Part shown: positions 1-64,000 of the stretch, in pieces
Position numbering within the stretch: the stretch's first letter is position 1
Layout of the letters: each line of letters opens with the position of its first letter
Translations under genes and position numbers: made by a program
NCBI GenBank assembly: GCA_903834135.1
Contig: CAILHZ010000019.1
Coordinates: 1 to 64,000 of the forward strand
Length of the DNA: 64,000 nucleotides
Source: an uncultured Opitutia bacterium
Lineage (GTDB): Bacteria; Verrucomicrobiota; Verrucomicrobiia; Opitutales; Opitutaceae
Direction: 5' to 3'
Notes under the pieces: generated by a model
The model's input: the letters and a program-made list of their open reading frames with translations, nothing else
What the model was told of the DNA's origin: nothing
The model's database searches: none

Positions 1-111
1 AAAGCTCACTTCTTGGGCCACCTCCTCGAAAGCCAATGGCGTTGGAATCATCGTCGTGATAATCTTTATAAAGTATTACTCAAAAATCTCTCTTTAAGCC
101 CACTCAGCTAG
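1..111 (+). mobile_element. C-terminal remnant of an IS1595-family (IS1016-like) transposase
   Basis: An open frame enters from the left edge and stops at TAG 109-111. Its 36 residues include HLLESQWRWNHRRDNLYKVL, which fits the conserved end of IS1595/IS1016-type DDE transposases (pattern L-x-E-x-x-[WF]-R-x-N-x-R, then a [DN]-[IL]-[YF]-x-x-L-L segment). Only the tail is visible, so whether the element is intact cannot be judged. The base composition here is AT-richer than in the receptor gene that follows. No terminal inverted repeat could be identified between 112 and 127. The family call rests on a short stretch recognised by eye. Confidence 0.55.
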
Positions 112-127
112 GAAAGACCCCGGAATA

Positions 128-2302
128 TTAGAAGGTGTAGCCCACCGAGCCGAAGATGCCGCGGCGCATGCCGTATTGCGCGGCGTTGACCCCGACGCCG
201 GAGCCATCGCGTAACTGATACGACTTGTCTGCGAGATTTACGACATCGAGCCGAACCTTCCAAAACCGGTTGTGACCGACCTTGAAGCTCTTTTCGGCAC
301 CGACGCTGACAGTGAAGTATGACGGAACGGTCCCGCCATTCGGGATGGTAGAGCCGTCGGCCGCGGTGGCGTCGGTTCGCAGACCGCTGCCGTAGAGCGA
401 ATCGACATAGACCCGGGTATCGCCGTGACTGGTGTTCCAGTGATACGACATGCCAAAGGAGCCGGTCAGCGTTTGGTCATGGTCCAAGGCGATCCAATGC
501 GAGTGGACATAGGCCAGATCGGTCGGGTCGAAGAGGAACTGTGACGAAATCCAGTCCTTCCCCTTCGCGACGGAGTGGGCGAGGTTCAGGTTAGTGGAGA
601 ACCCTCCGTGGGTGTAGGAGCCAGTCAGTTCCACCCCATAGATCTCTCCCTCCGCGTAGTTGAACGCCGAGAGAATCAGGGTCTGGCCGAATAGGCCGTC
701 ATCCAGCTGGTTCTTGGCCCGCTTGTAGTAGCCGTCTAGCCCCACTTGGAACCCCGGTGCCACCACCTGGGAGATGCCCACGTCAAAATAGTTCGCCCGC
801 TCGGCCTTGACCGGGTCGGCCTGGTCAGAGAGCGCTGCGTTTGAGGTGTTGTCGAATGCGATCACGGTGCTGGCTGGCACGTTTTCCACCGGCGGCGGCG
901 TGAAATAGCGCGCGTAGCCGGCGTGCAGGGTCGTCGAGTCCGACACATTGTAGATGAGATTCACGCGCGGGCTGAGCTTGTTCTCGTTGTCGAACGATGA
1001 GTTGAAAACATCGAAGCGAGCACCCCAGTTGATCGTCAGGCTAGAAGTGGCCTTCCATTCGTCCTGCAGATAGACGCCGGCAAACAATCCGTAGAGCCTT
1101 TGGTTGTCCGTGATCTTGAAGGCCGGACCGGTGGCGTCACCATTGCCACCCACCGGAAAAACCGTCGTGACCGAGTCGGTGCTCACCGATTCATGCAGCA
1201 ACATCACGCCGCCGCGAAGGGTATGACGATCGGTGAGCGAGTCACTGGCGTCAATCTGCAGGCCGGCGGACTGGAGCTTGCGCGCCACGTCGCTCGCCAC
1301 GCCGTTGAAATAAAGATCGCCGACCGGATCGGGAGTGAAATGCACCTGGCTGTCGCGGCCGATGAGGGAAGCCTGATAGTTCAGGCCGCCGACCGATTTC
1401 TGATAACTGACGACGCCGAAATAGTTCTGCTCATGCTGGTTCTCGTTCAGGTTGCTCGAATCGAAGTTTCCCGGCACCCACTGCGTGCCATTCGGGGAGG
1501 TGCCGGAGTCCAGGCCCGGGGTGTTGGGAACCTCGAATTTGCTGTCGGAGGCGCTCAGCATTACCGTGAGGCGGCTTTGATCGTCAAGAATGCCGGAGAA
1601 ATAGGAGAACAGTTTGCTCTGATTGGTCGTGTCGTGGATGGCCTTGGCGCTGTCCGTCGGGTTCTCGATGCCGAGATCGTTGTGATCGTAGCTGCCATCG
1701 ACGAAGTAGCTCACCTTGCCCGCCATCCCGCTGGCGGAGAACGTCGGGCGGACAGTGCCAAAGCTGCCGCCATACAGGGAGAAACTGCCGCTCTGGTCGT
1801 TGGTGCCGCTATTCGTGTGGATGTCCACGACGCCCGCCGTGCGGAAGCCGTATTGTGCCGGTAGCGAACCGGTGACGAACTGCAGGCTGTTGACGAACCG
1901 GGGGTCGAGCTCCAGCCCGAAGCCGGAGATGCCCTCCGGCAGAAGGACATCATTGATGCGATACTGCAGGTTGGCGTGTTCACCCCGAACGTGAAGATCG
2001 CCGTTGGCCGAGGAGTCCGCTGCGACACCCGGCACGCGCAACAGCACCTGATTAAAAGGTGCGTCTGCCCCCTGGGGCAGAACCTGAATTTGCTGCATAT
2101 CGATATGGAAGGACGATGCTCCTAATTCGGGCACGATGCTCTCCCGGGCTTGGTCGAGTTTGCCGTTTACGATGAATGGATCAAGCTTGAGCGTATCACC
2201 GGAGGTAGGGTCAGGCGTAGCGGGCGTGGTTTGGGCGTTCGTGGCGACCGCCGCAAACGTCATCAAAACGGAAAAGGAAATGAAGCGACTGAAAAATGAC
2301 AT
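128..2302 (-). CDS. TonB-dependent outer membrane receptor, GC-rich
   Basis: This encodes a 724-residue outer membrane active transporter; the substrate is unknown. The chosen start at 2302 gives a clean signal peptide (MSFFSRFISFSVLMTFAAVA, cleavage near TNAQ). An upstream in-frame start at 2377 would put 25 non-signal-like residues in front of it. The mature N-terminus is followed by a plug domain (about residues 60-170, with a VLLRVPGV-type segment and an LHVRGEH motif) and a 22-strand-type barrel. The protein ends in GSVGYTF, the aromatic terminus recognised by the BAM machinery. There is no carboxypeptidase-like N-terminal domain. The gene is strikingly GC-rich in its third codon positions compared with all other genes in the window, and it lies between a transposase remnant and the 3' end of ssrA, which suggests horizontal acquisition. 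Confidence 0.9.
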   Translation of the reverse strand: MSFFSRFISFSVLMTFAAVATNAQTTPATPDPTSGDTLKLDPFIVNGKLDQARESIVPELGASSFHIDMQQIQVLPQGADAPFNQVLLRVPGVAADSSANGDLHVRGEHANLQYRINDVLLPEGISGFGLELDPRFVNSLQFVTGSLPAQYGFRTAGVVDIHTNSGTNDQSGSFSLYGGSFGTVRPTFSASGMAGKVSYFVDGSYDHNDLGIENPTDSAKAIHDTTNQSKLFSYFSGILDDQSRLTVMLSASDSKFEVPNTPGLDSGTSPNGTQWVPGNFDSSNLNENQHEQNYFGVVSYQKSVGGLNYQASLIGRDSQVHFTPDPVGDLYFNGVASDVARKLQSAGLQIDASDSLTDRHTLRGGVMLLHESVSTDSVTTVFPVGGNGDATGPAFKITDNQRLYGLFAGVYLQDEWKATSSLTINWGARFDVFNSSFDNENKLSPRVNLIYNVSDSTTLHAGYARYFTPPPVENVPASTVIAFDNTSNAALSDQADPVKAERANYFDVGISQVVAPGFQVGLDGYYKRAKNQLDDGLFGQTLILSAFNYAEGEIYGVELTGSYTHGGFSTNLNLAHSVAKGKDWISSQFLFDPTDLAYVHSHWIALDHDQTLTGSFGMSYHWNTSHGDTRVYVDSLYGSGLRTDATAADGSTIPNGGTVPSYFTVSVGAEKSFKVGHNRFWKVRLDVVNLADKSYQLRDGSGVGVNAAQYGMRRGIFGSVGYTF

Positions 2303-2427
2303 GATTGAGTTAGGTTGAATGAGAGACAGGCTCGCCCGGACGCGCGGCGCCGGGCAGGGATCGAAAACGCGCCCCACGGAAAGCGTGGTTCGCGGAACGC
2401 TACGGTTTCAACTCAGGCCAGTGTAAA

Positions 2428-2781
2428 TGGTGGAGGTGGCGGGAGTTGAACCCGCGTGCCCCTGACCTTCGCACGCCACATCTACCTTATATAGTATCAC
2501 TTTAATCTCGCCGAAAGTATGCCATGACACGCGCTTAGCTTTCAGCCAACTCCCGGATGAAGATACAATGTGTGAACCGCGAGTCGCTAAACACATTATG
2601 CCTGCTGTCGGCGTAAGTTTCAGCTAGCAGGTGTCGCTGAGCTTACGTAACTGCATTAAGCAGCTAGGGGCATTTCTTCGAAGTTGCCTATTATTGTTTG
2701 GATTGAGGATTTACGTGAGACTATCCACTCACGATAAGGCAGTAGCGCACTCCAACCAAGGGTCGAATCCGGTACACCCCC
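2428..2781 (-). ncRNA. ssrA: Transfer-messenger RNA (tmRNA)
   Basis: One-piece tmRNA of about 354 nt that rescues stalled ribosomes by trans-translation. Read on the minus strand it starts GGGGGTGTACCGGATTCGAC and ends with the T-arm GGTTCAACTCCCGCC and an encoded CCA (2430-2428). The 5' GGGGGUG pairs with the 3' CACCUCC to form a seven-pair acceptor stem with one G-U. The tag reading frame most likely starts at GGC 2688-2686 and ends at TAA 2658-2656, giving the peptide GNFEEMPLAA with the usual hydrophobic LAA end. The resume codon is inferred from the frame of the LAA-stop. The 3' end abuts the foreign-looking receptor gene. Confidence 0.95.
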
Positions 2782-2788
2782 GTAATGC

Positions 2789-2794
2789 ATATAA
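2789..2794 (-). promoter_or_regulatory. Putative -10 element of ssrA
   Basis: On the minus strand TTATAT lies seven bases before the first G of the tmRNA, the expected distance for a sigma-70-type -10 box. No convincing TTGACA-like -35 element is visible 17 bases further upstream. Confidence 0.45.
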
Positions 2795-3059
2795 GCCATA
2801 TTAGTGGATTAAATGGACCATGGGAATTGGATTGGTGTGCTAACCAATCAAAGAACCAAGGGACCATATTCTCCTACAATTCATGAGAAAGCAAGAGTCC
2901 TATAGCTTACTGTTTAATGCTAGGTATTCCTGCCTTAAAATGTCTGTTTGGAGTAAAATAGAACTAGGTTTATTAACACCTGTTTTAGGTGTATTGAGTG
3001 GTTAAACATACCGAGATTATGGCAGTTATTATTTATCCTCATAGGATTTATCTAGGCAT
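2795..3059. other. Non-coding stretch with two small inverted repeats
   Basis: No credible gene is seen between the ssrA promoter and the next terminator. Two inverted repeats stand out: GATTGGT/ACCAATC with a six-base loop (2830-2849) and ACACCT/AGGTGT with a five-base loop (2976-2992). Neither is followed by a clear T-run, so their role is open. Confidence 0.4.
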
Positions 3060-3094
3060 GAAAAAGGCGCTTCCTTTTATAAAGAAGCGCCTTT
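3060..3094 (-). terminator. Rho-independent terminator after the TonB receptor
   Basis: The 11-bp stem AAAGGCGCTTC/GAAGCGCCTTT (3063-3073 and 3084-3094) with a ten-base loop is followed on the minus strand by a run of T. It lies 18 bases past the stop codon of the 3113-5572 gene. The flanking A/T runs may let it act in both directions. Confidence 0.85.
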
Positions 3095-3112
3095 GAGTAA
3101 AAACGATATGCC

Positions 3113-5572
3113 TTAGTGGCTACCGCCGTGTGAAAGCGTGTATGTGAGCATTACTCCACGACCATCACCTTGGGTACCGGATGTTTTAACATAATTTTTG
3201 TTAAATGCATTATTCATAGTAAATGCTAATCGCTGATCCCAGTTTTGATTAAGCTTAGGTAAACGATAGTTAACAGACAGAATCCATATTTCGTAGGAAG
3301 GGTATCTAATCTTCCATGCATCTGTATGGGCTGTTACTGTACTCATCTTCAACGCTTGATTAATAGTTGTTGTATCACCCGTGTTAGGCACTTGCGATGG
3401 AGTAGATGAAACATAGGTTGTTAATGCGTTCACGTATAATCCTTTGATGCCTGGCACAAAGTATTTAACGTATGCACTACCGTTTTCTGGAGTGATTCCG
3501 TTAACACTACGACCGACAACTTCAGGATAAGCTGAACCGTAATTAGTGTATTTTGAATTCACTTCAGCTCCGCTAACGCCAAACGTTAGGTTGTTATTTG
3601 CAACCCAGCTTAAATCAAATTCAAAGCCTCGTACGAGTTGATCACCGTCTTGAAGTGCTACATTGGTATAAACACCAGAACCGACGAAGGTTTCAACAGT
3701 ATCGTTTACTAGTACGTTGAACTGTTTTGCGTAATACCCGCCTAAAGTGAAGTTTAAGCGACTATTCAAATACGAGCCTTTGATTCCATAATCAAAACCT
3801 TTAGCGGTAAAGGGTGCATAAGTGGATGCAGCAATTACTGCTGGACGTGAGGTCTGATCAACAAAATATGCGCTGCTATAGCTTCCGTAAACATGCAGAT
3901 TAGGTGTGACTTTGTAGCTATATCCCATGTTCGGTTTATTTTGATGTACATAACGACGAACTACGCTTCCGCCTGCTTGGTTCGCACCACCTGTGCCTGC
4001 TGCTAGTGTGTTACCAAAACCTACCGAAGCGAACGCTACTGTGTAATCACGTTGTGAGAAAAGTACTGTATCGTTACGTATTCCTGCGTAAACAATAAGG
4101 CGTCCATCAAGCAGGAACATCTGCTGTCTAATGTTGCCACCTACTGATGAAGTGCGGCGACGTGTGAGTGTTCCACCATTTAAGGAAGCACCACCTGTAA
4201 TAGAATTTCCTGCACCACTGAATAATGACAATTCATTTGTATTATACCAGTTTGGGAAATAGTTGATTGGTGCATTAGGAACTAAGTTTAGAGGATTACC
4301 GTCTGGTGAAGTGAGTGTAACAACACGGCCCGAGCCTGCTGCTGTCCAAGCAACAATTGCTGGATCAGTTGAAGGACCATATTCCCACGTTGGATCCCAG
4401 CGGTAGTAATCGTTGTAATCTATAGTGAATAGTGTGTTTGCCTCAATAGTATGGTTAGCTAACCAGTAGTGAGCTTTCAAATCTTGTTGATAACCACCAC
4501 CGTCTTCTTGGATTTCTCCGCGGGAAGGAAGTGCTCCACGTGTTGTTGTAACAGCGCCTGTTACAGGAATAGTAATTGCACCCCATGATGTGTTGGAGTT
4601 GTAGTCCCAGCGGCGAGCACGGAAATAATAAGCTCCTGCACGTAAGCTCCAAATTTGATTAAATTGCTTTTCATATATACCCGTGAATGTGGAGCTTCCA
4701 CGATTTAGTTCACTATTAGGTCCATAAGGGTTGATTGAAGCTAAACCTAGATCATATCCCAGGGCTTGTGTTGTTGCTGTGTTATCTGGAGTTGCGGTAC
4801 GTGCAGCATAAATAAGTGGTACAGCTCCTTGAGGTGCTTGTTGTTTTTGTAAGAAAAATTCAGCACTAAATTGAATACGAGAAGAATTAGAAAATTCATG
4901 TGCAATCGCAGCATAGTATTCTTCATTATGCACTGCACCAAATTGGGCTGGAAAATGACGATCTGTTTGAGCAAGCGAGAGGACGTAGTAATTTTTAGAA
5001 GCCTTATCAATCGAGCCCGTCATTTCAAACTGGTTTTTACTCTGATTGTAGCTGCCCTTAGAAATGGTAATGTTCTCAGATGAGGCCTTCTTAGGTTGAA
5101 GGGAGATCATGTTAATCATACCGCCTGGAGATGAACGTCCGTAAATCGCTGCGTTTGGTCCACGAATAACTTCTAGACGATCGACATTACTTAAACCGTA
5201 GCGACCTAATCTATAAAAACCATCACGCAACTGGGATGATGCAGTAAAACCACGAAGGTTGAATGATCCACCGATACCAACGCCAGTAAGTCCACCGATA
5301 TAAGTCATATTTTCATCCAAGATTTGGATGTTAAAATCATCAAAGAACTCGCTAGTAAGATTTACGATACTGTAAGGCAGATCGATAATCTTAGTATTAA
5401 CGCGACTACCGGTCATTGTCTCGGATGCGATGTAGCTATTAGATGACTTCTCGGATACCGTGAAATCTGCTAATTTTACTACTTGGTCGGAGCTTGGAGC
5501 TGCTGCTTGCGCATAGATTCCTTGCTTTGCTGTTAGCGCTAGGAGCGCTAATATTAGGATACGTTTAATCAT
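3113..5572 (-). CDS. TonB-dependent receptor, siderophore-receptor-like
   Basis: An 819-residue outer membrane receptor with a signal peptide (residues 1-22, MIKRILILALLALTAKQGIYAQ). It has a TonB-box-like segment near VVKLADFTVSE and a plug domain at about residues 50-160 containing the motifs SFNLRGF and RLEVIRGPNAAIYGRSSPGG, typical of the FhuA/FecA-like subgroup. The rest is barrel. Unusually, the protein ends TYTLSHGGSH rather than with the terminal Phe or Trp normal for a BAM substrate; the expected aromatic-ended strand (MLTYTLS) is followed by five extra residues. Codon use matches the AT-rich neighbours, unlike the receptor at 128-2302. It is monocistronic with its own terminator. 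The substrate cannot be told; the neighbouring genes do not indicate iron. Confidence 0.9.
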   Translation of the reverse strand: MIKRILILALLALTAKQGIYAQAAAPSSDQVVKLADFTVSEKSSNSYIASETMTGSRVNTKIIDLPYSIVNLTSEFFDDFNIQILDENMTYIGGLTGVGIGGSFNLRGFTASSQLRDGFYRLGRYGLSNVDRLEVIRGPNAAIYGRSSPGGMINMISLQPKKASSENITISKGSYNQSKNQFEMTGSIDKASKNYYVLSLAQTDRHFPAQFGAVHNEEYYAAIAHEFSNSSRIQFSAEFFLQKQQAPQGAVPLIYAARTATPDNTATTQALGYDLGLASINPYGPNSELNRGSSTFTGIYEKQFNQIWSLRAGAYYFRARRWDYNSNTSWGAITIPVTGAVTTTRGALPSRGEIQEDGGGYQQDLKAHYWLANHTIEANTLFTIDYNDYYRWDPTWEYGPSTDPAIVAWTAAGSGRVVTLTSPDGNPLNLVPNAPINYFPNWYNTNELSLFSGAGNSITGGASLNGGTLTRRRTSSVGGNIRQQMFLLDGRLIVYAGIRNDTVLFSQRDYTVAFASVGFGNTLAAGTGGANQAGGSVVRRYVHQNKPNMGYSYKVTPNLHVYGSYSSAYFVDQTSRPAVIAASTYAPFTAKGFDYGIKGSYLNSRLNFTLGGYYAKQFNVLVNDTVETFVGSGVYTNVALQDGDQLVRGFEFDLSWVANNNLTFGVSGAEVNSKYTNYGSAYPEVVGRSVNGITPENGSAYVKYFVPGIKGLYVNALTTYVSSTPSQVPNTGDTTTINQALKMSTVTAHTDAWKIRYPSYEIWILSVNYRLPKLNQNWDQRLAFTMNNAFNKNYVKTSGTQGDGRGVMLTYTLSHGGSH

Positions 5573-5986
5573 ACGGGTTTTGTTGTGTGTTAACTAACAG
5601 TAAGGGGTAGGTGAATATGAGGTACGTTTTGTAAATATAGACCCTCGTTTAACTATTTAATACATATTACATTTTCGCGACAATTAAAAAACAATTTACG
5701 TGATTTCATATTTATTGAGTATTAGTTATTACGCTATATATCAATATCTTATGAATTTTAATGAGATTCAATTGCGAGTCATCCATAGGCATTACTGTTG
5801 TTTAATAGTTCCGGTGTAGTGGCGCGAATAGTTCACTAAGTGACTTAGTTCAGATGAAGACCGTCTACACCAATATCATTTATGGCATGTGTAACATGGC
5901 TAACATCTAAGCTACTAAAATAGCTTCAGTTTTACCCCAAAATGCTCAACTTTGATCAAGTAATTAAGTAACTGCCTCAAACCCCT
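5573..5986. other. Divergent intergenic region, AT-rich
   Basis: This 414-base region separates the receptor (leftward) from the esterase-like gene (rightward) and presumably holds both promoters. No RNA gene or small ORF is supported. A near-palindrome CTAAGTGACTTAG occurs in the right third, around 5835-5850. No clear -35/-10 pair could be assigned. Confidence 0.4.
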
Positions 5987-6997
5987 ATGCCTCTTTTTCT
6001 TTTACGTTATATCCGTTCTTGGGCCCACCTCAGTTGCTATCTGCTGACTTTACTGAGTATATCCGCTGCAACAGAAAATAGTGCTGTATCTTCAGTGCCA
6101 GATAAACCCCAGACTTTGTTGTTTATTGGTAATAGTTTTATGTTCGGTGCACTTTCTCCAGTAAGATTTTACCGAGCACAATCTGTAACTGACTTAAATG
6201 CAGAGCATATGGGTGGTGTGCCTGCACTTTTTAAGACATTCGCTTCAGAAGCCCAGCTCAATTATACAGTAAGTTTAGAAACGATCCGTGGTGCAGGATT
6301 AGACGCTCATCTTAAAACTAAGCTGCCATTAATTGTGAAACCTTGGGACCACGTTGTTATGCTAGGGTATAGTCTCTTAGACCGTAATAATCCTGGTAAT
6401 CCTGCACTACTCATTAAGACCGTGAAGCAAATGGCAGATCTACTGCACACGCAGAATACTGATGTAGATATACGCTTAATTTCAACTTGGCCACGTGCGG
6501 ATCAAATATATCCAGCTAAAGGATCTTGGTATGGAAAGTCCGTATCTGAAATGGCACATGATATTCGTTTAGCCTATAATCTAGCACGTACGAATAGTCC
6601 TTATGTGTGTGATGTTATCGCTGTAGGCGAAGCATGGAATAAAGCTATTGAGCAAGGTGTTGCTGATCCCAATCCCTATGACGGCATAGCGGCAGGCCAA
6701 ATAGATCTTTGGGGATACGATAATTATCATGCCAGTGCTTTTGGATATTACCTCGAAGCGCTCATGGTTTTTGGAGATCTCACTGGGCTTGATCCACGCT
6801 CACTAGGCAAAAAAGAAACCTGTGCCTATGAACTAGGCTTTTCCCCTGATCAAACCGCTTCATTGCAGCGCATCGCCTACGAACAGCTTAATTCAGATAA
6901 CGCTCAGAGGTCACTTAAGCCATTTACTGTGAGCTACTTAAATCCTTCGATAAAAATTGATGAAATTTCTTCGCGAGCTGCTCTGGGTGCACATTAG
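5987..6997 (+). CDS. SGNH/GDSL-like hydrolase, probably exported
   Basis: A 336-residue protein with a hydrophobic N-terminal segment (about residues 14-28) that probably acts as a signal peptide. The block LLFIGNSFMFG resembles the Ser-containing block I of SGNH hydrolases (G-N-S in place of G-D-S). Near residues 243-255 the sequence DNYHASAFGYYLEALMVF has a D-x-x-H arrangement like block V. These support an esterase-type or carbohydrate-esterase-like fold with Ser/Asp/His, though the substrate is unknown. It stands alone, with a 66-base gap before the transglutaminase gene, and may be transcribed with it. The fold assignment is by motif only. Confidence 0.65.
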   Translation: MPLFLLRYIRSWAHLSCYLLTLLSISAATENSAVSSVPDKPQTLLFIGNSFMFGALSPVRFYRAQSVTDLNAEHMGGVPALFKTFASEAQLNYTVSLETIRGAGLDAHLKTKLPLIVKPWDHVVMLGYSLLDRNNPGNPALLIKTVKQMADLLHTQNTDVDIRLISTWPRADQIYPAKGSWYGKSVSEMAHDIRLAYNLARTNSPYVCDVIAVGEAWNKAIEQGVADPNPYDGIAAGQIDLWGYDNYHASAFGYYLEALMVFGDLTGLDPRSLGKKETCAYELGFSPDQTASLQRIAYEQLNSDNAQRSLKPFTVSYLNPSIKIDEISSRAALGAH

Positions 6998-7063
6998 GAT
7001 TTAGGCTCATAGCGCATATTTTTTTAACATTTGGCATGCCTGAGGCTTGGTGGGTAGTACCGC

Positions 7064-7933
7064 ATGTTTTTTAATGTAATTCACTACACGAGATACGATT
7101 ATTCTCAGCCTGTTACGTTTGCACCTCATGCGCTTTATTTGAGGCCTAGGGAATCTTCTAAGCAAAGGCTTCATGAATATTCACTCAATGTTAGTCCAGA
7201 AGCTAAACGGGTTCATACGACAGATGCTGAGGATAACGCGTTAGATTATCTCTACTTCAATGGGCAGTCATCGACATTGGAATTGACGTCTCAATGTCTT
7301 GTAGAAACACGCAATAGTAATCCCTTTGATTTTATACTAGAACCTTACGCTCTGTTATTTCCTTTTGCCTATGCAGATAGCGATTCTTTTGTTTTAAGAC
7401 CTTATTTAGTCACGCCTCATGGCACGAATCCTTCTGAACTCAGTACATGGCTTGAAGAATATATGCCAAGTCCTCCATCTGATTCGATTTCTTTTATTCG
7501 TACACTAAACGCTGCTGTCTGTTTTTCTCTGCTCTATGTAAAGCGGGATGAGCCAGGAATACAAACTCCGAGAGAAACGCTCGAACGTGGTTCAGGTTCA
7601 TGCCGTGACTATGCTGTTCTTCTTATAGCTCTATGTAGGCAGCTGGGTGTAGCAGCACGTTTTGTCAGTGGATATGTTTATGAGCCTGTAGATCCATCGC
7701 TTATAAATCCACCTGTCTTATCTATGCACGCTTGGGTTGAGGTTTATTTACCTGGAGGTGGTTGGTGCGGGGTAGATCCATCACGCGGTATATTTTGTGA
7801 CGATAATTTTATTGCTGTAGCGCATACCTCACGTGCTGAAACGGTTAATCCGATACGAGGTAATTTTTATTCACCTGTACCAGCTCATGCCAAATTATCT
7901 ACTCATCTTCTGATCGAAAATAAAGGACCGTAA
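7064..7933 (+). CDS. Transglutaminase-like cysteine peptidase family protein
   Basis: A 289-residue protein without an obvious signal peptide. The N-terminal region (about 1-85) matches the bacterial transglutaminase-like N-terminal domain (HYTRYDYSQPV, then HALYLRPRES). The core carries the catalytic triad: Cys180 in GSGSCRDYA, His222 in SMHAWVEVYL and Asp238 in GVDPS. Members are thought to cleave or cross-link peptides. The stop overlaps the start of the next gene by one base (TAATG), so the two are translationally coupled. In other bacteria such genes also sit with DUF2126 proteins, which supports a joint function. Confidence 0.88.
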   Translation: MFFNVIHYTRYDYSQPVTFAPHALYLRPRESSKQRLHEYSLNVSPEAKRVHTTDAEDNALDYLYFNGQSSTLELTSQCLVETRNSNPFDFILEPYALLFPFAYADSDSFVLRPYLVTPHGTNPSELSTWLEEYMPSPPSDSISFIRTLNAAVCFSLLYVKRDEPGIQTPRETLERGSGSCRDYAVLLIALCRQLGVAARFVSGYVYEPVDPSLINPPVLSMHAWVEVYLPGGGWCGVDPSRGIFCDDNFIAVAHTSRAETVNPIRGNFYSPVPAHAKLSTHLLIENKGP

Positions 7934-10101
7934 TGAGTGTTTATACAAGTGAAGTAAAAAAACAGATTCTAGATTTTGCAGGATGTGTAGAAGGGTCCCT
8001 TGCAAAGACGGGTGTTTTACTCACCATGGGCGGGGAGCCAACGTTCGTTCCTATAAATCCAATTGGCCTAGAATGGCAGACCGCTGCTCTTGGACCTACT
8101 AAGTTAGCGTATGCAAGAAAACTGGCTACTGAGTGGATAAAAACAGTGTGTCCAGGAGGTGTTGTTTTAGAGACCTCAGGTAAGCATTATCCCGGAGAGC
8201 CCTTGCCGCGCTGGGCCTTATTGATTCAGAAACGTATTGATGGAATTAATTTATGGCAGAATACCGATCTTCTGAAAACGGATGCAGAAGCTGGGGTTGC
8301 TACACTTGCTGATGCTGAAGAGTTAATTAAGACATTGGCTCAATTACTTGCTATAGAAGACACTACTTATTTATCTTTTTGTGAAGGAGAAGCTTTGGAA
8401 AAAACGACGGGTTATGTGCTTCCGCTCGATCATGATGGAATTAAATGGATCACGCAGGACTGGAGTAAAACACTTCACCAAGCCAACTTGTTTAAGGGGA
8501 AAAGTATTTCGCTTTTAGTGGGTGATGGACCAGCTGGGCTTAGGTTACCACTGTTTGCTTTAAAAGAGCATCAACTTAAGCGTGCTATAACTATAGAAGT
8601 AAATGAGGGTACTTTAGTACTAGGTATTCCACCGCTTCTTTATTCTAGCTACTGCCAATTATTAGCAGTTATTGAGTCTTCTCTTCAAGTGCTTCAACTA
8701 GGACCAGTTGTATTAACAGGCTATCCGCCACCTAGTGACTCACCGTTAATTACACTGGGTTTAGCCAGTGATCCTGGAGTACTAGAGGTTAATATCTCGC
8801 CCTGCAAGACATGGCATCAGTATGAAGAACAGCTTAAAAAACTTTATGCAGCTGCGGATGCATGTGGGCTAAGTGCTAGAAAATTACAATTCAATGGTCG
8901 AGTAGTTGGTACAGGTGGGGGAGCACATATTGTGTTTGGTGGGCCAGAAGATATGCTTTCTCCTTTCTTCGCTTTTCGGTCATTTCTGCCATCAATTATA
9001 CGATATTGGCAGCATCATCCTGCCTTAAGCTATGCCTTTACCGGCGCTTACATGGGGCCTAGCTCTCAAGCGCCGCGTATCGATGAATCAACCTTTGAGG
9101 CGCTCTATGAATTAGAAATCGCCTGTAACGGATGTGATCACGCTGCATCTGCGCAAAATCTTGGCCTATATGATTTATTGTTCCGGGATTTACTTATGGA
9201 CCGATCTGGAAATACACACCGTGCTGAAATTAGTGTAGATAAACTGTGGAATCCCTGGGCACCTAACGGAAGATTAGGGCTTGTTGAGTTCAGAGCTTTT
9301 GAGACGCATCCCGATTATATGGTTCAGTCGGTCACTGCGTTACTATTGAGAGCAATTTTAGCGCGACTTGTTTCAGATCCATTTAAGAAATCATTTATTC
9401 GTTTTGGGGGTGAATTACATGATCGGTATTTTTTACCCTCATTTGTGTGGGAGGAACTGTGTGATATCTGCGAAGATTTAAAGCAGCACCATTTACCTTT
9501 CAGCCCAGAGTGGCTTAGACCGCATTGGAATTTTCGATTCCCAGAGCTTGGCGTGCTTATGTTTAAAGATCAGAAATTAGGAGATAGCTCGATTACTTTT
9601 AGGCAAGCCCTGGAAGCTTGGCCACTCTTAGGCGAATCACCTAATGCGGGTACTTTATCGCGTACAGTAGATTCTAGCGTAGATCGTATCGAAGCACGTA
9701 TTTCAGACACGCTTTTACTCAAACGTGGTGTTCTGCTTGTTAATGGCTTCCCTTGTGCGTTTAGAGACCTAAAGGATTTTGGAGCAGCATGCGGTATTCG
9801 TTATAAAGCATTTAATTTGATGCCTTCACTCCAGCCACATGTGCCTGTGCATTCACCGTTACTGCTTGAATGGGTCGATCTTAAAACCAGCACGGTACTC
9901 GCTGCAGCACGGTGGCATGTATGGAACCCAAATAATGAATCTTACAGTTCTGCTCCAGATAATGAGGCGAGCGCCGCTTTACGTCGTAAAGAACGCTGGG
10001 AAGAGTGGACGCAAACAGTAGGACAACATCGAGAAATAAAATCAGTTACTTTCCCTCCTGAGGGAAAATACACCTTAGATTTAAGACGTTATCTTTTTTA
10101 A
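7933..10101 (+). CDS. DUF2126 family protein paired with transglutaminase
   Basis: A 722-residue protein with the marks of DUF2126: an N-terminal TMGGEPTFV block, then LGPTKLAYARKLATEW, a central GTGGGAHIVFGGP segment, and HRAEISVDKLWNPW followed by GRLGLVEFRAFETHP. In many bacteria this region is the C-terminal part of a protein of about 1,100 residues that carries a transglutaminase domain at its N-terminus. Here the peptidase domain is a separate, overlapping gene, so the pair equals a split version of the fusion. The biochemical role is unknown. The usual companions (alpha-E domain and circularly permuted ATP-grasp proteins) are not in this window. Confidence 0.85.
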   Translation: MSVYTSEVKKQILDFAGCVEGSLAKTGVLLTMGGEPTFVPINPIGLEWQTAALGPTKLAYARKLATEWIKTVCPGGVVLETSGKHYPGEPLPRWALLIQKRIDGINLWQNTDLLKTDAEAGVATLADAEELIKTLAQLLAIEDTTYLSFCEGEALEKTTGYVLPLDHDGIKWITQDWSKTLHQANLFKGKSISLLVGDGPAGLRLPLFALKEHQLKRAITIEVNEGTLVLGIPPLLYSSYCQLLAVIESSLQVLQLGPVVLTGYPPPSDSPLITLGLASDPGVLEVNISPCKTWHQYEEQLKKLYAAADACGLSARKLQFNGRVVGTGGGAHIVFGGPEDMLSPFFAFRSFLPSIIRYWQHHPALSYAFTGAYMGPSSQAPRIDESTFEALYELEIACNGCDHAASAQNLGLYDLLFRDLLMDRSGNTHRAEISVDKLWNPWAPNGRLGLVEFRAFETHPDYMVQSVTALLLRAILARLVSDPFKKSFIRFGGELHDRYFLPSFVWEELCDICEDLKQHHLPFSPEWLRPHWNFRFPELGVLMFKDQKLGDSSITFRQALEAWPLLGESPNAGTLSRTVDSSVDRIEARISDTLLLKRGVLLVNGFPCAFRDLKDFGAACGIRYKAFNLMPSLQPHVPVHSPLLLEWVDLKTSTVLAAARWHVWNPNNESYSSAPDNEASAALRRKERWEEWTQTVGQHREIKSVTFPPEGKYTLDLRRYLF

Positions 10102-10503
10102 TAAAGTAGCCTGTAAATTATCTCTTAGAGGTATTTCTCGAAATAATGTTGTCCAAAAATCTACTCTAAGTAGCTCATTTATTGGCTTAGTACTTAGTGT
10201 ACTTGGTGTAGGTTATGTTATGTATGCCTAAGTCCCTTTTTGAATTGTTAAATCAAGGCTGAATGTCGCCTTAGTTATTTTCCATGCTACATAGACTAAT
10301 CCATGCGCAGTGGGCACATCAGCTGGTGCGTATAAAAGTCCACAGCTATCAAGCTTTATTGCTATTACATCAAGCCCTAGTGAGTAAAGTAATCTATAAA
10401 TTGTAGGATAGCGGTCCATCCCGTGACGTTCTAGGAGGTAAATAAATTCCGTAAGAATGAATTTAGATACACAAGGATGGTTCGCATTTTTATTAAATTA
10501 TGA
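10102..10503. other. Intergenic region without a supported gene
   Basis: This 402-base stretch lies between two rightward genes. A 63-codon open frame on the minus strand (10228-10419) lacks any family resemblance or start signal and is not called. No terminator hairpin with a T-run is obvious after 10101. Confidence 0.4.
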
Positions 10504-12666
10504 ATGTACTTAAAAGTAATGAAACCTCTCATGCTTAGGTCTAAAAGTTTCTTTACTGTAATTGTTATTATAGGGGCCTTTTTTGCGTTAAGCTCAGGAT
10601 TCGGATCTGACCTCAAACACAAAGCACTTGATATAGACTGGCCTACATTTATGGCTGAACAGGATCTACAGTGGAATCGTCTACCGGTGGATTATTTCGA
10701 TGGCCCGTTTGTAGGTAATGGACTCTTTGGTGCGATCGTTTTTAAAGATGATAAAGTTTCCAATACACTGCGATTTGAAATCGGGAGGTCCGATGTTTAT
10801 GATCACCGTGATGATGGCACCCCATTGGGCCATGCAAGAATTAGGTTACCCATAGGTCAGATCCTTTTAACGCCAAAAGGTAAGATTACAGCATCTAGTA
10901 TGCGTATGGATTTATGGAATGCAGAACTAAGAGGTGAAATTAAGACAACAGAAGGAGTACTAACTTTTAGGTGTTTTGTACCCAGAGCTGAAAAAGTAAT
11001 TATTATTCAGCTAAGTAGTGAAGGAAATGAGAACCAAGCGACCTGTTATTTTAGGCCTCAACAAGGAGACAGTCAGCGCTACCTTGTTAAGCGGAATAAA
11101 GAAAAAGGGTTAGTCTACAAAGGAAATCCCTTAGTCACTAATAAAGAGTTAGATCGATACCCTGTTACTGAGCAGACACTGCTATCTGGAAGTGACTATG
11201 CGACAACGTGGAAAGAAATTCAAACATCACGTTCTGATTTAGAAAAATGGGACCGGACTATTTTAGTGACCGTAGCAAACTGCTTTGGGGATAATACGAA
11301 GACTCCCTATGGATCCTCTCACAAAGCAGTCGACACACTAAAAGAAATTGAAGGTAGATCAATTCAGGCAATGGTGCTCGCTCATCGTACATGGTGGCAT
11401 GCTTACTATCCTAAAAGTTATATTTTAGTCCCTGATAAAAAATTAGAACAATTCTTCTGGGTTCAAATGTATAAATTAGGTAGTGCGACTCGTCCTGAGG
11501 GACCAGTTATTGATTTGATGGGGCCTTGGTTCAAGCCCTCAGTTTGGGCTGCACTTTGGATGAATTTAAATGTTCAGCTAACGTATTCTACACTTGGGCT
11601 CACTAATCATTTAGACTTGGAAGATCCTCTCTACCGTTTGATTGAACGTCATCAAGATCAGCTGATTGAAAATGTACCCGAAAAATTTCGTGCTGATTGT
11701 TCAGCGGTTTCAAATCCCGTCGGTTACGATGAAATGAAAGGAAATGTTTTCATTACAGATGACCCTAACAGTAAACAATCAATGAATTTAATCGTACTGC
11801 CATGGCTAATGCAGAACTTCTATGTTTATAATCAAAGAGTAGGCGATGAAGCACGGCTTAGGACAAGTATTTATCCCTTAATGAGGCGTACGTTTAGTGT
11901 GTATTTACATATTTTGTATGTAGGAAAAGATGGGAAATATCATATTCCTTTAACCTATTCGGATGAATACGGGGTAGCTCAAAATACCAGCCTTAATCTC
12001 GCCCTAGCTAAATGGGGTTTCACAACATTAATTGAATGTGCAAATAGACTTAATATTAATGATCCACTACTACCTAAGTGGAAGCATGTTTTAGATAATC
12101 TAGCGGCACTACCAATTGACCCAGCTACAGGAATTATGATCGGAGACAATGTACCCTTTATTAAGTCCCACAGGCACTATAGTCATTTATTTGCTGTATG
12201 GCCACTGCACACCTTGGATGTTGATCGTGAGCCACTGATGAGACCTATTGTAGAGCAATCGATTAATCATTTTACGTCACTTGAGGGAGATAATTGTATG
12301 TTTAAATACACTGGGGCGTCATCTCTATGGTCTAGCGTGGGCAATGGGGATCAGGCATTAGCGTGGCTAAAAAGAGCACTTGTACTTTTACCTCGGGATT
12401 CGAATAAACCGGTTCCAACAGTAGGTGAGAATACACTGTATAGTGAAAACGGATGGCCTACATTTGAGTCCCCAATTGCTGCCTCACGTGATATCCTAGA
12501 TATGCTCTTACAAGATGATGATGGAAGGCTTAAGGTATTCCCCGCACTACCTTCAAGTTGGAAGGATGTCGTTTTCTATAATTTAAGAGCTCAGGGTGGC
12601 AAGGTAGTGAGTGCAGAACGTAAAGACGGTAAAACAGTGTGGGTTGATATTCAACCAGCTCAGTAA
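10504..12666 (+). CDS. Glycoside hydrolase, GH95-like with N-terminal DUF5703-type domain
   Basis: A 720-residue protein with a signal-peptide-like N-terminus (hydrophobic stretch about residues 17-32, ending SSGFGS). The mature start WPTFMAEQDLQWNRLP, followed by GPFVGNGLFGAIVF and IGRSDVYDHRDDG, matches the beta-sandwich N-terminal domain seen in many Verrucomicrobia and Bacteroidetes glycosidases. The C-terminal half is an (alpha/alpha)6-barrel-like region with HRHYSHLFAVWPLH, comparable to the conserved H-R-H-x-S-H-L motif of GH95 (alpha-L-fucosidase or alpha-L-galactosidase). The exact sugar specificity cannot be deduced. The start may be 10504 or the second Met at 10522. It is probably a periplasmic polysaccharide-degrading enzyme. 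Confidence 0.75.
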   Translation: MYLKVMKPLMLRSKSFFTVIVIIGAFFALSSGFGSDLKHKALDIDWPTFMAEQDLQWNRLPVDYFDGPFVGNGLFGAIVFKDDKVSNTLRFEIGRSDVYDHRDDGTPLGHARIRLPIGQILLTPKGKITASSMRMDLWNAELRGEIKTTEGVLTFRCFVPRAEKVIIIQLSSEGNENQATCYFRPQQGDSQRYLVKRNKEKGLVYKGNPLVTNKELDRYPVTEQTLLSGSDYATTWKEIQTSRSDLEKWDRTILVTVANCFGDNTKTPYGSSHKAVDTLKEIEGRSIQAMVLAHRTWWHAYYPKSYILVPDKKLEQFFWVQMYKLGSATRPEGPVIDLMGPWFKPSVWAALWMNLNVQLTYSTLGLTNHLDLEDPLYRLIERHQDQLIENVPEKFRADCSAVSNPVGYDEMKGNVFITDDPNSKQSMNLIVLPWLMQNFYVYNQRVGDEARLRTSIYPLMRRTFSVYLHILYVGKDGKYHIPLTYSDEYGVAQNTSLNLALAKWGFTTLIECANRLNINDPLLPKWKHVLDNLAALPIDPATGIMIGDNVPFIKSHRHYSHLFAVWPLHTLDVDREPLMRPIVEQSINHFTSLEGDNCMFKYTGASSLWSSVGNGDQALAWLKRALVLLPRDSNKPVPTVGENTLYSENGWPTFESPIAASRDILDMLLQDDDGRLKVFPALPSSWKDVVFYNLRAQGGKVVSAERKDGKTVWVDIQPAQ

Positions 12667-12683
12667 TCAGACTGTTGAGTGCT

Positions 12684-13619
12684 TTAATTTACGCAGTTAA
12701 TAATAGAGCCCTCGGTAAAGACTTTTATATTAGTAGCTGCGATTTCTATTAAGCGCTCTCTTGCTTTAGTCGAAGCCCAAGCAACGTGAGGGGTGATGAT
12801 GCAATTTTTTGCATTCAGCAGTGGGTTTGTAGCAGTTGGAGGTTCAGTTGAAAGTACATCAAGTCCTGCACCTGCAATTCTACCTGTATTAAGAGCAGAT
12901 GCTAAATCTGATTCGTTAATTAATCCTCCACGGCTGGTATTGATAAGCAGAGCTGATGACTTCATCCAGCCAATGGTTCTCTCACAAATAATTTCCTTAG
13001 TTAATGCAGTAAGCGGACAATTTAGGCTTATGACATCACTTGTTCTAATCACTGACTCGAGTTGTTTATCGCCACCTGTTCTTGTTGCAAATTGCGCATG
13101 CATACCGAGTGCTTCAGCTACTTTAGCAATTGCAGTACCAATTCTACCAGAACCAATAATTCCAAGTGTTTTACCTGCTAACTCAATTGGGGATTTATCC
13201 CAGTAACAAAAATCAAGCGACTTCACCCATTGGCCTTGTTGCACTGTTTTTGCTAGGTGACCCGTTTGCTGGGTTAATTCAAGAAGTAGTGAGATAGCAT
13301 GCTGCGCTACAGAAGGAGTTCCATACTCGGGCACATTGGTAACTGGAATAGATCTTTCCCGTGCCGCTTTGCTATCAACTACATTATGACCCGTGGCGAG
13401 TACGCCTATATACTTGAGTTTTGGCAGAGCTGCCAGGGTTGTGGCATCTAAAGGGGTTTTGTTTGTAAGTAAGATATCTGCCTCTAAGGAACGTTCTATG
13501 ATGAGGTGAGCTGGGGTACGGTCATAAAACGTGACAGCTCCTAATCGTTCTAAGGCGGCCCATGACAAATCGCCAGGGCTCAATGTAAAGCTGTCTAGGA
13601 TAACAATTTTGAAGTCCAT
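12684..13619 (-). CDS. D-2-hydroxyacid dehydrogenase (glycerate/hydroxypyruvate type)
   Basis: A 311-residue NAD-dependent D-2-hydroxyacid dehydrogenase, the usual length. The Rossmann motif GIIGSGRIGTAIA is at residues 153-165. The catalytic Arg230 (NTSRGGLIN), Glu259 (DVLSTEPP) and His278 (ITPHVAWAS) are all present. Closest in pattern to glycerate dehydrogenase/hydroxypyruvate reductase (HprA), which interconverts hydroxypyruvate and D-glycerate; other 2-ketoacids remain possible. It converges with the glycosidase gene with 17 bases between the stops, and its neighbours also handle sugar acids. Confidence 0.85.
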   Translation of the reverse strand: MDFKIVILDSFTLSPGDLSWAALERLGAVTFYDRTPAHLIIERSLEADILLTNKTPLDATTLAALPKLKYIGVLATGHNVVDSKAARERSIPVTNVPEYGTPSVAQHAISLLLELTQQTGHLAKTVQQGQWVKSLDFCYWDKSPIELAGKTLGIIGSGRIGTAIAKVAEALGMHAQFATRTGGDKQLESVIRTSDVISLNCPLTALTKEIICERTIGWMKSSALLINTSRGGLINESDLASALNTGRIAGAGLDVLSTEPPTATNPLLNAKNCIITPHVAWASTKARERLIEIAATNIKVFTEGSIINCVN

Positions 13620-13743
13620 TCGAGAGGTAATTTAAGACAAAGAAACTAAATTGCTATATTTGTTCGCAGAGAGCTCCAAATCGAGCCAAAAGGTTAGGGT
13701 GGCTATATTATGCTGCAACTTTAGCTCTACTTACTTGAATTCT

Positions 13744-13986
13744 ATGTCTGAAAATAAACCTAAAGATCTTCTACACGGCGTGACCCTAGAGGCTATTTTG
13801 AAAGAACTAGTTGAAGAGTTTGGCTGGGAGAAGATGGGTAAGATAATCGATATTCGGTGCTTTAATTTCGATCCTAGTATTAAATCGAGTCTTCAGTTTC
13901 TAAGACGTACTCCCTGGGCTAGAAAGAAGGTTGAGACTTTGTATCTTGATATGGTCCGCAATCGTATCCAGCACGGAGGAGCTTAA
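13744..13986 (+). CDS. VF530-family (DUF2132) small DNA-binding-like protein
   Basis: An 80-residue protein starting MSENKPKDLLHGVTLE. An upstream in-frame start at 13651 would add 31 residues that do not resemble the family. The sequence follows the VF530 pattern: LHGVTLEAILKELVEEFGW, then INIRCF-like DIRCFNFDPS, and SSLQFLRRTPWARKKVE. The structure-known homologue from Vibrio is a small helical protein related to DNA-binding folds; the function is not established. Its stop overlaps the convergent altronate dehydratase-like gene by four bases. Confidence 0.85.
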   Translation: MSENKPKDLLHGVTLEAILKELVEEFGWEKMGKIIDIRCFNFDPSIKSSLQFLRRTPWARKKVETLYLDMVRNRIQHGGA

Positions 13987-16685
13987 GTGGATATACCGAG
14001 TAAGCCGCGTGTGAGCTGAAAATCAGTAATCTTTGCATGGGATGCTAGAGGAGTGCTTTTTTGGCTAATTGTTTTGCAGATACTTTCTAACAACTGCTGG
14101 GTATCTGCTTCAGTACCGCATAAACACATGTCGCTTTCAGCTGGATCTAAGTGTTCTGAAATTTGCAATACGGGTATAAAAGGGTGATTAGGTCTAAGGG
14201 TATTTCCTCGTATGGAAACTGCGAGTTGTGCGCCGCACCCTCCTAGACCTGAAAGATTTTCTACCCAGTGACTGCTTTCAGTAGCTACGATATAAAAGCC
14301 GCTTGCACTTGCATGCTGGCCATAGTCCAAATTCGCACGAGGTGAATTATCTCCCAAGGTTTGTTTAATAAAGCTATTAGAATTAAGGAGAGGATCACTT
14401 GCAGAAATAAAAATCTGGCCACCTTCAGAAACAATAGCATGGGCTATTTTGCCGAAGAGCTCTGCGGTGTGTGTACTTGGGTTTGGTTTATCGCATAGTA
14501 CCGCTAGGGAGAGTGAATTTAGTCCAGTTAGAGTGCGCTCTAAGTGTGGTAGCTTACTTAAGCGTTCGGAGAACCAAGCTTCGATTTTTTGAATAACACT
14601 TTGCATGCCGCCGTCAAGTTGCACGCTTGCCCATCCATACTTGCTAGGTTCAATACCTGCTTGGGTCAGATGAAGTCTAATCGCATCATTAGGAATTTTT
14701 TCACACCCATGTTCTAAGAACAGGGTTGTGGTTGCATTACGATTTTGAGCATAAGAACTTAAAGTTCTACGCATGAGACCATACATGGCTTCACCGGCAA
14801 AACCGCATCCTTCAGAATGAGCAAGTGCAGCAAAACGCTTTATTCCAAAAGCTAAGCCTATTTTCTTTTCTGTTAAGTACTCAGCAGCAACACGTGCTAT
14901 CTGACTTGAGCACATACTTGTAGCGACAATAAGACCAACACGTTCACTTGCCCAAGTACTAGGAGCTGTTTTATAGGCAAGGATCTGAGGCGCAACTAAT
15001 TTACTGGAGTACTTTACTAATTCAGCGGGTACTCCTGTAGGTTTAGCCGTGTGGTTAATTTTTTCTAAATTAGACGTATCAACTTGGATCCAATTACGCC
15101 AAATAGATACTTGAGAGTGGCCTGCTTTTTCTCCTTTGGTCAGTTTACCGGAGGCGATCTCTCTTAAATATTCAAAGCTTGTTTTGCACAAGTCATCCAT
15201 GGAGGTGCCATCGAGGTAGGCTCCTGCATTGATATCCATTTCATTAGTTAACAAGTTATGTCTACGTGTTGTAGAGGTGACTTTAATCGTAGGAACAAAT
15301 GGGAAGTTAGTGACTGATCCATTCCCTGTCGTAAAACAAATCACATTACAGCCTGCACCTACCTGACCTGCGATACTTTCTAAATCATTACCAGGACTGT
15401 TCATGAAGGTGAAGCCTGGCTCCTTCATTGGCTCTGCATAATCGATGACCTGATCAAGTCTAAGACTTGGATCTTTTTTTGTAGCTGCACCTAGTGACTT
15501 TAAAAAGATATTATACAGACCTCTTAAACGGTTTCCTCCTGAAGGATTTCCTTCAATAGTTGAGCCATGCCACTGGAGTCTGTCTTTAAATTCCTTTTGC
15601 TTCTCTAGGAAAAGTTTAACGGTTTTAACATCCTTAACATTACTCAGTATGTAGGTTTCTGCGCCAATAAGCTCATCTGTTTCTGCAAGATTTACGAGTC
15701 CGCCGTGGCGTACAATTTCTTTACCTACAGCGCCAATAAGTGGATTTGCAGATATCCCTGAAAACGCATCTGAGCCTCCGCACTGCAGTCCCATTTTAAG
15801 TTCCGATACAGGTCTAGGGCTTCTTTTCTCAGACGATACTAAAGCAATCCATTTTTTAACAATTGCTTCAGCATCGTTAAACGATGCATCTAGTGTGTTT
15901 TTAAGAGAAAAGAAATGATGTGGAACAGAATCAAGCGGATAGCCCTTATCTAGCATGAACTCTTTTAATACGGCATTATTTACAGCTTCAGATCCGCTGT
16001 CTGCAATCAGGACAGCTCCGACATTAGGATGTACCACAAAACCAGCCAGCGTTCTAAGAAGTTGTGCTAGGTTATTAGGTGTCGTCGTAGTGCCACCTTC
16101 AGTGTGTGCAACAGGGACAATTGCAGTAGAGGTAAGGTTATTCTCCACGAGCGGTTGCAAACGCTCTGCGAGAGCTCTAACAAAAAAAGCACTTTGTGAG
16201 CTCGTCCCTAAAAGTACTATTGCATTACGCGTTCCTGTGCCCCGTTTGCCTGATCTTAGGTAACCTTCAAATGTGACTTTGTGTGCATTAGGATCTAGAG
16301 CAACTTGTATACCTGGCTTAAAATTTGATTCATCAAACTTAAATTCGAGTGAACTATTTTCAAAGTTTGCTTCCTTAGGTAGAATTGCACTGCCAAGATC
16401 ACGCTGAGAAAGAATTTCTAAACTTAATGCGTTAATAATACTTTCACCCGTTTCTATTTGCCTTAGGGCAGTGCCGAAAGGCAAACCCCATGATAAAACA
16501 GCTTCACCTTTTGCTATTGGTTTATAAGCAAAACGGTGGCCTTCAAGAATTGTTGTCTTAAATATTTTTAAGCCCCCATCCAGATTTACCTGCGCACCTG
16601 GCTCAATTCTACGTATAGCAATGGCTGCATTATCTTTGGGTGCAGGTAGTCTGCCAATAGATTCAAATGCGGTAGTATCTGCCAT
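13983..16685 (-). CDS. Oversized two-module UxaA-type altronate/galactarate dehydratase homologue
   Basis: A 900-residue protein, well above the roughly 500 usual for UxaA. Residues about 15-97 form a SAF-type domain. Residues 145-535 are a first dehydratase module with GLQCGGSDAFSG (Cys302), GAETYI, NPSGGN, QVGAGCNVICFTTGNGS and EMDINAG. Residues about 582-840 look like a second, diverged copy with VATSMCSS, HSEGCGFAG (Cys627), HGCEKI (Cys661) and LSGLGGCGAQ. In the first module the matching Cys positions are lost (HTEGGTTT at 194-201 and DSGSEA at 229-234). In the second module the CGGSDAFSG block is lost. A sugar-acid dehydratase role (for example D-altronate to 2-keto-3-deoxy-gluconate) is likely but unproven. 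A symporter gene diverges from it. Confidence 0.82.
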   Translation of the reverse strand: MADTTAFESIGRLPAPKDNAAIAIRRIEPGAQVNLDGGLKIFKTTILEGHRFAYKPIAKGEAVLSWGLPFGTALRQIETGESIINALSLEILSQRDLGSAILPKEANFENSSLEFKFDESNFKPGIQVALDPNAHKVTFEGYLRSGKRGTGTRNAIVLLGTSSQSAFFVRALAERLQPLVENNLTSTAIVPVAHTEGGTTTTPNNLAQLLRTLAGFVVHPNVGAVLIADSGSEAVNNAVLKEFMLDKGYPLDSVPHHFFSLKNTLDASFNDAEAIVKKWIALVSSEKRSPRPVSELKMGLQCGGSDAFSGISANPLIGAVGKEIVRHGGLVNLAETDELIGAETYILSNVKDVKTVKLFLEKQKEFKDRLQWHGSTIEGNPSGGNRLRGLYNIFLKSLGAATKKDPSLRLDQVIDYAEPMKEPGFTFMNSPGNDLESIAGQVGAGCNVICFTTGNGSVTNFPFVPTIKVTSTTRRHNLLTNEMDINAGAYLDGTSMDDLCKTSFEYLREIASGKLTKGEKAGHSQVSIWRNWIQVDTSNLEKINHTAKPTGVPAELVKYSSKLVAPQILAYKTAPSTWASERVGLIVATSMCSSQIARVAAEYLTEKKIGLAFGIKRFAALAHSEGCGFAGEAMYGLMRRTLSSYAQNRNATTTLFLEHGCEKIPNDAIRLHLTQAGIEPSKYGWASVQLDGGMQSVIQKIEAWFSERLSKLPHLERTLTGLNSLSLAVLCDKPNPSTHTAELFGKIAHAIVSEGGQIFISASDPLLNSNSFIKQTLGDNSPRANLDYGQHASASGFYIVATESSHWVENLSGLGGCGAQLAVSIRGNTLRPNHPFIPVLQISEHLDPAESDMCLCGTEADTQQLLESICKTISQKSTPLASHAKITDFQLTRGLLGIST

Positions 16686-16818
16686 GCCTGATAACTATAC
16701 AGACCTAGGCTAGAAAGGCACGAGTAAAGCATTAATGTGCGGACTGTCCGGAGATGGCGCTCGACCTTAGACTAAGGGTGCGATTTCATAGCTAGAAATT
16801 ATTTAATACCTTTGCCCC

Positions 16819-18108
16819 ATGAAATGGATTTCTCGTTTTAAGCCACTCCACATGCAGGTTTTACTTGGTGTAATCTTAGGCTGCGTATTTGGCCTGGTTT
16901 CACCAGCATCTGCCGTACACTATAAACCTGTTGCAGATGCTTTTGTTAAACTGATCTCCATGTTGATCAGTCCGATTATATTTTGTACTATTGTAGTTGG
17001 TATTGGGAGTATGAATGATCTCAAACGTATTGGACGTGTGGGGTTTGTTGCTCTGCTTTATTTTGAAGTTGTGACCACTTTAGCCCTAGTTATCGGGCTA
17101 GTAGTTGTGAATTGGATAAAGCCAGGCGTTGGAATGCATGCCAATGCTGCGACTTTAGACGTCAGTTCAATTGCAATGTATACCACAGCAGCAAAGAAGC
17201 TTTCTGTGCTGGACTATCTAATGAATCTTATTCCCACGACTCTTCCTGGGGCCTTGGTTTCAGGGGAAATTTTGCAAGTTGTCCTTGTAGCAATACTCGT
17301 TGGTGTTGCACTTGCAAGTATTGGCGAGAAGGGCAAAAAGCTGACCGAACTCTTGGAGATTATCTCTAAAGTGATGATGGCTATTGTAGGAATGGTGGTA
17401 CGGCTTGCTCCTCTAGCTGCATTTGCTGCCATTGCATTTGTGGTCGGAAAATATGGAAGTCGTAGCCTATTGTCTCTAGCTTCGCTGATGCTGTGCGTGA
17501 TAGTTACAATGGCTTTATTTATTATTTTTGTACTAGGAGGTATATTAAGGCTTAATAAGTTTCGTCTTTGGCCACTGATTAAATATCTGAAAGAAGAAAT
17601 TCTTTTAGTACTTGGTACTTCATCGTCAGAAACAGCACTGCCAGGACTTATGGCAAAGATGGAGGGGCTTGGATGCGCAAAGCCTGTTGTTGGATTGGTT
17701 GTCCCTGCGGGGTATTCTTTTAACTTAGATGGAACCAGTATTTATTTAACGATGGCTGCTGTTTTTATAGCGCAGGCAACCGATACTCCGCTGACACTGT
17801 GGCAGCAAATAGTAATGCTTTTTGTACTCATGCTTGCCTCTAAGGGTGCTGCTGCTGTGACGGGTGGTGGGTTTGTGACCCTCTCAGCAACATTGGCCTC
17901 CACTCAAACAGTTCCAGTGGCCGGCTTAACATTAGTTTTAGGTATTGATCGATTTATGTCCTTAGCCCGTGCCATGGTTAATCTTATTGGAAACGCAGTT
18001 GCTGTGTTAGCTATTGCTTCTTGGGAGAATGCGATCGACAGAGATCAAGCTAATCGGGTCCTAAATACAGAACCACTTACTGAAGAAGTGGCCCCTTTCT
18101 CGGATTAG
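16819..18108 (+). CDS. dctA: Dicarboxylate/amino acid:cation symporter (DAACS family)
   Basis: A 429-residue inner membrane carrier with eight or so membrane segments and two re-entrant loops. Diagnostic motifs are LISMLISPIIFCTIVVGIG near residues 42-60, the serine-rich loop LGTSSSETALPGL and the substrate/cation-binding stretch AGYSFNLDGTSIYLTMA. The sequence is closest in pattern to DctA, which imports C4-dicarboxylates with protons or sodium, though glutamate/aspartate carriers share these motifs. It is divergent from the altronate dehydratase-like gene, with a 133-base shared upstream region, so a linked role in organic-acid use is plausible. Confidence 0.88.
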   Translation: MKWISRFKPLHMQVLLGVILGCVFGLVSPASAVHYKPVADAFVKLISMLISPIIFCTIVVGIGSMNDLKRIGRVGFVALLYFEVVTTLALVIGLVVVNWIKPGVGMHANAATLDVSSIAMYTTAAKKLSVLDYLMNLIPTTLPGALVSGEILQVVLVAILVGVALASIGEKGKKLTELLEIISKVMMAIVGMVVRLAPLAAFAAIAFVVGKYGSRSLLSLASLMLCVIVTMALFIIFVLGGILRLNKFRLWPLIKYLKEEILLVLGTSSSETALPGLMAKMEGLGCAKPVVGLVVPAGYSFNLDGTSIYLTMAAVFIAQATDTPLTLWQQIVMLFVLMLASKGAAAVTGGGFVTLSATLASTQTVPVAGLTLVLGIDRFMSLARAMVNLIGNAVAVLAIASWENAIDRDQANRVLNTEPLTEEVAPFSD

Positions 18109-18285
18109 CATTATCACTTTTTTAAGCTAAGACCTGAGTGATAACTGAACTCAAACTTAACTAATTTTAATATATTTTAGAATTTAATATTCTCTAGAGT
18201 TAGTGCAAGATTACATAATTGTAATTTGTAAGGACTTTATACTTCAGATTACATGCAGTAATGTTTTTAGATCTCATTTACTCAC

Positions 18286-19695
18286 GTGCTTAAATCTAGT
18301 TCAAATCCTCAATCTTGTTTATCGGTGGCACTGGCTAGCATGTGTGTTTTTGCTGGTCTATCGGGGTGTTCGACTTACCAAGCCAAACCCCTGAGTACAG
18401 ATGTGGTGAATAAAGCCTTAGAGCAAAAGCCTCTTCAATCAGTGAGTATTGAAGCCTCGCAGCTTGATCATCCTTTGATTCGCTCTATTGCGATTGATGG
18501 TAATGGGGTATATAGTCCAGATGAACTTGCAGTAATGGCCGTAATTTTAAGTCCAACATTAAGGGCATTAAGAGATCAGCAAGGCGTTGCTCAGTCTCAA
18601 GTAACTCAGGCCGGAATACTGCCTAATCCTCAGCTCTCTTTTTCGGTAGATCGTCCTACAGAGGTCTATGACCCAGTAGCCACAGCAGCAAAGGGCATGG
18701 GGTTAAGTTATGATCTATCGGCCTTACTTAGCCACGCTGATAACCATGCAGCTGCGCAGGCTAATGCACGGTCAGTTAATCTCTCGGTCGCTTGGCAGGA
18801 GTGGCAATATGCGCAGGCAACACGGCTCTCTGCGTATAGAATTCTTTCTCTTGAGGAGCGTTTACCTAACGCACGCACTATTGAGCAGGACTTAGTTGAA
18901 GCACTAAGTGAAGCAAACAAAGCACTACAGAAAGGTTATCAAACAGCTGTTGATCTGGCGGTATTACATACAAATCTTAATCAAGCACGGTCGATGCGTT
19001 TTGATATGGAGCAACAACTTATTGAGCAGAGAGCTTCATTAAATCTATGTCTAGGTAGGCAGGTTTCTGAAGTTGTACCCATTAAGCGTACAGCAGATAT
19101 GCCCACCTTAAATGAACAAGTAAGTGAACTTGGACGTGCAATCGAAGGTTCTCGACTGGATCTTCTTGCCCTAAAAATGGGCTATGAAAGTCAGGAGTAT
19201 TCTTTACGTGCTGCTGTGAAAGCTCAGTTTCCCAAAATTGGTATTTCAGTGAATAAGGCAAATGATACTACACCGATATCCACACGCGGAGTGGGTGTGA
19301 CATTAGATATTCCTATATTCGATAGAAATCAGGGACAAATCGCAATTGGTGAGGCTTCACGTCAGCAACTGTTTGATGAGTATGTAGCTCGGGTCGCAGA
19401 GGCACGCACTGAAGTAAGTCAGATCGTTGCGCAAATTGGGCATGTAAAAAGCGAATTACTCAGCGCTGAATTAGCCAGCATAGAAGAGCAGCATATTGTG
19501 GATTCACTAGAAAAAACTATCCATTCAGGTAACCTTGATTATCAAGTTTATCGTGATGCACGCGCTCAGTTAGCTAATCGCAATCTTGAATTAAGTGCAC
19601 TTAAACAAGAATTACTTGAGTTAGGTGTGGCTTTAGAAATCGCTACAGGGCGTTCTTTACTTTCCAGCAGTATTACAAAAACAGTCACTCCTTGA
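18286..19695 (+). CDS. TolC-family outer membrane factor of RND efflux system, lipoprotein
   Basis: A 469-residue outer membrane channel subunit. The N-terminus has a signal peptide ending in a lipobox (residues 17-28, CVFAGLSGCSTY), so it is probably lipid-anchored. The body has long amphipathic helices rich in Ala/Gln/Glu with the OEP repeat pattern (ALRDQQGVAQSQVTQAGILPNPQLSFS in the first half and VTLDIPIFDRNQGQI in the second). It closely resembles CusC/CzcC-like factors. It is first in an operon with the adaptor (18-base gap) and the pump. Confidence 0.88.
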   Translation: MLKSSSNPQSCLSVALASMCVFAGLSGCSTYQAKPLSTDVVNKALEQKPLQSVSIEASQLDHPLIRSIAIDGNGVYSPDELAVMAVILSPTLRALRDQQGVAQSQVTQAGILPNPQLSFSVDRPTEVYDPVATAAKGMGLSYDLSALLSHADNHAAAQANARSVNLSVAWQEWQYAQATRLSAYRILSLEERLPNARTIEQDLVEALSEANKALQKGYQTAVDLAVLHTNLNQARSMRFDMEQQLIEQRASLNLCLGRQVSEVVPIKRTADMPTLNEQVSELGRAIEGSRLDLLALKMGYESQEYSLRAAVKAQFPKIGISVNKANDTTPISTRGVGVTLDIPIFDRNQGQIAIGEASRQQLFDEYVARVAEARTEVSQIVAQIGHVKSELLSAELASIEEQHIVDSLEKTIHSGNLDYQVYRDARAQLANRNLELSALKQELLELGVALEIATGRSLLSSSITKTVTP

Positions 19696-19713
19696 TCTGA
19701 ATCTTTATTCCCT

Positions 19714-20835
19714 ATGAAAAGACGAATCATCGTCACTAGTGTTATTGGTGTACTTTGTGTTGTAGCGTTTATTATTTTTAAACGCCCTAGCGCTTCACAA
19801 GCCGAGGAAGCACCTAAGCCAGTTGCTCAAATACAAGTTGCTAAACTGCAATCTCAGGCAATCACTCAGACATTAACTGCTTACGGTGTTGTAGAAGCTG
19901 CACCCCTGGGTGCTAGGACCTTCAGCTTGGGTTATGACTCAGTAGTTAAAGCAGTTGGTATAAGTGTAGGCAGTCATGTTTTAGTTGGAGATCTTATTTT
20001 AGAAGTAAGTCCTACTCCTGATGCGCAAATTTTATTTGATACAGCAAAAACAGATTCTGAACTTGCGGATAAAGCATTCGTTACTACTAAAGAAAGATAC
20101 AGCCTACATTTGGCCACTAGACAGGATTTACTCACAGCAGAGCAAGCTGCTCGGGATGCAAAAATTAAGTTAAAGAACTACCTAAGTCGTGGAATGGGAA
20201 CTAGCCGTATTGTTGCAACTGAAGACGGCGTTATTACAAAATTTGAGTGGCAAAGTGGAGCTACAATTCCTGCTGGAACCCCTGTTTTCCAATTAAGTGC
20301 AGCATCTCATCTAGATGCCCATCTCACCATTGAAGCTTCAGATACGTCCGTTGTTAAGGTAGGTGAGAGTGTTATTATAAATTCAGTAAGTCGAAGTCAG
20401 GTTGATTCGATTACTTCTGAAGTGCGCTTTGTTGCTTCCTCGGTAGATCTTGTCACAGGTGCAACAGATGTACGTACTACATTGCCTGTAGGTAGTGTAT
20501 GGCTTCCCGGAGAACATGTCAGAGCAATAATTGAAGTAGCAAAGAAAACGGCACTCGCAGCACCCCGTTCGGCAGTGCTTCCTGATGATGATCAGCAAGT
20601 CCTTTACACCGTCAAGGAGGGTAAGGCAGTAAAGCATACGATCCAAGTGGGACTAATGGGTGATGATTTAATTGAAGTGATCAGCAAAGACGTTAAGTTA
20701 GGAGATGACGTAGTGATTGTTGGAAATTATGAATTAGAGGATGGCATGGCTGTTGAAGTCTCCTCGGATAAAAAGTCAGAAGAAACTAAAGCCACTGAAG
20801 GCGCTAAGGATAAAGCGGAGGCTAAAACTCCATGA
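19714..20835 (+). CDS. RND efflux periplasmic adaptor (membrane fusion protein)
   Basis: A 373-residue HlyD/AcrA-type adaptor. An N-terminal membrane anchor (residues 5-23) is followed by the barrel-sandwich half QTLTAYGVVEAAP, a short coiled-coil hairpin (about residues 108-150) and the second half with EDGVITKFEWQSGATIPAG. The beta-barrel and membrane-proximal domains follow, and the C-terminus is a charged Lys/Glu tail. It links the inner-membrane pump to the TolC-type factor. Its stop overlaps the pump start by four bases (ATGA), indicating coupled translation. Confidence 0.9.
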   Translation: MKRRIIVTSVIGVLCVVAFIIFKRPSASQAEEAPKPVAQIQVAKLQSQAITQTLTAYGVVEAAPLGARTFSLGYDSVVKAVGISVGSHVLVGDLILEVSPTPDAQILFDTAKTDSELADKAFVTTKERYSLHLATRQDLLTAEQAARDAKIKLKNYLSRGMGTSRIVATEDGVITKFEWQSGATIPAGTPVFQLSAASHLDAHLTIEASDTSVVKVGESVIINSVSRSQVDSITSEVRFVASSVDLVTGATDVRTTLPVGSVWLPGEHVRAIIEVAKKTALAAPRSAVLPDDDQQVLYTVKEGKAVKHTIQVGLMGDDLIEVISKDVKLGDDVVIVGNYELEDGMAVEVSSDKKSEETKATEGAKDKAEAKTP

Positions 20836-23800
20836 ATTTAAGCGGATGGATGAAGAAGCATCGTAGTGCAGCACTTACCTTAGTAGTGCTACTTGCTATT
20901 GGAGGTTTGGCGGCAGCCTTAAAACTTCCTGTAGCCTTATTCCCCCAAGTTGATTTTCCACGTGTTGTCGTTAGTTTAGATGCAGGAGACCGTCCTGCAG
21001 AACGTATGGCGATGGAAGTAACTGTACCTGTTGAGGAGGCAATACGCTCTGTTCCAGGACTTAAGGCGATACGCTCTACGACTAGTCGTGGAAGTAGTGA
21101 AATTTCCATTAATTTTAACTGGGGCGGGAACATGGTTGAGTCTATGCTCCAAGTGGAGTCTGCGATTAATCAGGTCTTACCCTCACTACCCAGTGGAATA
21201 CAGTTTGATGTGCGGCGTATGGACCCGACTGTATTTCCGTGTCTAGCCTATAGTCTTACCTCTGATAAAGTATCCTTAGTTAAACAGCGTGATTTTGCTT
21301 ACTATGAATTACGTCCGCTTCTCTCTACAGTAAGTGGTGTAGCAAAAGTCGCCGTGCAAGGTGGTGAGCAAGCAGAATTTCAGGTCATTGTTGATCCTGC
21401 AAAACTTGAGGCCCATGGGCTCACTTTAGCAGATGTAAGTAAAGCACTCTCTAATGCTAACACTATTAATGCAGTAGGAAGGCTGGAAGATCACGATAAA
21501 CTTTACTTAGCATTAATAGATAATCGCTTTTCCGATGATTCAGACATTGGGCAAACAGTTGTACAGAAAACTTCAACTGGACTGGTGCGTGTATTAGACG
21601 TCGCAACTATATCGTTGGGCTCTGCTCCCTTGTGGACTAAGGTCACTGCAGATGGACATGATGCAGTCATTTTACAGGTATTCCAACAACCCAATGGAAA
21701 TACGGTACAAATTTCCCGTGATGTAAGACAGATATTGAAAGACTATGCAGCTCGTATTCCTAAAGGAGTTAAGATTGCTAATTGGTATGATCAAAGTGAG
21801 CTTATTGTAGATGCTGCCCTGAGTGTAAGAGACGCCGTACTGATAGGTATTTGTTTAGCGGGTGGTGTCTTACTGCTTTTTTTGCGCAATGGGAAGATCA
21901 CCTTAATTGCTTTGGTCTGTGTACCTGCGGTTCTAGCTGCAACTGTGCTACTGTTGAAGCTTCTGCACAGCAGCTTCAACATAATGACTCTAGGTGGCAT
22001 GGCAGCAGCAGTAGGGCTAATTATTGATGATGCTATAGTCATGGTTGAGCATGTGGTAAGACGTCTGCGTGGACACTCTGGAAGTCATCATGGATTAGTC
22101 TGGGATGCAGCAGCAGAATTTACACAACCCCTCATAGCTTCGTCTTTATCTACAATTATTATTTTTGCACCACTTGCCTTTCTTACTGGTGTTACGGGTG
22201 CCTTCTTTAAGGCACTGTCTTTAACAATGGCTGCAAGTTTGGTCATATCCTTTGTGGTTGCATGGCTTGCTGTCCCAATTTTAGCAGATAAATTTTTAAC
22301 CCAGAAAGACGCAGACCAAAAAGAGGGAGGACCCTTTACAGATAAAATTCATCATGGCTATGCACACTTGATGCAAAAGCTCTTAAGGCGTCCCTCGCTT
22401 ATCTTAATAGGATTAATTCCTCTTTTAGTACTCGCTTATGTGGGGTATCAAAATGTTGGGTCAGGCTTCATGCCTATTATGGATGAAGGTGGTTTTATCT
22501 TAGACTACCGCGCTGAGTCAGGTACTTCTCTTAGCGAAACAGATCGTTTACTTAGAAAAGTAGAAACAATTCTTCAATCGACTCCTGAAGTGCAGACCTA
22601 TTCACGTCGCACGGGTCTTCAGCTTGCGCAAGGTGTAACTGAAGCCAATGAAGGAGATTTTTTTATTCGGCTTAAGAGTGGCCCACGTCGCAGTATCGAT
22701 GAAGTGATGGATGATGTGCGGGGACAAGTTGCGCATTCCATTCCTGGTTTAGACATTGAACTTACTCAGTTAATGGAGGATCTAATTGGGGATCTTACTG
22801 CAGTTCCACAGCCTATAGAGATTAAACTTTTCTCGGATAATGCATCCGAGTTAAAAGCGGCAGCAGTGAGTGTTGCTGCTTCTCTTCAAAAAGTTCCTGG
22901 TGCTGTAGACATTGTAAATGGAGTAATCCTTGCTGGTGATGCACTGAATATACAAGTAGACCGAGCCAAGGCTGGAATCGAAGGTATGGATCCAGATGGA
23001 GTTACTGCTCAAGCCACTGATCTTTTAGATGGTGCTGTGGCAACCACTAAAGTGGAGAATGATCCTAAGCTTATTGGAATTAGAGCTTGGATTTCACCCA
23101 AGTATAGACGTACCGCAAGAGATGTTGAAAATTTGAGAATCAAAGCACCTGATGGTCACTACTTTCCGCTTCGCCGGGTTGCCACGGTGACAACGTTAGT
23201 AGGTCAGCCTCAAATTATGCGTGATGACTTAAAGCGTATGGTTGCTGTTACAGCACGTATTAGTGGACGTGATCTTGGATCAACGATTAAAGATGTTAAA
23301 GTCATGCTCGCAAAAGAGGGAGTCGTACCGCACGGCATTTACTACAGTATTGGTGGTACCTATGCTGAACAGCAGTCTGCCTTTGCAGGTTTGATTGCAG
23401 TCTTTGGTGCAGCAGTGGCACTCATCTTCTTATTGTTACTGTTCTTGTATTCCCGCTTCCGTATCGCATTTGCTATGCTCGCAACCACGCTACTCGCACT
23501 TTCTGCAGTGAGTATCGGGCTTTGGCTTACACATACTGAACTTAATATTTCATCTATGATGGGGATGACTATGATTGTAGGTATCGCAACCGAAGTAGGT
23601 ATTTTCTACGTCTCAGAATTAATGACATTAAAGGACTTGGGTAATGCTGATGACTCTTATATTGAAGCCGGTGTTAATCGAATGCGTCCTATTGCAATGA
23701 CAACGTTTGCTGCAATCTTAGCACTGCTTCCTTTAGCTTTAGGCATAGGTGCTGGTTCAGCTATGCAGCAGCCTCTTGCGATTGCGATTATTTCTGGGCT

Positions 23801-23885
23801 CATTTTGCAGATGCCTCTAGTTCTTATCGTACTGCCTATCTTACTAAAGATGACCTCTGTGCGTAAAAATACGGCTAATCTTTGA
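20832..23885 (+). CDS. RND-family efflux pump permease
   Basis: A 1,017-residue inner membrane RND pump of full length. It has a first membrane helix (about 13-31), a large periplasmic loop, then the helix bundle with GLIIDDAIVMVEHVVRRL carrying the paired acidic residues of TM4. A second periplasmic loop follows, then a second bundle (FGAAVALIFLLLLFLYSRFR and MTMIVGIATEVGIFYVSEL). The pattern is close to the HAE1 or CzcA-like groups. Here the second half has a Glu in the position of the second TM10-type motif, and the first bundle has DD. Drug versus metal specificity cannot be settled; the absence of metal-binding Met/His clusters favours organic substrates. Confidence 0.9.
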   Translation: MNLSGWMKKHRSAALTLVVLLAIGGLAAALKLPVALFPQVDFPRVVVSLDAGDRPAERMAMEVTVPVEEAIRSVPGLKAIRSTTSRGSSEISINFNWGGNMVESMLQVESAINQVLPSLPSGIQFDVRRMDPTVFPCLAYSLTSDKVSLVKQRDFAYYELRPLLSTVSGVAKVAVQGGEQAEFQVIVDPAKLEAHGLTLADVSKALSNANTINAVGRLEDHDKLYLALIDNRFSDDSDIGQTVVQKTSTGLVRVLDVATISLGSAPLWTKVTADGHDAVILQVFQQPNGNTVQISRDVRQILKDYAARIPKGVKIANWYDQSELIVDAALSVRDAVLIGICLAGGVLLLFLRNGKITLIALVCVPAVLAATVLLLKLLHSSFNIMTLGGMAAAVGLIIDDAIVMVEHVVRRLRGHSGSHHGLVWDAAAEFTQPLIASSLSTIIIFAPLAFLTGVTGAFFKALSLTMAASLVISFVVAWLAVPILADKFLTQKDADQKEGGPFTDKIHHGYAHLMQKLLRRPSLILIGLIPLLVLAYVGYQNVGSGFMPIMDEGGFILDYRAESGTSLSETDRLLRKVETILQSTPEVQTYSRRTGLQLAQGVTEANEGDFFIRLKSGPRRSIDEVMDDVRGQVAHSIPGLDIELTQLMEDLIGDLTAVPQPIEIKLFSDNASELKAAAVSVAASLQKVPGAVDIVNGVILAGDALNIQVDRAKAGIEGMDPDGVTAQATDLLDGAVATTKVENDPKLIGIRAWISPKYRRTARDVENLRIKAPDGHYFPLRRVATVTTLVGQPQIMRDDLKRMVAVTARISGRDLGSTIKDVKVMLAKEGVVPHGIYYSIGGTYAEQQSAFAGLIAVFGAAVALIFLLLLFLYSRFRIAFAMLATTLLALSAVSIGLWLTHTELNISSMMGMTMIVGIATEVGIFYVSELMTLKDLGNADDSYIEAGVNRMRPIAMTTFAAILALLPLALGIGAGSAMQQPLAIAIISGLILQMPLVLIVLPILLKMTSVRKNTANL

Positions 23886-23926
23886 GTGGTCTTGCAGCTT
23901 AGAAATAAAGTGAGTACATAAGAAGT

Positions 23927-24472
23927 ATGCGCTTACCTTCGTTTTTTTATTCCGCTTCTGCAGGGGTAGAAAAATTAATCGATCGTCTGTTGTGTGCATG
24001 TGGGGCCCTTCTTTTTTCTCAGGCCCCTGAATTTATGCAGCAATACCTGCAGCGTCTAGGGGGACGTCTAGATGAAGCACTTCGTCACTTAGATGAGGTA
24101 CGCTCGGTTGCTTTACAATCCGGTATATCGATGGATTCTGATGCCCAAGCACTCGATAAAGGCTCCCAAGGGGTGGCCAGTCTCTTGCGTTTATCGCTTC
24201 AGCGTGTAGAAAATCTTCAGTCTGCAGAAATAAGTTTAAGAACTGCGTCTATTATGACGCGGCCCTTTGTCTTTGTGAGTCATTTGGATTGGGATACTGC
24301 GCATGGTGTTTGTAGTGTCTATAAGCCAGCTATTCCTACGACACTTGAGGGACTTATTTATGCCATAGTTGGCATGATTTTTATGCTAGGACTGTATTAT
24401 TTTACCTTACGTCCTGCTTTAGTAAAACTCTACACGCGGTGGCGTCTAAGTAAAGAGCCACCGGTACTTTAA
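23927..24472 (+). CDS. DUF2937 family membrane protein
   Basis: A 181-residue protein of the DUF2937 type, recognised from the start RLLCACGALLFSQAPEFMQQYLQRLGGRLDEALRHLDE. It probably has an N-terminal hydrophobic helix and a clear membrane segment near residues 143-162 (LIYAIVGMIFMLGLYYF). The function is unknown. It follows the RND pump by 41 bases on the same strand and may be the last gene of that operon. Its end overlaps the convergent lyase gene by four bases. Confidence 0.75.
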   Translation: MRLPSFFYSASAGVEKLIDRLLCACGALLFSQAPEFMQQYLQRLGGRLDEALRHLDEVRSVALQSGISMDSDAQALDKGSQGVASLLRLSLQRVENLQSAEISLRTASIMTRPFVFVSHLDWDTAHGVCSVYKPAIPTTLEGLIYAIVGMIFMLGLYYFTLRPALVKLYTRWRLSKEPPVL

Positions 24473-26355
24473 GGCTTAGAGACTAAAGCTTTTAAGTCTG
24501 GTGTAGGGAGTATTGGCCACTCATCACCTTGTGGACTAAGTAAGATAGAGATATTTAGTGCAGCTTCACTTTGCTTAGCTGTGACATCAACCGTGAGTAC
24601 ATAATTATGTGCATTCGGTTTTTCATCTACTGAATCCGGTTTTGCTGAGAGTACTTTAAAGTGACCACCCTTAGGTTCTAGGATTTGTGCACTTAAGTGG
24701 CGGCCTTTTTGATTCAATGTAGCCTTACTTCCGTCCTCTGAAACAACTACGTGAGCAGGTGTCATCATTCTCCAGTGAATTACGCTGCCTTCAGTTGGTT
24801 TAATGAGTTCATCTTGAATTAAAACACGTGCACGGTCTAGTAATGAAACTTTACGTAACATCTTTTCAGCTGCTCCAGGATAGATGCTTGTAAGGTCTGT
24901 GATTGCGTAGGCCTCTTGAGGAGTGCTTGCGAATGCAATCACAGGTGCAGTCGCAGGATAGTGCTGAAGTATTTTATCTGGAGTGATCACATTATGGCTA
25001 AAATTATTAAGTCTAAAATAATTCCACCTCATTTTGCCGAAGTATGCAGGTAGGTTGTAATTGTCGGGCCCTAAATCTTCAGCCCAGCGTACTCCATCTG
25101 CATCCATTACAAACGAACCAAGATCTAAATGAGAGTGGTTGGTTGTATTTGATCCTGCGCGTAAACCTAGAAAAATTGCATGCTTATCAACCCATGAACT
25201 ACGCATGAGTACAATTTCAGCAGGTCCTTTGAAATATAGGTCTAAGGGAACAGCTGCAGCTGCTGGTGGATTCACTGATCTATTCTCTTCAGGAAACCAT
25301 AGCGCATTGAGTGCCAAGAAACGGTTCTTAGATTGGGGCAGGCTGCGCTTAAGTTCTTCTCTACTTTGTTTAATCGCTGTTTGAAACCCTGATTTATTAG
25401 CTAGCCAGGTAAAGGCTGGGGAAGCTTCAAAGCCGTCTCCACCATCGGAATAATTAAAACTCATATTCGATGGGCTCTCAATGGCCATTCTGTAGAGGAC
25501 TGTTTTGTTAAATCCAGGTGCTCTGCCTAAATCAAAATCTGTGCCTAAGGCTCCTTGCATGAGAGCAAGAGCAATCACGTTATAGGTCGTTCCATAAGTC
25601 CAGTACCCAGGACCTTCAGGATAAGCTCCATCAGGTTCATAGGGATTCATGCCTCTTACGATCGATTTTCTGACTCCATTAACAACCAATCTTGCAAGAG
25701 CTGGCTCTTCATCACTCAGGGCTAAGGCTGCACTAAGAAGCCCTCCGTTACACACTTGGTTCCAATTATGATCTGCTTTAACAAACCATACTCGTTTATC
25801 TGGTTTACCTTTAGGAGCGTATGCTAGGGGAGCGAAAACCAACGATTTTTTAAGTAACGCTTCTTTAATAATCCCTCGTTCTTCGGGTGTTAACTCAGAA
25901 TAAAGCCAGTCGTAGCCTATTGACACCGCAAAACTCATTTCAGCGATATCTAGAAAATGGCTCGGATTCCAATCATCGAAATGACACACGGTCATTAGAT
26001 CGCTCTTAGCTTGGTTTAAAAACCGCACATCCTTCGTGAGACGGTAGGCCATAGAGCATGTCATTATGCGTTCAATGGATAGGCGGCACTGGTCTAGTAA
26101 GCGTGGACCAATCAGGCGATGCTTGATAGGCGCTGCTCCTATGACTTTGGTTGCTACTTCAATAATGCGCTGATTAAGGGCTGCTCGTAATGGATCTGTC
26201 TTGGCTGCCTCAAGATCATAGGTAAGAGCCTCGTTCGTAAGCAGGAGTTTAGGATGGCCCGTTTTTAAATGAAGCAGTGGATCGGTATCACTCTGCGCTG
26301 AGCACATATGAGCAATCAGACACAGGGTAAACGCAACAGGTGTAAAGATACGCAT
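24469..26355 (-). CDS. Heparinase II/III-like polysaccharide lyase
   Basis: A 628-residue exported protein. The start at 26355 gives the signal peptide MRIFTPVAFTLCLIAHMCSA; an upstream in-frame start at 26451 would place 32 charged residues in front. An alpha/alpha toroid domain (about 60-330) carries WNPSHFLDIAEMSFAVSIGYDWLY and HNWNQVCNGG. A beta-sandwich domain follows with NTTNHSHLDLGSFVMDADGVRW, the conserved N-x-H-x-H-x-D-x-G-S motif of heparinase II/III proteins. Such enzymes cleave uronic-acid-containing polysaccharides (heparinoids, alginate and others). It is monocistronic and divergent from aroB. Confidence 0.85.
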   Translation of the reverse strand: MRIFTPVAFTLCLIAHMCSAQSDTDPLLHLKTGHPKLLLTNEALTYDLEAAKTDPLRAALNQRIIEVATKVIGAAPIKHRLIGPRLLDQCRLSIERIMTCSMAYRLTKDVRFLNQAKSDLMTVCHFDDWNPSHFLDIAEMSFAVSIGYDWLYSELTPEERGIIKEALLKKSLVFAPLAYAPKGKPDKRVWFVKADHNWNQVCNGGLLSAALALSDEEPALARLVVNGVRKSIVRGMNPYEPDGAYPEGPGYWTYGTTYNVIALALMQGALGTDFDLGRAPGFNKTVLYRMAIESPSNMSFNYSDGGDGFEASPAFTWLANKSGFQTAIKQSREELKRSLPQSKNRFLALNALWFPEENRSVNPPAAAAVPLDLYFKGPAEIVLMRSSWVDKHAIFLGLRAGSNTTNHSHLDLGSFVMDADGVRWAEDLGPDNYNLPAYFGKMRWNYFRLNNFSHNVITPDKILQHYPATAPVIAFASTPQEAYAITDLTSIYPGAAEKMLRKVSLLDRARVLIQDELIKPTEGSVIHWRMMTPAHVVVSEDGSKATLNQKGRHLSAQILEPKGGHFKVLSAKPDSVDEKPNAHNYVLTVDVTAKQSEAALNISILLSPQGDEWPILPTPDLKALVSKP

Positions 26356-26466
26356 TAGGATATTACTTAAGACGTAAATTGTACTTTTAAGTTTCAGTTT
26401 TTCAGTGGAACTATGCTTTCGACGGATGTTGACCTTGGGGCATACCCGCATTTTCCTTAACTCTTC

Positions 26467-27552
26467 ATGGTAGACTCTCTTAAGGTCAATTTAGGCGATA
26501 GATCTTACCCGATTTATTTCGGAGAAAACCTTAGTGGCCAAATATTGGATCACGTAAATAAGCTCACTCGTGAAGGCCGTAAGGTTGCAGTAATAACTGA
26601 CGAGCACGTTGAGCGCACACAAAAGGCTTTTGTAGATACTGTATTTAACGCAGTGCCTTTGTTAGTACTTCCTTCTGGAGAAAATTCTAAATCAATTGAG
26701 GGTCTTAGTCAGTGCCTAGATTTTCTTTCACTTAATAAGCTAGACCGCGGTGGTGTAGTGATTGCTTTAGGTGGCGGAGTGGTGGGTGATCTAGCCGGAT
26801 TTGCTGCAGCGAGTTATTTAAGAGGTGTAGATTTTATTCAAATTCCTACAACGTTACTCTCCATGGTGGATAGTTCTGTAGGTGGAAAAACAGGAATTAA
26901 TTTAAAGTCAGGTAAGAATTTGGTTGGAGCCTTCCATCAACCCCGTGCTGTATTTATTTCTACAGGAATTTTAAGCACTCTGCCTAAGCGTGAATTTGCT
27001 GCAGGCATGGCAGAGGTAATTAAGTACGGGCTTCTTGCTGATAAGTCTCTATTTGAACAATTACACAAAACAGCTGTAGGTCCTGAATCTTCCAGCTTAT
27101 CTGATGTTATCAAGCGGTGCTGCCAAAGTAAGGCATCTATTGTTGAACAGGATGAACGTGAATTAGCAGAAAAAGGTGGCAGGGCCTTACTTAATTTAGG
27201 TCACACCTTTGCGCATGCTATTGAAAATGTATCTGGCTATGGTACGTACCTACATGGTGAGGCTGTAGGGATCGGACTTTGTGCTGCGGCTCGGTTATCT
27301 GAAAAATTAGGTTATCTCTCTAAAAAAGACGTCTCTTGTATCGAAGCTGTGGTGAAATCGCACGGGCTACCTACGACACTTACTACAGCATTAGCGCTTG
27401 ATGACTTAATGCAGGCCACAACTAGGGATAAAAAGAATAAGGCAGGATCCTTAAGATTTATCGTTTTAAAGGCAATCGGTACTGCTGAAATTCAAGCTGG
27501 GGTAGCAACTGCGCTTGCAGAGGCCTCATTTAGAGAAATAGGTGCACGTTAA
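26467..27552 (+). CDS. aroB: 3-dehydroquinate synthase
   Basis: A 361-residue cytosolic enzyme of the usual length that converts DAHP to 3-dehydroquinate in the shikimate pathway, using NAD and a divalent metal. Visible motifs are LPSGENSKS, ALGGGVVGDLAGFAAASYLRG, the IPTTLLSMVDSSVGGKTGIN block, AEVIKYG and the metal-binding LNLGHTFAHAIE and LHGEAVGIG. It opens a rightward run of housekeeping genes; the gap to the next gene is 92 bases. Confidence 0.97.
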   Translation: MVDSLKVNLGDRSYPIYFGENLSGQILDHVNKLTREGRKVAVITDEHVERTQKAFVDTVFNAVPLLVLPSGENSKSIEGLSQCLDFLSLNKLDRGGVVIALGGGVVGDLAGFAAASYLRGVDFIQIPTTLLSMVDSSVGGKTGINLKSGKNLVGAFHQPRAVFISTGILSTLPKREFAAGMAEVIKYGLLADKSLFEQLHKTAVGPESSSLSDVIKRCCQSKASIVEQDERELAEKGGRALLNLGHTFAHAIENVSGYGTYLHGEAVGIGLCAAARLSEKLGYLSKKDVSCIEAVVKSHGLPTTLTTALALDDLMQATTRDKKNKAGSLRFIVLKAIGTAEIQAGVATALAEASFREIGAR

Positions 27553-27644
27553 TCTCGGTTGTGTCCTAGGCGTTTTCGTTTCAAGCTTAAGGAAGTTCAA
27601 TCAAACACCTCATTTCATAATCTCCTATTTAAAGCTCATTTTCC

Positions 27645-28277
27645 ATGTCAGCCGTTGATGAAAGTATAGTCCGAGAATACTTTGAACAAAATGGATTTTT
27701 TGTAAGGCAGGTGCGTAAGTACCAGGTTCAAGCACGTAAGAAAACAAGTGACGAGGAAGTTGACCTACTTGTATATAATCCCACCTGGCGTAAGGGCACT
27801 AGGAAGCCTGATTTCTTTTTATTCCCAAGTGAGCTAAAGTTTATGCAACGAGCCATGGTTGCAGTTAAGCCCTGGCACACGGACGTATTTTCGCCTGCTA
27901 TGCTAAGGAATTCACCCGAAAAGATATTCAGTTTCCTTGAAGATAATGTACTCAAAGAAGTAAACCGTCTTTTTGCAGCAGATTCTTCAGAGATTGGGAT
28001 GGGAGCATTAACTAAAGTCCTAGTACTTCCTGCACTGCCTACCTCTGAGCCTTTTAGGTCTCAAAGTGTAGAACTTTTAAAAGCTAAAGGCATAGATTGT
28101 ATTATCTCGTTTCGCTCTATGCTTTTGGATTTGATAGATAAAGTAGAAACCAATCGCAGTTATGGTAAAAGCGATGCACTTCAAATGATTCGTATTTTAA
28201 AAAATTACGATTTATTTCAAGATACACAACTTACTCTCCCGCATGCCGACACTCATTCATCCAACCGCAATCGTTGA
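27645..28277 (+). CDS. Conserved hypothetical protein, PD-(D/E)XK-like fold suspected
   Basis: A 210-residue protein I do not recognise by name. The N-terminus SIVREYFEQNGFFVRQVRKY is followed by DEEVDLLVYNP and a hydrophobic strand MVAVKPWHTDVFSP. This acidic-strand/x-x-K-strand spacing resembles restriction-endonuclease-like folds, but the second acidic residue of a D-(x)n-(D/E)-x-K site is replaced by Ala (VAVK), so nuclease activity is doubtful. It is cytosolic, without signal or membrane segments. Its last 35 bases overlap the start of lpxA, which suggests coupling with lipid A synthesis genes, though functional relation is not shown. Confidence 0.6.
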   Translation: MSAVDESIVREYFEQNGFFVRQVRKYQVQARKKTSDEEVDLLVYNPTWRKGTRKPDFFLFPSELKFMQRAMVAVKPWHTDVFSPAMLRNSPEKIFSFLEDNVLKEVNRLFAADSSEIGMGALTKVLVLPALPTSEPFRSQSVELLKAKGIDCIISFRSMLLDLIDKVETNRSYGKSDALQMIRILKNYDLFQDTQLTLPHADTHSSNRNR

Positions 28278-29004
28278 ACCAGGCGCAAGTCTAGGTAGTG
28301 ATTGTGAAATCCATCCCTATGCGATCATTAAACGCTGGGCTACTTTGGGGGACCGTGTTGTTGTGCATCCTTTTGCAGTTATTGGCGGCGACCCTCAGGA
28401 TCTTAAGTTTGATGGAGTATCTGCTTCGTATGTAAAAATTGGATCTGATACAAAGATTCGTGAGAATGTAACGATTAATCGTGGCACCTCAGCTGAGTCA
28501 GTGACCTCCATAGGAAATAATTGTTTAATCATGGCTGGAGTGCATGTGGCTCATGATTGCACTGTTGGAAATAACGTTGTCCTTGCGAATGCTGTTTTAC
28601 TCGCAGGGTATGTAAGTGTTGGGGATCATGTTGTCTTAGGTGGTGCTTCAGCTTTCCATCAATTTTCACGCATTGGTGAGCGTGCTATGGTGGGTGGCCT
28701 AAGCCGTATTACTCAGGATATTCCTCCGTATACGATGGCTGTAGAACGCAGTGAAGCAGTCGGGTTAAATTTACTGGGATTAAAGCGCAGCGGCTATACG
28801 CGTGATGCTATTTCTGAAATTAAAGAGGCATTTCGTTTGGTATATTTAAAACCGGGTAATCAAAAAAATGCTGCCACACAAGCCTTAGGTAGTGGTCATT
28901 TTAAAGCACCTGAGACTATCAAATTTTTAGAATTCTTTTTAACGGGTAAACGTGGCTTTGTGCAGCTGCGTACGAGTGCAGTAGAGTCTGAGGAAGGTTC
29001 ATGA
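28243..29004 (+). CDS. lpxA: UDP-N-acetylglucosamine acyltransferase
   Basis: A 253-residue left-handed beta-helix acyltransferase that adds a 3-hydroxyacyl chain from ACP to UDP-GlcNAc, the first step of lipid A synthesis. The hexapeptide repeats begin at residue 4 (IHPTAIVEPGASLGSDCEIHPYA). The conserved VIGGDPQDLKF and NVTINRGT blocks are present, as is the catalytic His in GVHVAHDCTVGNN. The start at 28243 fits the family N-terminus and lies inside the preceding gene. lpxD, fabZ and lpxB, common neighbours elsewhere, are absent. It overlaps pdxA by four bases. Confidence 0.95.
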   Translation: MPTLIHPTAIVEPGASLGSDCEIHPYAIIKRWATLGDRVVVHPFAVIGGDPQDLKFDGVSASYVKIGSDTKIRENVTINRGTSAESVTSIGNNCLIMAGVHVAHDCTVGNNVVLANAVLLAGYVSVGDHVVLGGASAFHQFSRIGERAMVGGLSRITQDIPPYTMAVERSEAVGLNLLGLKRSGYTRDAISEIKEAFRLVYLKPGNQKNAATQALGSGHFKAPETIKFLEFFLTGKRGFVQLRTSAVESEEGS

Positions 29005-29936
29005 GTAAGCGGCTTGTTTTAACATGCGGTGATCCTGCAGGAGTAGGCCCTGAAATTATTTCATCCTGGCTTGCTTCCAACCGCTCTGAAGCAACACATA
29101 CTGCAGTCATTGGACCCGCACTTTGGCTACAAACCCTGCCGCCAGATGTTGAAAAAATTCCTGTAGGGCTTCCTGAATATCAAGCTAGTCTTGGTAAACC
29201 TGATCCAGAAGGAGCTTTAATTGCATGGGCTGCTATGGCACGTGCTGCAGAAGGCTGTAAGAAAGGTGAATTTGGTGGCGTTGTGACAGGACCTGTTTCT
29301 AAAGAAAAACTTTCAGCGATAGGATGGAAGTTCCCTGGTCAAACTGAATTTTTTGCAGATCAGTGGGGTGGTAATCCAACGATGGCATTTTGCGGAGGAC
29401 GCATGAAAATAGTACTCTTAAGTTGGCATATTGCTTTAACTGAAGTGGTTAAAGCCTTAACTCCAGATCATTTTAAAAGATCAGTTTCTGCAGCTGCGTA
29501 TTTAGTTGCAGCACTTAAAGGTGACTTATCCTATCAGGCTAAAATTGGGGTATGTGGGCTTAATCCCCACGCCGGTGAATCTGGATTAATCGGAAGAGAA
29601 GAAATTGAAGTGATTAATCCACTACTGGATTTTTTACGAAAAAATTATCCAGGGCTTTCTAAGGCAGAACCTGCGGATTCACTTTTCGCTAGGCACTTAC
29701 GCGGAGAGTTTGATGTCGTTGTTGCCTTGTACCACGATCAGGGTTTGGCGCCTCTTAAGACAGTCGACTTTGATGAATCCGTGAATGTGACTTTGGGACT
29801 ACCCTTTATTAGGACTAGTCCAGATCATGGCACAGCTTTTTCTATTGCAGGTAAGGGGATCGCTAGTGCGACGAGTTTTGCTCATGCCATCACAACTGCG
29901 AGGTCTCTGTTGCGTTTCAAAGAGGCTTCGGCTTAG
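29001..29936 (+). CDS. pdxA: 4-hydroxythreonine-4-phosphate dehydrogenase
   Basis: A 311-residue NAD-dependent enzyme of pyridoxal phosphate synthesis (the DXP-dependent route) that oxidises 4-phosphohydroxy-L-threonine. Visible are the N-terminal LTCGDPAGVGPEI, VTGPVSKE, GQTEFFAD, the metal-ligand region LNPHAGESGLIG, and the C-terminal YHDQGLAPLKT with TSPDHGTAFSIAGKG. The start overlaps the lpxA stop (ATGA), so the two are cotranslated. Confidence 0.95.
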   Translation: MSKRLVLTCGDPAGVGPEIISSWLASNRSEATHTAVIGPALWLQTLPPDVEKIPVGLPEYQASLGKPDPEGALIAWAAMARAAEGCKKGEFGGVVTGPVSKEKLSAIGWKFPGQTEFFADQWGGNPTMAFCGGRMKIVLLSWHIALTEVVKALTPDHFKRSVSAAAYLVAALKGDLSYQAKIGVCGLNPHAGESGLIGREEIEVINPLLDFLRKNYPGLSKAEPADSLFARHLRGEFDVVVALYHDQGLAPLKTVDFDESVNVTLGLPFIRTSPDHGTAFSIAGKGIASATSFAHAITTARSLLRFKEASA

Positions 29937-29948
29937 TTAATAGGATAC

Positions 29949-30335
29949 ATGAGTTCAGAATCGTCCATTCTCCAAGCCCCAGCAGCTATTACAGTGCGAG
30001 AAGGCAGTGAAGTGCTTGTACGTTTATCTGAGTCGGCTGGAAAAAAGTCGCGTGCCCTAATTCAGCGTGAAAACCAGGGCAATTACCTGCGTGTTGCCAT
30101 AAGTGGCGGTGGCTGCAACGGGTTAAGTTACCGACTTAAGTTCACGCCAGAGCCTAAAAAGGGTGATATTTTAGTCAAAAGTGCTGGGATTGACGTTTTA
30201 GTCGACTCTAAGACTGCGCTGTATTTGAAGGGTACTGAGATCGATTTTTCGGATAAGTTAATTGGGGGTGGATTCAAATTTACTAACCCTAATGCTAAGG
30301 CAAGTTGTTCTTGTGGAGAGAGTTTCAGCGTTTGA
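29949..30335 (+). CDS. A-type iron-sulfur carrier (IscA/ErpA/SufA family)
   Basis: A 128-residue HesB-like protein. The three cluster-ligand cysteines are in place: Cys56 (GGGCNGLSY) and Cys120/Cys122 (ASCSCGESF). It carries Fe-S clusters to target enzymes. The N-terminus has about 15 extra residues compared with short IscA. Twelve bases separate it from pdxA on the same strand. The sequence does not show which of IscA, SufA or ErpA it corresponds to. Confidence 0.92.
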   Translation: MSSESSILQAPAAITVREGSEVLVRLSESAGKKSRALIQRENQGNYLRVAISGGGCNGLSYRLKFTPEPKKGDILVKSAGIDVLVDSKTALYLKGTEIDFSDKLIGGGFKFTNPNAKASCSCGESFSV

Positions 30336-30446
30336 GGATGGACAACAGCCCTACAATTATCTTCACTACTTACTCACTTCGGGATTGTCATCGTGCCTGT
30401 TTTGGCATGACTCATTTTACCTGAACACCTCTCACCAACTTATTTG

Positions 30447-31121
30447 ATGGCTATTTCGTCTCCTCCTTCCGGTGCATCCGGCTCACGTCCTTCGCAATAT
30501 CCTCGCCGCGCTGTTGATCCATTCGCCGCGATTCGTCGTAATCACCGCATTAAAGTACCCCAGGTACGTGTCATTTCCCCTGAAGGTAAACAGCTGGGGA
30601 TTTTGGATACTGCAAAAGCAGTTACTCTCGCTCTTGAGGTAGGTCTTGACCTAGTTGAGGTTGCACCAAACGCAACACCTCCAGTTTGTCGTATCATGGA
30701 CTTTGGTAAGTATGTATATGAAGAGCAGAAGAAACATTCTCACTCTAAGACGACTGCAAGTAAGATTAAAGAAATTGAGTTCAGCGCTCGTATTGAGCCA
30801 CATGATTTCAACACCAAGCTTCGTCACAGTGAACAATTTCTTGCTCACGGCAATAAAGTGAAATTGAAACTCAAGTTTCGTGGTCGTGAAATGGCGCACA
30901 CTGAAATTGGTTTCTCTGTTGTTAAAAAAGCGGTCGCTGATTTGGCAGGCATGGGTCATCCCGATGCAGAGCCGAAATTAATCGGCCGTAATATTCATGT
31001 TATGCTTACTCCACTACCTGTGAATAAGCGTAAGCCTAAATTTATTAATGATAATGGGCCTGATATGGACGAGGAACCACATGAGAGTGAAAGTGATTCC
31101 GACGACGAGTCAGATTCATGA
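30447..31121 (+). CDS. infC: Translation initiation factor IF-3
   Basis: A 224-residue IF-3 that prevents subunit joining and checks the start codon. The ATG at 30447 is chosen; the codon before it (TTG) is also in frame. IF-3 N-domain begins near NHRIKVPQVRVISPEGKQLG, and the C-domain has FSARIEPHDFNTKLRH and VKLKLKFRGREMAH. There is an N-terminal extension of about 30 Ser/Pro/Arg-rich residues and an acidic Ser/Asp/Glu tail (PHESESDSDDESDS). The usual rpmI-rplT pair does not follow; a cell-wall amidase does. An imperfect GTCA...TGAC/TGCC...GGCA hairpin lies about 40 bases upstream and could be part of a leader. Confidence 0.95.
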   Translation: MAISSPPSGASGSRPSQYPRRAVDPFAAIRRNHRIKVPQVRVISPEGKQLGILDTAKAVTLALEVGLDLVEVAPNATPPVCRIMDFGKYVYEEQKKHSHSKTTASKIKEIEFSARIEPHDFNTKLRHSEQFLAHGNKVKLKLKFRGREMAHTEIGFSVVKKAVADLAGMGHPDAEPKLIGRNIHVMLTPLPVNKRKPKFINDNGPDMDEEPHESESDSDDESDS

Positions 31122-31143
31122 GTTAAGCCGGGTCTTTAAACCT

Positions 31144-32232
31144 ATGGCTTTAGCGGCGTTTCGCTGCCTTATTTTGTTTTTCTGTGGGGTGCTTACAGCG
31201 CGTGCTGGTGCACCTACACTGCTTACCTTTGATGGCATAAGTTATTTGAGTGCCGTGGACGCTGCCTCTCACCTAGGCATGCGGATAAGCTATACCAATC
31301 ATGGAGCTCCTGGCTCACGTCCTGGTGTTATTTTATATAATCAGGAACATCACACTATTTTAGGCTCAGAGAGTCGTGAGTGTTTGATTGATGGATTACG
31401 TGTATTTTTAGGTGACCCTGTTATTTCAAGAACGGGGCGTTTATATATTAGTTTTAATGATTATTCTAGGCGTCTAACCCCGCATGTTGCACCTCAACTC
31501 TGTTCGAGTGTTCCTAGACTTCCGCATGTCATCGTCATCGATCCAGGTCATGGAGGAACGGATACAGGTATGGCCAATCCAAGATTAGGACTGCGCGAGA
31601 AAGTGCTCACTTTAGATGTGGCGCGTCGCCTAAAAGCAATTCTTGAAACCGCTGGCTATAAGGTAGTTTTAACGCGCGATTCAGATCAGTTTGTAGAGTT
31701 AAAGCTGCGTGCTGAATTAGCAAATATGGTAGGAGCAGATTTGTTTGTGAGTATTCATTTTAATGCCGGACCTCCCGGTGATTCACGCATACATGGTACT
31801 GAAATCATGACGTTTCCTTTAGCAGGGCAGAGGTCGGATCAGTCCTGGAATGATAGGATTAACGATAAAGAAGCGTACGCCGCTCCAGTTAATCGATTCG
31901 ATATGTGGAGTGAAATTTTGGCTGGGTGTATACACCGGGATGTTTTAGCCGCACTGGGAACCGAAGATAGGGGCCAAAAAACTAAGCATTTAGGGGCTCT
32001 TAGGGGCTTGAATTGTCCTGCAGTATTAGTCGAATCTGCTTTTCTATCAAGTGACATTGAGGGTGGACGTGTTGCACAGCCTGCCTACAGGCATCGTATT
32101 GCACAGTCGCTTGCTACGGGCATATCATCCTATGTTAGAGTAATTGAACGATTGAAACCTGGAGCAAAGCAGGTTAGCGTTCAAAACATACCTCCTTCAG
32201 AGCCTGCAAGAGCAGCTCCTACTAGACCTTAG
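31144..32232 (+). CDS. N-acetylmuramoyl-L-alanine amidase (Amidase_3)
   Basis: A 362-residue exported, zinc-dependent peptidoglycan amidase. The start at 31144 gives a signal peptide (MALAAFRCLILFFCGVLTARA); the longer frame from 31048 would overlap infC. Residues about 24-110 resemble a copper-amine-oxidase-N-like domain. The catalytic domain starts HVIVIDPGHGGTDTGM, with the zinc His, and continues with NMVGADLFVSIHFNAG and AVLVESAFLSS (the catalytic Glu). A Pro/Ala-rich tail ends the protein. It follows infC by 22 bases, so cotranscription is likely. Confidence 0.9.
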   Translation: MALAAFRCLILFFCGVLTARAGAPTLLTFDGISYLSAVDAASHLGMRISYTNHGAPGSRPGVILYNQEHHTILGSESRECLIDGLRVFLGDPVISRTGRLYISFNDYSRRLTPHVAPQLCSSVPRLPHVIVIDPGHGGTDTGMANPRLGLREKVLTLDVARRLKAILETAGYKVVLTRDSDQFVELKLRAELANMVGADLFVSIHFNAGPPGDSRIHGTEIMTFPLAGQRSDQSWNDRINDKEAYAAPVNRFDMWSEILAGCIHRDVLAALGTEDRGQKTKHLGALRGLNCPAVLVESAFLSSDIEGGRVAQPAYRHRIAQSLATGISSYVRVIERLKPGAKQVSVQNIPPSEPARAAPTRP

Positions 32233-32244
32233 TCCTAATTTTTT

Positions 32245-33270
32245 ATGAAAAAACATTTCTTTTTTTTAATCAGTTGTTTTGTTCTTGGGCTTATTTCTCA
32301 ATCAAGTCTTAAAGCCTGGAATTATGCAGGGCATCGTATGGTTGCCTTAACTGCACTTGAAACTTTACCTGCAGATTTCCCAGCTTGGGCTAAAACACCT
32401 GAGGCTAAAGAGCGTATCGCTTTCTTGAGCGGGGAGGCTGATCGCTGGCGTAATACGCATGATTATCCTCTACAGCAGTACAATGGCTTAGATCATTATA
32501 TTGACCTCGAGGATTTGTCCTATGCGGGGATAAGTTTAGATACGCTTACTGATTTTAGGTACAATTTCGCAACACAGTACGCTGCTGGAAGATTAGCTCA
32601 TGCTGATAAATTTCCTGCACAGGAAGGTAAAAATTATGATCATACGCGTGAATGGCCAGGCATGCTTCCTTGGGCGATCGCAGAATACACGGCAAAAATA
32701 GAATCTGCTTTCTCGTATTTAAAAGCGCTACAAGAGGCAGGTAGACCTGAAGAAATCGCAAACGCAGAAGCTAATATAATCTACATGATGGGGGTTATGA
32801 CACACTATGTCGGTGATGGTGCTCAGCCACTTCACGTTACAGTACATCATCACGGCTGGGTAGGAGAAAACCCTCAGGGCTATACGACTGAATATTCAAT
32901 TCACAGCTGGATTGATGCTGGCTTTATCGCAAAGGCAGGAATTACTGCGACAGAACTTTTGCCTCAGGTAGTTGAGGCTAAAGCATTAGATCTCACACCA
33001 CGCTCTGACCACAGAGATCCGGTTTTCGTTGCTACTGTCCAATATTTGCAGGGCACATATGCCTTTGTTGAGCCTCTTTATAAATTGCAGAAAGAGGGTA
33101 AATTAAAAAACGCAGGACCAGAAAGCTCTGAAGGAAGGGTGTTTATAAAAAATCAACTTGTTCGGGGTGCAGAAATGCTGGGAACTCTATGGGTTACAGC
33201 ATGGCGTCATGCTAAACCAGATGGCTATCTCAGAGCTGAATTACTTAAGCGTAAGTCAGGTGAAAATTAA
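32245..33270 (+). CDS. S1/P1-type zinc nuclease-like protein, exported
   Basis: A 341-residue protein with a signal peptide that would be cut before Trp25 (SSLKA/WNYAGHR). A mature N-terminal Trp followed by G-H-R is the hallmark of the S1/P1 nuclease and phospholipase C fold, where the Trp amino group binds zinc. Further ligand-type motifs are LDHYIDLED, MTHYVGDGAQPLH and HSWID. It may degrade nucleic acids or be a related phosphoesterase in the periplasm. It is 12 bases after the amidase gene, probably the same transcript. Confidence 0.85.
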   Translation: MKKHFFFLISCFVLGLISQSSLKAWNYAGHRMVALTALETLPADFPAWAKTPEAKERIAFLSGEADRWRNTHDYPLQQYNGLDHYIDLEDLSYAGISLDTLTDFRYNFATQYAAGRLAHADKFPAQEGKNYDHTREWPGMLPWAIAEYTAKIESAFSYLKALQEAGRPEEIANAEANIIYMMGVMTHYVGDGAQPLHVTVHHHGWVGENPQGYTTEYSIHSWIDAGFIAKAGITATELLPQVVEAKALDLTPRSDHRDPVFVATVQYLQGTYAFVEPLYKLQKEGKLKNAGPESSEGRVFIKNQLVRGAEMLGTLWVTAWRHAKPDGYLRAELLKRKSGEN

Positions 33271-33432
33271 TGTGTAGGACTCTTTGAATTTACAGTAGTT
33301 ATTTCAGATAAAGATTATCAGGTTAGTTGTTACTATTTACCAAAATTCGTTAATTTGTGGAATTATTCCAAATTTGTTACTGGTTTTTTCAAAATTGTAA
33401 CCTAGCTGGTATTCCCTAAATGGAATTTTTAG

Positions 33433-33454
33433 GATTTTGCGACCGTGCAAAATC
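33433..33454 (+). promoter_or_regulatory. Perfect hairpin directly before the receptor start codon
   Basis: GATTTTGC (33433-33440), six bases, then GCAAAATC (33447-33454) ends exactly at the base before ATG 33455. In mRNA the eight-pair stem would abut the start codon and could hinder initiation. Slightly upstream, TGGAAT/ATTCCA forms a palindrome with one central T (about 33358-33370). Confidence 0.5.
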
Positions 33455-36400
33455 ATGAAAAACACATTCAGGCACATCGTACAGTTATTCCTAATCGCAC
33501 TATTATTTGGAGTAAACGCTAACGCACAGTCTATTACCTCAGGTATGACTGGTTTAGTCGCAGATCCCTCTGGTAATCCTGTCGGAGGTGCAACTGTTAC
33601 AGCTATTCATACACCTACATCCACAACATATCATGCTGAAGCACGCTCTGATGGTCGCTATGATTTCCGTGGTCTGATTGTAGGCGGTCCATACACGATT
33701 TCAATCTCAGCTCCAAATTACGCTCCAGCTGAACGAAACGAAGTTACCACTCAGCTTGGCGAAGTCATAGATGTTAACTTTGTTGTTCAAAAGCCTGACG
33801 TTGTTACCCTTGAAAAATTAGTTATCAAAGGCTCCAATAATGATTTAGATTCATCCATGAATGGAGCAGGTAGTGTAATTGATGCTAATGCCATCAACAG
33901 TAAGCCAACGACTGCACGTCGTTTAAATGACATAATTAGTGCAAGCCCTTTAGTTACGCTGCGTTCCACTTCAGGAGATCGTGAAGAAGCTTCGATTTCA
34001 GCAGTCGGTATGAATAATCGCTACAATTCTATTATGATCGATGGCGCACGCGTGAACGATCAATTCGGTTTGTACTCCATGGGAACTTTTTCTTTCTTCA
34101 ACCCTTTATCACTAGATACGGTTGATCAAATATCTGTACAACTATCGCCGTACGACGTCCGTTATAGCGGTTTCACAGGCGCTGCGATTAATGCAGTAAC
34201 AAAGAGCGGAACAAACACTTTTCATGGATCAAGCTACTATTTATTTTCAGGCGATCGCTTAGGTAGTCTACGACTTCAAGGACCTAATGCAGCCCCTGGT
34301 GTAACAATGGGTGTCACCCCTAAGTTACAAAGTGAAACTTACGGTTATACATTCGGTGGACCTGTCATTCCTAATAAGGTATTCTTTTTTACAAATTACG
34401 AAAAATTCGGCCGCTTAACTCCTCCAACGACAACAGGACTTTATCCCAATAGCACTGATCTAAATACAATAATCCAACGCTTTTCAGCTATCAGCACAGC
34501 TTCAGGCAACAAGGGTGCTTGGGGCAATTGGACTGACTCTGCTGTTAATAAGGCTAAAGACCAAAAGAAGTTGGCTAAACTTGATTGGAACATCACGGAT
34601 AACCAAAGACTTTCTGTGCGTTATAGCGAAACAAACGGTGAGGTTCCTTTATTTGGTAGCTACTCAAGCACAAGTTACACATCCATCCTAGGTACGATAA
34701 GAGGGGGTGGTACAACAGCACTCACTTCAGACTTCTACTCACAAACGCGTAACGAAAAAGTTTACGCAGCTCAGTTAGTTAGCCAATGGTCATCTTCATT
34801 TAAAACTGAAGCTAAGTATTCCAAGACTAAAGAAGTTCAGTTAACTCCAACTATAGCTGTACTGCCTGAAATTCACATCTTCGGAGTAAATGGTACCGAT
34901 TACTCAAACAACACTATATCAAACGGTGTTGTCATTGCAGGTACTGAGCAGTACCGCCAAGGAAACGTAATCAAAGTTGCTACAGATAATTATTCCTTCG
35001 CAGGTGATTACTTTTTAGGCAACATGACTTTGACAGCTGGTTTTGATAGAGAGAAAAGTGATTTTTATAATTTATTCCGCGCTGGCTCATACGGACGGTT
35101 CGATTTTGCAAGCATAAGCGATTTTGTTGCAGATAAAGTTTCTGGTTTCTCTCGCGGCTACTATGTTCAAGGCACTCCTCAGGCAGATGTGAGTGATTTT
35201 GCTACTACTGGTTTGTTTGCTGAAGCCAAAGTCGATGTATCCTCGCAGTTTAATTTTGTTGCAGGAATTCGTTATGATTATATCGAAAGCGGCACTCGGC
35301 CTCCATATAATGCACTCTTCCAAACACAGTTTGGCGCACGTAATGATGGCACTGTTGATGGCACTAGTTCAACTTCACCTCGCTTAGGCTTCAACTACGC
35401 GTTAGATAAAGAGCGTAACACGCAAGTTCGCGGCGGAATTGGTCATATTGAAGGTCGTGCTCCTTGGGTGTGGTTCTCAAATTCATATAGCCAACCTGGC
35501 GTTGGACGTTTTGTAAGTAATACAAGTCCGACAGGATTAGTCAGTTACCTGACTACAGACTTCAATGCTTCCAGCCCAATTGGATCTGCATCAGCTATTA
35601 CTCCAGGTGGCAGATATGAAGTAGACTATACTGATGACAAAATAAAGCTTCCTGCTGTATGGCGAGGCAACCTTGCAGTTGACCAAAAGTTAGCAGCAAT
35701 TGATTCAGTTTTATCATTTGAAGTGGTTCAAACTGTGGACGATCAAGCTCTTTACATGACCAATGACAATCTTAAGCCTACTACAATAGGTGCAGATGGT
35801 CGCCAACGCTTTGCTGGTAATGTAAGTACAGCTGCAAATGCTTTACATCCGGATTTTATAAATGTTTACCATACAAAAAATGTTTCTGTAGGCAGCTCAA
35901 GCTATTGGACTATAAGTTTGGAGCGTCGCTTAAAGGACGGTTGGACCATGAGCGCTGCTTATTCAAACGGACATGCTAAAGACGCAATGGCCAACGGTGG
36001 TACAACAGCTGGTGGTATTTGGGGCCCTCACGCCACCTTCAATCAAAATACTGTAGAAAAAGCTACATCTGAGTTCCAAACTAAGAATCGTGTACAATTA
36101 CAACTATCAAAGAAATTCGAGTTAGTTAAGCATTGGCCTACAACAATTGGTCTGTACTACGAAGGACATTCTGGAAATCCATACAGTTTTATTTACTCAA
36201 ACGATCTAAACGGTGACGGACAAACATCAGATCTTGTCGCCGTTCCTCGTGATGCAAATGATTCTAGATTCGACTTTAGTAAGATGGCTGCGTCTGACGC
36301 AGATGCATATTTTCAATTCCTATCACTTACTGGTTTAAAGAAATATGCAGGAAGCTATGCCCCTCGTAATGCATTCGAACAGCCTTGGATCAATCGATTG

Positions 36401-36697
36401 GACTTACATGTTTCTCAGGTTGTACCAATTTATAAACCCTTTGAATTAGAGGTATTCGCTGATTTCACTAATTTTGGGTTCTTCATTAATCCTTCTTTGT
36501 TTAATTATTATCAAAGGGCCTCTGGTGGTGGTAATGACACGGATTGGTATCGCTATGCTGGTACAGCAAGTTTTGGTACCGACGGCCGCATAATTCCTGG
36601 TTTTACAGCCGCAACGCCAATCTCAGGAAGTGCTTTTACGATTGATAACCTGCAATCACGTTGGAAGGTTCAAGTCGGTGCCAAGTTGAGGTTCTAA
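33455..36697 (+). CDS. Oar-like TonB-dependent receptor 1
   Basis: A 1,080-residue outer membrane protein. It has a signal peptide (KNTFRHIVQLFLIALLFGVNANA) and an N-terminal carboxypeptidase-regulatory-like domain (about residues 25-110: GLVADPSGNPVGGATVTA, then RYDFRGLIVGGPYTIS). A plug region follows with the motifs NRYNSIMIDGARVNDQFGL and SPYDVRYSGFTGAAINAVTKSGTN (about 190-250), then a long barrel ending QVGAKLRF with a terminal Phe. This architecture is that of Myxococcus Oar-type proteins, common in Verrucomicrobia, Acidobacteria and Bacteroidetes. The substrate is unknown. The start at 33455 gives the clean signal peptide. Confidence 0.92.
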   Translation: MKNTFRHIVQLFLIALLFGVNANAQSITSGMTGLVADPSGNPVGGATVTAIHTPTSTTYHAEARSDGRYDFRGLIVGGPYTISISAPNYAPAERNEVTTQLGEVIDVNFVVQKPDVVTLEKLVIKGSNNDLDSSMNGAGSVIDANAINSKPTTARRLNDIISASPLVTLRSTSGDREEASISAVGMNNRYNSIMIDGARVNDQFGLYSMGTFSFFNPLSLDTVDQISVQLSPYDVRYSGFTGAAINAVTKSGTNTFHGSSYYLFSGDRLGSLRLQGPNAAPGVTMGVTPKLQSETYGYTFGGPVIPNKVFFFTNYEKFGRLTPPTTTGLYPNSTDLNTIIQRFSAISTASGNKGAWGNWTDSAVNKAKDQKKLAKLDWNITDNQRLSVRYSETNGEVPLFGSYSSTSYTSILGTIRGGGTTALTSDFYSQTRNEKVYAAQLVSQWSSSFKTEAKYSKTKEVQLTPTIAVLPEIHIFGVNGTDYSNNTISNGVVIAGTEQYRQGNVIKVATDNYSFAGDYFLGNMTLTAGFDREKSDFYNLFRAGSYGRFDFASISDFVADKVSGFSRGYYVQGTPQADVSDFATTGLFAEAKVDVSSQFNFVAGIRYDYIESGTRPPYNALFQTQFGARNDGTVDGTSSTSPRLGFNYALDKERNTQVRGGIGHIEGRAPWVWFSNSYSQPGVGRFVSNTSPTGLVSYLTTDFNASSPIGSASAITPGGRYEVDYTDDKIKLPAVWRGNLAVDQKLAAIDSVLSFEVVQTVDDQALYMTNDNLKPTTIGADGRQRFAGNVSTAANALHPDFINVYHTKNVSVGSSSYWTISLERRLKDGWTMSAAYSNGHAKDAMANGGTTAGGIWGPHATFNQNTVEKATSEFQTKNRVQLQLSKKFELVKHWPTTIGLYYEGHSGNPYSFIYSNDLNGDGQTSDLVAVPRDANDSRFDFSKMAASDADAYFQFLSLTGLKKYAGSYAPRNAFEQPWINRLDLHVSQVVPIYKPFELEVFADFTNFGFFINPSLFNYYQRASGGGNDTDWYRYAGTASFGTDGRIIPGFTAATPISGSAFTIDNLQSRWKVQVGAKLRF

Positions 36698-36720
36698 GGG
36701 TTAAACTTAGTTTTACATTC

Positions 36721-36752
36721 AAAAGACGGGTTTTTAAGCCCGTCTTTTTTTG
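36721..36752 (+). terminator. Rho-independent terminator
   Basis: AAGACGGG (36723-36730) pairs with CCCGTCTT (36739-36746) across an eight-base loop, followed by a run of T. It lies 24 bases past the stop of the first Oar-like receptor. Confidence 0.9.
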
Positions 36753-36901
36753 TTTTTTCACACAAAAGGCATTAATAGATGATTAATTAAATTCATTATT
36801 ATATGATTGTAAGCTATTTATATATTTATAGATCGTTTATTAGATATTTTTTCCTTTAGGTTAAGATCAGGTGACAAACAAGGGCCGATTATGTAGTCCT
36901 G

Positions 36902-36947
36902 TTGACATACGTATGTGTGTGGTTGAAAATACCAAATTGGTATATAA
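36902..36947 (+). promoter_or_regulatory. Putative promoter and operator of Oar-like receptor 2
   Basis: TTGACA at 36902-36907 could be a -35 box; GAAAAT (36925-36930) or TATATAA (36941-36947) could serve as -10. Two perfect palindromes overlap these: ACATACGTATGT (36905-36916) and ATACCAA-A-TTGGTAT (36929-36943). Both are candidate regulator-binding sites. The region between the terminator and 36900 is AT-rich with no gene. Confidence 0.45.
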
Positions 36948-36981
36948 GAGTTAGGGTAAGTTAACACACAAACACACAATT

Positions 36982-39900
36982 ATGTTAAAATCACAATTCA
37001 CCAAATTACTGATTGCAGTTGCTGCATTCAGTTTCGCGATAACCGCCCCGGTTTTCGGTCAAGGTGTTACCACCTCGTCCATCACGGGTCAAATTACTGA
37101 CAGTAACGGTGCTCCAGTTGCTGGCGCAGTTGTTGTAGTAGTAAATACTGCCACTTCACTTAAGGCTACGACCTTATCACGCTCCAATGGTGCGTTTGAC
37201 GTGTCTGGTTTACAGTCAGGTGGACCTTACACGATCAGCGTAAGTGCAAAAGGAGAATTACAATCAGATTCTAAATCCGAAATCTTTGTTGGTTTGGAGC
37301 ACGCTGAGGTTGTTAATTTCCGTCTTTTTAATGACGTAGTAAAATTAGAAGCATTCAAAGTCAGTGAGAGCAAAGATCTCACATTTGATTCGGGTAAAAT
37401 GGGAACTGGTTCCACATTTAATCGCGATCAAATTTCAGAAATTCCTTCCATCCGTCGCGATGTGCAAGATGTCGCTAATCTTGATACGCGTGTAGGCTTA
37501 ACAATAAACACAAGCACAGGTGAATTTTCACTTTCTGCTCAAGGTCAAAATAGTCGTTTCAATTCATTCTTAATCGATGGTCAGCAAGCCAACGATCCTT
37601 TCGGATTAAATGCTAACGGATTTTCATCGCTTCGCAGTCCTGTGCCATTAGCTGCACTATCCGCTCTTACCATCGAACTTAGTCCATATGACGTTACTCG
37701 CAGTGGTTTCACTGGCGCTTTGATTAATGCTGTTACAAAAAGCGGTACTAATGAATTCCATGGTACAATTAGCTCAATTTATACTGGCAAAAGCCTAAGA
37801 GGCCCAAATCCAGGACAAAGTGCTACAGATCCAAATGCAGGTATTATAGATCCACTACAAGAGCATGCTAACGCATTCACTTTTGGCGGACCGATCATCA
37901 AGAATAAAGTATTCTTCTTCGTTGCATACGATCAGTACAACAAAGTCGCTAATCCTTCATCCCCTGTAACCTTTGTGCCTAGCTCTGCTGACTTGGCATC
38001 GGTTTTAGCAACTGCAACCAAGTACGGAATGCAACCTGGTGCTATCGATGGTATGGCAAAATCGGCTCAAAAGACTTACTTAGCTAAGCTCGATTGGAAT
38101 ATCACTGATGATCAACGTGCATCATTATCTTACCGTCGTACAGCTGGCTTAAGCCCTAACTTCAGTAACGGTTCAACGTATGTTCAGTTAGACAGTAATG
38201 CCTACCAGTCCAATCGTATTAACGATAACTTAAGCTTACTCTTAAACAGTAAATGGTTTGATGGTTTCAGCTCTGAATCTGGTCTTGCGGTAAGTAAGTA
38301 CAATGGTACTGCATCACTCTATGAGCCTCTCGCACCAGCGGTTTATGTTAACGGTGTTAGCGGTACAAACTTGGTTACAGGTGCTACATTAACTAACGGT
38401 CAAATCGACTTAGGTACAAATGCTTCGTACCAGTTCAACGCGCTTTATACAAAAGACTATAATGGTCATTTCTACGCAGATTACTCGATGGGTGATCATA
38501 CCTTTAAAATCGGTGGCGATTTTGATAAAAACATCAACAAAGACAACTTCATCCAATATTACACTGGATTGTACGGATTTGCATCACCTGCAGCTTTCGC
38601 AGCTGGTACACCTAACTACATCCGTTATCAACAACCTGTTGCTGGATACACAATCCCTCAGGCTAATTACTATTACTCGACTACAGATTTTGGACTACTT
38701 GCCCAAGATACATGGAAGCCATCTGCTAGCTTAACGGTTACAGCAGGTATTCGCTTCGATGAAGTAGTATTCCCAACAAAGCCGCTTTATTTGCCAGCGT
38801 TCCAATCAACTTTTGGTATGCCTAACAATACAACGCCTTCAGGTAATACTACCTTAGCGCCTCGCTTAGGCTTCAATTATAAATTACCTAAGTCGCTCAC
38901 AATCTTCCAAACTCAAGTGCGTGGTGGTTTGGGATTATTCCGTGGTACAAATCCAGCAGTTTGGATCGGTAATTCATACGGTACTACAGGTATTCTTAAT
39001 AGCGTGATTTCTGGAGCAAGCAATTCGAGTAACACAAATCCTCCTCTTGCTGCTCCTTATGCACAGTTTAATGCATCTCCTGGATTCGTTCAAACTTTGC
39101 CACCTCCAGCAACACCAACACCTGGCATCGCATTTACAGATCCAAAGTTCCAGCCTCCAACTTCGTGGAAGGGTAATCTTGCCATAGACGTAACAGTACC
39201 TGGCGACATGGTCTTCACAGCTGAAACTAACATGATCAAGGTCCAGAAGGGTTTATTCTATCAAGATATCAACCTAAAGCCTAAAGGCTTTGCTCCAGAC
39301 GGACGTGTTTTATATTCTGGTACAGCGGGGCTTTACTCTAACTTCAGCAATTCGGTCTTAGAATTGACCAATACTGATAAAGGTGGCTCACAGTCCTATA
39401 CACTTCAGTTAGCAAGGCCTATGAAGAATGGCTGGGCATACTCTGTTGGATATACCCATACCCATGCTACAGAAGTTCAACCACTGACATCTTCAGTGGC
39501 ATCTTCGAACTTCACCTCACGCGCTACTTATAATCCTAACGATGCTACTGCTGTTAACTCAGCCTATGCAGTTCCTAATAAGGTAACAGCTATGTTAACT
39601 CGCCAGTTGCACCTCTTCAAAGAGAAGAATTCAGCAACACGTATTACAGCTGTGTACCGTGCTCAGGCTGGTCATCCGTTTAGCTGGGTATTCAGCGGTG
39701 ACGCAAATGGTGACTCAACAAGTGGTAACGACTCATTCTATGTACCAGCAGGTCCAAATGATCCCAAGGTTACATGGAGTACAAATGCAGCTGACCCAAC
39801 TGGTTCAATCCAAGCAACAAACTTCTGGAATTTCGTGAATGGCACAGACTTAAAGAAGTACCAGGGTACCGTAGTTCGTGCTAACAGTTCAAACAATCCA

Positions 39901-40200
39901 ATGCAAAAGACACTTGATCTTCATATTGAGCAGGAAATTCCTGTTGGTTCGAAGTTCAAGGTTGTCGCTTTCGCTGATTGTATCAACTTCGCTAACTTCT
40001 TTAATAGCAATTGGGGTATCATCAACGGTCTTGATTTCGGTACAGGCTACAGCGGTTATAACCGTGCTGTTGCAAGTGCCACAGTTAACACTGCAGGTCA
40101 GTATGTATACACCTTCAACTCGAGCACTCTTTCAACACCAATCGTGTTTACAGACCTCTCTCGTTGGCAGGTACAGGCTGGTGCTCGTATCGAGTTCTAA
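36982..40200 (+). CDS. Oar-like TonB-dependent receptor 2
   Basis: A 1,072-residue paralogue of the receptor just upstream. It has a signal peptide (residues 1-26, ending APVFGQ), a carboxypeptidase-regulatory-like domain (SITGQITDSNGAPVAGAVV ... SGLQSGGPYTISVS), a plug with RFNSFLIDGQQANDPFGL and SPYDVTRSGFTGALINAVTKSGTN, and a barrel ending WQVQAGARIEF with the terminal Phe. The two receptors share domain order and key motifs, so they are a tandem duplication, but the barrels have diverged clearly, which suggests different substrates. It has its own promoter region and terminator. Confidence 0.92.
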   Translation: MLKSQFTKLLIAVAAFSFAITAPVFGQGVTTSSITGQITDSNGAPVAGAVVVVVNTATSLKATTLSRSNGAFDVSGLQSGGPYTISVSAKGELQSDSKSEIFVGLEHAEVVNFRLFNDVVKLEAFKVSESKDLTFDSGKMGTGSTFNRDQISEIPSIRRDVQDVANLDTRVGLTINTSTGEFSLSAQGQNSRFNSFLIDGQQANDPFGLNANGFSSLRSPVPLAALSALTIELSPYDVTRSGFTGALINAVTKSGTNEFHGTISSIYTGKSLRGPNPGQSATDPNAGIIDPLQEHANAFTFGGPIIKNKVFFFVAYDQYNKVANPSSPVTFVPSSADLASVLATATKYGMQPGAIDGMAKSAQKTYLAKLDWNITDDQRASLSYRRTAGLSPNFSNGSTYVQLDSNAYQSNRINDNLSLLLNSKWFDGFSSESGLAVSKYNGTASLYEPLAPAVYVNGVSGTNLVTGATLTNGQIDLGTNASYQFNALYTKDYNGHFYADYSMGDHTFKIGGDFDKNINKDNFIQYYTGLYGFASPAAFAAGTPNYIRYQQPVAGYTIPQANYYYSTTDFGLLAQDTWKPSASLTVTAGIRFDEVVFPTKPLYLPAFQSTFGMPNNTTPSGNTTLAPRLGFNYKLPKSLTIFQTQVRGGLGLFRGTNPAVWIGNSYGTTGILNSVISGASNSSNTNPPLAAPYAQFNASPGFVQTLPPPATPTPGIAFTDPKFQPPTSWKGNLAIDVTVPGDMVFTAETNMIKVQKGLFYQDINLKPKGFAPDGRVLYSGTAGLYSNFSNSVLELTNTDKGGSQSYTLQLARPMKNGWAYSVGYTHTHATEVQPLTSSVASSNFTSRATYNPNDATAVNSAYAVPNKVTAMLTRQLHLFKEKNSATRITAVYRAQAGHPFSWVFSGDANGDSTSGNDSFYVPAGPNDPKVTWSTNAADPTGSIQATNFWNFVNGTDLKKYQGTVVRANSSNNPMQKTLDLHIEQEIPVGSKFKVVAFADCINFANFFNSNWGIINGLDFGTGYSGYNRAVASATVNTAGQYVYTFNSSTLSTPIVFTDLSRWQVQAGARIEF

Positions 40201-40227
40201 GCTAGACCTAGTCTAAAATTTTACCAA

Positions 40228-40262
40228 GGGCGCCTGCGTCAAAATGCAGGTGCCCTTTTTTG
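40228..40262 (+). terminator. Rho-independent terminator
   Basis: A ten-pair stem GGGCGCCTGC/GCAGGTGCCC (one G-U) with an eight-base loop, followed by a T-run, 27 bases after the second Oar-like receptor. Confidence 0.92.
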
Positions 40263-40574
40263 TGTCCTGTTGCTATGCGAGTAACTGATTTAGGGACTTT
40301 TTGAGCGATTTTTTTGGCTAAGAGTACGACTAAAAAAGTCCATCTTTTTTAGTAAATTTTTGAGTAATAAAAAAAGTTACAAAAATAATCACAAACGAGT
40401 TGACGAATCATTCCTTAGGTTCAATTAGTTGTGGCCGTACCAAAACAGAACCACTTCCTGTTGTGGTTAATATCTTCTTAAAAAGTTTCCAATAAGTTTA
40501 GTTCGCATCGTCCTTTCATACGCTTCAGACACTACTTTCACAGCCAATTTTAGCCTCTTTTTCTCACTTTATTC
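40263..40574 (+). promoter_or_regulatory. Upstream region of the ribonucleotide reductase genes
   Basis: This AT-rich leader has no gene. It contains an inverted repeat AACCAC/GTGGTT with an eight-base centre (40449-40468), about 107 bases before the nrdB start. A TTGACG element (about 40400) could be a -35 box. The repeat does not match the NrdR-box consensus, so a link to NrdR is not claimed. Confidence 0.4.
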
Positions 40575-41660
40575 ATGCAAAAGTCATTCATAGTAGGGTC
40601 CAAAACCTTTATACTCGACGAAGCCAAGGCAGAAGCCGCTTTTGCAGCAAAAAAAGTAATTAATGGTCGTCAGACGATGACTTTCAACCTGCTGCCTTTG
40701 AAGTATCAGTGGGCGTATGATTTGTACCGCACCATGAAGGCAAATCATTGGGAACCAGAAGATATTCCAATGGGTAAAGATATCGAGCAGTGGCGCGATG
40801 AGAAAGTGCTCTCCGATGTTGAGCGTTGGATCATACGTATGGGTATTGGTTACTTCTCCGCTGCTGAAGGAATTGTTGGTGATAATATTCAGCACGTGGT
40901 TCGCGAGTTAGTAACAGCACCTGAACTCAAACTTGTTTTAGGACGTCACGCGCATGAAGAAAATATTCATGCCGATTCACTACTTTACATGATTTCATCG
41001 CTGGGAATTAATCCGCACGAATGTGAAGCGATGTTTGAAGATGTGCCTACGATTGTTCGTAAGAATGAATTCGTGACCAAGGTGTCCCATTCTTTGCGCC
41101 GCGATTTAGATTTAACCAAAGTTGAAAATAAGCAGCTCTTAGCGAAAAATATTTTTGTATTTGGTCAGTGTATGGAAGGAACCCAGTTCTACGGACTGTT
41201 TGGTATGATCCTATCGCTTTATCGACAAAATAAATTTCCAGGCATAGGTCAGATGTTCCGCTACACATTGCGTGACGAATCTAATCACATTGAAGTGTTT
41301 CGTAATTTGTTCATGGATCTTATCCAAGAAAATCCAGAAATTTGGACTAACGAATTCAAAGAAGAGCTTCGTGGTTTAATGAAGGAAGCAGTCACTTTGG
41401 AAAAAGAATTTATTCGTGACTGTCTGCCCGTAAATGCTGTGGGCTTACTTCTGGAAGACTTTTTAAGTTATATCGATTTCATCGCTGATCGTAGACTTGA
41501 GGGTACAGGCCTTCCTCTTCTTTCACCTGGTGCAAAAAACCCTCTCCCTTGGCTTGCAGAGATGATGGATATCAAAAAAGAACAAAACTTTTTTGAAGGC
41601 CGCGTCACTGAATACCAAAAAGCTTCAGCTCTAAACAACGTATCCGACGACGACCTTTAA
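40575..41660 (+). CDS. nrdB: Ribonucleotide reductase small subunit, class Ic (Mn/Fe type)
   Basis: A 361-residue R2 protein that provides the oxidising cofactor for deoxynucleotide synthesis. The six metal ligands are visible as Glu98 (FSAAEGIVG), Glu129 and His132 (EENIH), Glu201, Glu235 and His238 (RDESNH). The first ligand is Glu, where Tyr-radical class Ia enzymes have Asp. Four residues after His132, where Tyr is required in class Ia, there is Leu136 (HADSLLY). Both features, and the overall pattern (RRLEGTGLP, NFFEGRVTEYQ), match the Chlamydia class Ic R2 with a Mn(IV)/Fe(III) cofactor and no tyrosyl radical. In Chlamydia the position is Phe. nrdA follows after 138 bases. Confidence 0.95.
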   Translation: MQKSFIVGSKTFILDEAKAEAAFAAKKVINGRQTMTFNLLPLKYQWAYDLYRTMKANHWEPEDIPMGKDIEQWRDEKVLSDVERWIIRMGIGYFSAAEGIVGDNIQHVVRELVTAPELKLVLGRHAHEENIHADSLLYMISSLGINPHECEAMFEDVPTIVRKNEFVTKVSHSLRRDLDLTKVENKQLLAKNIFVFGQCMEGTQFYGLFGMILSLYRQNKFPGIGQMFRYTLRDESNHIEVFRNLFMDLIQENPEIWTNEFKEELRGLMKEAVTLEKEFIRDCLPVNAVGLLLEDFLSYIDFIADRRLEGTGLPLLSPGAKNPLPWLAEMMDIKKEQNFFEGRVTEYQKASALNNVSDDDL

Positions 41661-41798
41661 ATTTTGCTCTTAAGTGTAGAGGTTACCCCCTTTGACCTCT
41701 CGCTGTTCCCCATATCATTCCTCAGTTTTTTCCAGCCACTTACTTCTTTACTGAAGCGGTGTCTGGGTATCTTTTTTTAATTTATATCCTATCTTCTT

Positions 41799-44700
41799 TT
41801 GTCCATGAGTACACCTTCAGTCGCTAATGATCTCGCGCTTAAGCGCACCGTTCAGGCCCCAGTTGAGCACAAGCCAAATTTTGCGTGGCATGAATGTCTT
41901 GTTGGGCAAGATATCACTGTACCACCGACTGTTCTTATTTGTCCGCATGGTGAAGAGCGTTTTGCCCTTGCTGAGGTAGCAGATACCTTAGGTAAGGCAC
42001 TCACTAATGTTGCTATCTCTCGTGGAGATAAAGAGATATACACAAAAGAAAATCGTGACTGGGTGTTATCAATCTGCACGGAGCTAAATAACACGTTAAC
42101 CGTTATGGCTCGTGAGGAGAATCCACTGAAGCTGCAGCTTAATGCGCTTTATGAGTTAATCGAGAAGACCCTGGTTGATAACAACGCTTACTTTGTTGCG
42201 AAGAGTCTCTTACTTAACCGTGCTCGTAAGCTTGCTCTCTCGTTTGATCGTGAAAGTGCTGCACAGTCAGGAGTTCGCGTAATACGCCGCAATAACCAAG
42301 TAGTTCCTTGGAATGAACAGAAGGTTGAAATCGCGATTCGTAAGACTTTCCTTTCGATGCAGCGCGACTCTGCTCCTGCGGTTATGATTACTAAGGCGAT
42401 CATCGATCGCATTAGTATTTCAAAGCAGGCTTTTGTACATATCGAAGAAATCCAAGATATGGTGCAAGAGGAGCTTATGAAGTCTGGTCACTACAAGGTG
42501 GCTGAAGCCTATATTTTATATCGTTCTGAGCGTGCTGTATCTCGTGATCGTTCTAAAGAGCAGGAACCTGAGCAACTTGCTCAAGTTCCTGAACCAGCAC
42601 AATCGACCATGGTGGTTGTTAAAAAACCAAATGGAGAGAATGTGTTCTGGGACGGAGCCGATCTTCGCCGCAGAATTGAATTTGCTCGTATCGGTTTAGA
42701 TCTCTGTCTTTCGAATGAGCAAATTGAGCAAGAATTACGTCGTGCGATTTACGATCAGATCACGCAAAAAGATCTTGATGCAACGATCACGCTGAATTCA
42801 AAGACGCTAATCGAAAAAGACGCTGATTTTGCGAAGTTCGCAGGTCGTATCCAATTAACCTATCTTTATGAAGAAGTCTTAGGTTGGGATATTATGGTGG
42901 ATGGTATCGGTAAATTAAAAGAATTCCATCAACGAGCTTTTCGTAAGTACTTAGAGCACGGTGTTGCCATTAAGCGCTTAAATCCAAAGTTGCTCGACTA
43001 CGATACAACGAAATTAGCAGCAGCCTTAGATCCTTCCTCAGATCTTGATTTTGATTTCTTAGGTATTCAGACTCTTTACGATCGTTACTTAATTGTTGAT
43101 AAAACAGTTAAGCCAGCACGTCGTATGGAAACGCCTCAGTTCTTCTGGATGCGTGTTGCAATGGGCCTTTTCATCGCAGAAACCAGTGAACGCGAAGCTA
43201 AGACTTCTGCCTTATATTCACTTTATAAGACTCGTAGATTTTGTTCATCAACTCCTACCTTATTTAATTCCGGTACACTGCATTCCCAGCTTTCTAGCTG
43301 CTACTTATACTACGTTGAGGATACGATCGAAGGTATCTTCCAACGCGGTATTGCCGAAAACGCATACTTGGCTAAGTGGGCGGGTGGGCTAGGTGGATCA
43401 TGGTCTGCTGTCCGTGGTACTGGGGCATACATTGGTGGTACCAATGGTGAATCCCAAGGCGTTATTCCTTTCCTTAAATTGCACAACGATCAACTCGTTG
43501 CTGTAAATCAAGGCGGTAAGCGTAAAGGTTCAGGCTGTGCTTACTTAGAGACGTGGCACAATGACGTATTTGAATTCCTCGAGCTGCGTAAGAATACCGG
43601 TGACGATCGTCGCCGTACGCATGATATGAACACAGCGCATTGGATTCCTGACTTGTTCATGAAGAGAGTTGAACTACGTCAGTCATGGACACTCTTCCGC
43701 TCTAATCAAGTCAAGGATCTCCACGATCTTTACGGAAAGAAGTTTGAGGAGCGCTATTCTCACTACGAGAAGCTTGCTGATGAAGGTAAGATCTATGGCC
43801 AAAAAGTAGAGGCTATTGAACTTTGGAAAAAGATGCTCTCGATGATTTTCGAGACAGGCCATCCTTGGATTACATTCAAAGATCCTTGCAATATTCGCTC
43901 ACCTCAAGATCACGTGGGTGTTGTTCACTCATCAAATCTTTGCACTGAGATTACCTTGAATACTTCAGCTGATGAAACAGCTGTATGTAATTTAGGATCC
44001 GTAATCTTAGAGACACATTTACTTCCTGGTGGAGCGATCGACCATAAGAAGTTGCGTGAAACGATTCGCACAGCAGTGCGTGCTCTAGATAACGTTATTG
44101 ATATCAACTTCTATCCTACAGAAGCTGCGAAGCGCTCAAACACAAAGCACCGTCCTATCGGTATGGGTGTTATGGGGCTTGCTAACTGTCTTTACATTAA
44201 AGGAGTGCCTTTTGCTTCGAATGAAGCCTTGGACTTTAATGATGAACTGATGGAATGTGTCGCGTATTACGCCTATGAAGCGAGTTCCGATCTAGCTGCT
44301 GAGCGTGGCACGTATTCCTCCTACAAGGGTTCTAAGTGGGACCGCGGTATCTTACCTCCTGATTCAGTTGATTTACTGGAGCAGGAACGTGGACTTCCTA
44401 TTCAAGTACCTCGTACGGCTCGTATGGATTGGAGTGTTCTTCGTGCTAAGATTGCTGCACAGGGTATGCGCAATAGTAATGTCCTTGCGATTGCTCCTAC
44501 AGCGACAATTTCAAACATTACCAATACCTCTCCTTGTATCGAGCCTACCTATAAAAACTTATTCGTTAAATCGAATCTCTCAGGTGAGTTCATTATCTTG
44601 AATCCTTACTTAGTTAAGGATTTGAAGGCACGTGGTCTATGGAATCAAAACATGATTGATAGTCTTAAGTATTTCGACGGAGAACTTAAGGATATCGATA

Positions 44701-45110
44701 CAATCCCAGAAGATCTTAAAGCTAAGTACCTCACAGCCTTCGATATTGATCCTAAGTGGATTGTGGATGCCGCTGCTCGTCGCCAAAAATGGATCGATCA
44801 GTCCCAGTCGGTAAATCTCTGGATTAAGACTCCGGATTTAAAGGTACTCTCACACATGTATCGTCATGCATGGCATGCTGGGCTTAAGACGACTTATTAT
44901 CTGCGTAGTCTTGGTGCTTCCAATATTGAGAAGGCAACGGTATCTGTTAAGAAAGATATGCGTGGTATGGTGAAGGATTCAGCCGATGCACAGGCCGTTG
45001 TAGATGCAGCCGATGCAGCATCAGCTAAAAAAGTATTCACAGCAGAAGAAAAATTAGCCTGCAGTATCGAAGCAATGCGCAATGGTGAAGCATGTGAGGC
45101 GTGTCAGTAA
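41799..45110 (+). CDS. nrdA: Ribonucleotide reductase large subunit with multiple ATP-cones
   Basis: A 1,103-residue catalytic subunit, longer than the roughly 760 of E. coli NrdA because of an N-terminal extension. Residues about 46-150, 157-250 and 270-360 look like three successive ATP-cone domains (for example IRRNNQVVPWNEQKVEIAIRKTF and VKKPNGENVFWDGADLRRRIEF), which set activity by ATP/dATP. The catalytic core shows NSGTLHSQLSSCYLYYV, NLCTEITLN and ETAVCNLGSV. The C-terminal redox pair is Cys1099/Cys1102 (GEACEACQ). Chlamydial NrdA has a similar N-terminal extension. It is cotranscribed with nrdB in all likelihood and followed by a terminator. Confidence 0.96.
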   Translation: MSMSTPSVANDLALKRTVQAPVEHKPNFAWHECLVGQDITVPPTVLICPHGEERFALAEVADTLGKALTNVAISRGDKEIYTKENRDWVLSICTELNNTLTVMAREENPLKLQLNALYELIEKTLVDNNAYFVAKSLLLNRARKLALSFDRESAAQSGVRVIRRNNQVVPWNEQKVEIAIRKTFLSMQRDSAPAVMITKAIIDRISISKQAFVHIEEIQDMVQEELMKSGHYKVAEAYILYRSERAVSRDRSKEQEPEQLAQVPEPAQSTMVVVKKPNGENVFWDGADLRRRIEFARIGLDLCLSNEQIEQELRRAIYDQITQKDLDATITLNSKTLIEKDADFAKFAGRIQLTYLYEEVLGWDIMVDGIGKLKEFHQRAFRKYLEHGVAIKRLNPKLLDYDTTKLAAALDPSSDLDFDFLGIQTLYDRYLIVDKTVKPARRMETPQFFWMRVAMGLFIAETSEREAKTSALYSLYKTRRFCSSTPTLFNSGTLHSQLSSCYLYYVEDTIEGIFQRGIAENAYLAKWAGGLGGSWSAVRGTGAYIGGTNGESQGVIPFLKLHNDQLVAVNQGGKRKGSGCAYLETWHNDVFEFLELRKNTGDDRRRTHDMNTAHWIPDLFMKRVELRQSWTLFRSNQVKDLHDLYGKKFEERYSHYEKLADEGKIYGQKVEAIELWKKMLSMIFETGHPWITFKDPCNIRSPQDHVGVVHSSNLCTEITLNTSADETAVCNLGSVILETHLLPGGAIDHKKLRETIRTAVRALDNVIDINFYPTEAAKRSNTKHRPIGMGVMGLANCLYIKGVPFASNEALDFNDELMECVAYYAYEASSDLAAERGTYSSYKGSKWDRGILPPDSVDLLEQERGLPIQVPRTARMDWSVLRAKIAAQGMRNSNVLAIAPTATISNITNTSPCIEPTYKNLFVKSNLSGEFIILNPYLVKDLKARGLWNQNMIDSLKYFDGELKDIDTIPEDLKAKYLTAFDIDPKWIVDAAARRQKWIDQSQSVNLWIKTPDLKVLSHMYRHAWHAGLKTTYYLRSLGASNIEKATVSVKKDMRGMVKDSADAQAVVDAADAASAKKVFTAEEKLACSIEAMRNGEACEACQ

Positions 45111-45134
45111 GCCTTACTACTTAAGTCATTTTAC

Positions 45135-45169
45135 AAAGCCCGCTCTTCAAACGAACGGGCTTTTTTATT
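45135..45169 (+). terminator. Rho-independent terminator after nrdA
   Basis: AAAGCCCG (45135-45142) and CGGGCTTT (45156-45163) form an eight-pair stem, followed by a T-run. Confidence 0.92.
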
Positions 45170-45196
45170 TTTAAACCTCACGAAAATATAAACACT

Positions 45197-45940
45197 ATGC
45201 GCTTAGCTATTATCGTCTGTCTTGCCTGTTGTATAGGCTTCCTAAATCTTAACTCTTCGGCAGAAAATTCAGCTGCAAAACCCGTCCCTTTAGATGAAGG
45301 CTGGCTACAGCAACATGAACATTTCAACACCTTAGCTAAAGCAGGAGATATTGATATTCTTTTTTTAGGAGACTCTTTGGTGACAAGCTGGATGGGTGAT
45401 GGTGTTGGCTTAAAGGCTCGGGGTAAGGCCGTTTGGGACAAAGAATATGCAACTAAGCATGCAGCCTTATTTGGAATCTCAGGAGATAGGACACAGCATT
45501 TACTTTGGAGGATAAGTCATGGAGAACTAGACGGTTTACATCCTAGAGTAGTTATACTGGTGATAGGTGTAAATAATACAGGTTATGAGCCGAAGGCTAA
45601 AGTACTGCGCAATACAACAGATGAGGTCATTGAGGCTATGCAGATAACGATTGCTGAAGTCCGAAATCGCTTACCGGATTCTACTTTGTTTGTGATGGGA
45701 CTATTTCCTAAAGGAGGTCGTGAAAATCCAGCACGCGCACAAATTACTGCGGTAAATAAAGCACTTAAGCTAATCGCAGATAACCATAAATTGATATTTT
45801 TAGATATTGGAAATTTGTATGTGACAAAACAAGGAGATATAATTCATGAATTAATGCCTGATTCTTCTCATTCGAGTGCTCAAGGGTACCAGATTTGGGC
45901 AGACGCACTGCGTGGACCTTTAAACCAAATTCTGCAATAA
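45197..45940 (+). CDS. Exported SGNH/GDSL hydrolase (PAF-acetylhydrolase-like)
   Basis: A 247-residue protein with a signal peptide (residues 1-22, ending LNSSAE). The GDSL block is ILFLGDSLVTSWMGDG, the Gly/Asn blocks are FGISGDRTQHLLWR and VILVIGVNNTG, and the C-terminal D-x-x-H is PDSSHSSAQGY. The arrangement matches the platelet-activating-factor acetylhydrolase-like SGNH esterases often found with carbohydrate-active genes in Verrucomicrobia and Planctomycetes. It probably removes an acyl group from a glycan or lipid in the periplasm. It is a single gene. Confidence 0.9.
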   Translation: MRLAIIVCLACCIGFLNLNSSAENSAAKPVPLDEGWLQQHEHFNTLAKAGDIDILFLGDSLVTSWMGDGVGLKARGKAVWDKEYATKHAALFGISGDRTQHLLWRISHGELDGLHPRVVILVIGVNNTGYEPKAKVLRNTTDEVIEAMQITIAEVRNRLPDSTLFVMGLFPKGGRENPARAQITAVNKALKLIADNHKLIFLDIGNLYVTKQGDIIHELMPDSSHSSAQGYQIWADALRGPLNQILQ

Positions 45941-45941
45941 A

Positions 45942-46130
45942 TCAGAGTCCTTTAGGAGAGGTTTTCGTCAGGTTTAAAATATCTGAATAAGGATTAAAGA
46001 TAAGAAAATCATGCATCAGTTCGTGATGGTAGTCTTGCTTTTTATAGAGCTGCGTTTCTCCAAGAATTGCAGCACGTATGATTAGATCCTGCCGTGTTAG
46101 CAGAGGGCGGTAGTCATTTTTAGTTTTCAT
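45942..46130 (-). CDS. Possible small hypothetical protein
   Basis: A 62-codon frame starting MKTKNDYRPLLTRQDLI, with no recognised family. It is charged and soluble, with a central ETQLYKKQDYHHELMHDFL. Support is limited to its length, normal-looking composition and lack of another gene here; the longer frame from 46181 would start in the terminator. It converges with the hydrolase gene, one base between the stops. It could be spurious. Confidence 0.35.
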   Translation of the reverse strand: MKTKNDYRPLLTRQDLIIRAAILGETQLYKKQDYHHELMHDFLIFNPYSDILNLTKTSPKGL

Positions 46131-46179
46131 ATAGATTATGGGTTTTTGCCCATCTGCTATGACTTGCCGGTTAGGGGCC

Positions 46180-46217
46180 AAAAAAAAGCCCCCTCCGGTA
46201 AGGCACCGGAGAGGGCT
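46180..46217 (-). terminator. Strong Rho-independent terminator on the minus strand
   Basis: AGCCCCCTCCGGT (46187-46199) pairs with ACCGGAGAGGGCT (46205-46217), 12 of 13 positions, with a five-base loop. On the minus strand it is followed by eight T. It ends the short transcript proposed at 46232-46333. Confidence 0.88.
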
Positions 46218-46231
46218 GATTTAAAAAGTAA

Positions 46232-46333
46232 TCAGAACCTTCTCGGTGCGTGTCTTGAGACGACCACAACAGATGCCACCACGGATACAATTGATCCGGA
46301 GGTAGCGAAGGCTGATGTGACTAAGAGGTTCAT
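46232..46333 (-). CDS. Candidate 33-residue small membrane protein or small RNA
   Basis: Between a possible promoter (46346-46373) and a strong terminator (46180-46217) lies a 34-codon frame, too short for most gene finders: it starts MNLLVTSAFATSGSIVSVVA, continues with a Val-rich run and ends RHAPRRF. The hydrophobic core followed by a basic tail would suit a single-pass membrane peptide. There is no Shine-Dalgarno sequence and the leader would be only about six bases. The transcript of about 160 bases may therefore be an RNA gene instead. Confidence 0.4.
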   Translation of the reverse strand: MNLLVTSAFATSGSIVSVVASVVVVSRHAPRRF

Positions 46334-46345
46334 GTAAGCTTTCTA

Positions 46346-46373
46346 CAGATACTCTTAACAGTTAGACTGTCAA
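46346..46373 (-). promoter_or_regulatory. Putative sigma-70-like promoter
   Basis: On the minus strand TTGACA (46373-46368), a 16-base spacer and TATCTG (46351-46346). A perfect -35 with a moderate -10 sits just ahead of the small frame at 46333. Confidence 0.5.
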
Positions 46374-46403
46374 GTGTTCTTGTTTTACAGAATTTTGTGC
46401 CAC

Positions 46404-46880
46404 TTATTTTGTAGGCGCAACGAGTCTGCATGATTGCCATGCAAGAAAGCGCCAATGACCTTCTTCATTTCTGTAAACAGCTAAGAAACCGAGATATAGA
46501 TTAGTTGGTTTACCGTCGTTTTCAGATACAAATGCTGCTCTTCCAGACATTAAAGCAATCGTAGGTGCAACTAATTTAAATGTCCTTTCTTCATATTTAA
46601 CTGAAAGGTATTTAAGGGATTTGTTCGTTAAAGCCTTTGTGTAGGATTCTTTGTTATCTACTTTACCACTCGAGTGAGCATAGCGGAATTCATCAGAGAA
46701 TATTGCACCAACACGTGCAGGATCTGCAGCAATCGTAGCAGATACTCTTTCATCGTCTGCTGCTTGCAGTGCAGCAAGTGTTTGTGGATCTGGAATTGAA
46801 TCTGCAAAGCTATTTAAAACGAAAGCCTTCGAGGCTAACATGAGTGCAAGAATTAAGATAAATCGAATTGGGGATTTCAT
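46404..46880 (-). CDS. Exported NTF2-like (DUF4440/SnoaL-like) protein
   Basis: A 158-residue protein with a signal peptide (MKSPIRFILILALMLASKAF, cut near SFADS). The rest fits a nuclear-transport-factor-2-like fold of the DUF4440 type: LAALQAADDERVSATIAADP, IFSDEFRYAHSSGKVDNKES, and WRFLAWQSCRL at the end. Members include ketosteroid-isomerase-like enzymes and many proteins of unknown role. It appears monocistronic. Confidence 0.78.
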   Translation of the reverse strand: MKSPIRFILILALMLASKAFVLNSFADSIPDPQTLAALQAADDERVSATIAADPARVGAIFSDEFRYAHSSGKVDNKESYTKALTNKSLKYLSVKYEERTFKLVAPTIALMSGRAAFVSENDGKPTNLYLGFLAVYRNEEGHWRFLAWQSCRLVAPTK

Positions 46881-46939
46881 AGTTAGGATAAGCTTACATT
46901 ACACCGATTTTTAAGATGACCTGCAAGCGGTTATCTTGA

Positions 46940-47986
46940 TTATAACAGTGTCGGTTCCGACTGTTCCCTAGATGGTTCGATTTTGGGAGCTTGTTTTTTC
47001 TTGTCTGCATTAAGTTGGGCTTCGGTCCACCTAGATAATTCAGTCCATTTTACTGCATTTTGTTTTTCAGTTATACCTTCACCTACAGCGATTATTTTAT
47101 AGCTGCCCTTATACGGTGCACATCTAAGAAAACTAACACGCTTATCTGGCGATAGTGCAGGATCAGTATTTAATCGGATTGAATTGAGCAGTCGCTCAGG
47201 TATCGGAATAGATTGAGTGTTTTCTTCGTTATCCACAGGAGAGATATATAAACGACTTGGGTCATCAGTTCTTATGGGAAGGGGGCGTACGACAATTGTT
47301 TTAGGAGGTGCATGATCAGGAATTACAGGAGATATTTTTGGTTTTTTATCCAGGTCTTCAGATGGCAGTGTTTGCTTTAGGTCTACCTTCATTTCTGATG
47401 GCTTTTTATCATTTACGATAGGTTTCATATCTATACCTACTACAGTGTAACCTAAACGTGAAAGATGCTGGTAGCAGCTCGTTAATGTATTAGCCACTTC
47501 GGAGTCTAGGGCATGTGTGGTTGATTCAATGTATGGGCGCTTACCAGGTTCTGTTTTTGTCCAGATTACATGGATGCCTCCTTTATCTGCATAGATTGCC
47601 TTCATTTGAATATCACTAGGTTCTGAATCCAGTACGGGGTGAGAAGCCTTAATCTTTTTACCGGCAACACTTGGGTGCGGTTTAATTTCTGAGTCTACTG
47701 ATTGTTCTACGGTTATGGAAGGTTCCTGATCTACCGATTTTCCGAATAGGTTACTAATCCATATACCTATTTTTTTATACCAGGCAGAGTGATGTCTCTC
47801 TTTGGTTTGTTTTAAGGAGTGCTTAAGTGCGATTTCGAATAGTGTTTGCAGTGCATGAGTTGAGGCTTGGTCACTCTCTTTTTTAATCCAAATTGATTGC
47901 CCCTGTAAGTTTAGACTTACTCCAGATTGACTAAATCTAAGTTCATCAAGTCGTGTACTTTCAAGAAGCGGGGGAGTGGTGTTCAT
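46940..47986 (-). CDS. Uncharacterised protein divergent from the Tra-like secretion locus
   Basis: A 348-residue protein I do not recognise. It has no signal peptide or membrane segment. Residues about 10-65 (VSLNLQGQSIWIKK ... THALQTLFEIALKH) and about 125-180 (MKAIYADKGGIHVIWTKTEP ... CYQHLSRLGYTVV) both follow a beta-beta-alpha pattern and may be repeated units. They are separated by a charged linker, and a Lys/Pro-rich linker (about 185-240) leads to a C-terminal domain (about 240-330). The gene starts 52 bases from the secretion ATPase gene and shares a symmetrical promoter region with it, so a joint role with the secretion-like complex (cytosolic adaptor, regulator or substrate) is inferred, not shown. 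Confidence 0.65.
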   Translation of the reverse strand: MNTTPPLLESTRLDELRFSQSGVSLNLQGQSIWIKKESDQASTHALQTLFEIALKHSLKQTKERHHSAWYKKIGIWISNLFGKSVDQEPSITVEQSVDSEIKPHPSVAGKKIKASHPVLDSEPSDIQMKAIYADKGGIHVIWTKTEPGKRPYIESTTHALDSEVANTLTSCYQHLSRLGYTVVGIDMKPIVNDKKPSEMKVDLKQTLPSEDLDKKPKISPVIPDHAPPKTIVVRPLPIRTDDPSRLYISPVDNEENTQSIPIPERLLNSIRLNTDPALSPDKRVSFLRCAPYKGSYKIIAVGEGITEKQNAVKWTELSRWTEAQLNADKKKQAPKIEPSREQSEPTLL

Positions 47987-47993
47987 ATACCTC

Positions 47994-48030
47994 TATAATA
48001 GCAAGGGCAGGCTGTGGCCTTGCTATTATA
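47994..48030. promoter_or_regulatory. Perfect 13-bp inverted repeat with paired -10-like boxes
   Basis: TATAATAGCAAGG (47994-48006) and CCTTGCTATTATA (48018-48030) are exact inverted copies around an 11-base centre. Each arm carries a consensus TATAAT, one on each strand, in the 52-base gap between divergent genes. It could be an operator overlapping two face-to-face promoters, so that one regulator controls both genes together. No good -35 boxes are seen. Confidence 0.7.
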
Positions 48031-48038
48031 CTTACGTA

Positions 48039-49553
48039 ATGAGCATTTCTACTGATCAGTTACCTAATCTTATTCCTTTTAGTCTTACCGATGTAGATTT
48101 GGCCACATTCGAAAAACTAAGGCAGTTGTGTACTCGGTTACAGTTTTTACCAACCTTGTCCGAAGGAGTTCTCTTACAGCTAGCAATGGTCGATCCTTAC
48201 AGTGAAAGGTCCTTTGCTGAGATTAGAAATTTTACACATCAAGAGGTTAGAGCCTTTGGAATTAGCCTAGCTGATTTTGAAAAGGTGATGACCTTAATTG
48301 AGTCTAAATCAACACGTGTAGATAAAATTAAAGACCATCAGACGCCAAGCGTTCGTCCTAAATTTTGGGGTAACTGCTCAAGTGCTCGGCATCTTGTTTT
48401 AGAGATTGTTCGCGTTGCCTTCCACATAGGTGCATCAGACATTTTTATTGATCAACAAGAGTCGTGGACAGAAGTAGCAATGACAGTAAGTGGGAAAAAA
48501 GAAATTCTACCTCCCTTGGTTAGGGAGACTGGTAACTCTACCATGAAAGCGTTTAAAGAGATGGCAGGGATTGCTACTCAAGGTTCACAAAGCTGGCAGT
48601 CTGGTTTTGCACGTTGTGCGATTGAAGATCAATGGGCTGAACTGCGTGTAGAAATTACGCCCACTATTCATGGGGAAAGTTTGGTTGCCCGCGTTCAAAA
48701 TAGATCCCTGCAAATTGAGCGAATGAAAACACTTCCCTTTTATACACCTGAGCAGAGATTACTTGCAGGACAGTGCCTTGGGCAAAAACAGGGGCTTATC
48801 CTAGCAACGGGACCAACAGGTCACGGTAAAACAACAACTCTTTATGCCTGTTTAGGCCAATTAGATCGTGCCCAGCTAAATATTAGAACCTTGGAAGATC
48901 CAGTAGAATTTACTGTACCTTGGATTACGCAAATTCCCGTGGGCTCTGGGACACAGCGTTCCTATGCAGACGGACTAAAAAGTCTACTAAGGCAAGCCCC
49001 GCATGTCATTTTAATGGGTGAGATACGCGATACGTTAGTGGCTCAAACATGTGTTGAGGCTGTTGATACAGGGCACCTTATATTTGCTACGTTACATACC
49101 CGGGATGCCATTGGAGCAATTTCAAGGCTTATGGATTTAGGTCTCAGTGGTCGCTCAATAGGTACAGCTTTATCCTTGGTGATTAGTCAGCGCTTGATGC
49201 GAAAACTTTGTCCCGAGTGCAAACAGAAGAAGAAAATAGACGAATCTCAGATACGTCACTTTAGACGTTATGATCTTGTTGCTCCAGAGTGGCTGTGGAT
49301 AAGCCGTGGGTGCTCGTTATGTGGAGGTATTGGGGAGAAAGGGGTGATGCCAGTTTTTGAACTTTTAAGGCCATCTGCTCATTTTGGTATGACTACTGAG
49401 TTAGGTCGGGCTGATCGTATGAATTTTGATGAAAGTAAATTAAGAAATCTTTGGTTAAAGTCAGGTGGATTGCCTCTTATGCGTGAAGCACTTGTACGTG
49501 TTTCTTTAGGAGATATTACTTATAACGAAGCTCTTAAATATGAGCAGACCTAG
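48039..49553 (+). CDS. GspE/PilB-type secretion ATPase
   Basis: A 504-residue hexameric ATPase of the type II secretion/type IV pilus assembly class. The Walker A is GPTGHGKTTTLYA (258-270), the Asp box LEDPVEF (285-291), Walker B VILMGEIRD (323-331) and the His box HLIFATLHTRDAIGA (346-360). A tetracysteine zinc motif, Cys391/Cys394 and Cys425/Cys428, is as in GspE and PilB. The middle domain has ASDIFIDQQ, near the family's A-S-D-I-H-I-E. It is not a VirB4/TraC-type ATPase. The start at 48039 is preferred, since the longer frame (47976) would run through the inverted repeat. No gspF, gspG or pilin gene is nearby; the following genes encode type IV secretion core proteins. Confidence 0.9.
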   Translation: MSISTDQLPNLIPFSLTDVDLATFEKLRQLCTRLQFLPTLSEGVLLQLAMVDPYSERSFAEIRNFTHQEVRAFGISLADFEKVMTLIESKSTRVDKIKDHQTPSVRPKFWGNCSSARHLVLEIVRVAFHIGASDIFIDQQESWTEVAMTVSGKKEILPPLVRETGNSTMKAFKEMAGIATQGSQSWQSGFARCAIEDQWAELRVEITPTIHGESLVARVQNRSLQIERMKTLPFYTPEQRLLAGQCLGQKQGLILATGPTGHGKTTTLYACLGQLDRAQLNIRTLEDPVEFTVPWITQIPVGSGTQRSYADGLKSLLRQAPHVILMGEIRDTLVAQTCVEAVDTGHLIFATLHTRDAIGAISRLMDLGLSGRSIGTALSLVISQRLMRKLCPECKQKKKIDESQIRHFRRYDLVAPEWLWISRGCSLCGGIGEKGVMPVFELLRPSAHFGMTTELGRADRMNFDESKLRNLWLKSGGLPLMREALVRVSLGDITYNEALKYEQT

Positions 49554-49596
49554 GTCTAAATAAAGGGGGTATGATATACACGTGCTTTAATAGTAT

Positions 49597-50346
49597 GTGG
49601 CTATCGCTGAAATAAATGATTCACATTTAGATAAGAAAGTAACTGGAGTAAAACCTTCAGCTAAGGGCAGTTCTTATCAGGAAATTAAGATGCCTACAGA
49701 TACTGAGAAAAGGCATCTGAATTTTTCGTGGCTTATTCATGAACAACGAATCATCGCAATGATGCTTGGAGTATTAGGTTTTGCTGCAGCTTCTGTGTGG
49801 GGGCTTACTATTACATTAACTGTAAAGCCAACACTTGTTGTTCGTGCTGCAGCCTCTTTAAAGCAAGAAGCTGCCAAATTTACGGGTACTCCCTCAGTGT
49901 CATACGATCAACTCTCTTTCTTTATTACAGCAGTTCTGCCTCGGTTTTACTGTGTAGATGAAAATGGGTATCCTTTCCTTCTTTTACTACAGGGCCTAGT
50001 AGATCCGAATTTAATTACCCGAGTTGAGTCAGGCTTTATTACTTCAGCTGCAGATTTGAAAGCTAACCATATGACCCAGTCACTAACGATCACCGCTATC
50101 AGTGATGTGGTAGCTGATGATAAGCTGGGTAGAGCAGCAGCATATGTGAAGGGTTACGTGAGTGTTACATTGCGCCGTACCGAAGCTCAGGTCTATCCGT
50201 ACCGAGCTCAGGTACTGATGGCTGTTAACCCCATAGGGCTTCTAAACCCATATCCTTTTTATGTTTTAAAGTGTGAGGAGAAGTTAGGGCCAAAGGCTTT
50301 AGACTGGGACTTAGTACACGACAATAAACGCTTTCTGGATTTGTAA
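49597..50346 (+). CDS. TraE/VirB8-like inner membrane protein 1
   Basis: A 249-residue protein with a cytosolic N-terminus, one membrane helix (about residues 51-75, MMLGVLGFAAASVWGLTI) and a periplasmic domain. The stretch from about 105 on (SYDQLSFFITAVLPRF, LLLLQGLVDPNLITRVE, and AAYVKGYVSVTLRR) follows the pattern of F-plasmid TraE and the VirB8 fold, including the LLQ-x-x-x-P block and the V-x-G-x-[VL] strand. These proteins form the inner-membrane periplasmic scaffold of type IV secretion systems. The start codon at 49597 is GTG and is uncertain. It lies 43 bases after the ATPase gene. Confidence 0.65.
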   Translation: MAIAEINDSHLDKKVTGVKPSAKGSSYQEIKMPTDTEKRHLNFSWLIHEQRIIAMMLGVLGFAAASVWGLTITLTVKPTLVVRAAASLKQEAAKFTGTPSVSYDQLSFFITAVLPRFYCVDENGYPFLLLLQGLVDPNLITRVESGFITSAADLKANHMTQSLTITAISDVVADDKLGRAAAYVKGYVSVTLRRTEAQVYPYRAQVLMAVNPIGLLNPYPFYVLKCEEKLGPKALDWDLVHDNKRFLDL

Positions 50347-50364
50347 CAACCTATAGACAATAAC

Positions 50365-51054
50365 ATGAATGCAGGAGCTAAACCAATAGAGGTTAATTCA
50401 AGGTGGTCGGTTAGTAATGAATCCACTGATTTCTTTAATGAAGCAGACAGGTTTAAACGTAATTTTATAATTCTAGTCGTTGCATGCGTAGTGCTAATAG
50501 CTGCCCTAAGCATAGGCTTATACCGGCTGCATGAGGTTGCGCTTAAGCCTCCTCAAATTATCGGGATATCTCACGGCCTAATGTTTAGTGCAGATCCCAA
50601 GTCTTTAGCGAGTGTAGAAGAAACAGATTTGGATTTGCAGTTCTCAGATACAGTTGAGGTCTTATTTGGACGCACTGAAAAAGGACTACCCGAAGCAATT
50701 TATGAATACTGTGTTCCTGAAGTAGTAACATCTGTTGATAGAGACTACCGAGATTCAAAACAAAAGTATCCGGCAGGGTTTGTGCAGACACTCTCCATTA
50801 CTGGATTTAAACGCGGGAGTGTGGTACCTGGGTTAAGGCATATGCGTTATAGCGGTGTCTTGACATCGCGCTCCTTATTGAAAGCTCAAACAAGTGTAAT
50901 TTATGTAGATGTAACTTTTGCAATTACTGCACCTAGTAAGCTTAATATAAGTGGATGGAAATTGGTGCGCTTAGATGCAATTAATCGCAGCGACTACTAT
51001 AAAGATGAGCATTCAGCTGCTCTTTTAAAGGCACTTAATTCTGATGCGAAGTAA
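50365..51054 (+). CDS. TraE/VirB8-like inner membrane protein 2
   Basis: A 229-residue protein with one membrane helix (about residues 32-54, NFIILVVACVVLIAALSIGL) and a periplasmic domain. The segment EYCVPEVVTSVDRDYRDSKQ, then GFVQTLSITGFKRGSVV and RYSGVLTSR, parallels the region of TraE that runs from the conserved proline to the G-V-L strand. It is shorter at the N-terminus than its neighbour and shares little exact sequence with it, so the two are distant paralogues placed side by side. Two VirB8-like proteins could form a mixed scaffold. The assignment is by pattern and gene order. Confidence 0.55.
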   Translation: MNAGAKPIEVNSRWSVSNESTDFFNEADRFKRNFIILVVACVVLIAALSIGLYRLHEVALKPPQIIGISHGLMFSADPKSLASVEETDLDLQFSDTVEVLFGRTEKGLPEAIYEYCVPEVVTSVDRDYRDSKQKYPAGFVQTLSITGFKRGSVVPGLRHMRYSGVLTSRSLLKAQTSVIYVDVTFAITAPSKLNISGWKLVRLDAINRSDYYKDEHSAALLKALNSDAK

Positions 51055-51072
51055 GTTGTATTTACTAAAAAC

Positions 51073-51891
51073 ATGATTCGATCATTTAAATATCTTATTT
51101 TAAATCTCCTGCTTTCACCTTGGGTATATTGTCAGGCTAATGATACATGTGAAGTATTACATTCTGGAATTCCCACTGAAATATACATTGCACCAGGACG
51201 TTCAACGACTGTTGTCTTAAGAACTAAAGAGCATGTATCTTCTATTTCACTTTCATCACCAATTATAACGTACAAGTACGATAAAGTACTCAATCAAATT
51301 GAAATCACTGCAACGGGTAGAACAGCCGGTTTAGAAACTAATTTAAACGTTCGAATCGGGCCAGATGTTTACGTTTTAATAATTAAAATAGTCAATGACG
51401 TTAGAGTTCAGTTTGTACGTATCTTCTCATTTGAGTCTGGAGTAGCGCTAAGTGATGAAAGTGCATTAATGCATGCCCGAGCGCTTAAGCCCGCATACAT
51501 TGATTTACTTGGTGCAGTAAAAGTAATTGAACGTATGCAGAATGATTTAGTTTATAGGCATACCCATCTTGAAGTGCAACATGCAGACTTGAAGTATAGC
51601 TATATATGGAATGACTGCTTTATTACCTTGGAAAGCTGCGATCAATTTATAGACAAAGATCTACTCGTTTTTCGCATTGTTTGGACTAACAACACGCATG
51701 ATGCACTTTATCTGGATACTCGGCAGTTAGCATTATTTATTGGAGATAAAAATTTACCTATAACGGCTACAACAAGGAAAGCGCTGGGTAATATTATTAC
51801 TCCTGGAAAAAAGGATGTTATTTATCTGGCTATCCAAGGTTACCGCATAAGCCGTAGTAACGCTTTCGAATTAAGATTACCCGCTGGTTAG
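51073..51891 (+). CDS. TraK/VirB9-like periplasmic core protein
   Basis: A 272-residue protein with a signal peptide (residues 1-22, ending WVYCQA). The N-terminal half has a beta-rich region, EIYIAPGRSTTVVLRTKEHV, then YDKVLNQIEITATG and TNLNVRIGPDVYVLIIKI, in the manner of VirB9/TraK N-domains (a hinge E, then x-N-L-x-V and Y-x-L strands). The C-terminal half (DLLVFRIVWTNNTHDALYLD ...) is another beta-sandwich-like region. Such proteins form, with VirB7 and VirB10, the outer-membrane core ring. It sits in the position of traK in F. The gene ends 26 bases before the VirB10-like gene. Confidence 0.6.
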   Translation: MIRSFKYLILNLLLSPWVYCQANDTCEVLHSGIPTEIYIAPGRSTTVVLRTKEHVSSISLSSPIITYKYDKVLNQIEITATGRTAGLETNLNVRIGPDVYVLIIKIVNDVRVQFVRIFSFESGVALSDESALMHARALKPAYIDLLGAVKVIERMQNDLVYRHTHLEVQHADLKYSYIWNDCFITLESCDQFIDKDLLVFRIVWTNNTHDALYLDTRQLALFIGDKNLPITATTRKALGNIITPGKKDVIYLAIQGYRISRSNAFELRLPAG

Positions 51892-51917
51892 ATCATCTTA
51901 GGCGAACTGTATTTAAA

Positions 51918-53090
51918 ATGGATCTTTTATTTAGATATAAACCAGATGGAAGTCGGGCGTATAGCTATTTTGTGTATCTTGGCTTCTTTGTAATAGCTGT
52001 AGTAGCTGTATTTGGATTACATCAAAAGACTCTTAATGGAGCTAATCGATCAGCGACAGTACGTGGTGGACATGTTGGTCATATTACCCAGCAAGCTGCA
52101 ATGATTGAGCCTGTGCATGCTGATAAAATAATTACTCCTACACAGGTGAATAGTTTTCGTTTACCTGAAGAACTAGAAAATAAAACAGTGCAAGCATCTG
52201 AAGTTAAAGAGCCAAAATTTAGCCCGATTGCAGCAGCATTAACTGATCCACAGCTGAGTAGCGATGTGTTCTCAGCTACTGAAAATAAAGGATATAAAGT
52301 GCTTATACCTGCATTCCCGCCTGATAAGATAAAATCTATTACATCAGCTCTAAAGGATGAGGGGAGTACTCTAGGTGATCATATAAATAGTGTTAATTAT
52401 TATGATCCTGAATTAACTGCAAATGAAGCGCATCAAACTGCGCCAATTAAAGTAAACAAAGATCGCTCGCTAGTATATTTAGTACCACGCGGTTCAACCT
52501 TAGAGGTTTGTTTATTATCTACAGTTGATACGAGTAACCCTGGGGCAATCATTGAGTGCGCACTTGTGAATGATTTAGTTTTCAATCATGTTAAGCAAAT
52601 AGACTTTGGAGTTCATATTCTGGGTAAACTAGCAGGAAACCCAGCTCGTGGTCGTATTAATATTAGCTTTGATACGATTGTTACTCCTTTAGGACTAGAA
52701 GTGCCAATTAATGCCAGTGTCGTTGAATGTGATGAGAGTTTACTAAACTATAGACCCGGGATCGCAGCTGAACTTATTTCACCTCCTAACTGGGTGCAGG
52801 CCAGTCCTTATATTGCGGAAGTAGTTACGGGTTTCTTAGGATATTTCAAATCGAGGGTAAATACTCCAGTAGTAGTTACAGCAGGTGTAGTTAATTTTCA
52901 ATCAACCGCTGCTGACGAACTTAAAAGGGCTGGTGCTCAAGCTTCAGCAACTGCGATTGAAGATCTCGCAGTAGCAAAGCAGAGGCAGTGGAATGAAATG
53001 TACGGTGCCTATTATTTGGTACACGCAGGAACACTGTGCTCTCTTCAACTTCAGGCAGATTTAGATCTGCACCGTCTGCATGAGCTTTAA
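51918..53090 (+). CDS. TraB/VirB10-like envelope-spanning protein
   Basis: A 390-residue protein with a short cytosolic N-terminus, a membrane helix (about residues 17-35, YFVYLGFFVIAVVAVFGL), a long Pro/Lys-containing periplasmic linker (about 60-170) and a C-terminal beta-barrel-like domain. The C-terminal domain has YLVPRGSTLEVCLLSTVDTS, the VirB10/TrbI opening (P-x-G-[ST]-x-[LI] then L-x-T-x-[IV]-[DN]). It continues with VKQIDFGVHILGKLAGNPARGRI, the conserved G-x-x-[LI]-x-G-x-x-x-x-x-x-x-x-R-x block, and FDTIVTPLGLEVPI. It would bridge the inner and outer membranes. It corresponds to traB in the F order. Confidence 0.75.
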   Translation: MDLLFRYKPDGSRAYSYFVYLGFFVIAVVAVFGLHQKTLNGANRSATVRGGHVGHITQQAAMIEPVHADKIITPTQVNSFRLPEELENKTVQASEVKEPKFSPIAAALTDPQLSSDVFSATENKGYKVLIPAFPPDKIKSITSALKDEGSTLGDHINSVNYYDPELTANEAHQTAPIKVNKDRSLVYLVPRGSTLEVCLLSTVDTSNPGAIIECALVNDLVFNHVKQIDFGVHILGKLAGNPARGRINISFDTIVTPLGLEVPINASVVECDESLLNYRPGIAAELISPPNWVQASPYIAEVVTGFLGYFKSRVNTPVVVTAGVVNFQSTAADELKRAGAQASATAIEDLAVAKQRQWNEMYGAYYLVHAGTLCSLQLQADLDLHRLHEL

Positions 53091-53118
53091 ATAGCAATAA
53101 TCATGCTTTTTTTTACCT

Positions 53119-53679
53119 GTGCATACTTTAAATAAAATAAACCATTTTCTTTTGGGGGTACTTAGCGGTACTTGTTTATTAACGATGAGTTGTTCAACGC
53201 CGTCTCATACTGAGACTGCTTTACCTGTGCAGATCAGTTATCCAATGCCAGATAAGGCTATTGCAGTTACCAATCCAAGCCCATCAAACGGAGTTAACCC
53301 AGTCTACCGTAATCCAACTATAGCTGTTGTTACTTTAAGGTCTCACATTGATGAGCAGGGCCGATTGCTTGGACCTCAAGTCATGTATCAGATTACGGAT
53401 CCGGGCGGATGGAATATAGATTCAATTGAGCAAGATGGAACTAAGATGCCACTTTTTGGAGATGTTCTTTCGTTGGCAGCTTTGAAACAATCTCCTAACA
53501 ATCCTAGTACCAAACTTGAGCCTTTATTGGATATATCCCAACGCTCTAAAGTTATTATTACCGGACTTATGGATCCAATGGAACGGTCAAAGGCAGAGGC
53601 ATTTAGAAGAGAAACGAAGTCAGATTCTGACCTCATTTATGACCCTAGTGCTGGGTGGCTATTACTTCCCATACTGTAG
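53119..53679 (+). CDS. TraV/VirB7-like lipoprotein
   Basis: A 186-residue protein beginning at GTG, with a hydrophobic signal (FLLGVLSGTCLLTMSC) ending in a Cys for lipid attachment. The middle region VTLRSHIDEQGRLLGPQVMY followed by ITDPGGW resembles the C-terminal block of F TraV (I-D-x-Q, then a Pro, hydrophobic residues, I-x-P-x-x-W). TraV is the outer-membrane lipoprotein of the F core complex and lies after traB, as here. The remainder is Pro/Asn-rich. It is the last gene of the locus, 128 bases before the acyl carrier protein gene. The match is short, so homology is inferred. Confidence 0.55.
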   Translation: MHTLNKINHFLLGVLSGTCLLTMSCSTPSHTETALPVQISYPMPDKAIAVTNPSPSNGVNPVYRNPTIAVVTLRSHIDEQGRLLGPQVMYQITDPGGWNIDSIEQDGTKMPLFGDVLSLAALKQSPNNPSTKLEPLLDISQRSKVIITGLMDPMERSKAEAFRRETKSDSDLIYDPSAGWLLLPIL

Positions 53680-53708
53680 TTTAGTAGTTCTGTAAGAATC
53701 TATTTGTT

Positions 53709-53792
53709 TGTGACACTAATTCACATCTTATTATTTGCCTTTGCTGGAATTTAGTGCCTCTTTAATGTGTTGTTGATTAGAGTATTACTCTA
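53709..53792 (+). promoter_or_regulatory. Palindromes before the acyl carrier protein operon
   Basis: TGTGA and TCACA with a seven-base spacer (53709-53725) resemble a CRP/FNR-type site, except that six bases are standard. A perfect TAGAGTA-T-TACTCTA palindrome (53778-53792) ends 15 bases before ATG 53808. They suggest this operon has its own control separate from the secretion-like genes. Confidence 0.4.
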
Positions 53793-53807
53793 GTCGCTGC
53801 TAACAAC

Positions 53808-54179
53808 ATGATCACAGCTGAACAGGCACATAAAAATATAGAAGAGTCGCTCGTAGGTTTCCCTCAGGAGATCACGGAAGCATACCTGACGTTTGCTACA
53901 AAAGCTGATTTAGCCTGTTTGGATAAAGTGGTAATCGGGATATTACAATTTTATCTGGCTAAGGCTCCTAAGGTACCGCTTGCCGAAATGCCTGGTACAA
54001 CACGCTTACGTGAAGATTTAGGCATGGATTCACTTACCATGATGGATACGGTTTTTATGGTTGAGGGGCTTCTTTCAATTAAATTAGAAGATCAGGACTT
54101 AGTTGAATTAGTAACCTTGGATAATTTACGTCGATTAATTCGCAGCCGTTTTTCAGGATTAGTTAATACACAGCCTTAA
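53808..54179 (+). CDS. Acyl carrier protein
   Basis: A 123-residue carrier protein, longer than the roughly 80 of fatty acid synthesis AcpP because of an N-terminal extension of about 35 residues. The 4'-phosphopantetheine attachment Ser75 lies in REDLGMDSLTMMD, the canonical D-S-L. The surrounding helices fit the ACP fold (LDKVVIGILQFYLA; VEGLLSIKLEDQDLVELVTL). It is the first gene of a rightward operon with ketosynthase, hydrolase, phosphatase and aminotransferase. It likely carries the acyl intermediate of this dedicated pathway rather than serving general lipid synthesis. Confidence 0.9.
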   Translation: MITAEQAHKNIEESLVGFPQEITEAYLTFATKADLACLDKVVIGILQFYLAKAPKVPLAEMPGTTRLREDLGMDSLTMMDTVFMVEGLLSIKLEDQDLVELVTLDNLRRLIRSRFSGLVNTQP

Positions 54180-54188
54180 GTTTTACCT

Positions 54189-55460
54189 ATGAGCCAGCCG
54201 AGGGTAGTTATTTCGGGATTAGGCTTCATTACGAGTATAGGCAATTCACATAAATGTGTAAGCGAAAGTCTTCGCTTCATGCGTTCAGGTATTGAATCTA
54301 TCGAATTTATTTCGGGAGTAAAATTACCTATAACATTAGCGGGAACAGTTAAGGGGTTTGATACACATGCTGCAACTTGGGCTGGCTGGTTGTGGCCGCA
54401 TGGCTATAATTTTAGTAGAGATTCACTACGTACTATGCCTCCGCATGGACTTTATGCATTGTGTGCAACAGAGCAAATGGTGGCAGATGCTAAACTTAGT
54501 CCTGCTGAATTAGCATCAGATGAGACAGCTCTTTTTTGTAGTTCAGGGGGGTCTCCTAAATTACTCAGGCAATATCTTAATCAGATTATTGATTCAAATG
54601 GGCAGCGCGTTTCCCCTGCGAGTATAGTCAGTACTATCGCCGGAACGCTTAATTTTAATCTCTCAGCACACTATCATATTCGAGGTGCTGTAGCTGGATT
54701 TTCATCTGCATGTGCTTCAACAACACAAGCGCTAGGCTATGGTTTTGATGAAATTAGGTTAGGCAGACATAAACGCGTTATCGTAGTGGGAGCAGAAGAA
54801 GTTGGGTTAGAAGCAACATATGGTTTTCACGGTATGCGCGCATTATCTCGTCAGTGCGATCCTCTGCAGGCCTCTCGACCTTTTGATAAGAAAAGAGACG
54901 GCTTTGTGGCAACGGGTGGCAGTGTGGCACTTGTGTTAGAAGATATAGAAACTGCGATTAAACGAGGAGCACCAATCTACGCTGAAGTACTTGGCTGGGG
55001 CCAAGCAGGAGATGGTCATAATCCTGCAATTTCTGATCCTGAAGGTCTTGGGTTAGCAACAGCTATGAAACGAGCCCTGAAGGCTGCTCAACTCGAGCCT
55101 GGTTTAATCGACTATGTGAATGCTCACGCAACATCAACTCCTGCTGGAGATGCATCTGAGGCCAAAGCCCTTAAATCTGTATTTACTAGCTCTGGTGCAA
55201 ATCCAAAAATAAGCAGTACTAAAGCGCTTACGGGCCATGGTCTGTCTATGTCAGGGGTAATGGAGACTGCCTTTTGTGCATTAGCTTTGAAGGAAGCCTT
55301 CATGCCTGCTTCAGCTAATATCACAGAACTTGATCCGGTGTGTGAGGGATTAAGAATTATTCAATCTACTCAAAATATTGCAGCGCGCTACATCCTTAAA
55401 AATAGTAGCGGCTTTGGCGGCAGTAATGTGAGTCTAGTGCTCGGTAAAGCAGAATTCTAA
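54189..55460 (+). CDS. Beta-ketoacyl-ACP synthase (FabF-like)
   Basis: A 423-residue condensing enzyme with the Cys-His-His triad: Cys175 (SSACASTTQ), His313 (VNAHATSTPAGD) and His350 (TKALTGHGLSMSG). The C-terminus has the Gly loop NSSGFGGSNVS. It would extend an ACP-bound acyl chain by decarboxylative condensation with malonyl-ACP. It starts nine bases after the ACP gene, and no ketoreductase, dehydratase or acyltransferase gene is in the operon. That means either a single condensation or sharing with the housekeeping fatty acid machinery. Confidence 0.92.
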   Translation: MSQPRVVISGLGFITSIGNSHKCVSESLRFMRSGIESIEFISGVKLPITLAGTVKGFDTHAATWAGWLWPHGYNFSRDSLRTMPPHGLYALCATEQMVADAKLSPAELASDETALFCSSGGSPKLLRQYLNQIIDSNGQRVSPASIVSTIAGTLNFNLSAHYHIRGAVAGFSSACASTTQALGYGFDEIRLGRHKRVIVVGAEEVGLEATYGFHGMRALSRQCDPLQASRPFDKKRDGFVATGGSVALVLEDIETAIKRGAPIYAEVLGWGQAGDGHNPAISDPEGLGLATAMKRALKAAQLEPGLIDYVNAHATSTPAGDASEAKALKSVFTSSGANPKISSTKALTGHGLSMSGVMETAFCALALKEAFMPASANITELDPVCEGLRIIQSTQNIAARYILKNSSGFGGSNVSLVLGKAEF

Positions 55461-55469
55461 ACACTGACA

Positions 55470-56345
55470 ATGTCACTTTCTTTTGCACTGCGTCCTCCAA
55501 GCGGTAAGATCGTTCAACATTTAGATTACGGCATTATTATGCCTGGGACTAATGGTAAAGCCTTTATATTGATTCACGGACTTACGGGTGCTCCTAATGA
55601 AATGAGTTTCATTGCATGGTATCTTAATTCAGAGGGCTACACGGTGCATTGTCCAAGACTTGCCCATCACGGAGAACCAATGCAGGTGATTAAAGAAGCT
55701 AACTGGGAAGAATTTTACGTTAGTGTAAAAGATTGTTTTTTAAATTTAAAAAAAACCTATTCCCAAGTGTATGTCGGAGGTTTATCGATGGGAGCCCTTC
55801 TTGCTCTTTTACTTGCTGCAGAGTTTCCTGCTGAAGTTGCTGGAGTGAGTTGTTTGTCGCCTACATTTTTCTATGATGGATGGAATGTACCTTGGTATCA
55901 AAGGCTGCTTCCTTTAGTTGCTCGTACAGGGTTAGGCCGCTATTTTTATTTTAAAGAAAAACCACCTTATGGTTTAAAAAGTGAGAGGCTTAGAGAGAAA
56001 GTACATCAGTATTATCAACACGCATCACTCTCTGAGTTGAATGAGGTAGATAAATTGGGGTACCCTTACTTCCCGGTACGTCTTTTAGTGCAGCTACAGC
56101 AATTGGTGGACTACGTGACTCCTCGATTATCCCAGGTTAATTGTCCGTGTCAGGTTATTCAGGCAAGACATGATGACATGAGTAGTCCAAAGAATGCAGA
56201 ATTTGTGAATGCCCAAGTCGCATCTGTGAGAAAAGAAATTTTCTATTTAGAAAATTCTTATCATGTTATTACCGCCGATCAGGAGCGGGGTAAAGTGGGA
56301 GCTCGTATACTTGAATTTTTTGCACAGGAGGTTTCTAGTGCCTAA
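55470..56345 (+). CDS. Alpha/beta hydrolase, carboxylesterase/monoacylglycerol lipase-like
   Basis: A 291-residue cytosolic serine hydrolase: oxyanion region LIHGLTGAPNEM, nucleophile elbow YVGGLSMGALLAL, acid QARHDDMSSP and His in NSYHVITAD. It fits the Est30/lipase group that acts on acyl esters. In the operon it might release the acyl product from ACP (thioesterase-like) or hydrolyse an ester intermediate. Its end overlaps the next gene by eight bases. Confidence 0.88.
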   Translation: MSLSFALRPPSGKIVQHLDYGIIMPGTNGKAFILIHGLTGAPNEMSFIAWYLNSEGYTVHCPRLAHHGEPMQVIKEANWEEFYVSVKDCFLNLKKTYSQVYVGGLSMGALLALLLAAEFPAEVAGVSCLSPTFFYDGWNVPWYQRLLPLVARTGLGRYFYFKEKPPYGLKSERLREKVHQYYQHASLSELNEVDKLGYPYFPVRLLVQLQQLVDYVTPRLSQVNCPCQVIQARHDDMSSPKNAEFVNAQVASVRKEIFYLENSYHVITADQERGKVGARILEFFAQEVSSA

Positions 56346-57018
56346 AGCATTTAATACCGAGTATCTGCTTTACATTGATTTTGATAATACGATATCGCGT
56401 GGAGATGTGCTGGATAGCGTCGTAGAAAAATTTGCAGAAGGCACTGTATGGCAGGTGCTCGAAAATGAATGGGCAAGCGGTAAAATAGGGGCTAGGGCAT
56501 GTCTAGATGGGCAACTACGTTCTATTAAAGCAACGTCTGAGGCACTAGCATCTCATTTAGACTCTATTATAATTGACCCTGGTTTTGCGCAGATTTTAAA
56601 GGTCACACACGAGCATAATATCGAAACGGCTATTTTAAGTGATAATTTTGACCTGATTTTGAACCCTATTTTGAAACGTTTTGGGTTCTCGCATATCGCC
56701 TGTTATTCAAACCATTTAGAGCGCAGTGGGGAAACGTTTATCCCCTCATTTCCCTACTGGAATAAGGACTGTCCTGGGTGCGCCCACTGTAAAAAGACGC
56801 ATTTTATCCCCAGGGGTGAGGACGTGCGTAAAGTCATCTATATAGGCGATGGCAGATCAGATATTTGTCCTTCCCTTAATTCAGACATCGTATTTGCCAA
56901 AGATAGTCTTTTAGCCTATTTTACTAAGTCAGGTTTAAGCTGCATACCTTATAACGACCTGACGGAAGTCGCAGAAAAGTTAACACACCTCATCTATGAC
57001 AACATCACTACCCACTAA
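56338..57018 (+). CDS. HAD-superfamily phosphatase, MtnX-like
   Basis: A 226-residue phosphatase. The start is GTG at 56338, supported by a strong AGGAGG (56326-56331) six bases upstream, rather than the longer frame from 56263. The catalytic DFDNTISRGDV gives the D-x-D-x-T motif, ILSDNFD follows as motif II, and YIGDGRSDICPS is the acidic motif IV. The Cys cluster CPGCAHCKKTHF resembles the metal-binding insertion of MtnX-like enzymes. In a methionine-salvage setting MtnX dephosphorylates an enediol, but no other salvage genes are here, so a pathway-specific phosphate ester is more likely. Confidence 0.85.
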   Translation: MPKAFNTEYLLYIDFDNTISRGDVLDSVVEKFAEGTVWQVLENEWASGKIGARACLDGQLRSIKATSEALASHLDSIIIDPGFAQILKVTHEHNIETAILSDNFDLILNPILKRFGFSHIACYSNHLERSGETFIPSFPYWNKDCPGCAHCKKTHFIPRGEDVRKVIYIGDGRSDICPSLNSDIVFAKDSLLAYFTKSGLSCIPYNDLTEVAEKLTHLIYDNITTH

Positions 57019-58405
57019 TCTAAATAAAGGCGCATTATCTGAAGAAGAGCTTCTTAAGTTAGAAGCCAACTACTGTTCCTGGGGGGATACTGTTCATTAT
57101 GCCAAAGAATTAAATTTTTTTAGCGAAGCTAAAGGCAGCTTTTTGTATGATAGACGCGGTAATGAATTCTTAGATCTTCAGATGTGGTATTCAGCTGCGA
57201 ATTTCGGCTACCGAAATCCATTGCTTAACGATGCCTTAAAAAAGCAAATAGATGTGCTACCGCAATTAGCATGTCAGTATTTACATGAAGATCGTGTGCT
57301 TCTTGCTACAAAGCTTGCTCAGAAGATCGAAAAAAAGTTCGGTGTTAAAGGACGTATTCATTTTAATGTTGGTGGTGCCTCAGCCATTGAGGATGCCATG
57401 AAGGTCGTACGCAACCATACAGGCAAGAATCATACCTTTGCTTTCATGGGTGGCTATCATGGCAGAACACTGGGAGCTACATCGATTACTTCTAGTTACC
57501 GCTACCGTGAAAGGTTTGGTCATTTCGGAGACCGTGCTAATTTCATTCCATATCCTTACTGCTTTCGTTGTCATTTAGGCCTGAAACCAGAGACTTGCGG
57601 AACGGCTTGCTTAGGACAGTTTGAAAAAATGTTTGAATCGGAGTATTACTCAGTAGTAAATCCGAAGAATAACAAGAGTGAGTACGGCGCTTTCTTTATT
57701 GAGCCCGTTCAAGCTACAGGTGGCTACATAGTACCACCGATGAATTACTTCAAGGATCTTAAAAAGACCTTAGATAAGTATGGTATTCTCTTAGTGGTTG
57801 ATGAAATCCAGATGGGCTTTTACCGAACCGGTAAATTTATGTCTATTGAGCATTTCGATGTTGTACCTGACGTGATCGTTTTAGGTAAGGCAATGACGAA
57901 TGGCTTAAATCCAATTTCAGCTATCTGGGCCAGAGAGGATCTGATTTCTCCTCAGGTGTTCCCACCTGGCTCGACGCATTCAACTTTCTCTGCAAATCCA
58001 CTAGGCACCGCGACTGCGCTCGCTGTCATGGACTTAATTGAAAGTGAGGATTTTGAAGCACGTGTGATGAAAACAGGCGCTTATTTCCTTAACAAATTAC
58101 AGGAATTAAAATCACGTCATAAGCAGATTGGTCACGTTGAAGGACTTGGTCTCGCACTAAGAATGGAAATGTGCACCGATGACGGCCATACGCCAAATCG
58201 TGCTTTAACAGACGATATTATGAATATCGGACTTGAGGGTAAGCTCACTAAGGGAGGTAAGACTAAGGGTCTTATTCTTGATATTGGTGGCTACTACAAG
58301 AATGTGTTCACCTTAGCTCCATCGCTTTACATCACAGAACAAGAAATTGATCTAGGTATAGCGCTTTTTGAAGAAGCGCTTATTCGGGCTTTAGCAAAGA
58401 AGTAA
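56996..58405 (+). CDS. Class III aminotransferase, PLP-dependent
   Basis: A 469-residue fold-type I aminotransferase of the 4-aminobutyrate/ornithine/diaminobutyrate group. Motifs include HFNVGGASAIEDAMKVVRN, FMGGYHGRTLGATSIT, the Cys-rich YCFRCHLGLKPETCGTACL, VVDEIQMGFYRTGKF with the PLP-binding Asp, and the Schiff-base Lys in VLGKAMTNGLNPIS. It would transfer an amino group to a terminal aldehyde or ketone. Its start lies 23 bases inside the phosphatase gene. It converges with the GNAT gene, overlapping by 26 bases. Confidence 0.92.
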   Translation: MTTSLPTNLNKGALSEEELLKLEANYCSWGDTVHYAKELNFFSEAKGSFLYDRRGNEFLDLQMWYSAANFGYRNPLLNDALKKQIDVLPQLACQYLHEDRVLLATKLAQKIEKKFGVKGRIHFNVGGASAIEDAMKVVRNHTGKNHTFAFMGGYHGRTLGATSITSSYRYRERFGHFGDRANFIPYPYCFRCHLGLKPETCGTACLGQFEKMFESEYYSVVNPKNNKSEYGAFFIEPVQATGGYIVPPMNYFKDLKKTLDKYGILLVVDEIQMGFYRTGKFMSIEHFDVVPDVIVLGKAMTNGLNPISAIWAREDLISPQVFPPGSTHSTFSANPLGTATALAVMDLIESEDFEARVMKTGAYFLNKLQELKSRHKQIGHVEGLGLALRMEMCTDDGHTPNRALTDDIMNIGLEGKLTKGGKTKGLILDIGGYYKNVFTLAPSLYITEQEIDLGIALFEEALIRALAKK

Positions 58406-59570
58406 GCTCGGCCTTAGGGTGAGCCTTTAAATAGTAAGCTAAATCGGCATCCAGTGACTTCCATGTTACTTGGCTGCCGATTTTTTTATAAATAAAATTA
58501 ATCACGCTGTTTTGGTGGCGTACATGATTATATAGAGGTATCAGCGTGTGCCCTAGGTCTAGCTTTGCTCGGTAGCCTGTTTGGCCACTTTGTATTTCCG
58601 TAGCTCCCTCGTTGCAGGCAGCTTCAATAGCGGCTTCGAATAAACGGAAATACAAAAATGTTTTACCTGCTCTTGAATAATCAATACCGATAAATTTATT
58701 GATGAAGCGCTTACCAATTACAAAACCGAGCATAAAGGTGACAAGTTTACCGGTCGCAGCTTCGCGTTGAAGGATAAAACGACTCTGCTCTGCTAAACTG
58801 ATCTGCTTAAAAAAAGTTATATCTAAGCGCTCAAATTTAGTACTCCCTTTTTCGTACGTTTGCAGAAATAAAGAGAAGATCTCAGTTAATTCACTTTCCG
58901 ATGGATTAGAGATAACTGTAGTAACAAGAGGAAGGACTTCGTTTGAGCGTCTTAATTTCTTAAGTAAATTATGCCGGTGCGACGAGGAGAGACCTCCTAT
59001 ATAGGCATCTTTTGTTGACTCAGGAATTAAGACTACGGTTCCTGGGTAACTAGGGAGTGTGAAGAAACCTGATTTTTCACACTGGGAGTTTAAGCTATGG
59101 ATGTCAGATTTCTCAAAGTCTTTAAAAACAAGCATTGGTGCCTTCAGTGCTACAGCTTCTTTTTTACAGGCAAAAATGATACTCGCAGTAAAATCGGTAA
59201 GATTTAAACCCTCACGTAATCCAATAGTGCCACTGTCTGAACAGGGTGAGCCAATAAATAATGTTCTTTGATAGCCGACACGAGGAATGATTCGAGCTAA
59301 CTGCTTAAGTGGCCAAGCAACAATTGCTGGTGCAACCAAACTTAAAGGTACGTTATGTACAAAGCAGGGTATAATTCCTACATTATTACCTTCGTATTCA
59401 ATAAGCCCGTAGAAAAACGTAAATTGATCTTCCAGTTTACTGTTCTCAAGTGCTTTGTACCAGAATTGGCCTTCCAAAGGAGCTCTAAAACAACTCTGCC
59501 ACAGTTCAGAATCAAGAACCTCGTGGGTTTCTTTAAACGTAATCTTTAACGCTGATAAATTAAGCGCCAT
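58380..59570 (-). CDS. GNAT/FemAB-like acyltransferase
   Basis: A 396-residue protein resembling the CelD/BcsL and FemAB-type GNAT tandem proteins (Acetyltransf_6 region about residues 160-320). Typical are SHRHNLLKKLRRSNEV with a basic helix, and FIGIDYSRAGKTFLYFRLFEAAIEAA with GATEIQSGQTGYRAKLDLG. Such enzymes transfer acyl or aminoacyl groups to amines. The start at 59570 is preferred as it leaves one base after the upstream stop; an earlier in-frame start at 59591 overlaps it. It faces the aminotransferase gene, so it may acylate that operon's amine product (inference). Confidence 0.72.
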   Translation of the reverse strand: MALNLSALKITFKETHEVLDSELWQSCFRAPLEGQFWYKALENSKLEDQFTFFYGLIEYEGNNVGIIPCFVHNVPLSLVAPAIVAWPLKQLARIIPRVGYQRTLFIGSPCSDSGTIGLREGLNLTDFTASIIFACKKEAVALKAPMLVFKDFEKSDIHSLNSQCEKSGFFTLPSYPGTVVLIPESTKDAYIGGLSSSHRHNLLKKLRRSNEVLPLVTTVISNPSESELTEIFSLFLQTYEKGSTKFERLDITFFKQISLAEQSRFILQREAATGKLVTFMLGFVIGKRFINKFIGIDYSRAGKTFLYFRLFEAAIEAACNEGATEIQSGQTGYRAKLDLGHTLIPLYNHVRHQNSVINFIYKKIGSQVTWKSLDADLAYYLKAHPKAELTSLLKPE

Positions 59571-59571
59571 G

Positions 59572-59910
59572 TTACAAAGAGACCAAAGCACTTCCGATTA
59601 CAATACTCGCTATGCCTAGCCAGCGAATCGTTGTTATTTTTTCTTTTAAATAAAAGTGAGAAAGTAGTGCTACTGCTACAAAGCATAGGCTTCCGATTGG
59701 GAAAGCTACACTCACATCCAAGTTGTTAAGAGCAATTGTATAGAATCCTATTTCAAGACAGTAAAGTATGACTCCTAAGGTTAGCCATAATTTAGGCCTT
59801 ACTGGTTTAACTACGTTACTGGTAGCTCCCTGTTTAAGGCAAAGCTGAGCCAAGCTTTCTATAAGTACTGCTAAAATTAAAATCGCTAAACCAAATGCGT
59901 GCGAACTCAT
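59572..59910 (-). CDS. Small EamA/SMR-type transporter subunit 2
   Basis: A 112-residue inner membrane protein with four predicted helices (AFGLAILILAVLIESLAQLCLKQGA, KLWLTLGVILYCLEIGFYTI, VAFPIGSLCFVAVALLSHF, and WLGIASIVIGSALVSL). It has the SMR/EmrE-like pattern with a Glu in helix 1 and a GSLCFVAV stretch in helix 3. It overlaps the preceding SMR gene by four bases and probably forms a heterodimer with it, like ArnE/ArnF or EbrAB. Confidence 0.8.
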   Translation of the reverse strand: MSSHAFGLAILILAVLIESLAQLCLKQGATSNVVKPVRPKLWLTLGVILYCLEIGFYTIALNNLDVSVAFPIGSLCFVAVALLSHFYLKEKITTIRWLGIASIVIGSALVSL

Positions 59911-60305
59911 AGCGTTGTTTGAGCTTTAGTTCTACTAACTAAAAAAACACCACCTAAGATAAACAAAATGCCAACAGTATGACTAAGTGAGACTTTTTCA
60001 TGGAGTAAAAGACTTGAGCAAGTAAGTACTGATACATAGCTCAGTGCAGTCATCGGTTGTGCAAAGCTTAAGTCGATTAAGGCTAGAACCTTAATCCAGT
60101 TTAAAAGCTGTAAACAGAAAAATCCCATAGCTACATAAAAGTAGCGGCTAGCGAGGGCACTTAAGGCAAGTGTCCTAAAAGATCCATCATGGGGAGCAGA
60201 AGAGGCTGCTAACTTCCATGTAATTTGAATCACTGTATCGAGGATTATAGCTGCTATAATCCCGAGGCTAGCTGCTTTGGGAAACTTGGGCTTAAGTGTT
60301 GGCAC
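59907..60305 (-). CDS. Small EamA/SMR-type transporter subunit 1
   Basis: A 132-residue four-helix inner membrane protein of the same fold. Helix 1 is SLGIIAAIILDTVIQITWKLAA, helix 2 YFYVAMGFFCLQLLNWIKV, helix 3 QPMTALSYVSVLTCSSLLL, and helix 4 TVGILFILGGVFLVSRT. The helix-1 Glu of EmrE is replaced by Asp/Gln. It is the first gene of the minus-strand operon SMR1-SMR2-GNAT. Paired small transporters of the ArnE/ArnF kind flip lipid-linked amino sugars, so export of an acyl-amine product is one option. Confidence 0.78.
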   Translation of the reverse strand: MPTLKPKFPKAASLGIIAAIILDTVIQITWKLAASSAPHDGSFRTLALSALASRYFYVAMGFFCLQLLNWIKVLALIDLSFAQPMTALSYVSVLTCSSLLLHEKVSLSHTVGILFILGGVFLVSRTKAQTTL

Positions 60306-60390
60306 GCTGGAAAGTGACGCTTTTTATATTAGCTAACCCCTGAGGGGAGGCTATTTTAAGCCTTTTTATAACTTAATCGCATCTTCAGTG

Positions 60391-60463
60391 GCTGCCCGAC
60401 CTGGATTCGAACCAGAACTAGACGAGTCAAAGTCGTCTGTGCTGCCATTACACCATCAGGCAA
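60391..60463 (-). tRNA. tRNA-Gln (anticodon TTG)
   Basis: On the minus strand a 73-base cloverleaf begins TTGCCTGATGGTGTAATGG, has the anticodon arm ACGACTTTGACTCGT with anticodon TTG and ends with T-arm CTGGTTCGAATCCAG and acceptor CGGGCAG plus discriminator C. The first pair is U-G. CCA is not encoded. It is upstream of, and codirectional with, the SMR gene. Confidence 0.95.
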
Positions 60464-60583
60464 TTACTGAACTTAACATGGTGCCTTTAGTAGGCTGCTG
60501 GTCAAGGTAGTAAGTTATCAAAAGGAGCACGATCTACGGTTGAAAAAATCTTAATTTAGGAGGTTAATAGCTGAAACTACTTG

Positions 60584-61891
60584 ATGGCACCTATCCCTGA
60601 CTCTAAAGCCGGTCCTAAACGCGCCCTCCTAGTAGGCGTCCAAACCCCTGACATGCCGGATGGAGAAGCCGATGAATTACTGCTGGAGTTGCAGGAATTA
60701 GTAGAAAATCTGCATTTTGAGGTGGTTGACTGTTTATTAGTTAACTTAAAGCGCACTACGCCTGCATTTTATACCGGACAGGGTAAGGCTCAGGAGATCT
60801 CGGAATTGGCTAAAGAGCTCGAGGCTGATGTAATCGTGTTTGATTCGGCTTTGTCTCCAGCTCAACAACGCAATTGGGAAAAACTGGCCGAACGTGCGGT
60901 AATTGATCGCCAGGAAGTTATTTTAGAAGTCTTTGCTGATCGTGCACATACCCGTGAAGCAGGACTTCAAGTTGCCCTTGCTCGACTTGAATATTCTCTT
61001 CCACGATTAACCCGTGCCTGGACGCATTTGTCACGTCAAAGAGGTGCAGGCAGTATGGGTGGTGAAGGTGAAACTCAGCTTGAACAAGATAGACGTGTTG
61101 TTCGTGACCGTATTACGCATTTAAAACAGGAGTTAGTCTCTGTTGTAAAACAACGTGATGTGCAAAGACGCAAAAGACAGCGTGTGCCTGTTCCTACTGC
61201 AGCGATTGTCGGTTATACGAATGCAGGTAAGTCGTCTCTTTTAAATGCAATGACTGGTTCTACTGTTTTAGCAGAAGACAAATTATTTGCTACTCTAGAT
61301 CCCACAACTCGGCAGATGGATTTACCTGGGAATGGTAAAGTGCTTGTGACGGATACGGTAGGATTTATTCGCCGTTTACCTCACGGTCTTGTCGAATCAT
61401 TTAAAGCAACACTTGAAGAAGTCGTTGTCGCAGACTTTCTAATGCATGTGCTAGATGTCACTAGTCCTCACTGGGAAAAGCATCATGCTACAACACTCAG
61501 TGTGCTAGAGGAGTTAGGTGCTTTAGGTAGACCTATTATCACTGTGTTTAATAAAGCAGATGTCGCTACAGGTTTGGATATTGCTGAAGCACGCAAGATT
61601 GTTCCTGATGCATTTTTTGTTAGTGCTAAAACCGGTAAGGGACTGCCTCAACTTATTGAGCGCTGCAGTGAATTATGCGCAGGTTCAGATTTGCAGCATA
61701 ATTTACTTATTCCTCATACACGCTATGATCTTGTGGCACGCTTAAGACGTGTTGGTAGTATTTTAGAGGAAGATCATCAAGAAGAAGGTGTACTCATTGA
61801 GTGTCGTTTTCCTCCTGCACAGCTGCGTTATTTTGAATCGTTTATCGTGGTGGAAGCACCAAAAAAGAAATCGAAAAAAGCTACTAAGTAG
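60584..61891 (+). CDS. hflX: GTPase HflX
   Basis: A 435-residue ribosome-associated GTPase, usual length, involved in ribosome splitting or recycling under stress. The N-terminal domain (about 1-190) has YTGQGKAQEISEL and the glycine-rich RQRGAGSMGGEGETQLEQDRR; the G domain shows AIVGYTNAGKSSLLNAMTG (G1), LDPTTRQMDLP, DTVGFIRRLPHGLVESFKAT and FNKAD. The ATG at 60584 is preferred over the preceding in-frame TTG. An AGGAGG lies about 20 bases upstream, too far for a normal ribosome site. The C-terminus is Lys-rich. Confidence 0.95.
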   Translation: MAPIPDSKAGPKRALLVGVQTPDMPDGEADELLLELQELVENLHFEVVDCLLVNLKRTTPAFYTGQGKAQEISELAKELEADVIVFDSALSPAQQRNWEKLAERAVIDRQEVILEVFADRAHTREAGLQVALARLEYSLPRLTRAWTHLSRQRGAGSMGGEGETQLEQDRRVVRDRITHLKQELVSVVKQRDVQRRKRQRVPVPTAAIVGYTNAGKSSLLNAMTGSTVLAEDKLFATLDPTTRQMDLPGNGKVLVTDTVGFIRRLPHGLVESFKATLEEVVVADFLMHVLDVTSPHWEKHHATTLSVLEELGALGRPIITVFNKADVATGLDIAEARKIVPDAFFVSAKTGKGLPQLIERCSELCAGSDLQHNLLIPHTRYDLVARLRRVGSILEEDHQEEGVLIECRFPPAQLRYFESFIVVEAPKKKSKKATK

Positions 61892-61945
61892 GCTTATTTA
61901 TTCTCATTTCTGTAAACCCCCAAAACTAATAATCCCAAAAAACAT

Positions 61946-62371
61946 ATGAATAAAATATTAAATGTAAGCTTCATTCCTAAGAGTTCCGATTTCGGACTAC
62001 TTATTTTAAGGCTATTTATTGGCCTTGATATGTTGTTTAATCACGGCCTTGCAAAACTTCAAAATTTCTCAGCTATGGTCGGTATGTTTGGAAATCCTGG
62101 TATGGATGTGCTGCATCTGGGTGGTGGTATAACCGCTACACTCGTTGTTGTAGCTGAAGTTCTTGCTTCCGCTATGCTCGTACTTGGTATTGCAACACGA
62201 CTATCTGCTTTGATTTTTTCAATCAATATGGCTGTTGCATTTTTTGGTGTTCACCATGCTTCTCTTGCACAAGGCCCACATTCCGGTGAGATTGCATTTC
62301 TCTATCTAGCAGGATCACTTACACTGCTCTTCGCAGGTTCTGGCCGCTTTGCTTTAAGCAAGTCGGAATAA
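61946..62371 (+). CDS. DoxX-family membrane protein
   Basis: A 141-residue protein with about four membrane helices: LLILRLFIGLDMLFNHGLAKL, GGITATLVVVAEVLASAMLV, SALIFSINMAVAFFGVHHA and IAFLYLAGSLTLLFAGSG. The opening R-L-x-x-G-x-x-x-x-x-H-G-x-x-K-L and the F-A-G-[SA]-G-R-[FW] end match DoxX/DoxD-type proteins. The function is not settled; several are linked to thiosulfate oxidation or redox stress. It is 54 bases after hflX. Confidence 0.85.
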   Translation: MNKILNVSFIPKSSDFGLLILRLFIGLDMLFNHGLAKLQNFSAMVGMFGNPGMDVLHLGGGITATLVVVAEVLASAMLVLGIATRLSALIFSINMAVAFFGVHHASLAQGPHSGEIAFLYLAGSLTLLFAGSGRFALSKSE

Positions 62372-62398
62372 GAATCTAGGTTAGCTTAACGTTTTAAT

Positions 62399-62432
62399 AA
62401 AGGGCCTTAGGTCTTAATGACCTTGGCCCTTT
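62399..62432. terminator. Bidirectional terminator between convergent genes
   Basis: AAAGGGCC (62399-62406) and GGCCCTTT (62425-62432) form the outer stem, with an inner GGTC/GACC pair and T-runs on both strands. The stop codon of the leftward gene (62416-62414) lies in the loop. Confidence 0.88.
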
Positions 62433-64000
62433 TTCTTTTTCTGCTCAGCAATAAAAGGTTCAGCACCAATAGTTCCGTTGAGACGCTCCAAGTAGCTTGG
62501 ACTCTTAGCCGCTAAGGCAGCTGCTCTTACTCGAGCTAATTTACCAGGCACATCTAAGCGCTGTGCAACATCAGCGTAATTTGCTCGGGAAAGATAATTC
62601 TGAAGATAAAGGGCGTGTTCATCCCAGGATATGGAATCAATTGCACTTTGTGCTTCGAGGCGTTTTTTGTACCACGTGCTTGCTAACAGTGCTTCACGTG
62701 TGAAAAGACTTCTAAAGTTTTTATCTGTTGAAGTTTTTCCTTCCCATGAGCCGTCCTTCATAATGTGAAGTAGCGCTTTAAGGGGAGGGCAGGCATCCTC
62801 AATTGAACCATCTGCAAAGTAATGCTCTGAGGCTTCCTTCATTGCAGAAACAATGTTTGCAACACCATCAGCGAAAACATCGAGGTCTTGGCTTTCAGGC
62901 TTTAGGAATTCTTCATCGAACACAGCGCTTGGATTTCCAAGTACACGACCAAAGAAGGTTTGTACAAAGCGTGCCGTTATTCTCCAGCCCAGGCGGCTTG
63001 CAAGAACACGTTTTCCATTATGATCAAAATCCTGACACCGTTCGAGATGGCCTTCAGAAATAAGGTATTCAGGTTCACGTTCATCTGGAGTCATTCGGCA
63101 CCAAATTTCAGGAACCAGTAAACTAATGTCGTGATCAACTTGATGTTTAGGGCCAACCCAACCCGCTGCAGTTGAGAAGATAGGTAGTCCTGTTATGATG
63201 TAAGAAACCAGCGCTGAATTTAAATCATAGATAGGAGGCAGTGCATTGAAGGGGCCTTTTGTGAGTGCGCCTTCTGAACCAGCTCCCGTTGTCGAGGGTG
63301 ATTTACCCGTTAAACTTGCAATTAAATCCATGAACGCCTCGGGGAGTTCTTGATAGTGAATTGGTCCGAATACACAGAGTGGACGTACGCCTTTTTCAGG
63401 TGGATTAAGTCTACGCCCCATCAGCACGGAGCCTACATGGAAAGGTGCTGCAGTGTTTACTGGCAAGCGTCTGAAAAGTCGTGCTCCTGTATTTGCTATT
63501 ACAGTAGCCCTCGGATCTTCAAGGTCGGGTCTATATTGTAGGTAGCGTGGGTTCTTAGAGGGCTTTCCGTCCACTATACGAGGGTGAGAGGGAGAAACCA
63601 TGTACGATGGGCCTGCTCCATGAGCGAACTCTTTGAAGCGCTTTTGCATAGCCTCTGTGTAGTTTTCAAATCCGAGTGTGTCATCAACGATGTTACGTGC
63701 TGCCTCTACCGTGATGGGCTCGTAATTTGAGCTAAATAAACCAGGAAGACTGAAATCTCTCTCTGTACGTTTATCATAACCGCGAATGACCGCATCATCT
63801 GGTCTTTGGAATAGGCGCAATTCACAGTTATGAACAAACTTTAGTGAAAGTTCTTTTACCCATGCTGGAAGTCCAGGGATCTGGCTCTTCGGTGCTACGG
63901 TTGAAGCAGTGATATCATCTTCAACTTGTATTTTTACAGCAGGTAAGTAATCCGAGCGTAGCGTGAAGGTTCTCCAGCCATGGTCTTCAGTGTAGCCAAC
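62414..64000 (-). CDS. Large unrecognised protein, C-terminal part
   Basis: The frame is open from the right edge of the window to the stop at 62414, so at least 528 residues are the C-terminal portion of a longer protein. A TTG at 63820 is inside the frame and need not be a start. There are no membrane segments. The sequence contains KIQVEDDITASTVAPKSQIP, KFVHNCELRLFQRPDDAVIRGYDK, TGAGSEGALTKGPFNALPP and a region with GPKHQVDHDISLLVPEIWCR. It ends in a Lys-rich AEQKKKKGQGH. I could not place it in a family; similar nucleotide-dependent or carbohydrate enzymes cannot be told from this part. Confidence 0.75.
   Translation of the reverse strand, partial: VGYTEDHGWRTFTLRSDYLPAVKIQVEDDITASTVAPKSQIPGLPAWVKELSLKFVHNCELRLFQRPDDAVIRGYDKRTERDFSLPGLFSSNYEPITVEAARNIVDDTLGFENYTEAMQKRFKEFAHGAGPSYMVSPSHPRIVDGKPSKNPRYLQYRPDLEDPRATVIANTGARLFRRLPVNTAAPFHVGSVLMGRRLNPPEKGVRPLCVFGPIHYQELPEAFMDLIASLTGKSPSTTGAGSEGALTKGPFNALPPIYDLNSALVSYIITGLPIFSTAAGWVGPKHQVDHDISLLVPEIWCRMTPDEREPEYLISEGHLERCQDFDHNGKRVLASRLGWRITARFVQTFFGRVLGNPSAVFDEEFLKPESQDLDVFADGVANIVSAMKEASEHYFADGSIEDACPPLKALLHIMKDGSWEGKTSTDKNFRSLFTREALLASTWYKKRLEAQSAIDSISWDEHALYLQNYLSRANYADVAQRLDVPGKLARVRAAALAAKSPSYLERLNGTIGAEPFIAEQKKKKGQGH

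Follow-up and report, generated by a model that had tools for sequence, protein, structure and literature searches.

A TraE-TraK-TraB-TraV-like envelope core behind a GspE/PilB-class ATPase in an uncultured Opitutaceae bacterium: probable part of a dispersed hybrid of type IV secretion system and MSHA-like pilus

On contig C19 of an uncultured Opitutia bacterium, genes for five putative envelope proteins of a type IV secretion system (T4SS) stand directly behind the gene of an ATPase of the type II secretion/type IV pilus (T2SS/T4P) class, and the question raised by this arrangement is to which machine such a set may belong. The window, that is the whole stretch of 64,000 nt that was analysed, contains all six open reading frames on the + strand, separated by gaps of 43, 18, 18, 26 and 28 bp, with the next gene 128 bp beyond the operon (op3). 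An earlier note had described the row as TraE-TraE-TraK-TraB-TraV-like behind a GspE/PilB ATPase. This description is confirmed by the open reading frames, by orthologue profiles and by the comparison of gene order that the note had proposed: the order ATPase-VirB8a-VirB8b-VirB9-VirB10-VirB7 is kept in 5/5 other genomes with a readable locus and is therefore not due to chance.

The ATPase (504 aa, 48039 (ATG)..49553, + strand, in an open frame that begins upstream at GTG 47976) matches T2SSE at 2.3e-70, and its best NCBIfam models are PilB (9.5e-75, 252 bits) and GspE (1.1e-73). Much lower scores were obtained with the VirB11 model (3.3e-8, 32.9 of 250 bits) and the DotB model (2.9e-15, 56.3 of 463 bits), so that the protein was assigned neither to the VirB11 type nor to the DotB type. 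The Walker A and Walker B motifs and the Cys pairs are retained in all six aligned sequences of this kind, and the window ATPase forms with its five orthologues a clade of its own (100% support), which is regarded as a separate subfamily.

Profile searches on the envelope proteins, also proposed by the note, gave a less uniform picture than for the ATPase: the single sequences of VirB8 to VirB10 and of the TraV-like protein scored weakly or not at all, and orthologue profiles strengthened the assignment of VirB9 and VirB10. VirB8a (49597..50346, + strand, one N-terminal transmembrane helix at residues 52-70) aligned with VirB8b in HHalign at E 2.6e-4, with a probability of only 43%, as compared to E 0.18-0.52 for six control pairs; judging from sequence it is a probable paralogue of VirB8b, and it gave no relevant Pfam or PDB profile match. 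VirB8b (50365..51054, + strand) combines one N-terminal transmembrane helix with a VirB8/DotI-like periplasmic domain. When its model was compared with known structures, the best 24 of the 50 matches listed were VirB8-type T4SS or R388 inner-complex chains, and the predicted fold is a DotI-like VirB8 fold, closest to DotI and TraM among the matches listed. Single-sequence Pfam/NCBIfam searches with the two VirB8 proteins returned nothing relevant, Pfam TraE had no match anywhere in the genome, and sequence-level comparison with the VirB8 proteins of two other groups of loci discussed below (G080-type and f30) failed (0.046-0.1). The VirB9/TraK-like protein (51073..51891, + strand) was recognized by the VirB9 HMM of the hybrid loci (E 2e-6) and aligned with VirB9 of other loci over 250 columns (HHalign E 4.3e-12), weakly with that of f30 (0.0021); its CagX score was below the cut-off as a single sequence (0.13) and in the orthologue of locus L176 (1.2e-4). 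The VirB10/TraB/TrbI-like protein (51918..53090, + strand, one N-terminal transmembrane helix) scored below the cut-offs of NCBIfam T4SS_VirB10 (5.3e-5) and TrbI (0.17). Profile-profile alignment with HHalign connected it to a TrbI-type family (E 2e-12), and a PDB profile search matched VirB10 6gyb at 0.0062; its comparison with VirB10 of the G080 type was negative with the one window sequence and positive with seven orthologues. The putative TraV/VirB7-like lipoprotein (53119..53679, + strand) is a weak assignment, TraV being matched below the cut-off by the window protein (0.024) and by 3/4 orthologues scanned (0.016-0.038); its Cys19 is invariant in 7/7 aligned sequences. PDB profile searches with VirB8a, VirB8b, VirB9 and the TraV-like protein (A8, A9, A10, A12) failed, A9 retrieving just two ribosomal chance matches. 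Taken together, a VirB8/VirB9/VirB10 envelope core of the VirB/VirD4-type T4SS was found.

Genome profile searches found no VirB4, VirD4, GspF or secretin on C19, as the note had observed for VirB4 and VirD4 in the window. The core does not stand alone, however, since VirB4, VirD4 and pilins are encoded elsewhere in the genome, and the parts of the machine are split over four places: op3 on C19, op1 and op2 on C16, and VirD4 on C22. In op1 (VirB2 to VirB6, a GspB-like protein, GspF and the pilin Pil1), the VirB4 ATPase (P-loop_TraG 5.6e-23) and GspF (T2SSF 6.5e-32) score above their cut-offs, the pilin at the cut-off (N_methyl 1.9e-4), and VirB2/TrbC (0.0028) and T2SSB (0.0026) below. The reading of a PF12846 score below the cut-off as absence of VirB4 from the genome was wrong. 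About 190 kb from op1, op2 encodes an MshL-like secretin (secretin match above the cut-off; best model MshL, 1.5e-59, below the MshL cut-off), a PilB (best model GspE, 2.5e-108), a second pilin, Pil2, and a GspL-like protein, which together with GspF completes a T4P/T2SS set of secretin, GspE/PilB, GspF and pilin. The two pilins measure 274 and 326 aa, and the genome as a whole holds three GspE-class ATPases (E <= 1e-20) and two GspF proteins. The coupling protein VirD4 on C22 was identified as orthologue of the protein of G584 (E 5.3e-269), which itself matches TraG-D_C above the cut-off (3.5e-7); PF02534 found no match in the window genome and thus missed its VirD4, for which just a VirD4-like NCBIfam model responded (3.1e-4). 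VirB3, VirB5, VirB6 and the GspL-like protein of this genome, as well as VirB8a, were named by position, topology or orthology.

As the modules are mutually unlinked in the window genome, relatives provide the grounds for assigning them to one system. The genomes G577 and G584, which belong to another genus, have op3, VirD4, op1 and op2 on a single contig over a span of about 46 kb, together with a relaxase-like gene (Pfam score below the cut-off in G577). All 26 proteins of the window organism that were compared with these contigs have a homologue there (22-65% identity), and dN/dS is below 0.35 in 9/9 genes compared between G577 and G584, the only pair used. The presence of a complete conjugation locus around these genes, which the note had named as a finding that would speak against it, thus applies by half: the locus of G577 and G584 is conjugation-like, and is itself a T4SS/T4P hybrid.

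A second kind of locus, the G080 type, was collected from Opitutaceae by a pilin scan (27 loci). Neighbours were counted in loci that have both genes of a pair; the second gene follows the first, at a distance of no more than 300 bp, in 22/22 such loci for virB10 and gspB, in 23/23 for gspB and gspF, in 25/26 for gspF and a pilin gene and in 21/21 for the secretin gene and pilB. All 14 genes were found in 16/27 loci, 14 of these 16 being collinear according to automatic picks. Seven of the 26 window-organism proteins also match G080, each at lower identity. In the VirB4 phylogeny the two kinds of locus fall apart, a sister relation of the window organism's VirB4 to that of the G080 type being rejected (AU p 5.7e-6, with long branches of 1.9 and limited sampling), while secretin, PilB and pilins of both are close kin. 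GspF is just 27% identical between them and GspB and GspL gave no blastp match, so that secretin, PilB and the two pilins are what identifies the pilus modules as related. Four further loci with VirB10-like scores (L057 of G415, L058, L059 and L060) had no further T4SS matches and were dropped; the VirB10-like match of L057 also lies opposite to a better gene in the gene list. No relative turned up when viral contigs were scanned with the ATPase and VirB10, plasmids gave no match, and PHROGs nothing useful beyond the ATPase.

These data point, with fair confidence, to op3 as the operon for the envelope core and an auxiliary ATPase of a T4SS/type IV pilus hybrid, the remainder of which is encoded in the three other places; the hybrid envelope machine suggested by the note, a core in F-like gene order linked to a GspE/PilB-class ATPase, is supported to this extent. 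On sequence grounds, contact-dependent DNA transfer is the most likely function of this system, which is dispersed in the window organism. Pilins would be polymerised by PilB on GspF, with GspL and GspB aligning pilus assembly, and the pilus would leave through the MshL-like secretin and make contact with another cell. The translocation channel would consist of VirB4, VirB6, VirB8, VirB9, VirB10 and the lipoprotein. VirD4 would deliver to this channel its substrate, which is most probably single-stranded DNA. The window ATPase may dock at the base of the T4SS, at the site held by VirB11 or DotB in other systems.

The same parts list would also fit two physically uncoupled machines with shared loci, a conjugative T4SS and an independent MSHA-like pilus whose sole role is to stabilise mating pairs, in the manner of IncI plasmids. 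This account, whose odds are not exclusive of those of the hybrid, stands only slightly below an even chance. In its favour, the pilus module includes both a secretin and a PilB; PMC9045228 describes a pilus of IncI2 TP114 that stabilises mating pairs, and PMC12857230 describes IncI plasmids with T4SS and T4P as two clusters. Against it weigh the position of gspB, gspF and pilin genes directly behind virB10 in the counts given above and the occurrence of related pilus modules with two different T4SS backbones. A far-reaching version of the hybrid holds that the Opitutaceae T4P/T2SS is built into a machine for DNA translocation and physically coupled to it, that two deeply different T4SS backbones each came to be combined with a related pilus module, a GspE-class ATPase taking the place of VirB11 in one of them, and that the whole machine was domesticated and dispersed in the window lineage; it is put forward tentatively, as rather unlikely in its entirety. 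Since both machines lie side by side with near-complete parts and related pilus modules accompany two T4SS backbones, their coupling is directly testable.

As regards the window ATPase, the note had envisaged a GspE-type motor for the core. The class is correct, and the protein is not necessarily the sole or principal motor, given that a PilB belongs to the pilus module. In G080-type loci the pilus module is present without this ATPase subfamily, which is thus not essential to the hybrid. It is perhaps an auxiliary ATPase in the place of VirB11; in a further family of loci (f30) a GspE-class ATPase adjoins VirB8 in 5/6 cases, with no GspF, pilin or secretin match in the fetched stretches. If it drove the pilus through GspF as a second motor instead of standing in for VirB11, this would agree with its PilB/GspE class, its Cys pairs and a weak MshEN match (0.0057, below the cut-off). 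Such a role appears doubtful, as the ATPase heads the virB8-virB10 operon in the 5/5 genomes mentioned and, of the genome's ATPases, it is the op2 PilB next to the secretin whose counterparts in relatives are linked to gspF.

The dispersal over four places could also be the outcome of decay: a former conjugative element, broken up by rearrangement, would then have ceased to work in the window organism. Consistent with decay, the G577-type relaxase had no match in the window genome, at genus level 4/4 genomes searched gave none, and op3 is patchy in the genus (4/13 listed genomes). However, the genes of all modules are open frames of normal length, VirD4 and VirB4 are 61% and 57% identical to those of G577/G584, the six-gene op3 is intact in three other genomes of the genus, and its GC content is 40.7% as compared to 43.2% in the rest of the window, which makes decay improbable. 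Dispersal and the missing relaxase match suggest instead that the hybrid system of the window lineage may use another relaxase, or may now serve export of DNA or protein. A DNA-uptake machine, with a competence T4SS as in Helicobacter ComB and a pilus that catches DNA, would agree with the missing match to the G577-type relaxase and with the pilus ATPase and platform present, but is quite improbable, given the well-kept VirD4, which ComB lacks according to PMC12857230, and the relaxase-like gene of the relatives.

The IncI plasmids R64/TP114 resemble the hybrid in that a single element provides both a conjugative T4SS and a full T4P set. T4SSs of the IncI type (Dot/Icm-like) have a DotB/TraJ ATPase and DotI and DotJ as a pair, and the VirB8b fold resembles DotI and TraM as stated above. 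The hybrid differs in its VirB4, nearest to F-type TraC, in its secretin, nearest to MshL, and in the position of gspB-gspF-pilin behind the virB genes, the T4P being a separate cluster in IncI (PMC12857230). The same review describes PAPI-1 of Pseudomonas, where T4P genes form one DNA-transfer system with VirB4 and VirD4, its only clear T4SS homologues, whereas VirB2 to VirB10 are nearly all assigned in the hybrid. With F-type systems it shares the order E-K-B-V; the best model for its VirB4 is F-type TraC (TIGR02746, 1.7e-53; 181.7 of 567 bits, below the cut-off). F is described without VirB11 (PMC12857230). A GspF/secretin module is not known from F either. Secretin, GspE/PilB, GspF, pilins and GspL/GspB-like genes in fixed order recall MSHA-type T4P/T2SS, from which the hybrid departs by placing pilus genes in an operon with virB genes and by its pilins of 274 and 326 aa. 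DotB of Dot/Icm is a T4SS ATPase nearer to PilT/EpsE than to VirB11 (PMC6153414), and the window ATPase differs from it by its far better match to PilB/GspE than to DotB. The hybrid may therefore be viewed as a variant comparable to the IncI and PAPI-1 systems. A literature search, with most subscription papers outside its scope, found no description of it, nor do the accessible parts of PMC6668835 and PMC7251102 mention it. That T4P may act in DNA delivery itself is considered in the PAPI-1 model (PMC12857230), and here both machines occur in one gene row, with near-complete parts lists, in many genomes of one family. The locus is also a naturally occurring example of a possible T4SS role for a GspE-class ATPase, and a further type of DNA-transfer system can be sought in Verrucomicrobiota.

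Two minor observations may be added. Contig C22 carries a second T2SS-like set, whose pseudopilins were named by eye. Divergent to op3 in the window lies a gene for a 348-aa protein of unknown function (46940..47986, - strand), which is possibly part of the op3 module: homologues are found beside op3 in L169 and L170, and in G577 on the op3 contig about 18 kb past the locus (L197).

The six-gene operon at 48039-53679 (+) of the window most likely derives, together with two operons (op1 and op2) on contig C16 and a VirD4 gene on C22 of the same genome, from a single ancestral locus, because the counterparts of these genes are linked in G577 and G584, two genomes of a second genus, and all 26 window-genome proteins compared, four neighbours of VirD4 included, have a homologue on the G577/G584 contigs (22-65% identity). 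In that one-locus form, a relaxase-like gene (PF03432, 0.0015, below cut-off), an operon of the window type, VirD4 (TraG-D_C, 3.5e-7) and the rows VirB2-VirB6-gspB-gspF-pil1 and secretin-pilB-pil2-gspL occupy about 46 kb of one contig.

The window operon is compact, with gaps of 43, 18, 18, 26 and 28 bp. Its first gene encodes an ATPase of the GspE/PilB class (Pfam T2SSE, 2.3e-70), scoring 9.5e-75, 1.1e-73 and 3.3e-8 against PilB, GspE and VirB11 models, respectively. As single sequences, VirB9 (CagX, 0.13), VirB10 (TrbI, 0.17; NCBIfam VirB10, 5.3e-5) and the TraV-like protein (TraV, 0.024) score below cut-off, and the profile scan returned no family match for the two VirB8 proteins. Upstream, a 348-aa protein (46940-47986, -) without family match has homologues in three other genomes, adjoining the operon in two of them; in G577 the homologue lies about 18 kb outside the 46-kb block. 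The 3' genes (53808-60305), named by eye as an acyl carrier protein, ketosynthase, alpha/beta hydrolase, HAD phosphatase, class III aminotransferase, FemAB/GNAT-like protein and two small EmrE-like transporters, look like a lipid or small-molecule pathway.

Searches of the window genome located two GspF-domain proteins (C22 and C16) and two secretins (C22 and C16:220 kb). The C22 set, whose pseudopilins were named by eye, looks like an ordinary T2SS. On C16, op1 encodes VirB4 (P-loop_TraG, 5.6e-23), GspF (6.5e-32), a pilin with N_methyl at its cut-off, VirB2/TrbC-like (0.0028) and GspB-like (0.0026) proteins below cut-off, and a small lipoprotein; its VirB3-, VirB5- and VirB6-like proteins lack a Pfam match and are named from position, size and topology. 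In op2 the C16:220 kb secretin is followed by PilB, a second pilin and a GspL-like protein. VirD4 (C22:99-101 kb) was found in all four genomes of the genus tested, in G676 as two pieces on two contigs. It has kept companions, since four adjoining proteins (L188:7530-10697, 13105-13911) have homologues in the G577/G584 locus.

VirB10 searches matched only the window genome among 177 of the order, 8 of 252 in the family (E <= 0.01) and 15 of 387 in the phylum (E <= 0.1, several by chance), each count including the window genome. The other family matches are three genomes of the same genus (4 of its 13 listed genomes in all), G577, G584, G601 and G709. The order ATPase-B8a-B8b-B9-B10-B7 is kept in G672, G675, G676, G577 and G584, with ATPase orthologues at 2.3e-161 to 9.6e-181; G601 has part of such an operon on a 5.6-kb contig (VirB9 to CagX, 1.2e-4; VirB10 to TrbI, 7.6e-8; both below cut-off). 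Between G577 and G584, dN/dS is below 0.35 in all nine genes compared.

In a tree of 69 sequences, a long stem leads to a clade made up of the window ATPase with its five orthologues, separate from op2 PilB, the ATPases of f30 (another family of the same class) and those of T2SS/T4P; the Walker A and Walker B motifs and the Cys pairs are kept in this clade. The window genome holds three GspE-class ATPases (E <= 1e-20) against two GspF proteins; op2 PilB is linked to gspF in relatives, and the window ATPase is therefore left for the T4SS. A GspE-class ATPase also adjoins VirB8 in five of six f30 loci, L054 giving no VirB8 match. The f30 stretches fetched (60 kb in G303) encode VirB4 and TrbI-type VirB10 over cut-off, the other VirB genes being named by position, and gave no GspF, pilin or secretin match at E 0.01. 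By inference, the PilB-gspF linkage and this f30 arrangement support a VirB11-like role for the window ATPase. Dot/Icm offers a precedent in DotB, placed closer to PilT/EpsE than to VirB11 in an excerpt of PMC6153414. The f30 loci L050, L052-L056 and L072, with no GspF match nearby, carry, besides the GspE-class ATPase by VirB8, two VirB2-like pilins, VirB3-like and VirB4 proteins, and ParB-like and sigma factor-like proteins.

A second hybrid type was found in G080 and at two G318 loci as one cluster, VirB2-VirB4-VirB5-VirB6-VirB8-VirB9-VirB10-gspB-gspF-pil1-secretin-pilB-pil2-gspL. These loci lack the window ATPase subfamily, which is thus dispensable in some hybrids. A pilin-alignment scan of the genome collection returned 27 loci, 26 of them named Verrucomicrobia, mostly Opitutaceae or Opitutae; the remaining one, L144 (PNKC01000108.1), is a GspF-Pil1-secretin fragment on a 4.5-kb contig whose Anaerolinea label may reflect mis-binning. 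With profiles seeded from G080 (locus L136) and G318, all 14 genes were detected in 16 of the 27, 14 of these being collinear by automatic picks; contig ends often truncate the others. Among loci with both genes of a pair, virB10-gspB (22/22), gspB-gspF (23/23), gspF-pil1 (25/26) and secretin-pilB (21/21) follow in order within 300 bp; pil1 and secretin lie a median of 2.4 kb apart (0/23 within 300 bp). The two are separated in G080 and G318 by a repeat-rich protein (L127:19078-19848, L128:17579-19489, L129:3-1142), a candidate contact adhesin not seen in op1 or op2. In G080-type loci two genes diverge from virB2, one for a small RHH-like protein (named by eye) and the other for a ClpB-D2-like AAA protein (AAA_2, 9.3e-23 in L109), as seen at L120:11900-13301 and L109:11643-13039.

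The PilBs of op2, G577 and G584 form a clade with 100% support, joined to G080-type PilBs at 91%, and the window genome and G080 share 36-44% identity in secretin, PilB, pil1 and pil2. Against kinship of the pilus modules count GspF, at 27% identity, and GspB and GspL, without blastp match; the three do match the G080/G318-seeded profiles (5e-52, 1e-8 and 7e-12). On the T4SS side, VirB4 shares 27% identity over 187 residues and VirB8-VirB10 gave no blastp match at 1e-3. The window/G577/G584 VirB4 clade lies far from 21 G080-type tips, whose nearest kin (L111, L114, L116, L118) gave no GspF, pilin or secretin match; a single group of both VirB4 types was rejected (83 log units, AU p 5.7e-6). 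Within the limits of long branches and sampling, these comparisons suggest that the pilus module was either recruited twice or exchanged between T4SS backbones.

From the parts, linkage and conservation observed in sequence, we infer a mechanism in which VirD4 would hand the substrate to VirB4; the envelope would be spanned by VirB6, VirB8 and VirB10 with VirB9 and the TraV-like protein; and a pilus that PilB drives on GspF and that exits through the secretin would make or hold cell contact. Pilus and T4SS may couple physically via GspB, whose gene adjoins virB10. Conjugative IncI plasmids carry a type IV pilus as a separate cluster aiding transfer in liquid (excerpts of PMC12857230 and PMC9045228); in PAPI-1 the pilus is essential, and VirB4 and VirD4 are the only recognisable T4SS parts (PMC12857230). 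The shared gene row and the near-complete set of both machines are new, as is the existence of two T4SS backbones and, in the window lineage, of a dispersed form; a literature search found no published description of this hybrid. Judged by its gene row, G709 (L177/L178, C1:6745000-6780000) is a third arrangement joining a T4SS core with T2SS genes: VirB8- and VirB10-like genes precede pseudopilin-like genes (by eye), secretin, GspE and GspF. The 7.3-kb contig L051 (G473:C131), perhaps part of a plasmid, carries VirB10-like, VirB9-like and lipoprotein genes beside primase-like and ArdC-like genes, mostly named by eye.
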